From a virus, in IMG/VR virus record IMGVR_UViG_3300031227_000287, positions 1 to 28,965 of that record: 28,965 nt of DNA; one strand, given 5' to 3'. Under the pieces are notes generated by a model. That model saw nothing but the letters and a program-made list of their open reading frames with translations. It was not told the origin of the DNA and searched no databases. Of this stretch, positions 1 through 28,965 are shown in pieces; positions within the stretch are counted from its first letter, which is position 1, and the number at the start of each line of letters is the position of its first letter. Made by a program: the position numbers and the translations under genes.

Positions 1-232
1 TTAAATCCATTTGAATTATATCATCTCTATGTGGATCAATATCATACCCAATCAAAGGTATAGTTGGAAACTCTTCTGATATAACATTCATCATTGAACC
101 ATCTCCGGCACAAGGTTCTACTATCTCAGTTATTTTACCTTTGAAATTCTCCTTAACCTTATCACATAAGAACTTTGATAAAGGTGGTGTTGTGTAAATG
201 GCTTCTAATGAACCCTTAATTTTATTACTCAT
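1..232 (-). CDS. DNA methyltransferase, N-terminal part (runs off the left edge)
   Basis: The start codon is at 232 and 77 codons are visible before the edge. The protein shows the opening of a class I SAM-dependent DNA methyltransferase. A TTPPLSKFLCDKV stretch (about residues 14-26) is followed by the SAM-binding motif I EPCAGDGSM (about 40-48) and an acidic strand end YDIDP (about 63-67) that would hold the ribose hydroxyls. The TTP-P-A-x2-L opening and EPCAGDG are typical of phage N6-adenine methylases with a later NPPY/F catalytic motif, which lies outside the window. The likely role is modification of phage DNA against host restriction. It is transcribed divergently from the ORF at 291, with 58 bp between their start codons. 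Target base and specificity cannot be read from this fragment. Confidence 0.8.
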   Translation of the reverse strand, partial: MSNKIKGSLEAIYTTPPLSKFLCDKVKENFKGKITEIVEPCAGDGSMMNVISEEFPTIPLIGYDIDPHRDDIIQMDL

Positions 233-290
233 ATAACTTTATCTCTTTTTTTATTATATATCCACTTTTAAAACTCCAATATATATATTT

Positions 291-608
291 ATGTTAAATA
301 GAGAATTAATTACTTATCAAGGCTACTCCTTTTATGGCTTCAATCATCGAAAGGACTTAAATGAATTTTTAATAGTATTATTAGGACAAGATTTATTATG
401 GAAAATTACCTATCATGGTGAACTATCAACATCTTATGATTATTTGAAGAAAAATAAACATTTCAGTAAAGTAGTAGGGAAAACTTATTTTAATGGATTA
501 AAAGATTTTGAATTAATCTTGGTAATCAACTACCCAGAAACAGAAACAATAAAACGATTAAAATTAATGACTAGAAAAAAAGGTACGAAACCTTTTTTTC
601 TGATTTAG
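291..608 (+). CDS. Hypothetical protein, 105 aa
   Basis: I do not recognise this gene. It encodes a basic, aromatic-rich 105-residue protein with no membrane segment, signal peptide or cysteine motif. It starts at ATG 291 after an AT-rich leader without a Shine-Dalgarno site, divergent from the methyltransferase. Its last codons (about 575-599) form a perfect A/T-flanked hairpin that can act as a terminator, so the gene seems to be its own transcription unit ahead of the packaging cassette. The composition (alternating hydrophobic and charged residues, e.g. DFELILVINYP) looks like a real folded protein, but family support is lacking. Confidence 0.5.
   Translation: MLNRELITYQGYSFYGFNHRKDLNEFLIVLLGQDLLWKITYHGELSTSYDYLKKNKHFSKVVGKTYFNGLKDFELILVINYPETETIKRLKLMTRKKGTKPFFLI
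575..599. terminator. Hairpin terminator inside the 3' end of the 105-aa gene
   Basis: Seven A, then GGT, a 5-base loop (585-589), then ACC and seven T form a 10-bp perfect stem. The A-tract and T-tract make it potentially bidirectional. It overlaps the last ten codons of the gene at 291-608 and would separate that gene from the cassette starting at 670. Confidence 0.55.
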
Positions 609-669
609 TTTGGAGTATATTTTACTTTTTTACTATTTTTAATATAAAATATTAATATATACATCTTGA

Positions 670-1254
670 ATGAGGAAATTTATTAACGCTCATATAAGTA
701 AAAATTATAAATTTTATATTGCTATTGTAAAATGTGGGTCGGCATATAGGAATTCTATTATAAGAAATGCTTTATCAGATGTAATTAATGACTGTCTTAT
801 GGAACTACTTACTAAGAAGTCTGATGAAGAAATATATGAGATGATGACTACTTTTAATAAACATAAAGGTGGGTTGAATACTAATTTTGATGGGTTGTTG
901 ATTTATATAATTAATCTAAATTTATATTCGAAGACGGCACCACATTTCAAAAAGTATGCCAGACCTCTTGAGGACGAATTAGAAGACTTTAATACCTCAG
1001 ATGACACTGATGAATATCCTTGGATTTTAGATGATATAATAGACATCATATTAAGTCTGAAGATAGATTATCCTTTTAAGTTGAAACTTTATATTGAATA
1101 TTATGGTTTAGAAGCAAAGAAAAAAACTTCTTATAAAGCCTTACGAGATAAATATCTAATATCACTACCTTCAATAGTGGGTATAATAAAAGAAGTTCAC
1201 TCCTTATTGAAGGAGGAGTTAAAAACAAATGATGATTATGGCTTTAATTTATAA
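670..1254 (+). CDS. Sigma-factor-like helix-turn-helix protein
   Basis: This is a 194-residue all-helical protein with the layout of a small, degenerate sigma-70-type factor. Residues about 1-95 form a helical N-terminal half that could match sigma region 2. An acidic linker (about 100-118, rich in D/E) follows. The C-terminal half ends in a helix-turn-helix-like stretch (about 153-185; TSYKALRDKYLISLPSI followed by a lysine/glutamate helix) that resembles region 4. It is the first gene of the plus-strand packaging cassette and is overlapped by the next gene by 26 bp. Phages of Bacteroidota often carry such a protein just before the terminase genes. It may direct RNA polymerase to late promoters, or it may bind DNA in packaging. 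The fold call is an inference from pattern only. Confidence 0.5.
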   Translation: MRKFINAHISKNYKFYIAIVKCGSAYRNSIIRNALSDVINDCLMELLTKKSDEEIYEMMTTFNKHKGGLNTNFDGLLIYIINLNLYSKTAPHFKKYARPLEDELEDFNTSDDTDEYPWILDDIIDIILSLKIDYPFKLKLYIEYYGLEAKKKTSYKALRDKYLISLPSIVGIIKEVHSLLKEELKTNDDYGFNL

Positions 1255-1708
1255 TGAAGAGATGAAGAAATATAAGAAGAAAAACCCTAAACTTTCACAC
1301 TATGAAGCTGTTTCAAAGTTTAAGTTAGTATGGAAAGAAATGAAAGACAAAGAATTCGAGGTTGTATTGAAAGAAGAAGAGAAAAAAGTAATAGAGAAAG
1401 AAACAATTGTTGAACCAGTTGTTATTAAACCAGAAATCAACGAGCACGTTTTAAGCCTATATAGCCGGTTTTATGGTAAGAAACATCGTGGAGCATCCAA
1501 TGAAGAGATAAGAAGTAATTATTTAGCCCAGAAGGACCTAATAGACTTCTACGTACTTAAAATTAATGGAAGAACATCATTTAAGTTACCAGTTAAAGCT
1601 GAGTTTTTAGATAAATATATTTCATTAGGTTTAACACCTCAACCGATGAGTTGTGTAGACTGTATGAATAAGATGGTATCACTTTATAAAAAGAAAATTA
1701 AATTATAA
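1229..1708 (+). CDS. Small protein with HMG-box-like segment and CxxC motif
   Basis: The protein has 159 residues. Residues about 8-40 contain KKNPKLSHYEAVSKF followed by VWKEMKD, which looks like the HMG-box/YABBY-type helix pair (NP-x-S-x(10)-W-K) seen in virus-encoded HMG-like proteins. A lysine/glutamate-rich linker follows (about 40-70). The C-terminal part has SCVDCMNKM, a single CxxC near residues 141-144. Three in-frame ATGs lie at 1229, 1232 and 1238; I kept the first. An AGGAGG at 1211-1216 precedes it, although that stretch also encodes the previous protein. The gene lies between the sigma-like gene and terS and ends in a TAATG overlap with terS. A DNA-bending role at the packaging site is possible. 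The function is unproven. Confidence 0.6.
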   Translation: MMIMALIYNEEMKKYKKKNPKLSHYEAVSKFKLVWKEMKDKEFEVVLKEEEKKVIEKETIVEPVVIKPEINEHVLSLYSRFYGKKHRGASNEEIRSNYLAQKDLIDFYVLKINGRTSFKLPVKAEFLDKYISLGLTPQPMSCVDCMNKMVSLYKKKIKL

Positions 1709-2325
1709 TGGGACGTCCAAGAGGTTCGAAGAATAAACCTAAAGGTAAACTAGGTAGACCTAAAGGGTCTAAAAATAAGGCTACTGATCCAGCTCCAGCT
1801 TTAACTCAAAAGAAAGTTGATTTTCAAAGAGGTAAAGGTAGTATAGATAAGATAAAGATACCATCTGATATATTTGATTTTGATTTATTATCTGGGCCAG
1901 CTCAAACTAAACTGAATAAGAAGTTACTACTAAAATCTATCATATCTTATTATGGAAATATAACTCGTGGTATAGACGCTATTGGATTAACTAGAGCGAC
2001 ACACTATTATTACATGAACAATGACCCATATTATGCTAAATACTTCAATGAGATAGATGAAATGATATTAGATTATGTTGAAGAGAAATCTAGAGATATA
2101 AGTTTGAGTGGTGATAAAGATATGATTAAGTTTATGTTAAAGACTAAAGGTAAAGATAGAGGTTACACTGAAAGAACTGAAACTGAAGTTAGAAATATTA
2201 CGCCAGTTACTATTCAAATAGTGGCTCCTGAACCCGGAGAATATGGTTCTTTAGATAAATTAGCGGAAGAATCAGAAGTAGATCCGTTCACAATAGAAGA
2301 TATAACAGATGAATCTGAGGATTAA
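1708..2325 (+). CDS. terS: Terminase small subunit with two AT-hooks
   Basis: The protein has 205 residues. Its N-terminus carries two AT-hook motifs, GRPRG (2-6) and GRPKG (16-20), each followed by SKNK; these bind the minor groove of AT-rich DNA. The central part (about 70-120) reads as the helical DNA-binding region of a terminase small subunit: a YYGNITRGIDAIGLTRATHY-type turn followed by acidic helices. The C-terminal half has the RDISLSGDKDMIKFMLKTKG pattern, which is common in small terminases, then an acidic tail. It would recognise the packaging site and hand DNA to the large subunit. Its start overlaps the preceding stop (TAATG at 1706-1710), and its end overlaps terL by 17 bp. The AT-hooks suit a genome of this base composition. 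Confidence 0.8.
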   Translation: MGRPRGSKNKPKGKLGRPKGSKNKATDPAPALTQKKVDFQRGKGSIDKIKIPSDIFDFDLLSGPAQTKLNKKLLLKSIISYYGNITRGIDAIGLTRATHYYYMNNDPYYAKYFNEIDEMILDYVEEKSRDISLSGDKDMIKFMLKTKGKDRGYTERTETEVRNITPVTIQIVAPEPGEYGSLDKLAEESEVDPFTIEDITDESED

Positions 2326-3622
2326 ACCACATCAAAAACAAATGGAGACATTAAATCTCCTGTTTGATGATACTACTAATTACGTACTTTACGGAGGTTC
2401 AAAATCTTGCGGTAAAACCAGATTATTAGTTTTATGGTCATTAATAATGTGTTTAAAATATCCTGGTTGTAGAGGCATCTGGGGTAGAGCACATATCCAA
2501 GGACTAAAGAGGTCAACCTTAAATACTTTCTTCGAGGTGTGTCGTGAATTAGGCTTAAAAAAGACATATGATTATAACTTTAATCCTATTGAGAATGTAA
2601 TTAGATTTGAGAATGGAAGTGAGATTTTATTGGTTCCATTATTTCAAAAACCTAGTGATATTGAATTTGTTGGATTAGGTTCTGTTGAAGCCACTTTTGC
2701 TTGTATTGATGAAGCTGGTGAAATCGGTTATGATGCTTATATTGCCTTAAGAAACACATTGAGATTTAGAACCCAAGAATTTGGTATAACACCTAAAATA
2801 TTAATTGTTTCTAACCCAACTAAAAACTGGTTATATGATGAGTTTTATAAACCTTGGAAAGATGGAACTTTACCATCTAATATGAAATATGTCCATACGA
2901 TTCCAACTGATAACTCGTTCAATGATCCATTATATCTAAAAGTGTTAAGCGAGATGGTAGGTAGTGATTATGAACGTTTATATCTAGGTAATTGGGATTA
3001 CGGAGATGACTTAAATGCGTTATTTAACTTCATTGATTTATCTGATGCTTATCATTTATCTAGATTAGGTGGTAGACCAAAGAAATATCTAACCATTGAT
3101 GTCGCCTTGGAAGGTGATGATGATACCTGTATTGTTGTATGGCACGACTTAACCATAAAGAAGATTATATTGGTTTCTATTGAAGATGGTCCTGAATTAG
3201 TTGATTATATAAAACAGGTAATGAAACAATATGATGTTAGAGCTAGTAATGTAATATATGATGCCATTGGAGTTGGTTCTGTTGGTTCATTCTTAAAAGG
3301 TACTGTTAAATTTAAGGCATCATTTGCTCCGATAGTTAATAAAGAATTTCAAGACTTAAAAGCTGAATGTTTTTATTTATTGGCTGAATATTTTAAGAGA
3401 AGTGAAATACTTATTGATGAACCTAAATATAGAGATAGATTAATAGGTGAGTTCCAAGCTTATAAGAGATATAAAGTAGACGACCCTAGAAAGAGAAGAA
3501 TTACGCCAAAAGTAGAAGTAAAGAGACAGATTAAACATTCTCCTGATATTGCTGATGCTATTGCTATGAGAATGTATTGGGAATTACAAGGTGATAAGCC
3601 TTTAAAAATGATTACATTATAA
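2309..3622 (+). CDS. terL: Terminase large subunit (ATPase and nuclease)
   Basis: This is the 437-residue DNA-packaging motor. The ATPase domain has a Walker A GGSKSCGKTR (29-38), a Walker B ending in ACIDEAGE with D134 and E135, and a coupling motif SNP (about 168-170). The RNase H-like nuclease domain follows, with acidic strands TIDVALEGDD (about 262-271), NVIYDAIG (about 313-320) and a final PDIADAIAMR (about 415-424), which give the usual catalytic aspartates. The length is normal for the family. The chosen start overlaps terS by 17 bp; another in-frame ATG at codon 12 still leaves Walker A intact. It ends in a TAATG overlap with the chaperone gene. The call is firm. Confidence 0.95.
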   Translation: MNLRIKPHQKQMETLNLLFDDTTNYVLYGGSKSCGKTRLLVLWSLIMCLKYPGCRGIWGRAHIQGLKRSTLNTFFEVCRELGLKKTYDYNFNPIENVIRFENGSEILLVPLFQKPSDIEFVGLGSVEATFACIDEAGEIGYDAYIALRNTLRFRTQEFGITPKILIVSNPTKNWLYDEFYKPWKDGTLPSNMKYVHTIPTDNSFNDPLYLKVLSEMVGSDYERLYLGNWDYGDDLNALFNFIDLSDAYHLSRLGGRPKKYLTIDVALEGDDDTCIVVWHDLTIKKIILVSIEDGPELVDYIKQVMKQYDVRASNVIYDAIGVGSVGSFLKGTVKFKASFAPIVNKEFQDLKAECFYLLAEYFKRSEILIDEPKYRDRLIGEFQAYKRYKVDDPRKRRITPKVEVKRQIKHSPDIADAIAMRMYWELQGDKPLKMITL

Positions 3623-4155
3623 TGAAGATATCCATCAAAGAATTACCAGAATTATCTATTAATAAATATAGAGATATACTAGAAATATTGAAAAATGATG
3701 AAGATGAAGTGACAAAATCTTATGAAGTCATATCATCATTAACGGATTTATCTTTAGATGAGTTGAAAAAGTATGATTATGATTCTATTCAATTATTATA
3801 TTCATATATTAATAATGTATTAAGTATACCAATAACTACTAAATATAGTCAATCTATTAAGGTAAAAGGACAAAGACTTTTCTTTAGAAAGGACTTAAAT
3901 AATATGAGTTTCGGTCAGTTCTTGGATTTATATAATCTAACTAAAGACCCTGACTCAATAATGAAGAACTTACATATCATAATGGCTATTATGTATCGAA
4001 AGTATAATAAGTATAATAGTGAAACTGTGATGAATATGGCACCTGTTTTAGCTGATGAGATGAATATCCATCAGGCATTAAATGCGTGTTTTTTTTTCTT
4101 GAATTTAAAAAAGAAATTATTAAGTCGAACCCTGGCATCCTTGGTAAAACAATGA
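3622..4155 (+). CDS. Tail assembly chaperone, short form (gpG-like)
   Basis: The protein has 177 residues and no catalytic motif. It has an acidic, helical N-terminus (ELPELSINKYRDIL; SLTDLSLDELKK) and a central LNNMSFGQFLDLYNL (about 93-107) followed by DPDSIMKNLHIIMAIMYR. This pattern is familiar to me from tail-assembly and baseplate chaperones of Bacteroidota phages, where NLHKILAILYR-like helices are usual. It would bind the tape measure protein during tail assembly. Its gene starts in a TAATG overlap with terL, 18 kb from the tape measure gene and on the other strand. Near its 3' end lie T9 (4089-4097) and an in-phase A_AAA_AAG (4107-4113), which could send some ribosomes into the -1 frame and yield a 250-residue fusion. 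Confidence 0.65.
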   Translation: MKISIKELPELSINKYRDILEILKNDEDEVTKSYEVISSLTDLSLDELKKYDYDSIQLLYSYINNVLSIPITTKYSQSIKVKGQRLFFRKDLNNMSFGQFLDLYNLTKDPDSIMKNLHIIMAIMYRKYNKYNSETVMNMAPVLADEMNIHQALNACFFFLNLKKKLLSRTLASLVKQ

Positions 4156-4373
4156 CCCCAGAAGAATCTAAGTTAATAAAGGAAGAGGACGAAGTTGATC
4201 AGGAATCAGCATTCAATCAAAAGTATGGATTATTAGGTACGTTATATTCATTAACGAATAAAGACATCTCAAAAGTAAATGATTTATTAGAATTAGGATT
4301 AATAGAAGTATTCAACTACTTATCTTGGTCAGTAGAGATGGACAATGTATTGATATGGAAAAATGAACAATAA
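4086..4373 (+). CDS. Tail assembly chaperone, -1 frame extension (gpT-like)
   Basis: This frame is open from 4059 to the stop at 4371-4373. Its C-terminal domain (QKYGLLGTLYSLTNKDISKV, then a stretch ending EVFNYLSW) matches the short W/Y-x-L-a-x-GDi-K-x-(V/L)-x(3)-EVLNxL pattern that follows tail chaperones in Bacteroidota phages. Two readings are possible. (a) A -1 frameshift at 4107-4113 joins 164 residues of the upstream frame to 86 residues of this one, giving 250 aa, as for lambda gpG/gpGT. (b) Independent initiation at ATG 4152, which overlaps the upstream TGA as ATGA, gives 73 aa. The GTG at 4086 is the least likely start. The gene ends 2 bp from the stop of the convergent minus-strand gene. 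Confidence 0.6.
   Translation: MFFFLEFKKEIIKSNPGILGKTMTPEESKLIKEEDEVDQESAFNQKYGLLGTLYSLTNKDISKVNDLLELGLIEVFNYLSWSVEMDNVLIWKNEQ
4107..4113 (+). promoter_or_regulatory. Candidate -1 ribosomal frameshift site (A_AAA_AAG)
   Basis: In the upstream frame the codons read TTA AAA AAG, so A_AAA_AAG sits in the exact phase needed for a tandem -1 slip. It lies 40 bases before the zero-frame stop and inside the open -1 window (4059-4373). A T_TTT_TTT heptamer (4089-4095), also in phase, lies just upstream. I see no strong stimulatory stem just 3'; GC-richer sequence lies at 4128-4142. Confidence 0.55.
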
Positions 4374-4375
4374 TT

Positions 4376-4549
4376 TTATGACACAATTCTTAATTGTCCG
4401 TTTTGAATAACGGCATTAAGGATTTTAGCCATGTTAAATTCATCACTTAAAGTACCACTAGCGGCACCTACATCTACACCAGTTAATGTGTCAACACCAT
4501 CATAGATACTGTTCACATTCTTCGCCATATTAAATTCGTTATTCGCCAT
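4376..4549 (-). CDS. 57-aa protein made of two tail-fibre anchor motifs
   Basis: Read from ATG 4549, the protein contains two copies of one short motif: NNEFNMAKNVNSIYD (3-17) and SDEFNMAKILNAVIQ (35-49), joined by a Thr/Gly-rich linker and ending in NGQLRIVS. The fibre protein at 7326-7874 begins with the same motif (SDEFNLAKILHSVYDE, then ALKI). Such leaders are typical N-termini of Bacteroidota phage fibre proteins and probably attach fibres to the tail tip. This gene therefore looks like an anchor without a receptor-binding body, either an adaptor subunit or a fibre remnant. ATG 4549 overlaps the end of the upstream gene by 11 bp; a GTG at 4558 is an alternative. It is the last gene of the minus-strand block. 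Confidence 0.55.
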   Translation of the reverse strand: MANNEFNMAKNVNSIYDGVDTLTGVDVGAASGTLSDEFNMAKILNAVIQNGQLRIVS

Positions 4550-4808
4550 GTTTAGCACATTTTATTTTTACCTCAGTTAAGTCATATTCCACTTGTTTAA
4601 TTCTTTCTTGGTGGTCATCTAACCTTAGACATATATTATCGTTTACTTTTTCATTTAAGATAGTTGAATCTCTCATGGTAGTCTGTAAAATTGTAACTAC
4701 TTCTTTCAAACTGTTAACGGAGTTTACTAGATTACGTAGAAAGAACCCTATGGCTCCTAATAGTAACATAATAATTGCTCCGGCGATACTCAATAACATT
4801 AATTCCAT
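4539..4808 (-). CDS. Small membrane protein with one N-terminal TM helix and coiled coil
   Basis: The protein has 89 residues. Residues about 3-25 form a single hydrophobic helix (LSIAGAIIMLLLGAIGFFL). A long charged helix with heptad-like spacing follows (about 30-80; NSVNSLKEVVTILQ, then DHQERIKQVEYDL), ending in KCAKHGE. This layout fits small phage inner-membrane proteins of lysis cassettes (holin- or spanin-like) and unclassified tail-cluster proteins. No lysin gene is visible nearby, so a lysis role is only a guess. It lies after the beta-helix spike gene and overlaps the tiny anchor-motif gene by 11 bp. Confidence 0.65.
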   Translation of the reverse strand: MELMLLSIAGAIIMLLLGAIGFFLRNLVNSVNSLKEVVTILQTTMRDSTILNEKVNDNICLRLDDHQERIKQVEYDLTEVKIKCAKHGE

Positions 4809-4828
4809 TTTCTATTATAAGTTTATTT

Positions 4829-6415
4829 TTAGACACTTACAGTGAAGTTGTCTAAGTATATGTTCCAATTACTAGCTGTAGTAGGCTCAACTTTAAATTG
4901 TATTGTTACATAATCAAATACAGCATCATCAGCGGCTATACTAATAGTTTGTTGTGTATAACTTACAGGGACAGTTAAAGTTTCAAAAGCTGAACCTAAA
5001 CCTATATTAATAAAATTAACAGCAAAGTTACCAGTAAAGTTACCATCACTATTTAAGTAGAAAGATATATCGTTATCAACACCAGGAGTTATAGGTAGTT
5101 TAACTAATCCACCAATAGATGAACCATTATTATTAACAGAACCTCCAAAAATTCTTATGTTTGTTACACCACTATAAGGGTTACTAGCATCAGTTGTCAC
5201 ATTACCTCCTGAAGTATACTTAACAACACTACTTTGAGATTCATAATATGCCGACTGAGCCGGTGAATTAAAAGTTGGTGTTGGTAAAGAAGTTAAAGTA
5301 TCATCGTAATAAATTTCAACACCAGCATTATTTTGTATTGAAGATAAAGGTGTTCCAGAAAGTCCATTAATATAAATATCGGAACTATTCTTAAAATACA
5401 TAGATGAATTTAGTGTTAAATTATATGCCTTAAAACCAGTTACTTCCCATACCAATAATGGACATGCAGTTACAGACATATTTTCACAATATAATGACTT
5501 ACATCCTTTAAATATATCATAGTTTATAACATTAAAATCACAATAATAAAAACTATTTGGCCCATTACAATTATCCATTCCATGACCAAATAAATAATCG
5601 ATAGTTACACCACTCCAAACATTGTTTACAGCAACATATAACATAGATGTTTTAAGACTAGCTATATTACAATTAGTCACAGTACAACTATTTATATTAT
5701 AACCCCAATGGTAATCAGAACCAATAAAACTACAATTAGTAATAGTATTACCAACAGTATCACTGAACATATGTTTACCATTATGTCCATGACCAACAAA
5801 ACTATCATCTAAATTACAATTATCAAACTTAATTGCATAAAAGTTTAAGAACACAATTTTATTAATATGGTAATAATCATAATCACCAATTGGTATACCT
5901 AAAGCATTACCATCTAAATAACTATATTTATCTTGAGAAGTATAAGTAGCATCCCATCCACCTGTTATTTTAGTTCTATCAGATGTACTAAAACCATTTT
6001 TATTCATTAACATCTCAGCAGAAGCAGTACTCACATAAGTATTTAGTTTACTTGATCCAACAGTTTCAGTATCATAAGCATATCTATCACCACCCCAATA
6101 AGTAAATAGTGTGATTAGTGAACTTGTTATACTCGAAACTTCATAAATCTTTAATGGATCTCCAGTTTTAGTGATATAATCACCGACACTTATTTCACTA
6201 GTTAAATCAGTAATAGTTGTTATAGTATTACTACCTTTAACCCAGGCTAAATCTTCACTTAAAGCCGTCATGGCTATACCTAATACTTTAACTTCATCTC
6301 CTGAAGTCCATGAAATGGCACTAAAACCACCAAAATCTTTTTTAGGTGTACTTGTGGTTAATCCATCGTTTGCGTTATCTCCACTTACAAAATCTACATA
6401 ATATATTACAGCCAT
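4829..6415 (-). CDS. Tail spike: right-handed beta-helix with C-terminal binding domain
   Basis: The protein has 528 residues. The start YYVDFVSGDNANDGLTTSTP (5-24) is the classic entry to a pectate-lyase-like right-handed beta-helix. The middle (about 190-360) is rich in short Asn/Cys-containing coils such as FDNCNL, ITNCSF, VTNCNI and YYCDF, as expected for stacked helix turns with asparagine ladders. The C-terminal third (about 390-528) looks like a jelly-roll carbohydrate-binding domain (VDNDISFYLNSDG, then WNIYLDNFTVSV). It probably binds, and perhaps cleaves, host surface glycans. No catalytic residues can be assigned by eye. It is preceded by the LamG-like gene with a 9-bp gap. Confidence 0.75.
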   Translation of the reverse strand: MAVIYYVDFVSGDNANDGLTTSTPKKDFGGFSAISWTSGDEVKVLGIAMTALSEDLAWVKGSNTITTITDLTSEISVGDYITKTGDPLKIYEVSSITSSLITLFTYWGGDRYAYDTETVGSSKLNTYVSTASAEMLMNKNGFSTSDRTKITGGWDATYTSQDKYSYLDGNALGIPIGDYDYYHINKIVFLNFYAIKFDNCNLDDSFVGHGHNGKHMFSDTVGNTITNCSFIGSDYHWGYNINSCTVTNCNIASLKTSMLYVAVNNVWSGVTIDYLFGHGMDNCNGPNSFYYCDFNVINYDIFKGCKSLYCENMSVTACPLLVWEVTGFKAYNLTLNSSMYFKNSSDIYINGLSGTPLSSIQNNAGVEIYYDDTLTSLPTPTFNSPAQSAYYESQSSVVKYTSGGNVTTDASNPYSGVTNIRIFGGSVNNNGSSIGGLVKLPITPGVDNDISFYLNSDGNFTGNFAVNFINIGLGSAFETLTVPVSYTQQTISIAADDAVFDYVTIQFKVEPTTASNWNIYLDNFTVSV

Positions 6416-6424
6416 ATCTTTATT

Positions 6425-7324
6425 TTATATTTTTAGTGAAGTATAATATTCACTTATTTTAGTAGAATCCCATGTTTCATTTAATAAGAAACCTTCATCT
6501 ATATTACCTTGTAATTGTAATTGGTCTACTCCACTACCATCAGCGATACAACCAATTTGTACCCCATTTGCTGAAGTTGGTTTTTTCATATTAACAGTTT
6601 GAGTAGCCGTCAAAACACCGTTTAGATAAACTTTACCTTGATAAATTCCAGCAGTATCATTCTTATCAATTGTTATAATTACACTGGCCCATGTATTACC
6701 AGTTAATTGTCCACATGAAACACCACCAACGCCACCATAATTGAATATCATTGAACCATCCGTTCCTGGGTAAGGTAAATATATACCAAATCCATTAGAA
6801 TCATATGCTCTACCAATAGCCATTATACCTTGTTGTGATCCAACTGATGTTCCACCCCATTGTATTTTAGCACCAAAAGTTAAACCACTTTCACAATTTG
6901 TAATTGTTGAACCTTCTGTTCCAGTTAAACCTAAATCACCATCACTAAAAGGAGCAATAGATTTAGAATAATTAGCATCGTAATGATTAATCATTGTTAA
7001 ATATTGATTATAATCAATTGCATAAGCATTACTAGAGCCTATTACCATATCTCTACCATGAATAGACTTATCTAAACTATCTCCATTATAAGCCCAATAA
7101 CCTAAAGTAGTTAAGGCTGTCGGCAATATCGGTTGAGTAGGTGTTCCCCACTCATTATAAATATCTCCAGCTAAAAGTTGAAACTCTATTTCTGGTTCAC
7201 TTAAAACTTCCATTATTTCTCCTTGAGTTAACTCAAAATCCCACACCTGATATTCTACAACAACAGGAAGTGGAACCGGTATAACGTCTTCTACACCTAT
7301 ATAAACAAATCGTCTTCTACTCAT
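6425..7324 (-). CDS. LamG/concanavalin A-like receptor-binding protein
   Basis: The protein has 299 residues. A charged, proline-rich leader (MSRRRFVYIGVEDVIPVPLP) and a linker precede a LamG-type jelly roll (about 75-299). Typical marks are GYWAYNGDSLDKSIHGRD at its start, FGAKIQW, a WASVIITIDKN strand, the KVYLNGVLTATQ strand and the final GNIDEGFLLNETWDSTKISEYY. The last is the usual ending of concanavalin A-like phage domains (I-D-E-x-x-L/I-W-T-x-I-x-x-x-Y). It is likely a sugar-binding component of the tail tip. It starts 1 bp after the stop of the short fibre gene at 7326, so the two are probably translated together. Confidence 0.75.
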   Translation of the reverse strand: MSRRRFVYIGVEDVIPVPLPVVVEYQVWDFELTQGEIMEVLSEPEIEFQLLAGDIYNEWGTPTQPILPTALTTLGYWAYNGDSLDKSIHGRDMVIGSSNAYAIDYNQYLTMINHYDANYSKSIAPFSDGDLGLTGTEGSTITNCESGLTFGAKIQWGGTSVGSQQGIMAIGRAYDSNGFGIYLPYPGTDGSMIFNYGGVGGVSCGQLTGNTWASVIITIDKNDTAGIYQGKVYLNGVLTATQTVNMKKPTSANGVQIGCIADGSGVDQLQLQGNIDEGFLLNETWDSTKISEYYTSLKI

Positions 7325-7325
7325 C

Positions 7326-7874
7326 TTAAGCTCTTGTTATTTTGATACTTCCGTATAATATTTGATTAACTCCTGTTTCAACAATTAAAGTTAAAGTCTC
7401 ACCAACAGCAACCGAGTTAGCGGCTGAAGCAGTATTAGTACTTTCAGTTGTAGTAATAGATACACTATCTATTCCAGTTATTTCTGTCCCTTCAATAGCC
7501 AATGATAAAACTGTTGTTCCTGTTTCACCTTCACAGATTAAATTATCTACATCATAACCATACGTTGCTGATAAAGATAGTTTATAAGTTTCACCAGTTA
7601 CAGCATCTATTTGGAAATCTAATTGTTCTGTTTCCAAAGCAGTTATATTAGTAGTATTATTACTTATATCTACAGTTACACCTGAGTTATTAACCCAAAC
7701 CGAGCCATTGTAAGTTAAAGTATCACCATCAGCAGGACTAACTAATGTTACATCAGTTAAACCACCTAAAGTAGTTACACCGGGACTTGAGCCTCCGCCA
7801 CTAATCTTTAAGGCTTGATTAGTCTCATCATATACACTATGAAGTATTTTTGCTAAATTAAATTCATCTGACAT
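7326..7874 (-). CDS. Short tail fibre protein with conserved N-terminal anchor
   Basis: The protein has 182 residues. It begins with the anchor motif SDEFNLAKILHSVYDETNQ and ALKISGGGSS, which recurs twice in the 57-aa protein at 4376-4549. A phage-fibre segment LGGLTDVTLVSPADGDTLTY and NGSVWVN follows; L-x-D-V-x(6)-G-x-x-L-x-(Y/W) is widespread in tail fibres. A Ser/Thr-rich beta-sandwich-like C-terminal domain comes next (about 85-182). It probably forms a trimeric fibre or a connector for the LamG-like protein encoded 1 bp downstream. Confidence 0.7.
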   Translation of the reverse strand: MSDEFNLAKILHSVYDETNQALKISGGGSSPGVTTLGGLTDVTLVSPADGDTLTYNGSVWVNNSGVTVDISNNTTNITALETEQLDFQIDAVTGETYKLSLSATYGYDVDNLICEGETGTTVLSLAIEGTEITGIDSVSITTTESTNTASAANSVAVGETLTLIVETGVNQILYGSIKITRA

Positions 7875-7918
7875 ATTATTAGTCTTTATTTTTTATATTT
7901 TTACTGTTACTGCTTTTT

Positions 7919-9889
7919 TTAATAGATTAACCAATTAGTTCCATCACAGTAAATATTAACTGAAGAATAATCACCTGAGATTATTATATCTGTATCACCA
8001 TCTATTTTTTCTGAACCTTCAGTGTCAATTGTTATATTGTTTGTTAAAGCATTTCCAGCTCCATCTTTTATTATAATTGTTCTACCAGCAACTACTTGAG
8101 CTGTTGGTAAAGTAATTGTTATCTCACCACTAGTAGTATATATCACATTTAGAATATAATCACTTTCTAATAAATCATAAGTGGAAGCATTGATACTACT
8201 AACATTATTAAACATTGCTTCTGTAACGGTTAAATCACCATTTATCTTTACTAAATTATTATCGAACTCTCCATAAATTAACGGGTTATCAGTATTAGTT
8301 GAATCAATATAAAGTTTAGATGAACCAACTTCACTATAACCAGCATTATATCCTAAGAATACGTTAGAATCTCCGCTTAAATTATAACCAGCTCTATAAC
8401 CAATTACAACATTATTATCCGTTTCTAACTTACCATTACCAGCAGCATAAGAACCTAATAATGTGTTATAAGTTCCATCTGTATTTCTACCAGCATTGTA
8501 ACCTAATAAAGCATTATTTGAACCAGCAACTATATCTTGTCCAGCATAGTTACCAACAGCGGTATTATTTGAACTTGAAACAGATGATGCTAAAGCATTT
8601 GCTCCAATAGCAGCGTTGTTTCCATTAGTTGTATGAATCGCCATTGCGTTATAACCAACAGCAGTGTTTTGAGCACCAGATATGTTAGCCTTTAATGTGT
8701 TAGCACCAATTGCTGTGTTAAAGTTGGCACCCACTAAAGAATTCAATGCTTCATAACCTAAAGCAGTATTTAATGTTCCAGTAACGGCGATTCCACCTTT
8801 ACCAATTAGAACGTTAGAATTATAATAAGCAGCCATTGATTTTCCATCAAAGAAGAATTTAGTATCATCTGCGAAAACACCAACACCATCTGATAGTTGA
8901 ATAGCACCAGCTAAACCTGAAGCTGTTCCACCAGCTGAACCACCTAAAGTAATCCAACCTGCTGATGTTAAACCCTTAAAGGCTCCATCATATAACATTG
9001 TACCGGGAGTTGTTGTTACACCATTATGTAAAATTACATTAGGAACATAAACCGAATTATCTTCGGCAGCAGTTACACCAGTCATACTAATCATAGTAGT
9101 GTTTGTATATCCACTAATTATATTTTGTTGTCCACCTATTATGTTAGAATAATCACCTGATTCTATGTAGTTATAAAAACCAGAAACAAGGTTAAATTTA
9201 GTATTTAATAATTCTGTTTGTTTACCTACTTGTAAAACGTGTTGAGTATTTGTGTTATCATTGTTTTCACCAGCAATTAAACTCCAGTAAGTATCCTCTG
9301 TTGTATGAGACTGACCAAACATAGCACCATAATAAAAACCAACTGATGTAAATCCCCAACCAATTAAACTAGATGAGTTAACTACATTTAATACACTAGT
9401 AGGTCCGCCTATAATACTATAACTGACACCAGTTATTGTAGCACTATAAGTACTTATCATAGAATTACTTGGGTTGTATATTGTGTTATAAGAACCAACA
9501 ATTAGAGAGTTAGAACCTCCAAAAACTTGATTAGATTCACCACCTATTAAAGAATAAGCTGATGTATTCGTGTTGTTCTTTCCAAGCATTATATTACACT
9601 CATTAGAGTTAACATTATTTTTACCAGCTAAGAAGTTATAACCATTAACAACAGTTGAATCTGGATCCAACTTCATAGAGTTATCTGAGTTTATATTAGC
9701 CATTTTATATACCAAAGTATTACCACCATAGTAGATTACATCGCTATAAGTATCAACAACTAATTCACCTGAGTAGATGTTACTTGAAGTCCAAGAACCA
9801 TCAGTATGGTCACTAGAAGGACCGATAGAAGGAGTGAAACCATTTAAGGTATTCACTTTTTGTTCCATTCTTTTATTTTCTGTTACCAT
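7919..9889 (-). CDS. Long tail fibre with YadA-head-like beta-roll repeats
   Basis: The protein has 656 residues. The N-terminal half (about 60-300) is rich in N/S/G strand repeats (SLIGGESNQ, MLGKNNTN, MFGQSHTT). Residues about 358-540 hold clear 14-residue-type repeats of trimeric autotransporter heads: NTALGYEAL, NTAIGANTL, NTAVGYNAM, NNAAIGANAL, NTAVGNYAG, NALLGYNAG, NVVIGYRAG, NVFLGYNAG. The last ~90 residues are a compact beta domain (ITITLPTAQ, RTIIIKDGAG, DGTNWLIY) found at many phage fibre ends. No S74 intramolecular chaperone is present. It likely forms a trimeric adhesin-like fibre for host binding. ATG at 9889 and a second ATG seven codons later sit in a 15-bp tandem duplication, so the true start is uncertain. 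Confidence 0.85.
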   Translation of the reverse strand: MVTENKRMEQKVNTLNGFTPSIGPSSDHTDGSWTSSNIYSGELVVDTYSDVIYYGGNTLVYKMANINSDNSMKLDPDSTVVNGYNFLAGKNNVNSNECNIMLGKNNTNTSAYSLIGGESNQVFGGSNSLIVGSYNTIYNPSNSMISTYSATITGVSYSIIGGPTSVLNVVNSSSLIGWGFTSVGFYYGAMFGQSHTTEDTYWSLIAGENNDNTNTQHVLQVGKQTELLNTKFNLVSGFYNYIESGDYSNIIGGQQNIISGYTNTTMISMTGVTAAEDNSVYVPNVILHNGVTTTPGTMLYDGAFKGLTSAGWITLGGSAGGTASGLAGAIQLSDGVGVFADDTKFFFDGKSMAAYYNSNVLIGKGGIAVTGTLNTALGYEALNSLVGANFNTAIGANTLKANISGAQNTAVGYNAMAIHTTNGNNAAIGANALASSVSSSNNTAVGNYAGQDIVAGSNNALLGYNAGRNTDGTYNTLLGSYAAGNGKLETDNNVVIGYRAGYNLSGDSNVFLGYNAGYSEVGSSKLYIDSTNTDNPLIYGEFDNNLVKINGDLTVTEAMFNNVSSINASTYDLLESDYILNVIYTTSGEITITLPTAQVVAGRTIIIKDGAGNALTNNITIDTEGSEKIDGDTDIIISGDYSSVNIYCDGTNWLIY

Positions 9890-9912
9890 TCTTTTATTTT
9901 ATTTTTAACTAT

Positions 9913-9920
9913 CAAAATTA
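9913..9920 (-). promoter_or_regulatory. Candidate Bacteroidota-type promoter (-7 box TAATTTTG)
   Basis: Read on the minus strand, TAATTTTG matches TAnnTTTG and lies 24 bases before the ATG of the YadA-like fibre gene, in the 58-bp gap after the 808-aa gene. No clear -33 TTTG box was found. It may start a separate transcript for the fibre cassette. Confidence 0.35.
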
Positions 9921-9947
9921 TATATAAAAAACTTTGAGAATTATATC

Positions 9948-12374
9948 TTAATTCGCATTCACTCCTCCACTTAATAATGGAGCAGACATTGAAACGTCAT
10001 CCTCACCAGAGTATATAAGATTAGCAGTTATATTAACAGTATCTATGCCACCAGAAATCATATCTCCACCAGTTATAATAGGTGGTTTATAATCTTGACT
10101 AATATTATAATAAGTTCCATCAATAATTTTAATAAATTCAACTTCGGTATAAAGTCTTGATGGATTATAATCTTTAATCTCATTTATTAAGAACCAACCA
10201 GAACCTACATCATCACCCCAATCAATATAGATTTTTTCATTTAATATTAATCCATTAATATCTTTCTCAGTTAATCTAAACTTACCTGTTACAATTCTAG
10301 TATTGGTTGAAAGGTTATTGTTCATTTCACCTAAGTAGTAACTATATAAGTTAGTGTTATCGTTACTAGTTAGAGTTGTACCAGTTGAAGTATAACTATG
10401 TTTCTCATATTCATTGAAATCGTGGCTCCATGTTAAATCTATCTCACCTTGGTCACCCCAATAATCAAATGGAATAGCAGACACATAATAATAAATATTT
10501 GAATTAGTATCAAAAGTAAAGTAATTAGTTAAAACTAAAGCTGGGTTTAAGTATTCTGACTTATATTTCATAAGAACTCTAAAACTATACTTTCCACTTC
10601 TAGTTACAGGACCTACTTCACCACCAGATGAACCTTCAATTGTAGCCCAATCTATTTTTGATACTGGGTGTTTATCTCCGTTAATATAAGTATAAGTTTC
10701 ATTTCTTTCATCATTAGATTCATTAATAAAAGGTGTTTGTACGAAAGCTAATTTTTGAGTACGTTCTTTTTTAGAAATAACATTACCAGTTGGAATCTCT
10801 TTTGAACCATACTCTTTACCGAAATTCTCTTTCCACCACTCATTATGGTAGTCAGTCGAATCTTTGAACTCATATCTATAAAGGTAAAAATCAAAAGGGT
10901 TTAACTCAATATTAACTTCATCTTCCCTAAGAAGTTTATCCGTCCATACAAGACTTGAACCACCAATATAAAAATCATCTCTTTGTTTGAAGATATAATT
11001 CTTTGGTTGTAAAACATCTACATAAAGATAAAGATTAAACATCTTCATTACCTCTTTTATTAAATCGCTTTGTTGTACTCCTTTAGCTATATAGTCATTA
11101 ACTTTTAAGTTATTTAATAAACCAAAAATAGGTTTTTCTATATTCAATTCATTAAGATATAAGTTCATATAATCTATGGTACAATAAGTATACCTCTTTT
11201 CATCATATTCATTGCCTTTCATGTATATCCATATAGATATATAGTCACCTTTTTCTAAAGTAATAGTTCGTTCTGGTATATTTTGTACAATACCATATTG
11301 AGTTTCGTTAGGTAATAAATGAATTGTCTCTAATGATACTTGAGTACCAGAAGCATTATTAACCATAATTTGAACTAAGTAATTAAAGTTTTTTGGGTAG
11401 TGACCCTCAGATACTAAATATTCTAAACTATAAGTATACTTACCACTTTTTTCTATAAAGTAAACAGATGGTACAGCAGTACCAGTTGTATTTATAACAG
11501 CATTACTATAAGGATCAAACCAATCTACATTAAACTTAACTGGATATCTATAAGAATCTCCGTGATAAAAATAAGGGTTAGGCATCATTACGGCTAAAGC
11601 ATCGGCATAATTTTTATAAAGAACATATGAAGTTTGATTATCTTTATAATAATCCAATATTCGTTGTTCAGATTCAGTTATTGTTAAATCGTCATTAGCA
11701 AATGGTATCAACATATTCTTAAACATATCACTATCCAATATATCAGACTCATAAGTATAACCATATGTTTCAAAGATTTTATCAAATATACTTTTAATGA
11801 AAACTGATGGCTTAAAATAATTACTCATATCATCAGTATCCATATTATCAAAAGCGTCATTTAAAGTATATTCTGAAGTGATTCCGGTTAAGAAAACACC
11901 ATTATCTGTTTGAGCATATATCCAAGGTTTAGTATCTGAATCCTGAGTTGTAGTTTTTACAGCACTTAGATTATAAATGTGGTCTGTTGACACATCCCAT
12001 TGTAAATCAGTTAACTTAGAATTACCCATATCATTAAAGATAGACTTAGATAAGTAAAGTAAATTAGTATCAAAAAACATAGTGCCATTAACGTTTATGA
12101 TATTACGTAATCTAATAAAACCACGGAACAACTCGGTGTTCTCTTCATATAAAACACATTCAAAAAGTTTATTTTGTAAATTATCTTCCGTATTCATATT
12201 ATGAAGATAACCAAAGATGGCTTTATTAGTATTAGTAAATGGTAGTTTATAAGGTTTAGAATAGCTAGACTTACGTTTATAGAATTGTTTAATATCATTC
12301 AATGTAAATGTTAAATCGATTCCATCTTCTCCTAATATATCAGCTACCTGATTCTCGATTAGTAATTCTAGCAT
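9948..12374 (-). CDS. Large tail-tip/baseplate protein, 808 aa
   Basis: This is an 808-residue soluble structural protein. The N-terminus (IENQVADILGEDGIDLTFTL, then KPYKLPFTNTNKAIFGYL) and LFRGFIRLRNI (about 85-95) follow a pattern I know from large tail or baseplate hub proteins of Bacteroidota phages. They probably form a beta-barrel like that of tail hub proteins. The middle holds several beta-rich domains; the C-terminus ends with short Gly/Ile-rich strands (GGDMISGGIDTVNI). It directly follows the 442-aa tail protein with a TAATG overlap at 12374 and precedes the fibres. That position fits a hub or fibre-attachment protein. No enzyme motif is visible. Confidence 0.55.
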   Translation of the reverse strand: MLELLIENQVADILGEDGIDLTFTLNDIKQFYKRKSSYSKPYKLPFTNTNKAIFGYLHNMNTEDNLQNKLFECVLYEENTELFRGFIRLRNIINVNGTMFFDTNLLYLSKSIFNDMGNSKLTDLQWDVSTDHIYNLSAVKTTTQDSDTKPWIYAQTDNGVFLTGITSEYTLNDAFDNMDTDDMSNYFKPSVFIKSIFDKIFETYGYTYESDILDSDMFKNMLIPFANDDLTITESEQRILDYYKDNQTSYVLYKNYADALAVMMPNPYFYHGDSYRYPVKFNVDWFDPYSNAVINTTGTAVPSVYFIEKSGKYTYSLEYLVSEGHYPKNFNYLVQIMVNNASGTQVSLETIHLLPNETQYGIVQNIPERTITLEKGDYISIWIYMKGNEYDEKRYTYCTIDYMNLYLNELNIEKPIFGLLNNLKVNDYIAKGVQQSDLIKEVMKMFNLYLYVDVLQPKNYIFKQRDDFYIGGSSLVWTDKLLREDEVNIELNPFDFYLYRYEFKDSTDYHNEWWKENFGKEYGSKEIPTGNVISKKERTQKLAFVQTPFINESNDERNETYTYINGDKHPVSKIDWATIEGSSGGEVGPVTRSGKYSFRVLMKYKSEYLNPALVLTNYFTFDTNSNIYYYVSAIPFDYWGDQGEIDLTWSHDFNEYEKHSYTSTGTTLTSNDNTNLYSYYLGEMNNNLSTNTRIVTGKFRLTEKDINGLILNEKIYIDWGDDVGSGWFLINEIKDYNPSRLYTEVEFIKIIDGTYYNISQDYKPPIITGGDMISGGIDTVNITANLIYSGEDDVSMSAPLLSGGVNAN

Positions 12375-13702
12375 TATAAGTTTCTAATTTTTTCGGTATT
12401 ATAAGTAAAGTTAAATTGGAAATTAGTTAATGGATCAATAGTCTTAACAGGTATCTTGATGTTACTATCTAATGATATAATTGGTAACATCTGATTATCT
12501 TTTATTAAAACTAAATATTCACTTGATATCATACTCTTAAACAATTCAGCTAAATCACTTGATACTAATCCAGTTGACACCTTGAAGTTCTGGTTATAAT
12601 CAGCATGGAAAGTTTGCTTACTTTGAGTATATCTTGACTTATCTACAAAACCAGTTGATAGATTAATATCATCCTGATTCTTTGTGAATAATTGTTTACT
12701 ATTAGAAAACGTTTCATCCAACTTAGCCTTAAAGTTAAAGCCTTCAACACCACCAAAACGATTAGTCCACATGATATTCATCTCTTCATAGATTTCAGTA
12801 CACGGTTCTGTTACTTCAACTCTATAATCTATACTAGTTGGAGTACCTAAAGCATCATTTGATGACCAAATATCAAAATATTTTGTATTATCATCTAACA
12901 TATCCACTGAAATAGTTAAACCATCTACATGCCAAGACCCATCATAGTATAATTCGGTACTATAAAACGACTCATTGTTCAAAGTTGAATAGGAAAGTAT
13001 AACATCTATACGTGATTTCTCGTAATCTCCAACATCTGGGTTAGCAATATAGCCTCTGAAAGCAGTTATTACTTGACTATCAAACTTAGCTTGAGGTGTT
13101 TTAAGTTGAACTTCAAAGAATATGTAATCATTTTCAACATCCATTGTTAATCCTGTTACTAATAATGGGTCATTTGGGTAGTTAGAACCATTTAACATAG
13201 ATAAAGCTGTGTAAGATGTATCAGTAATATATCTTTTTGATTCATAATCAGTTAAAAACTTATCACTTGCTTCAGCTAATTCATATAATGAATAGTTAAA
13301 CACTGGTTTAGTATAATCTTCTCTACCTTTTAATAAGATAAAGAACGGATTAAACACTCCATCTCCATAACCGCCACTGATATATTCTTGCGCACTTATT
13401 GTACCACGAACATATGAACCTTCATTGTGATAAAACATATTAGTTAATTCGAATTCTGTCTCAAAACTATAATAACTATATGGATTAAACTTTAAGAAAG
13501 CATTCTGATTTGGAAATATCTTTAGTATAGCAATCTCATCAGCACTAACTACATCCCAATTATCATCTATTAGATATGGTATAACCTCATATTGGAAACT
13601 AGGTGCCGAAGTTACTTGGTCACTTAATGCCGTAACAGTTGTTCCATTAAAAGAATTTAATAGTTGAACTTCTTCAATCTTTTGATACTGTGTAATCGCC
13701 AT
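12374..13702 (-). CDS. Distal tail/baseplate structural protein, 442 aa
   Basis: This is a beta-rich protein with no signal or membrane segment. The segment IMWTNRFGGVEGFNFKAKLD (about 311-330) is a recurrent feature of Bacteroidota phage tail proteins (x-W-x-N-R-x-G-G-x-(E/D)-x-F-x-F). The C-terminus (SSEYLVLIKDNQMLPIISLD, then FNFTYNTEKIRN) is typical of the same group. I infer a distal-tail (Dit-like) or baseplate protein. Its start overlaps the small membrane protein gene by 29 bp, and its stop overlaps the next start as TAATG, so it is tightly coupled to the hub-like gene. Confidence 0.55.
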   Translation of the reverse strand: MAITQYQKIEEVQLLNSFNGTTVTALSDQVTSAPSFQYEVIPYLIDDNWDVVSADEIAILKIFPNQNAFLKFNPYSYYSFETEFELTNMFYHNEGSYVRGTISAQEYISGGYGDGVFNPFFILLKGREDYTKPVFNYSLYELAEASDKFLTDYESKRYITDTSYTALSMLNGSNYPNDPLLVTGLTMDVENDYIFFEVQLKTPQAKFDSQVITAFRGYIANPDVGDYEKSRIDVILSYSTLNNESFYSTELYYDGSWHVDGLTISVDMLDDNTKYFDIWSSNDALGTPTSIDYRVEVTEPCTEIYEEMNIMWTNRFGGVEGFNFKAKLDETFSNSKQLFTKNQDDINLSTGFVDKSRYTQSKQTFHADYNQNFKVSTGLVSSDLAELFKSMISSEYLVLIKDNQMLPIISLDSNIKIPVKTIDPLTNFQFNFTYNTEKIRNL

Positions 13703-13880
13703 TGGATTTTTCTATTTTTTTTCTATCGTTATATTGTTTACTACCAATCAAAGCAGTAGCAGCCGGAATAGCCATCAATATCACTGACGTATCTTTTAAT
13801 ATTAGTGTTAAGATGAAACCAATTATTATAATAACAACGGCTATAATCTTACTGAACGTTATCTCCAATTTTAGTTTCAT
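13674..13880 (-). CDS. Small membrane protein with two TM helices
   Basis: The protein has 68 residues. Two hydrophobic stretches (about 8-27, FSKIIAVVIIIIGFILTLIL, and about 31-46, SVILMAIPAATALIGS) are joined by KDT, and a charged tail follows (KQYNDRKKIEKSNG). Size and topology are those of small phage holin-like proteins. Its place in the tail cluster, just after a 24-residue membrane peptide, could suit a holin, but no lysin is seen. It overlaps the next gene by 29 bp. The plus-strand frame at 13702-13887 is a shadow of this gene. Confidence 0.6.
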   Translation of the reverse strand: MKLKLEITFSKIIAVVIIIIGFILTLILKDTSVILMAIPAATALIGSKQYNDRKKIEKSNGDYTVSKD

Positions 13881-13883
13881 AAT

Positions 13884-13958
13884 CTAATCATCATTTTTTA
13901 TATAAATGTACAGCCAAATCAAGGCTATCACACATACAACAATCGCTATAATCTCCAT
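13884..13958 (-). CDS. 24-aa single-TM micropeptide
   Basis: This short frame starts at ATG 13958, which shares its A with the upstream TAA (TAATG). It encodes MEIIAIVVCVIALIWLYIYI followed by KNDD, and stops at TAG 13884-13886, 3 bp before the next start. It is one hydrophobic helix of about 19 residues with an acidic first residue and a charged end, so it would insert in the inner membrane. The flanking genes leave exactly this space and the stop-start coupling is the same as at other junctions here, which argues for a real gene. Lysis regulation or an accessory of the neighbouring 2-TM protein are guesses. Confidence 0.5.
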   Translation of the reverse strand: MEIIAIVVCVIALIWLYIYIKNDD

Positions 13959-14407
13959 TAGTCTTCAAATGAAGTTTTTATATACAATGATATATCAGCA
14001 GCCGAAGCTTCTTCCAACTTAGCTAAAGCCTCATCATCGTATGTGTCCCAAAACGGGTCAGTAAAATCAGTAGACGGTAGTCCAAATAACCCAATCTTTC
14101 TTGCTATTGGGAAAGCAGCTTTAGGTGGTATACCTTTTCTATCACACCATTTAGTTATTACATCTAAAGGTGGTTGTTTACCAGGTCCTCTACCATTATT
14201 AACCCACTTATAATAATCTTCCATTATAAACTCTAATCGAATATCTTGAACATCTTCAACTACTCTATAATTAAGTGTACTAATGAAATTGGAATTACCT
14301 TTGCCCTTTTCAATAAGTATCTTCTTCATTGCTTCCAACACCTCATAACCATATAAGTCTATAGCCTTTAATGTTTGAGCATAATCATCTGTTGTCATTT
14401 CACTCAT
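13958..14407 (-). CDS. HK97 gp10-like head-tail/tail-completion protein
   Basis: The protein has 149 residues from ATG 14407, which forms TAATG with the upstream stop; an ATG five codons earlier at 14422 also exists. The central segment YYKWVNNGRGPGKQPPLDVI, then KWCDRKGIPPKAAFPIARKI, is the hallmark of the gp10-like neck family (Y-x-x-(W/F)-(V/I)-x-x-G-R-x-P-G-x-x-P-P). The C-terminus is acidic and helical. It likely sits at the head-tail interface and completes the tail end. Neighbours on both sides are neck or tail genes. Confidence 0.7.
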   Translation of the reverse strand: MSEMTTDDYAQTLKAIDLYGYEVLEAMKKILIEKGKGNSNFISTLNYRVVEDVQDIRLEFIMEDYYKWVNNGRGPGKQPPLDVITKWCDRKGIPPKAAFPIARKIGLFGLPSTDFTDPFWDTYDDEALAKLEEASAADISLYIKTSFED

Positions 14408-14838
14408 TATGGTGTGATACAATTATTTATTTGACGAGGTGTATCAATAGTAATATCAACCCACCAGCCAGCAGTTAAATCATCAAACTTCTCTTCGAAA
14501 TTATTTAACACAAAGTTATTGTTAATAAAGTAATCTTCATTAGTTGAAATCAATTCATTTAGTATATCACTAATAACCTGAGTACCATCACTCAACACAT
14601 CGTTAAGATTATTTAATGAAGCATCTACAATATCAAGATAGAATAGACGGAACTTATATGAGTTTTTATCTAACGTCATAGTAATAGGAATTGGTTGTAG
14701 AATTATGTGAGCATATTTCAAATCTAATTCAACTAAGTTATAAGGTTGTCCAAAAAAGAAATGTCCATCACCTAATTGTCCGTGATTTATAACAGTTGTT
14801 TCAAAGAAATCTATAATATTATTATAAGTTTGTGACAT
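14407..14838 (-). CDS. Probable tail terminator/neck protein, 143 aa
   Basis: This is a soluble alpha/beta protein. The opening NNIIDFFETTVINHGQLGDG and a FFFGQPYNL stretch, a beta strand IILQPIPITM (about 45-54), and the ending AGWWVDITIDTPRQINNCI follow a pattern common in Bacteroidota phages at the position between the head-tail adaptor and gp10-like genes. From that position I infer a tail terminator or completion protein. No motif proves it. It lies 14 bp after the DUF1360-like gene and ends in a TAATG overlap with the gp10-like gene. Confidence 0.5.
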   Translation of the reverse strand: MSQTYNNIIDFFETTVINHGQLGDGHFFFGQPYNLVELDLKYAHIILQPIPITMTLDKNSYKFRLFYLDIVDASLNNLNDVLSDGTQVISDILNELISTNEDYFINNNFVLNNFEEKFDDLTAGWWVDITIDTPRQINNCITP

Positions 14839-14852
14839 AATGTAAGTATTTT

Positions 14853-15107
14853 TTAGTAAGCCAATATTCGACTTAAGATATTAATAGAACCTAAAGCTAA
14901 TAACCCACTCAATACAAAGAAAGGTGTTACTGTCCAAATGAAATGTAACCCCATTCCAATCCAAAAAGATAAACACGTAGGACAATGAATAAAATCATGT
15001 AAGATTCCAACCTTAAACCAACCTCTAATCTCTTCGGTAATTCTACTTTGTGATATGACATAAGATATAGCAAAAGTTACCAATATAAATATAATCAAAT
15101 CTATCAT
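14853..15107 (-). CDS. DUF1360-like small membrane protein
   Basis: The protein has 84 residues. Hydrophobic helices lie at about 2-18, 46-58 and 61-82. Between the first two is a soluble loop with HCPTCLSFWIGM (41-52), the CxxC-x-(S/G)-F-W signature of the DUF1360 family found in phage and Bacillus proteins. The two cysteines could bind a metal. The gene starts in a TAATG overlap with the adaptor gene, inside the head-tail gene string. The role is unknown; a small membrane protein at this site may affect assembly or superinfection. Confidence 0.65.
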   Translation of the reverse strand: MIDLIIFILVTFAISYVISQSRITEEIRGWFKVGILHDFIHCPTCLSFWIGMGLHFIWTVTPFFVLSGLLALGSINILSRILAY

Positions 15108-15643
15108 TATCTTCTTCTATCATGTTTTGAAGTTAAATCCATACCAACATTATATCTAGAATTTGTACTTGGTCTCATCTCATCTTCTGTGTTTGAAGTA
15201 TACTCTGGGTATATATCGCTGTTATAACAAAGATGGTCAGTTAATCTCTTAGCATAGAAAGCTGCTTTGTTATTAAAACCATTAATAAGATATTCTCTTT
15301 CTTCGGAACCAATCACAGTTGTATTATCACTATCTTGTGTTCCAATATTCTTATTATTAAACTTCATAATCAATCTCGGAGTTACTCCAGCTAAAGTGTA
15401 ATAAACTAAAGTCTTAACAACAAATGTCTCAACCAATTCATTATAAACTGTATCACTTGATAAAGTATCACCAGATATCTTATTAAGAATAGATTCATAT
15501 AAGTCTGTTCCAAGAATTTCTTGAAGTTGTTGTTCTTGAGCTTCTATGATTCCAATATCAATTAGGTCGTTATCTACATTACTGTTGATAAAACCCGAAT
15601 ATGTTTTAACGAAGTCTGGACTAATTATATAGACTAAATTCAT
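15107..15643 (-). CDS. Head-tail connector/adaptor protein
   Basis: The protein has 178 residues and is mostly helical. The N-terminal ISPDFVKTYSGFINSNVDND, followed by EAQEQQLQEILGTDLYESIL, is the usual start of Bacteroidota head-tail adaptor proteins (gp6-like helical bundle). A central VKTLVYYTLAGVTPRLIMKF helix and an Arg-rich tail (KHDRRR) follow. The gene lies directly after the portal, which is the standard place for the first connector ring. It is coupled by TAATG to the DUF1360-like gene. The plain A/T leader before ATG 15643 has no Shine-Dalgarno site. Confidence 0.6.
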   Translation of the reverse strand: MNLVYIISPDFVKTYSGFINSNVDNDLIDIGIIEAQEQQLQEILGTDLYESILNKISGDTLSSDTVYNELVETFVVKTLVYYTLAGVTPRLIMKFNNKNIGTQDSDNTTVIGSEEREYLINGFNNKAAFYAKRLTDHLCYNSDIYPEYTSNTEDEMRPSTNSRYNVGMDLTSKHDRRR

Positions 15644-15661
15644 TTTCTTTTTTTATTTTTT

Positions 15662-17065
15662 TTATAAGTAAACTACCTCACATCGACATCCCTTGTGGGC
15701 AGGAGTTCCCATCAATTTATAACCTAATCTCTTAAACGGCTTTCCAACAGGTACGGTTTGGTCGTTTAATCCAGCGCAGAAAGGACAAGGACCAACATCA
15801 CTTTGAACTGTTTTCCATTGTTTTAATTTCTTACCAGCAAAATCTACCTTTTCTTTCTCACAAGCTAAATGTAAATCTACATCACTAAGTTGGTCTATCT
15901 CATGAATATGTTCTTCTTCAGCATTAACATCTTCTTCATCAGTACCTAAAGTATCTAACACAGTACCTTCAATAGTGAGTTCTTGAAGACCCATCAACTT
16001 ACCTAGTTGATTTAATGTGTCTAATTGTTGTTTACGTTTCGGTAATATTCTAGTAGCATAAAAGATAGCGTGACTATCAGCTAACTCAGAACCTCCACCT
16101 AACTTACCAGCTATAGGTATACCAACCAATAATGGATTAGTTACACCGTGACCAGTTATAATACCTAATTCGGCATCTTCTTTCAATGATAAAAATTTAA
16201 TATGATTACCATCATCACCTAACGGAGATATGATAGGAGCGTCATCTTTATCTCCAACGAAGTTCATAATAGCTTTACCAGCATTATATGTACCAGTATA
16301 CTTGTCTGTAAACTGGGCTCTAACTTCATTCAACTTCTCATCAGAAGTATCATTAGTAATCATTGTAATAATCTTACCCGGCTCAAAGTTATTATCTAAA
16401 TTATTACCGTGATAGTCAGAAACTTTCGTGGCAATAATGATAGAACGTAATCCTTGAATATAATCAGGGAAGGTATAGTAGTTTAATCCCGGCTCATAGT
16501 CTCCAACTACTACCAGTATCTCTCTCTTTTCTTGTGTTGTACCAAATCTTGGAATAAGAATCGGCTTATACGCTTGTTGTCTATATCTTTTCCAGTCTTT
16601 AGAAAAGTAATAATGATCAACCACACCCATTTCATTCTCAGTACCCCATAAAACATTCAAAGCAGGCACATGGCTAATGGCTATCGGTTGAGTATGTTCA
16701 TTATTCCATGTTACTTCAATAGCATACATACCAAATATGGTATTATCTTTAGAAATTCTACTGAATAACTGATGTAAACTATATAAAGGATTAGGTTTTT
16801 GTATGAATAAATCGGTAGCTGGGTCATTTGTTTCTTCAAAGTTAGAGCCAGCAATCATTAAAGTCTTATTTTGAACTATGGTTCCATGTAATGAAGAGTT
16901 TCTTGTTAACTCCATTAACTCTATACCATATTCATTGGTAGTTCTACCGTAAGGTATCCAATTTCTATTGATAGTACTATTGAAACTAGTTTGAAACGTA
17001 TTCTCAGATTTTGAGATTAACTCATCAAAAGTCTTTAAGTTAAGTTTGGTTACTTTATCTTTCAT
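15662..17065 (-). CDS. Portal protein with MuF-like C-terminal zinc motif
   Basis: The protein has 467 residues. The body (about 30-370) has portal features: a NWIPYGRTTNEYG start, SSLHGTIVQNKTLMIAG, a Pro/aromatic segment FIQKPNPLYSLHQLFSRISK, and a helical stem region with GITGHGVTNPLLVGIP. An acidic linker (about 372-395) follows. The last 43 residues hold CPFC (427-430) and PAHKGCRC (455-462), the Cys/Cys/His/Cys signature seen at the end of Mu gpF-type head morphogenesis domains. I therefore read it as a portal fused to a truncated MuF-like tail. It starts in a TAATG overlap with the 125-aa gene. It would form the dodecameric DNA gate of the capsid. Confidence 0.8.
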   Translation of the reverse strand: MKDKVTKLNLKTFDELISKSENTFQTSFNSTINRNWIPYGRTTNEYGIELMELTRNSSLHGTIVQNKTLMIAGSNFEETNDPATDLFIQKPNPLYSLHQLFSRISKDNTIFGMYAIEVTWNNEHTQPIAISHVPALNVLWGTENEMGVVDHYYFSKDWKRYRQQAYKPILIPRFGTTQEKREILVVVGDYEPGLNYYTFPDYIQGLRSIIIATKVSDYHGNNLDNNFEPGKIITMITNDTSDEKLNEVRAQFTDKYTGTYNAGKAIMNFVGDKDDAPIISPLGDDGNHIKFLSLKEDAELGIITGHGVTNPLLVGIPIAGKLGGGSELADSHAIFYATRILPKRKQQLDTLNQLGKLMGLQELTIEGTVLDTLGTDEEDVNAEEEHIHEIDQLSDVDLHLACEKEKVDFAGKKLKQWKTVQSDVGPCPFCAGLNDQTVPVGKPFKRLGYKLMGTPAHKGCRCEVVYL

Positions 17066-17442
17066 TATTTACGGTATATTTTTTTAGTTGTATTAACAGT
17101 GTTCTTATATTTAGTTATCGGTATATTAGGATCAGTATGATAAAATAACTTGCCTTGTTCAATCACATCTAAATCATCTATGTTCAACGATATAATCGGA
17201 AGTAGTTTTTCATACACTTCATAATCAGTAATACCAGCTTGAGTTAAATCGAAAGTTGATGTACCAGAATTAACAACCCAAGCAAACTCATCAGCTCTGT
17301 CGGTTGTTTCTACAACTGTGTCGGTAAATATAACATCACCTTCCATTTGTTTAATGCAGAAGATAAACCCATATAAGTCTGAAGTAAGTTTTTCAGTAAG
17401 TGTTAAATAGATTTCGTTTTCACCTGTTGTTAAATTAATCAT
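17065..17442 (-). CDS. Small structural protein upstream of the portal gene, 125 aa
   Basis: This is a beta-rich soluble protein of 125 residues. It starts MINLTTGENEIYLTLTEKLT, then LYGFIFCIKQ, a pattern I have seen in small proteins beside portal genes in Bacteroidota phages. The middle has YEVYEKLLPIISLNIDDLD and the C-terminus is basic (NTTKKIYRK). I infer a head or tail structural or accessory protein; the exact role is unknown. It is the first gene after the strong terminator at 17494-17523, so it probably has its own promoter or depends on read-through. It ends in a TAATG overlap with the portal gene. Confidence 0.5.
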   Translation of the reverse strand: MINLTTGENEIYLTLTEKLTSDLYGFIFCIKQMEGDVIFTDTVVETTDRADEFAWVVNSGTSTFDLTQAGITDYEVYEKLLPIISLNIDDLDVIEQGKLFYHTDPNIPITKYKNTVNTTKKIYRK

Positions 17443-17493
17443 CCACTTATGGTTTTATTTTTATATATAAAAATTGTCCGATTAATTCCATAA

Positions 17494-17523
17494 CAAAAAA
17501 ACCCACTAATAATTAGTGGGTTT
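17494..17523 (-). terminator. Rho-independent terminator after the tail tube gene
   Basis: An 11-bp perfect stem (17499-17509 with 17513-17523, AAACCCACTAA / TTAGTGGGTTT) and a 3-base loop are followed on the minus strand by seven T (17494-17500 on the plus strand is A7). It sits 25 bp after the stop of the tail tube gene and separates the capsid/tube genes from the portal genes. Confidence 0.85.
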
Positions 17524-17547
17524 ATAAGTTTTTATTACTAAAAGATA

Positions 17548-18078
17548 TTAAATGAAAGCTTCAAAGACAGTCTTATCTAAAATGAAAGGAGCTAAGTCAC
17601 TTTCTTGACCTAACAATGTTACGTCATAGATATTACCTTCACCAAGAGCAGCGCCAGTAGCGTCATTCATTACTTCAGGAGTCATACCATTATCGATAGC
17701 AACCATTCGGTACTTACCGTTGAAATCTTCAATAATAGCAACAGTCAAAGACTGAACTAAATATTTCATTTCGTTTCTTTTATCTTTATCTTGTTTCGGA
17801 AATCTCATTACTAATCTTTGGTTATAACCGAAAGATGCGTTAGTCACGTCAATAACAGCTTCTTCCGAGAAATTAGCAGTTTGTTTAGTCGACTCATATT
17901 TATAGAAAATAGTTCCGCCAGATATAGCAGTAGTTAAGCCACTAATTACACCATCAGCATCGTATTCAATCTCATCAGCATCTACGTTAGATAAATTAGT
18001 AATCCAAACCGATTTTAAACCGGGTACAGAAGCGGCATCACAGCCAAGCAATATTCCGGAATTAGTTAAACAGGCCAT
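17548..18078 (-). CDS. Probable major tail tube protein
   Basis: The protein has 176 residues. The start MACLTNSGILLGCDAASVPG and KSVWITNLSNVD, and later FYKYESTKQTANFSEEAVID, then SFGYNQRLVMRF and IIEDFNGKYRMVAIDNG, follow the usual pattern of tail tube proteins of Bacteroidota siphophages (C-x(2)-x-G-x-x-x-G-C near the N-terminus, then a G-x-x-Y-x-Q strand). The protein is beta-rich with no membrane segment. It lies directly after the major capsid gene and before a strong terminator, as expected for an abundant protein. A head decoration role is a weaker alternative. Confidence 0.6.
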   Translation of the reverse strand: MACLTNSGILLGCDAASVPGLKSVWITNLSNVDADEIEYDADGVISGLTTAISGGTIFYKYESTKQTANFSEEAVIDVTNASFGYNQRLVMRFPKQDKDKRNEMKYLVQSLTVAIIEDFNGKYRMVAIDNGMTPEVMNDATGAALGEGNIYDVTLLGQESDLAPFILDKTVFEAFI

Positions 18079-18103
18079 ACGTATTTATATTATTTTTTAA
18101 TAA

Positions 18104-18125
18104 GGAACCGGAGTGAACCGGTTCC
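18104..18125. other. GC-rich RNA hairpin between capsid and tail tube genes
   Basis: GGAACCGG and CCGGTTCC form a perfect 8-bp stem around a 6-base loop (18112-18117), 9 bp after the capsid stop. On the minus strand it is followed by TTATTAAAAAATAA and not a T-run, so it is not a classical terminator. It may stabilise the capsid mRNA 3' end, mark an RNase site, or act as a partial attenuator. Confidence 0.6.
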
Positions 18126-18134
18126 ATATATTGT

Positions 18135-19076
18135 TTATGCTGTTAAAAAGTTTGTTACCACATACTCAGGTCTTCCGATCTGTACGCCCATAATAAAGTC
18201 ATACTTGAACCAGTGAAGGTCAGTTACTTCATCAACGATGTATTGTAATCTAATTTTTCCTTCTGGACCATCATACACAGGTACAAAAATATTGTCATCA
18301 GTAGTTAATACCATTTTAGAAGTACCATTTAATCCACCAACAGCTTCAATAGTTAGATTAGGAATCAAAGGAGAATCCATTGTGTAATTACTATTGAAAG
18401 TTCTTTCTTGGAAACCTTTATAAGTATCATTATACTTACGAGCTAAAGCCTTAAATTCTTTTACAGAAAGATAAAGTTTTAATGGTTGTTCCATTGAGAT
18501 AGATTCAGGAATAGCATCAGTCATTAAGTTAACTGAATCATCGATGTCAGTATAAGTAACAGCAGAAGCCGCAGTTATATCAACACAACTTGAACCAGAA
18601 AGAATCTCAATAAGACCATCGAATTTATCGTAGTAGTTTGATCCACCATCAACAGCTTGCCATACAGCAATCTCTTGTTTAGCTGAAATTTGCTTGATAT
18701 AAGCATCTAAGATTTGACTCTCTAATTCACCAAGACTTTCATCTAATCCAGCCTTCATAAAATATGTTTGCCAGTAGTCATAGAAAGATGTCTTACACAT
18801 AGACTGACGAATAGAAATAGGAGCTACTTCTAAAGTTCTTTGTGTGAAAGTTGTTCCACCTGAAGTAGACATATCACAGGCGGTATCTTGCCAGTAATTC
18901 TCAACATCTAAAAGATTAATCTTTTGGGCACCAATTCCACCTACAACTTTAGGTGTAAATAAAGACAAAGACTTCGAAATGAAATACTTTTCTTGAATCA
19001 ACATTGGGTCCATCTCGTTAGATATAGTACTTAAAGCACCATTGTCAATTGCGAAATTTAATTTTTTAATATCCAT
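18135..19076 (-). CDS. Major capsid protein
   Basis: The protein has 313 residues and is soluble with mixed alpha/beta content. A helical N-arm (KKLNFAIDNGALSTIS) is followed by the body: KVVGGIGAQKINLLDVENYW, APISIRQSMCKTSFYDYWQ, a long helix with ESLGELESQILDAYIKQI, and a C-terminal PVYDGPEGKIRLQYIVDEVT. The order (protease, scaffold, this gene, tube) and the length fit an HK97-fold capsid protein as found in Bacteroidota phages. No separate delta domain is obvious, since a scaffold-like gene lies just upstream. The A/T-rich leader AAAAAATAACTATTAAACA precedes its ATG. Confidence 0.8.
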   Translation of the reverse strand: MDIKKLNFAIDNGALSTISNEMDPMLIQEKYFISKSLSLFTPKVVGGIGAQKINLLDVENYWQDTACDMSTSGGTTFTQRTLEVAPISIRQSMCKTSFYDYWQTYFMKAGLDESLGELESQILDAYIKQISAKQEIAVWQAVDGGSNYYDKFDGLIEILSGSSCVDITAASAVTYTDIDDSVNLMTDAIPESISMEQPLKLYLSVKEFKALARKYNDTYKGFQERTFNSNYTMDSPLIPNLTIEAVGGLNGTSKMVLTTDDNIFVPVYDGPEGKIRLQYIVDEVTDLHWFKYDFIMGVQIGRPEYVVTNFLTA

Positions 19077-19109
19077 TGTTTAATAGTTATTTTTTAAAAC
19101 AGACTAAAA

Positions 19110-19718
19110 TTATCTTTTAAGTCCATTAATTTTTTGTGTTAAAGTCATTTTGGTTTCTTTAACTTCAATATTTTGAGGTACAGCTATAGGAGTAACTTGC
19201 GATACTTCGAATTTAGCCAACTCAATTGTAATCTCTTCTTTAAGTTTAACGTTTGAAGCGTCCAACTCGGTAATAGTTAATTCTAACTTATCTTTAGCAT
19301 CGGTAACAACACCAAAATTAGTCATAATCTCTTGTAACATTTCTTCATAACTCTTAAGAGTATTCTCTAAAGCTAAAAATCTTTGTTCGTTTTCTTCAAC
19401 TAAAGACATTTGTCCTTCTGTTTCAGCAGGAACTTCTTCAGCTTCTTCAGTTTCAGCAGGAGCATCTTCGGCAGGAACATCTTCTTCAACAGGAGTAATA
19501 ACGGTAATCACACCAGCTTCAGTTGTAATAGTTTTACCATCGATTAAATAATCTCCGTCAGGAATAGGATTCTTCTCGTCTTCTAATACAACGAAAATTT
19601 CAGCACCTTCTACCAAATCTGTATATTCAACAACCATACCATCTTCTAGGGTAGCAGTCTCGAACTTAAGAAATGACTTACGAAAAGCATTAAATTGTTC
19701 TAATAATTTCATGTACAT
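19110..19718 (-). CDS. Scaffold-like capsid assembly protein
   Basis: The protein has 202 residues. Residues about 20-72 form a small beta domain (LEDGMVVEYTDLVEGAEIFV, then DGDYLIDGKTITTEAGVITV) that often accompanies capsid genes in Bacteroidota phages. An Ala/Glu/Pro-rich acidic linker (about 76-100) leads to a coiled coil (about 105-165; QRFLALENTLKSYEEMLQEI). The C-terminus is basic (TLTQKINGLKR), as in scaffold capsid-binding ends. It lies between the protease and the capsid gene, so internal scaffolding is the likely role, with removal by the protease. ATG 19718 and ATG 19712 are both possible starts. Confidence 0.7.
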   Translation of the reverse strand: MYMKLLEQFNAFRKSFLKFETATLEDGMVVEYTDLVEGAEIFVVLEDEKNPIPDGDYLIDGKTITTEAGVITVITPVEEDVPAEDAPAETEEAEEVPAETEGQMSLVEENEQRFLALENTLKSYEEMLQEIMTNFGVVTDAKDKLELTITELDASNVKLKEEITIELAKFEVSQVTPIAVPQNIEVKETKMTLTQKINGLKR

Positions 19719-19780
19719 TTATTATTTTTTTAAGATTTGGGTACTAACCCCATCACTTAATTCTATATAGAAACCACCAA

Positions 19781-20425
19781 TTATAAACATAAGTTGTATA
19801 GTAGTTTGTTCTTATCTTCATCTGAAAACCTTACATCATCTATGATTTGAAATAAATTGTCTTCGGTAATTAAATTCATATTTAAGTCTTCCAATTTTAC
19901 AGCAGCTTCAATACTAAATCCTTTTACTTCTCCTGATTTAACTTTTTCCCATACTTCATCATTGTCAACTTTGAATGAACCCATCCATGTATTCTTTGGA
20001 AACTTATCGAAACCCAAGGCAGCAGCTTTATCATTTGTACCATCTTCAATCAACCAACTCTCAACAAGATAAACACCTTCGATATCAACTTTGTGATCCA
20101 ATGTGGTATTATATTGTCTCTGATTCTTTAGATAGTTTCTACTGATATGTTCAATAGTTTCTTTCTTGAAAAATCCGTAATAAGGATTCTCATCTTCGTC
20201 ATATCTAAAGATAAGTTTATCTGGTATCATAAGAGGTCCAGTTATAATTCTTTTAGACTCTGGCTTAAACTCAATCAAATCTAAATCTAATGCTCTCGTA
20301 GTTGTCTTAGTTCCAACTTTCTTGAATACCATCCAATCAACTTCAATAGCCGGTTGGTCTACTAATGATATAGCATCAACTAATGTCTCAGCTTCATCTT
20401 GTTCAATTATAAATTCTTTAATCAT
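19781..20425 (-). CDS. XkdF-type prohead serine protease
   Basis: The protein has 214 residues. The pattern AISLVDQPAIEVDWMVF (18-34), RIITGPLMIPDKLIFR (59-74), NPYYGFFKKETIEHIS (80-95) and YNTTLDHKVDIEGVYLVESW (105-124) is that of XkdF-like putative phage serine proteases. His111 in LDHK and Ser171 in KGFSIEA match the usual H and S positions of prohead proteases; the acidic partner is not assigned. It would cleave scaffold and capsid N-termini during maturation. It lies between the tape measure and scaffold genes. Confidence 0.85.
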   Translation of the reverse strand: MIKEFIIEQDEAETLVDAISLVDQPAIEVDWMVFKKVGTKTTTRALDLDLIEFKPESKRIITGPLMIPDKLIFRYDEDENPYYGFFKKETIEHISRNYLKNQRQYNTTLDHKVDIEGVYLVESWLIEDGTNDKAAALGFDKFPKNTWMGSFKVDNDEVWEKVKSGEVKGFSIEAAVKLEDLNMNLITEDNLFQIIDDVRFSDEDKNKLLYNLCL

Positions 20426-20439
20426 TGTCTTTTATTATT

Positions 20440-22467
20440 TTATAACTCACTATCTTCTACAATAGTTCGTATATCATTTTGTCCACTTGTAATATCGGAA
20501 AGTAATACATATGTTTTCTTATTATTAACACCTGAAGTTACACCTTCGATTATATTATCAGAGTTGAAAGGGTTAGATAAAGCATCGGAGGTTCCAGCAT
20601 AACCACCTCTTGCTAAAGGTATACCACCACCAGCAACATTTATAGCTGATAGTTGGTCAGAATATCTCGAAGCAGAATTTGCGTTAATCACAACTTCACC
20701 ACTAGATAATAAAGCTGGAATAGAATCGGAGGTTCCATTACCATTACCTAAAACCGTACCACCTCTACTAAAAGTCTGTTGTTTAATAGTGGCAATTTGA
20801 GCACCACCAGCTATACCAGCAGCAATACCTAATGGAATATTTAGTGGTGGTGGAACTGAACTTAAAGCTTTCGTTACGGCTAAAGCAGTCTCAATCACAG
20901 CCTTAGATAATGCGATAGTCTTTTCTTTCTTAGCATATTTCTTATTGATGGCTTCAATTTTTATAGCATCACCTTGAGCATCATCTAATTCTTTTTGTCT
21001 TGCGGCATCTTGGAAAACCTGAATAGAATCTAATACCGATAAAGCAATCTCACCTTTAGCCAATATACCATCAATCTCTTCTTGTCTTGAATCAGCCAAT
21101 TCTTCAGCAACTTCTTCATCTTTCTCTTTTTGTTCTAAAGCAAACTCTCCACGAATAGCGGCAATATCATTTAGATAAGCAATCTCGGCTTCTTTCTTGG
21201 CTTCAAGATTATCATCAAGAGCGATTAATTGGTCTTGATAATCTAACTCTCTTAGTTTCAACTCTCTATCTAATTCGTTGGTTATATTCTCGGCTTTTAA
21301 TCTATCTAATTCTTTTAAGTCAGCAATTTCATTAGCGGCAGTTTGAGCAACTAAAGCATTCTTCTTATTCTGGTATTCTAAACTTTTATTATTAGCATCA
21401 GCTTCTAACTGAATTAGTTCCGTTCTTAATTTGGCTTCAGCAGCTAAATCTTCTTTACCCGATTCTGATAAAGCATTTTGAGCAACCAATATATTGAGAG
21501 CCTCTCGAGCATTCTGTTGTTTCAAAGCAAGATTTTCTTGTTCTAATCTTAGAGCCTCATCTAAAGCGGCTATTCTTTCTTCTTCAGTTTTTGTAATATC
21601 ATCACCTAATGTCTTCTGTTCGGAGATTAATACATTGTTCTTAGCAATCTGTTCAGCAGTTCTCGCCTTAGCTAAAGCTAAATCTTGTTCTCTTAACGTT
21701 AAGGCAGCGGCAGCATCAGAAACAACTTTTAACTCAGCAGCATACTTTTTAGCATTGGCTTGTAAATCTTCGGTAGCCTTATCAACTTTATCAATGGTAT
21801 CTTTAACACCTGTAAAAATATCAACAGATGCTTTACCGGCATCAACAAAATTTTCTTTCATTTCTTTGATATTACCTTTGGCTAAATTACCAATAGCTTT
21901 ACCAACAAACTTTAGAGTTTCAATAACAGCCAAGAATCGATTTATGATTTGGTCTTTTACTAATGTTCCAATATTGATTATAAACTGTTTTGGAGAACTA
22001 AAAGTATCAGAGAACCATTCGCCTAACTTTGTGTCTTTTATCTTGGAAAACAGTCCCGTAATCCCTCCATCAGCCTGAAAAGTATCTCTTAGATCTTTGA
22101 ATTTAGAAACCCCATCTGAAGCAATCTTATCAAAAACAGCTTTAGCACCAGACATCTTTTGTTCCCATGTTTCAGCAACAGTCGCATTGGCTAACACAGC
22201 GTCTTTAACGGCACCAAGAACTTTTACGATGGCTCCAATAAGTACTAGTATACCAGTTGCCTTTAAGGCTTTACCCCAACCGGAGAAAGTCTTACTAACA
22301 TTTTTAGAACCTTTAGAGGCTTTCTTCATGTTCTTTCCAGTATCATCTATGTTATCATTAACATCTTCTAACTCTTCATTAGTTTGTTCTAAGTCAGAAT
22401 TAATATTATCAATAGATTTAGATGCTTCGGTAGAATTAACATTAAGATTTATATTCGCTTCCGCCAT
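20440..22467 (-). CDS. Tail tape measure protein
   Basis: The protein has 675 residues from ATG 22467 (a TTG at 22476 is less likely). The N-terminus has a coiled coil (about 10-55; SIDNINSDLEQTNEELEDVN). A hydrophobic stretch follows (about 68-93; ATGILVLIGAIVKVLGAVKD), then a long Ala/Lys/Glu/Leu coiled coil (about 235-520). A second hydrophobic Pro/Gly segment is PPPLNIPLGIAAGIAGGAQI. The C-terminus TFSRGGTVLGNGNGTSDSIP, then ALLSSGEVVINA, is a typical tape-measure end. It sets tail length and may help DNA entry; the length suggests a tail of roughly 100 nm by the usual rule. Unusually, it lies upstream of the protease and capsid genes, away from its presumed chaperones at 3622-4373. Confidence 0.85.
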   Translation of the reverse strand: MAEANINLNVNSTEASKSIDNINSDLEQTNEELEDVNDNIDDTGKNMKKASKGSKNVSKTFSGWGKALKATGILVLIGAIVKVLGAVKDAVLANATVAETWEQKMSGAKAVFDKIASDGVSKFKDLRDTFQADGGITGLFSKIKDTKLGEWFSDTFSSPKQFIINIGTLVKDQIINRFLAVIETLKFVGKAIGNLAKGNIKEMKENFVDAGKASVDIFTGVKDTIDKVDKATEDLQANAKKYAAELKVVSDAAAALTLREQDLALAKARTAEQIAKNNVLISEQKTLGDDITKTEEERIAALDEALRLEQENLALKQQNAREALNILVAQNALSESGKEDLAAEAKLRTELIQLEADANNKSLEYQNKKNALVAQTAANEIADLKELDRLKAENITNELDRELKLRELDYQDQLIALDDNLEAKKEAEIAYLNDIAAIRGEFALEQKEKDEEVAEELADSRQEEIDGILAKGEIALSVLDSIQVFQDAARQKELDDAQGDAIKIEAINKKYAKKEKTIALSKAVIETALAVTKALSSVPPPLNIPLGIAAGIAGGAQIATIKQQTFSRGGTVLGNGNGTSDSIPALLSSGEVVINANSASRYSDQLSAINVAGGGIPLARGGYAGTSDALSNPFNSDNIIEGVTSGVNNKKTYVLLSDITSGQNDIRTIVEDSEL

Positions 22468-22612
22468 ATTCTTCAATTATTTTTTTCAGGTCATCGAGAT
22501 TATATTCCGGTGGCTCCTGTTTATCATTGATTAAATCTTTATCGAACTGAATACTATCAAAGTCTTGTAGTGAAGCTATGATTTCTTGTTCGATTTCTAA
22601 TAACCTTTTCAT
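22442..22612 (-). CDS. Small acidic protein overlapping the tape measure start, 56 aa
   Basis: A 56-codon frame starts at ATG 22612 after an A/T-rich leader (AACAATATATAACTT) and stops at 22442-22444, 26 bp inside the tape measure gene. The protein is strongly acidic and helical (MKRLLEIEQEIIASLQDFDS; EPPEYNLDDLKKIIEEYGG). The overlap of 26 bp with the next start and the absence of other genes in 22468-22687 favour a real gene. Its position just before the tape measure gene is where tail chaperones often sit, so it could assist tail assembly. That is an inference from position. Confidence 0.5.
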   Translation of the reverse strand: MKRLLEIEQEIIASLQDFDSIQFDKDLINDKQEPPEYNLDDLKKIIEEYGGSEYKS

Positions 22613-22687
22613 AAGTTATATATTGTTTTTTGTTAAAATTAATTACGTTAAAGCAACTTGTCTATACAAGCTGGAACTTCTTATCAA

Positions 22688-23065
22688 TTAAAGAGTTAGA
22701 GGAGCGGCTTTATTACCGGCATCAAAGTTTGTTAAAGGCTTTACCATTGTGTCATCATTTGATGTAACGAATATATTATACAAATAATTGTCATTACTAT
22801 TCTCATAAATCTTGATGAAAATTTGGTCAGGCTCGCTCAAACATAAGGTATAATGATGTTTTGAAGAACAATAGGTTTCCGCTTCTTGTCTAGACAAGTA
22901 CTTAAAGAAATTCATAAAATTTTCAATTGTCATAAAAATTGTGAAGTTTTTATCAGAAATATTATGCTTATACCAATTTAACATAAAATATATTTCAGGG
23001 TAAGTCTCGTTAGGTGTTATCATAGTTGTATAATCACCTTCTCTAATTTCTTCTATTATATTCAT
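22688..23065 (-). CDS. Hypothetical protein, 125 aa
   Basis: I do not recognise this protein. It is soluble, aromatic- and acid-rich (MNIIEEIREGDYTTMITPNE; EIYFMLNWYKHNISDKNFTI), with three Cys-type residues and no membrane helix. It is the first gene of the minus-strand structural block and starts at 23065, directly next to the ~1-kb divergent region. A 75-bp gap with a small hairpin (22657-22670, CTTGT/ACAAG) separates it from the next gene. Being first in the block, it might be regulatory or an early accessory, but nothing in its sequence shows this. Confidence 0.6.
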   Translation of the reverse strand: MNIIEEIREGDYTTMITPNETYPEIYFMLNWYKHNISDKNFTIFMTIENFMNFFKYLSRQEAETYCSSKHHYTLCLSEPDQIFIKIYENSNDNYLYNIFVTSNDDTMVKPLTNFDAGNKAAPLTL

Positions 23066-23078
23066 ATAGTATGTTTTT

Positions 23079-23086
23079 TATATTTG
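23079..23086 (+). promoter_or_regulatory. Candidate plus-strand promoter (-7 box TATATTTG)
   Basis: TATATTTG matches the TAnnTTTG -7 element of Bacteroidota. It lies 84 bp before a strong plus-oriented terminator, so it could drive an RNA of about 100 bases. No clear -33 TTTG is visible, and such boxes arise by chance about once per 1.3 kb per strand in DNA of this composition. Confidence 0.3.
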
Positions 23087-23091
23087 AATTA

Positions 23092-23194
23092 TATATAAAC
23101 CAAATGAGATAGTATTAATATAAATCTTATCGGTTTTATAATCCGATGTTTCTTTTTCATATTCCTAAGCCCGGACATTCGTTCGGGTTTTTTT
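23092..23194 (+). ncRNA. Candidate small RNA between the divergent operons
   Basis: A TATATTTG box (23079-23086), then a 5-bp hairpin ATCGG/CCGAT (23129-23133 with 23143-23147), then a rho-independent terminator (23170-23194) outline an RNA of about 100 bases on the plus strand. No coding frame of note lies within it. It would be antisense to any leader of the minus-strand structural operon that starts upstream of 23092, so it could regulate that operon. The transcript is inferred only; start and existence are untested. Confidence 0.3.
23170..23194 (+). terminator. Rho-independent terminator (plus strand)
   Basis: CCCGGAC and GTTCGGG pair into a 7-bp stem with one G-T pair and an ATTC loop, followed by seven T. 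This is a classical terminator on the plus strand only, in a region where no plus-strand gene precedes it. Confidence 0.85.
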
Positions 23195-23285
23195 ATTAAA
23201 AAGTTCTAAAATAATATTCGTAATTTTACGAACAAAGAATCAGTAAATTTTATTGCAATTATTTATGGCATAACTAACATTACCT

Positions 23286-23300
23286 TTAATAGTATTAAGT
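23286..23300. repeat. Dyad repeat copy 1 (TTAATAGTATTAAGT)
   Basis: This 15-base word contains the perfect palindromic core TTAATA-G-TATTAA and recurs exactly at 23344-23358. The size and symmetry fit an operator for a dimeric repressor. Confidence 0.6.
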
Positions 23301-23343
23301 TGGTAGATTTTATCGTTTATTTTTAATTTAGGTGGGTTCTCTC

Positions 23344-23358
23344 TTAATAGTATTAAGT
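23344..23358. repeat. Dyad repeat copy 2 (TTAATAGTATTAAGT)
   Basis: An exact second copy, 58 bp after the first. With the preceding C it forms a 15-bp dyad CTTAATA-G-TATTAAG (23343-23357). A diverged third copy, TTAATAGTGTTA, is at 23683-23694. Confidence 0.6.
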
Positions 23359-23471
23359 ATAAATGTTGTAGAGATTTTTTAATAATATTTATTATTGTGG
23401 CGGTTTTTTTTTATAGCCTCGTCTTCATATTTTAATTTTATTCAAATCGTTTCAAAGTCTTTATTTATAGT

Positions 23472-23487
23472 TAGATATATATATCTA
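23472..23487. repeat. 16-bp AT palindrome
   Basis: TAGATATATATATCTA is a perfect palindrome inside a longer pure A/T run (about 23465-23510). Easily melted DNA of this type is usual at replication origins. Confidence 0.5.
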
Positions 23488-23546
23488 TATATATACATAT
23501 ATTATTATAAAACCCTTTTTAAACCCAAAAAACTCCCTAAAAATAC

Positions 23547-23636
23547 CAAAGTGGCAAAATAGTGGCTAAAAAATCTAAAATAAGAAAAAATAAAATATAT
23601 TTGTACACGAGGGTATGAAAAAAAACTGCCACTTTG
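23547..23636. repeat. Inverted repeat CAAAGTGGCA / TGCCACTTTG
   Basis: The 10-bp arms are at 23547-23556 and 23627-23636, with 70 bp between. A further half-like copy (ATAGTGGCT) starts at 23560 and another (GCGCCACTTTT) at 23824. The GC content of the arms stands out in this AT-rich stretch and suggests a protein-binding site. Confidence 0.5.
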
Positions 23637-23796
23637 ACTTAAAAATAACCCAAAAAATAACCCATAAACATTATGAATATTATTAATAGTGTTATAACAA
23701 ATCGCTAATGAAATAAAAATAAATATTATTTGAAATATTAGAAGTTTCATTTAATTCTTTATTATATTATGTTTCAGAGTTTTTGATTATTGCTAA

Positions 23797-23824
23797 TAAT
23801 TTTGGCGTGTTTTTTTTAATTTTG
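23797..23824 (+). promoter_or_regulatory. Two tandem TAATTTTG boxes
   Basis: TAATTTTGGCG (23797) and TAATTTTGCGCC (23817) are 20 bp apart. Both match the TAnnTTTG -7 element on the plus strand. A transcript from either would run into the terminator at 23984-24018. They may alternatively be a direct-repeat binding site. No good -33 boxes are seen. Confidence 0.3.
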
Positions 23825-23983
23825 CGCCACTTTTAATTTTACGATGTATATCAACACTTTAAAAAGATGTTACCAACTGCAACTTTTTTCTTTTATAGAT
23901 TTATATTTAAAAAAGATAAAACTCTAAAATCAATTTAGAATATATAAAAGTGTAATTATTAAACATTAATTGTTAACTTTCAG

Positions 23984-24018
23984 AAAAAAGATCCATATTC
24001 TCAGTATGGATTTTTTTT
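23984..24018. terminator. Bidirectional terminator before the replication operon
   Basis: ATCCATA (23991-23997) pairs with TATGGAT (24005-24011) around a 7-base loop. A flanking A6 and T8 extend the stem to about 14 bp, with a T-tract on each strand. It ends 37 bp before the TAAATTTG promoter box of the helicase gene and so insulates that operon from transcripts arising in the upstream region. Confidence 0.75.
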
Positions 24019-24055
24019 CATTTTAAATCAACTTTCATTTTTAAATGTAGATATA

Positions 24056-24063
24056 TAAATTTG
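24056..24063 (+). promoter_or_regulatory. Promoter of the replication operon (-7 box TAAATTTG)
   Basis: TAAATTTG matches TAnnTTTG, and a TTTC (24033-24036), one change from the -33 TTTG element, lies 19 bases upstream. Transcription would start near 24069-24071 and give a leader of about 33 bases before ATG 24103. The TTG at 24061 lies inside this box, so it is not the start codon. Confidence 0.55.
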
Positions 24064-24102
24064 AAAGTTAGGATTATCCTTAAAAAACAATTATTAATAA
24101 TT

Positions 24103-25851
24103 ATGTCAATAACTAATAATTTATTGCGTGGCTATATGTGGCACGCAATAAATAACAAACACTTCGACTTCAATTCTGAAGATTTTAACACCAATGGTAA
24201 ACAACGAGATTTTAGTATTTTCTATGAAACGATAAGAGATTTCATAAATAATGGTGGTGATATTTCAACTGATAGAAACATCTTATTCCAATTATTTGTA
24301 GATGATGTTTCTAGGCAAGAGAAAGAAGGTATAACAAACATACAGGTTATAGATACTGAAAAATTTAAGTTCATTTCTGATACATCTGATTATAATAAAA
24401 AATCAAATGATTCTACTTTCTTAAAGAAGTATGAAGAATTTAATATTGATTGTCAAATGAGATTCAATACTAGTTCTGGAAAACTTGCTAGGTTATTAAG
24501 TAATCCAGATTACAAGAAGGTATTGATAGAGATGATGGGTGGTAATTTACCAACTATCGATAACAATGAAGAAGATTTAATATTAAGTAAAACTCCTACT
24601 ATACCAGAAGGTGTATATGATGTTTTACCAGACTTTTTAAAGAAGGTTTGTTTAACGATGGATGATTCACGTGAAAGAGATATGTGTTTAACATCGACAT
24701 TAACTTGTTTGAGTAGTATTTTCACTAATGTAAAAACTGTATATTATGGTAGTGAGATATACCCACCATTATATTCATTTATAGCTGCTCCGGCTGCATC
24801 TGGTAAACAAAGTATAAAATATGGTGGTAATCTATTAACTCCATTTTTAAATAGAGAGAGAGAAGAGAATAATGTAAGGGTTAAACAAGATAAAGAATAT
24901 AATAGAAAAAGTCATATGTTAGCTGGTGATAGTTCACAGGCATCTTTTATAGAGCAGTTATATTATAATCTTTCTAAAGGATTAATATTTGAAACTGAGG
25001 CTGATGTATTAACAACAGTGATGAAATCTGACTGGGGTAATTATAGTACGAATTTAAGAAAAGCATTTGGGCATGAAAGTATAAGTAAAAATAGAAAGAG
25101 TGATACTACTAATTTTTATATTGAGAGACCTAAGTTGGGTGTAATGATAAGTGGAACTATTAATCAATTATTTCAATTCTTACCATCATCTGAAAACGGT
25201 TTATTTTCAAGGTTTTTATATTACATATTTGATAAGGAGCCAGAGTGGAATTCTCCATTTGGACAAACTAATTACGATGAAAGGTTTAGAGATTATTCTA
25301 AAGAGTTAGATGATTTTGTAGTATCGTTATATGATAAAGAGTATATTTTCAAATTAAATGATAATCAGATAGTTTTATTTAATGAGGCTTTTGATACTTA
25401 TTTAGAACAGGAGTCGGATTTTTCTGATAAGGGTTTTCAAGGAACAGTTAAGAGATATGCCAACATAACAATGCGAATAATGATGATATTTAGTATGTTA
25501 AGGTTAATGGAAAGTCAAATGTTATTCTCTTTAGATGAATCTAATGATTTATATTGTAGTGATGATGATTTTTATTCATCGTTAAAGATTATTGGTATTT
25601 ATTTACAACACTCATCGTTATTTTATGCTAACTTGAATAAGGAAGATTTCAAGGCTATGAAGCAGGATTTCAAAATGACTATGTTTAGTATGTTACCTGA
25701 TGAATTTACAATAGAAGATGTAAAGAAGATTTGTATTAATAGTAAAAAGAAATATGCTGAAAGAACATTAAGGGGTCATACTAAATATTTTAAAGATAGT
25801 GGTATGGTTACTAAATTAAACCAAAAGACATGGAAGAAAGTTAAAAAATAA
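24103..25851 (+). CDS. DUF3987-type replicative helicase/ATPase
   Basis: The protein has 582 residues from ATG 24103; a longer reading from TTG 24061 overlaps the promoter box. The ATPase core starts near residue 160. It has a Walker A-like APAASGKQS (229-237), degenerate but typical of Bacteroidota DUF3987 proteins, a Walker B-like LIFETEAD strand, a sensor GVMISGTINQLFQF, and an arginine-finger-like FSRFLYYIF. The C-terminal part is helical and ends in a basic winged-helix-like region (KKKYAERTLRGHTKYFKDSG). DUF3987 proteins accompany primases in phages and mobile elements of Bacteroidota. Together with the next gene it would form a split helicase-primase. It is the first gene of the replication operon. 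Confidence 0.75.
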   Translation: MSITNNLLRGYMWHAINNKHFDFNSEDFNTNGKQRDFSIFYETIRDFINNGGDISTDRNILFQLFVDDVSRQEKEGITNIQVIDTEKFKFISDTSDYNKKSNDSTFLKKYEEFNIDCQMRFNTSSGKLARLLSNPDYKKVLIEMMGGNLPTIDNNEEDLILSKTPTIPEGVYDVLPDFLKKVCLTMDDSRERDMCLTSTLTCLSSIFTNVKTVYYGSEIYPPLYSFIAAPAASGKQSIKYGGNLLTPFLNREREENNVRVKQDKEYNRKSHMLAGDSSQASFIEQLYYNLSKGLIFETEADVLTTVMKSDWGNYSTNLRKAFGHESISKNRKSDTTNFYIERPKLGVMISGTINQLFQFLPSSENGLFSRFLYYIFDKEPEWNSPFGQTNYDERFRDYSKELDDFVVSLYDKEYIFKLNDNQIVLFNEAFDTYLEQESDFSDKGFQGTVKRYANITMRIMMIFSMLRLMESQMLFSLDESNDLYCSDDDFYSSLKIIGIYLQHSSLFYANLNKEDFKAMKQDFKMTMFSMLPDEFTIEDVKKICINSKKKYAERTLRGHTKYFKDSGMVTKLNQKTWKKVKK

Positions 25852-25862
25852 TCTGAGAAATT

Positions 25863-26861
25863 ATGAATTTAGAATTACTACAAAAGGAAGTATCAATTAT
25901 AGATGCTTCAAAAGACCTTGGTTGTGTTATAGATACAATACCATTTGGTGAAGTTATATCGAATTTAATAGGAAAACAATCAAATTTAATAAGAAAAAAT
26001 AAAATGGAATCATTAGCCTTTACACCTGGTGGTTCTTTTAATGGTAGAACAGGTAGAGATAATATATTAAGTGACAATAAAATATTACTATTTGATTTGG
26101 ATTTATCAGATGATAACCAGAATAAAGAGACTATTAAAGAGATGTATAAAATCAATAAGACTGTTGAAGGTTGTATCAATCAAGATTTAAAGATAGTTAG
26201 AGATATGTTTACAAAGTTAAATTGGTCATTTCTTATAAGGACTTCTTTCTCTGGTTGTGGTTTACATTGCTATGTTACCTATGATAATGAATTAACATTA
26301 GATGAAAGAACAGTATTATTTGAAAGGTTGATGGATAACTTAATTAATAGATTAAGTGAAACATTTCTAACATATAAGTGGAAGTGGGATAAAGCAACTA
26401 AAAATGTTAATAGGTTAGATTTCATAAACTATAATCCAAGGTATCAATTATTTTTAGATGTTAAATTAGATTCTGAATTGGTAGATGAATTTGTAACTAA
26501 AGTTAAACCACAGATAACATCAACTGGAGTTAGAAAACAAGATAAAGACAATTTTGTATATTTATGTGAACAGATATTTCACAACAAGATAATCCTTGAA
26601 TATCATCAGAGGTTGGAGTTAAGTTACATATACTTCATAGTATTTCCAGGAGATAATAAGAATCATTTCTTAGAGATGGCTAAGAGATATTTTCACCCAG
26701 CACTTAAATATATGGATAAGAAAGGTAAATCAGGAGTTTATCGAGCAAACTTACAAATGAACGCTCAGTTTAATAACTGTAAGAAACCTAAACCATCAGG
26801 TAGAGTTATAACAATTAAAACTCTTTATTGGTATTTCAAAGAGTATAAAATAGTTTACTAA
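25863..26861 (+). CDS. Archaeo-eukaryotic-type primase (VirE_N/BT4734-like)
   Basis: The protein has 332 residues. FTPGGSFNGRTG (53-64) is followed by the catalytic strand KILLFDLDLSD with D78-x-D80, and later by SFSGCGLHCYV (128-138), the S-x-S-G-x-G-x-(H/K) motif of the family. This is the pattern of VirE N-terminal/BT4734-type primases, an AEP branch found in Bacteroidota elements fused to, or next to, DUF3987. The C-terminal half (about 180-332) is helical and resembles the regions following such primase cores. It starts 11 bp after the helicase gene. It probably primes DNA synthesis at the phage origin. Confidence 0.7.
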   Translation: MNLELLQKEVSIIDASKDLGCVIDTIPFGEVISNLIGKQSNLIRKNKMESLAFTPGGSFNGRTGRDNILSDNKILLFDLDLSDDNQNKETIKEMYKINKTVEGCINQDLKIVRDMFTKLNWSFLIRTSFSGCGLHCYVTYDNELTLDERTVLFERLMDNLINRLSETFLTYKWKWDKATKNVNRLDFINYNPRYQLFLDVKLDSELVDEFVTKVKPQITSTGVRKQDKDNFVYLCEQIFHNKIILEYHQRLELSYIYFIVFPGDNKNHFLEMAKRYFHPALKYMDKKGKSGVYRANLQMNAQFNNCKKPKPSGRVITIKTLYWYFKEYKIVY

Positions 26862-26877
26862 AAAACAATTAACAATT

Positions 26878-27471
26878 ATGATTAAAATTACAAAGATTAA
26901 GTTAAAAGAACATTACAAACAACATCTTAAAGAAGAAGATGATGTAATTAAAAAACTATTATTTGATTTATTATGTACTGAGAATAGTTGGATAGATAAA
27001 GAACCTAAGTTTAAAAATTGTGATGTAATATTCTATCAAAATAAAAATAAAATATGTCACATAGGATTTGAAAGTTTATGGAAAACTTATAGAGATAAGA
27101 TAAAAAATACCACTGAATATGATGTTGCGATAAGTAAGTTTAAGAATCGATTTAGAGTAGCAATAGAAGGTATTATTATGGAAAAAAGAGATGTATTCAA
27201 TAATGATATATGTCATATTTGTAATAAAGAAATAATTGGAGATTTCCATGTTGACCATGATGTTGTGGAGTTTGATGAAATCTTTAGTAAGTTTATGGAA
27301 AAATATTGTAGTAATAAAGAAAGTTTTATTACCTTCACAAAGAAGTTTGATCATAAACTAGGTATACTACCAGAGAAATATACAAATGAGATTATAAAAT
27401 TTCATAATGAATCAGGAACAGTGTTGAAATATACACACAAAACATGTAACTTAAAGAAAGGAAAGAAATAA
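26878..27471 (+). CDS. HNH endonuclease-like protein
   Basis: The protein has 197 residues. The N-terminal half (1-100) is a DUF3223-like alpha/beta domain (LFDLLCTENSWIDKEPKFKN). The C-terminal half has an HNH nuclease with zinc ligands CHIC (112-115) and HKTC (187-190), the catalytic FHVDHD (123-128; D126, H127) and the final N191 of HKTCNLKKG. It may act in recombination, in packaging, or as a free-standing homing nuclease inside the replication operon. The leader AAAACAATTAACAATT precedes its ATG, and its stop forms TAATG with the micro-ORF at 27471. Confidence 0.7.
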   Translation: MIKITKIKLKEHYKQHLKEEDDVIKKLLFDLLCTENSWIDKEPKFKNCDVIFYQNKNKICHIGFESLWKTYRDKIKNTTEYDVAISKFKNRFRVAIEGIIMEKRDVFNNDICHICNKEIIGDFHVDHDVVEFDEIFSKFMEKYCSNKESFITFTKKFDHKLGILPEKYTNEIIKFHNESGTVLKYTHKTCNLKKGKK

Positions 27472-27575
27472 TGGAAGAAGAAGAGAAGGAAAATTTATAT
27501 GGAAATGAATATAACTATGATTATAAGTCATTTTATAAAGGGTTATTAGAATATGATAAAAAAAGGTGTTGTTAA
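27471..27575 (+). CDS. Acidic micro-ORF, 34 aa
   Basis: This frame starts in a TAATG overlap with the HNH gene and encodes MEEEEKENLYGNEYNYDYKS, then FYKGLLEYDKKRCC. It is very acidic and Tyr-rich and ends in a Cys-Cys pair. Stop-start coupling and lack of another gene here support it. It is overlapped by 23 bp by the next frame. Function is unknown; size and charge would suit an inhibitor or DNA mimic, but this is only a guess. Confidence 0.45.
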   Translation: MEEEEKENLYGNEYNYDYKSFYKGLLEYDKKRCC

Positions 27576-27714
27576 ATCTGAATTTTTAGATTTTGATATT
27601 AAATCATCGTTTAGAGATGTTGAAAAATATATCTCTACGAAAGGTAGTTGGGAATCTTTTTCTATACTACTTACTTATAAAACTGATGTTTTTGATAAAA
27701 ACAAAAATTTTTAA
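27553..27714 (+). CDS. Small hypothetical protein, 53 aa
   Basis: ATG 27553 opens a 53-codon frame (MIKKGVVKSEFLDFDIKSSF, later STKGSWESFSILLTY) ending at 27714. It overlaps the acidic micro-ORF by 23 bp in another frame. The composition looks like a folded small protein, but I do not recognise it. A run of seven A (27557-27563) lies in the overlap. The 74 bp after it hold no gene and no clear terminator. Confidence 0.4.
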   Translation: MIKKGVVKSEFLDFDIKSSFRDVEKYISTKGSWESFSILLTYKTDVFDKNKNF

Positions 27715-27788
27715 ATAAAAACTTTAATTAAAATCGGCAACTTTCCATATATTTATCTAAATATATATTAGAAAAGAAATACTTAATA

Positions 27789-28175
27789 ATGAAAACATGT
27801 GTAATATGTAATGAAGAGAAACCTTTAAGTGAGTACTACAAACAGAAGAAGAATACTGGTGGGTTGAACCATAAGTGTAAAGATTGTTGTAAGGCTTATA
27901 ACTTAAAAAGGAAAGAAATCACCAGAGAATATTATCTTAAGTATAGTGTCGAGAATTATGATCATATTGCTGAGATGAATAGAAAGTATAATGAGGAACA
28001 TAGAGATGAAATTAACGCAAGATTATTAAAATATTACCATGAGAATAAAGAAAAGATTAAAGCGAAACCTTATAACTCTAAAGAAGCAAAGCATGAATAT
28101 TATCTGGCTAATCGGGTTCATATTCTTAATAAACGAAAAGAGGAAAGACTCAAAATAAAAAGTAAAGAATTATGA
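27789..28175 (+). CDS. Zinc-finger, HNH-related protein, 128 aa
   Basis: The protein has 128 residues. The N-terminus KTCVICNEEKPLSEYYKQKK, then HKCKDCCKAYN, is a C-x2-C...C-x2-C zinc knuckle with the (K)-x-L-x-x-(F/Y)-(Y) signature common in phage HNH-type zinc-ribbon proteins. The rest (about 45-128) is a basic, Tyr- and Lys-rich helix region. No complete HNH catalytic triad is visible. It likely binds DNA and may be a remnant or relative of homing nucleases. Its 3' end overlaps the next gene as ATGA. Confidence 0.6.
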   Translation: MKTCVICNEEKPLSEYYKQKKNTGGLNHKCKDCCKAYNLKRKEITREYYLKYSVENYDHIAEMNRKYNEEHRDEINARLLKYYHENKEKIKAKPYNSKEAKHEYYLANRVHILNKRKEERLKIKSKEL

Positions 28176-28468
28176 CAGAAAAGAAAATGGAAACATTAAT
28201 GAAAAGAAAATCATTAGAAAGACAATTGGTTAATATGCTTGAAATTGATTATAATGTTGGAATGGGTAGAGAATTAACAGCAACATTATTATTAAAAGTG
28301 ATGGGAGAATTTATTACATTACTACAAGTAATTTCACATTTAGAAACATTTGTAGTTCCAGAAATGAGTGATGAAAATATAAAAGAAATGTTATTATCTT
28401 ATAGGAAAAGAGAAAGTATGTTTGGATGTTACTTTGAAGGTTTAGATGAAATAAAAGTTATAAACTAA
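28172..28468 (+). CDS. Hypothetical helical protein, 98 aa
   Basis: The protein has 98 residues and is all helical and soluble (MTEKKMETLMKRKSLERQLV; ATLLLKVMGEFITLLQVISH). The gene starts in an ATGA overlap with the zinc-finger gene, so the two are coupled. I see no family signature. Its stop lies within the first copy of a 36-37 bp direct repeat that also ends the next gene. Confidence 0.6.
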   Translation: MTEKKMETLMKRKSLERQLVNMLEIDYNVGMGRELTATLLLKVMGEFITLLQVISHLETFVVPEMSDENIKEMLLSYRKRESMFGCYFEGLDEIKVIN

Positions 28469-28496
28469 AATCAAAAAAGAAACAATATAAATTATG
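28461..28496 (+). repeat. Direct repeat copy 1 (intergenic leader repeat)
   Basis: The first 24 bases (28461-28484, starting TAAACTAAAATCAAAAAAG) are identical to 28927-28950. The following 12-13 bases (ending TAAATTATGA) match with few changes. The copy holds the end of the 98-aa gene and an ATG at 28493 that opens only a 4-codon frame (MKIK, stop), 10 bp before the next gene. Confidence 0.75.
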
Positions 28497-28514
28497 AAAA
28501 TTAAATAAGTTATT

Positions 28515-28934
28515 ATGATAATAGCAATACCAATCTCAATAATAGTAGTAACTCTGATAATAGGAGCATTTTTATTCTATACTAATTTAATGTCTCGTTC
28601 ATTAATTACTGATTTATATAAAGCAGAAATTGAAGGAATTAAAATAAAAAATATTTTAATAAATGATTTTGGTTTTATAGAAGATGAAGATGATAAAACA
28701 TTAAGGACTATGAATATGTTTAATTTAGTACATTTAGATAATATGGACAAAAGCAAGACCATCCATATCAATTATGATTTTTTCCCAATGGGTGAAGGTC
28801 ATCCAATAAATAGATTCTATCTCTATTCCACATATAGTGAAGATAACCATAATAGTATATGTTATGATGTTGTATGTAAATGTGATGATTTTGAAGAATT
28901 AAAAGAAGGGTTATCTTGTTTTAATATAAACTAA
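28515..28934 (+). CDS. Membrane-anchored hypothetical protein, 139 aa
   Basis: The protein has 139 residues. Residues about 2-23 form one TM helix (IIAIPISIIVVTLIIGAFLF) and act as anchor or uncleaved signal. The remaining domain is soluble, acidic and beta-rich (FGFIEDEDDKTLRTMNMF; CYDVVCKCDDFEELKEG). The topology is not clear from charge alone. I do not recognise the family. An envelope-located accessory such as an exclusion factor is possible. Its stop lies within the second copy of the direct repeat. Confidence 0.6.
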   Translation: MIIAIPISIIVVTLIIGAFLFYTNLMSRSLITDLYKAEIEGIKIKNILINDFGFIEDEDDKTLRTMNMFNLVHLDNMDKSKTIHINYDFFPMGEGHPINRFYLYSTYSEDNHNSICYDVVCKCDDFEELKEGLSCFNIN

Positions 28935-28963
28935 AATCAAAAAAGAAACATCATAAATTATGA
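28927..28963 (+). repeat. Direct repeat copy 2 (intergenic leader repeat)
   Basis: This second copy of the repeat at 28461-28496 again spans a gene's stop (TAA 28932-28934) and leads into an ATG at 28960, probably the start of a gene cut by the window edge. The 24-base core is identical between copies. The repeat may carry a translation-initiation leader or result from duplication of small accessory genes. Confidence 0.75.
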
Positions 28964-28965
28964 GA

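Follow-up and report, generated by a model that had tools for sequence, protein, structure and literature searches.

How the two overlapping halves of a gene pair lying directly downstream of a terminase large-subunit gene may come to be made as one protein is the question raised by the window, a 28,965-nucleotide stretch of viral DNA (IMG/VR record IMGVR_UViG_3300031227_000287). The overlap itself is real. A zero-frame open reading frame (3622-4155, plus strand) encodes a 177-residue, gpG-like N-terminal chaperone part, homologous in 169 loci, and a second frame, displaced by -1, is open from 4059 to 4373 on the same strand; upstream, terL (2309-3622, plus strand) is recognised by phrog_2 (E 4.7e-33) and Pfam Terminase_3 (E 1.3e-11). 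An earlier, sequence-only reading of the pair had proposed a programmed -1 frame change at the heptamer A_AAA_AAG (4107-4113), naming T_TTT_TTT (4089-4095) only as an extra. Both heptamers lie where that reading placed them and in zero-frame phase, and T_TTT_TTT forms the start of a run of nine T's (T9, 4089-4097; zero-frame phase T_TTT_TTT_TT). The full run had gone unlisted there, and so had a further in-phase heptamer, U_UUA_AAA at 4104-4110. The most probable answer, with a probability of roughly 0.7, is transcriptional slippage on this run, by which one extra U in the mRNA would give a 250-residue fusion beside the 177-residue short form.

Relatives were gathered by stepwise profile searches, to which prophages in bacterial genomes and the cultured phages P12024L and P12024S were added. 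Because the search patterns lay in the N-terminal half and rested on protein similarity, the sample is unbiased towards any slip site. It comprises 169 loci with both halves and 149 distinct junctions. Clustering 168 of these loci at 80% identity gave 87 clusters, and the members include prophages in Bacteroidota genomes as well as the cultured Nonlabens phages (P12024L/S). The window's own proteins have few close relatives: tblastn searches with them and with the fusion of one relative (L002) against cultured phages gave no match, and the pair itself drew only chance-level matches from Pfam and PHROG. A Flagellimonas member used as query did retrieve P12024L/S, and among 33 family members, 30 matched phrog_32199 and 15 matched phrog_38404. 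A draw of 395 genomes from the phylum contained no member besides the query's own genome, and 397 genomes drawn from the family supplied two further clear members, both with T9 (L116 and L117), as well as one weak match (L118) in which the pair is unconfirmed. At the terL-relative loci of phage 11b, phi10:1, Versailles, P12002L and BS-TP3, the family is absent in the stretches examined.

The relation between the two halves does not vary within this sample. Each of the 169 loci has its downstream half in the -1 frame and a T9 or T10 run at the junction. Counted by cluster (n = 87), the runs are T9 in phase 1 (72), T10 in phase 1 (8), T10 in phase 0 (4), T9 in phase 2 (2) and T10 in phase 2 (1); one locus, L003, adds T9 in phase 0, and no run shorter than nine occurs in any of the three reading phases. 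Alignment of relatives for the heptamer and its phase had been suggested as a check on the original proposal, and it turned out to favour the other site: A_AAA_AAG is absent at this place from other relatives, while T9/T10 is conserved in three phases. The gpT-like C-terminal part (-1 frame, 4095-4373) supports the same placement. Its alignment in 34 sequences begins at the run and opens with Leu-x-Phe-Arg/Lys immediately after it, the Phe being invariant. In the window this Phe is encoded by TTT at 4104-4106, upstream of the A run, so that slippage there would leave it out of the product, and the frame change is accordingly assigned to the T run. A -1 slip computed for T9 gives the 250-residue length that had been claimed for the fusion. 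The junction peptide expected from it is ACFFFLEFKKEIIK and not LNLKKEIIK; the product would read FFFLEFK where a slip at the A site would give FFFLNLK. What comparison of the relatives establishes is where the frame changes and in which direction, that the run has at least nine T's and that, in nearly all of them, an independent start is lacking. A programmed -1 shift that would join the two halves of a chaperone-like pair is thus very strongly supported, and this part of the original proposal stands at a different site.

Several other accounts of the overlap can be weighed against this pattern. Ribosomal slippage at A_AAA_AAG, alone or besides the T run, draws on a heptamer that is in phase and at which shifting in E. 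coli is far more frequent than at U_UUU_UUU (PMC5009743), but that heptamer is missing at this place in other relatives and its use would deprive the product of the invariant Phe, which makes this account very unlikely. Translation of the second half as a separate protein, either by stop-start coupling at ATGA (4152-4155), where the zero-frame stop overlaps a possible -1-frame ATG, or from the GTG at 4086, is harder still to credit. The ATGA overlap, formerly regarded as the main rival, does exist in the window, and a -1-frame ATG lying no more than 20 nt from the stop of the zero frame is seen in 19 of the 87 clusters; the conserved -1 sequence nonetheless starts at the run, upstream of that ATG, and a start near the stop would in most relatives leave a short tail only (median 26 residues past the zero-frame stop). 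Moreover, the -1 frame has no ATG or GTG before the end of the run in 85 of 87 clusters, and in nine it opens no more than two codons from the run. The window is one of the two exceptions, owing to GTG 4086, and its conserved -1 residues still begin at the run. Coupling is accordingly not the conserved mechanism. Finally, a homopolymer is prone to sequencing errors, and the pair might be read as an error or a decayed gene whose true DNA is in a single frame; this has a negligible chance of being correct, given that the -1 relation and T9/T10 recur in 149 distinct junctions, from bacterial genomes as well as from cultured phages, that contig L001 is identical to the window here, and that the two halves share a frame in no locus. 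The last of these observations also led to the rejection of phase variation through changes in the length of the genomic run.

The zero frame is also constrained beyond the run, for about eight codons, in which positions 19, 25 and 28, corresponding to -1-frame third positions, are nearly invariant, and of 64 sites for the Arg after the run 62 use AGG, in genes where AGA outnumbers AGG about fourfold. This implies that the short form continues past the run and is conserved for a few residues. The +1 frame is closed early in the 87 clusters, after 3-10 codons, and in the window by an immediate TGA (4100-4102), so that an mRNA with one U fewer would encode 159 residues; being confounded by dual coding (Phe-Arg/Lys and Leu), the early stop is not independent support for slippage.

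The remaining issue is which enzyme slips. A T9 run contains U_UUU_UUU in any phase, and phase therefore cannot decide between ribosome and polymerase, while length can. A ribosomal heptamer needs only seven T's. What is conserved at the junctions is a run of nine or more, within which U_UUU_UUU is always present; where the codon before Phe-Phe holds fewer T's (TGT in the window, AGG in L003, GGT in L117), the extra T's are found on the 3' side. A T>C change that would be silent in both frames and leave U_UUU_UUC was observed in none of 76 clusters (T9 phase 1 and T10 phase 0), the change being silent in both frames when the -1 codon encodes Leu, which holds for nearly all. TTC makes up 25.8% of Phe codons in these genes, which puts the probability of finding none at 1.5e-10 if the clusters are independent, which they are not fully. 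In E. coli tetramer data U_UUU_UUC is not weaker than U_UUU_UUU (PMC4066793). As a control, conserved Phe columns elsewhere use TTC in 2 of 24 to 13 of 30 sequences, the exception being the dual-coding Phe just after the run, and conserved Leu columns elsewhere carry CTN.

Two further counts bear on run length. An IMG/VR scan for TTTTTTTCTANNNTTTARG (T7-C-TA-N3-TTTARG), which required only seven T's, returned 120 loci, 78 of them confirmed chaperone junctions; T10 preceded the C in all 78, and T7 or T8 in none. A companion T9 scan yields runs of at least nine by construction and was not counted as length evidence. In 353 kb of coding DNA from the relatives, with the junction masked, T7 occurred 26 times, T8 twice and T9 or longer not at all, as against 87 of 87 clusters at the junction. 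Some of the run may owe its conservation to the hydrophobic residues that it encodes. A stretch of roughly nine or more A's or T's at the junction regardless of phase, here T9/T10 in three phases, is a hallmark of transcriptional slippage genes, in which the length of the run varies among the mRNAs and not in the DNA, and efficient in vivo slippage by bacterial RNA polymerase has been documented at runs of nine A or T (PMC5009743; PMC1088944).

Folding of the 87 clusters revealed no excess of RNA structure either upstream or downstream of the site (mean z downstream +0.15 over 60 nt and +0.27 over 90 nt, for pseudoknot-free folds). Downstream stimulatory structure is common in ribosomal -1 frameshift genes and is not required. 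Bacteroidia ribosomes are reported not to recognise Shine-Dalgarno sequences (PMC9976891), which removes one known stimulator of ribosomal shifting.

Lambda-type ribosomal -1 frameshifting at the in-phase U_UUU_UUU of the T run, proceeding without a stimulatory structure, is less likely but the main rival, and both mechanisms could occur. The heptamer is in phase in every phase and length class, and in E. coli the U_UUU_UUY motifs rank with the efficient ones (PMC4066793). For their chaperones, tailed phages are said to rely on ribosomal shifts, and some of these shifts also lack stimulators (PMC5009743). The direction is -1 in all loci, a full conservation that speaks for the ribosome and against slippage, whose direction tends, though not by definition, to vary between orthologues: in the GeneTack survey, confirmed slippage genes do not always keep direction, whereas ribosomal ones do (PMC3711429). 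Some AT-rich genomes, in addition, seem to suppress slippage (PMC1088944). What ribosomal slippage on the T run leaves unexplained is the minimum of nine in all phases, the want of any doubly silent T>C in the 76 clusters and the exclusive use of T10 among the 78 junctions where seven T's would have been permitted, to which the lack of structure is added. The run-length evidence, the absence of T9 or longer elsewhere in coding DNA, the lack of excess structure and the documented slippage at nine-letter runs together favour transcriptional slippage. It is also rather probable, if somewhat less so, that a widespread Bacteroidota siphophage lineage has replaced the ribosomal chaperone frameshift by programmed RNA-polymerase slippage on T9/T10, the ratio of short form to fusion being set in the mRNA by the polymerase.

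Briefly, under transcriptional slippage most mRNAs would be faithful copies that yield the 177-residue short form, and RNA polymerase, engaged on T9 through an rU:dA hybrid, would sometimes add one extra U. Normal translation of the U-added mRNA would then run into the -1 frame and produce the 250-residue fusion with its C-terminal domain, and translation of mRNAs with one U fewer or two more would soon end, at a stop a few codons on. If lambda is a guide, the short forms would be many and the fusions few, and together they would cover the tape measure and bring in the tail tube protein.

Known systems resemble parts of this scheme. As predicted for the window, lambda gpG/gpGT and the HK97 chaperones comprise a short protein and a -1-frame fusion made from one gene of a long-tailed phage. 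Lambda had been invoked as the precedent; the event there is ribosomal, while the conservation seen here fits RNA-polymerase slippage better. The window further differs from lambda and HK97 in that no sequence relation was detected, the run has at least nine T's, and the gene follows terL on the strand opposite to the tape measure. In dnaX of Thermus thermophilus, as proposed for the window, a nine-letter A/T homopolymer within coding sequence leads to two products (PMC5009743; PMC1088944), but the gene is unrelated and slippage there shortens the product, whereas the slipped reading predicted for the window is a longer fusion into a new frame. A parallel in outcome is spa13 of Shigella type III secretion, an assembly protein made longer at its C-terminus by slippage (PMC5009743), in a different system, host group and protein family. 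A literature search for transcriptional slippage combined with tail assembly chaperone or phage tail, with subscription journals mostly outside its reach, found no such description, and the main review treats tail chaperones as ribosomal shifts (PMC5009743). In Cellulophaga phage phi10:1 (L016, 23864-24572), the genes for the tail protein and the tape measure flank an open reading frame that ends at 24247 and, across A8 (24237-24244), overlaps the +1-frame gp086; this is possibly another slippage-type chaperone pair.

Chaperones of the G/GT type bind the tape measure with their N part and the tail tube protein with their C part, and their gene usually, not always, lies between the tail tube and tape measure genes. 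The window departs from that placement: the pair follows terL on the plus strand, and the tape measure protein, its expected binding partner, is encoded on the minus strand (20440-22476; phrog_3336, E 1.6e-13), both as located in the sequence-only reading. The position after terL, odd as it may seem, is common to the relatives whose upstream gene was identified, being found by Pfam in P12024L, L026 and L002, and a Walker-A-like motif is present in the upstream open reading frame of 29 of the 46 clusters in which that frame has at least 250 codons. In the window, terL and the pair (2309-4373, plus strand) stand opposite to portal, capsid, tail and tape measure genes (4829-22476, minus strand), and their transcript must therefore differ from that of the presumed partners.

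Structural comparison bears on the functional assignment. An AlphaFold model of the N part (residues 1-155, pLDDT 78.6) retrieved in a fold search the predicted protein of P12024S together with 28 further viral proteins (E <= 0.001). Its best solved match, the HK97 tail assembly chaperone 2ob9, is weak (Z 3.7 over 63 residues within 1-69, rmsd 3.3) and below the level of kinship, and in a second-look alignment no family but the HK97 chaperone stood out. The C model (pLDDT 70) had no match in the fold search, and profiles against PDB sequences returned nothing useful. Combined with the genome type, in which terminase, portal and tape measure are all found in the window, and with the short/fusion architecture, the weak HK97 match makes it likely that the locus is the tail assembly chaperone pair of a Bacteroidota siphophage.

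If transcriptional slippage is indeed at work, the same fixed mix of short and fused chaperone would be reachable through transcription, as for dnaX in Thermus, and a length-constrained T run would serve as a hallmark for annotating genes now deposited as separate hypothetical proteins. Genes 40/41 of P12024L (L112, 3995-4689) and 38/39 of P12024S (L113, 3995-4689) are deposited in this manner. These genes, like phrog_32199 and phrog_38404, share with the window the T9, the -1 relation and the place after terL, but their deposits carry no annotated frameshift; the T9 run suggests that each pair is one recoded gene. Polymerase slippage in Bacteroidota would moreover be testable directly in these cultured phages and their host. 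The slippage model predicts that activity follows run length and not phase, and the ribosomal model that a run broken as TTTTTTTCT, which is silent and keeps the heptamer, stays active; TTTTTTTC, a broken run retaining U_UUU_UUC in phase, would tell one from the other.

Some other genes of the window merit mention. On the minus strand, 7919-9889 encodes a 656-residue protein whose repeated NTAIGANTL/AVGYNAM-like motifs resemble, by eye only, the head repeats of trimeric adhesins; it may be a tail fibre or a decoration protein. The portal-like protein at 15662-17065 (minus strand) also matches head-morphogenesis and protease-type profiles in its C-terminus (about 412-466), which suggests a fused domain. 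The DUF3987-containing protein at 24061-25851 (plus strand; Pfam E 2.4e-43) is perhaps a replication protein.
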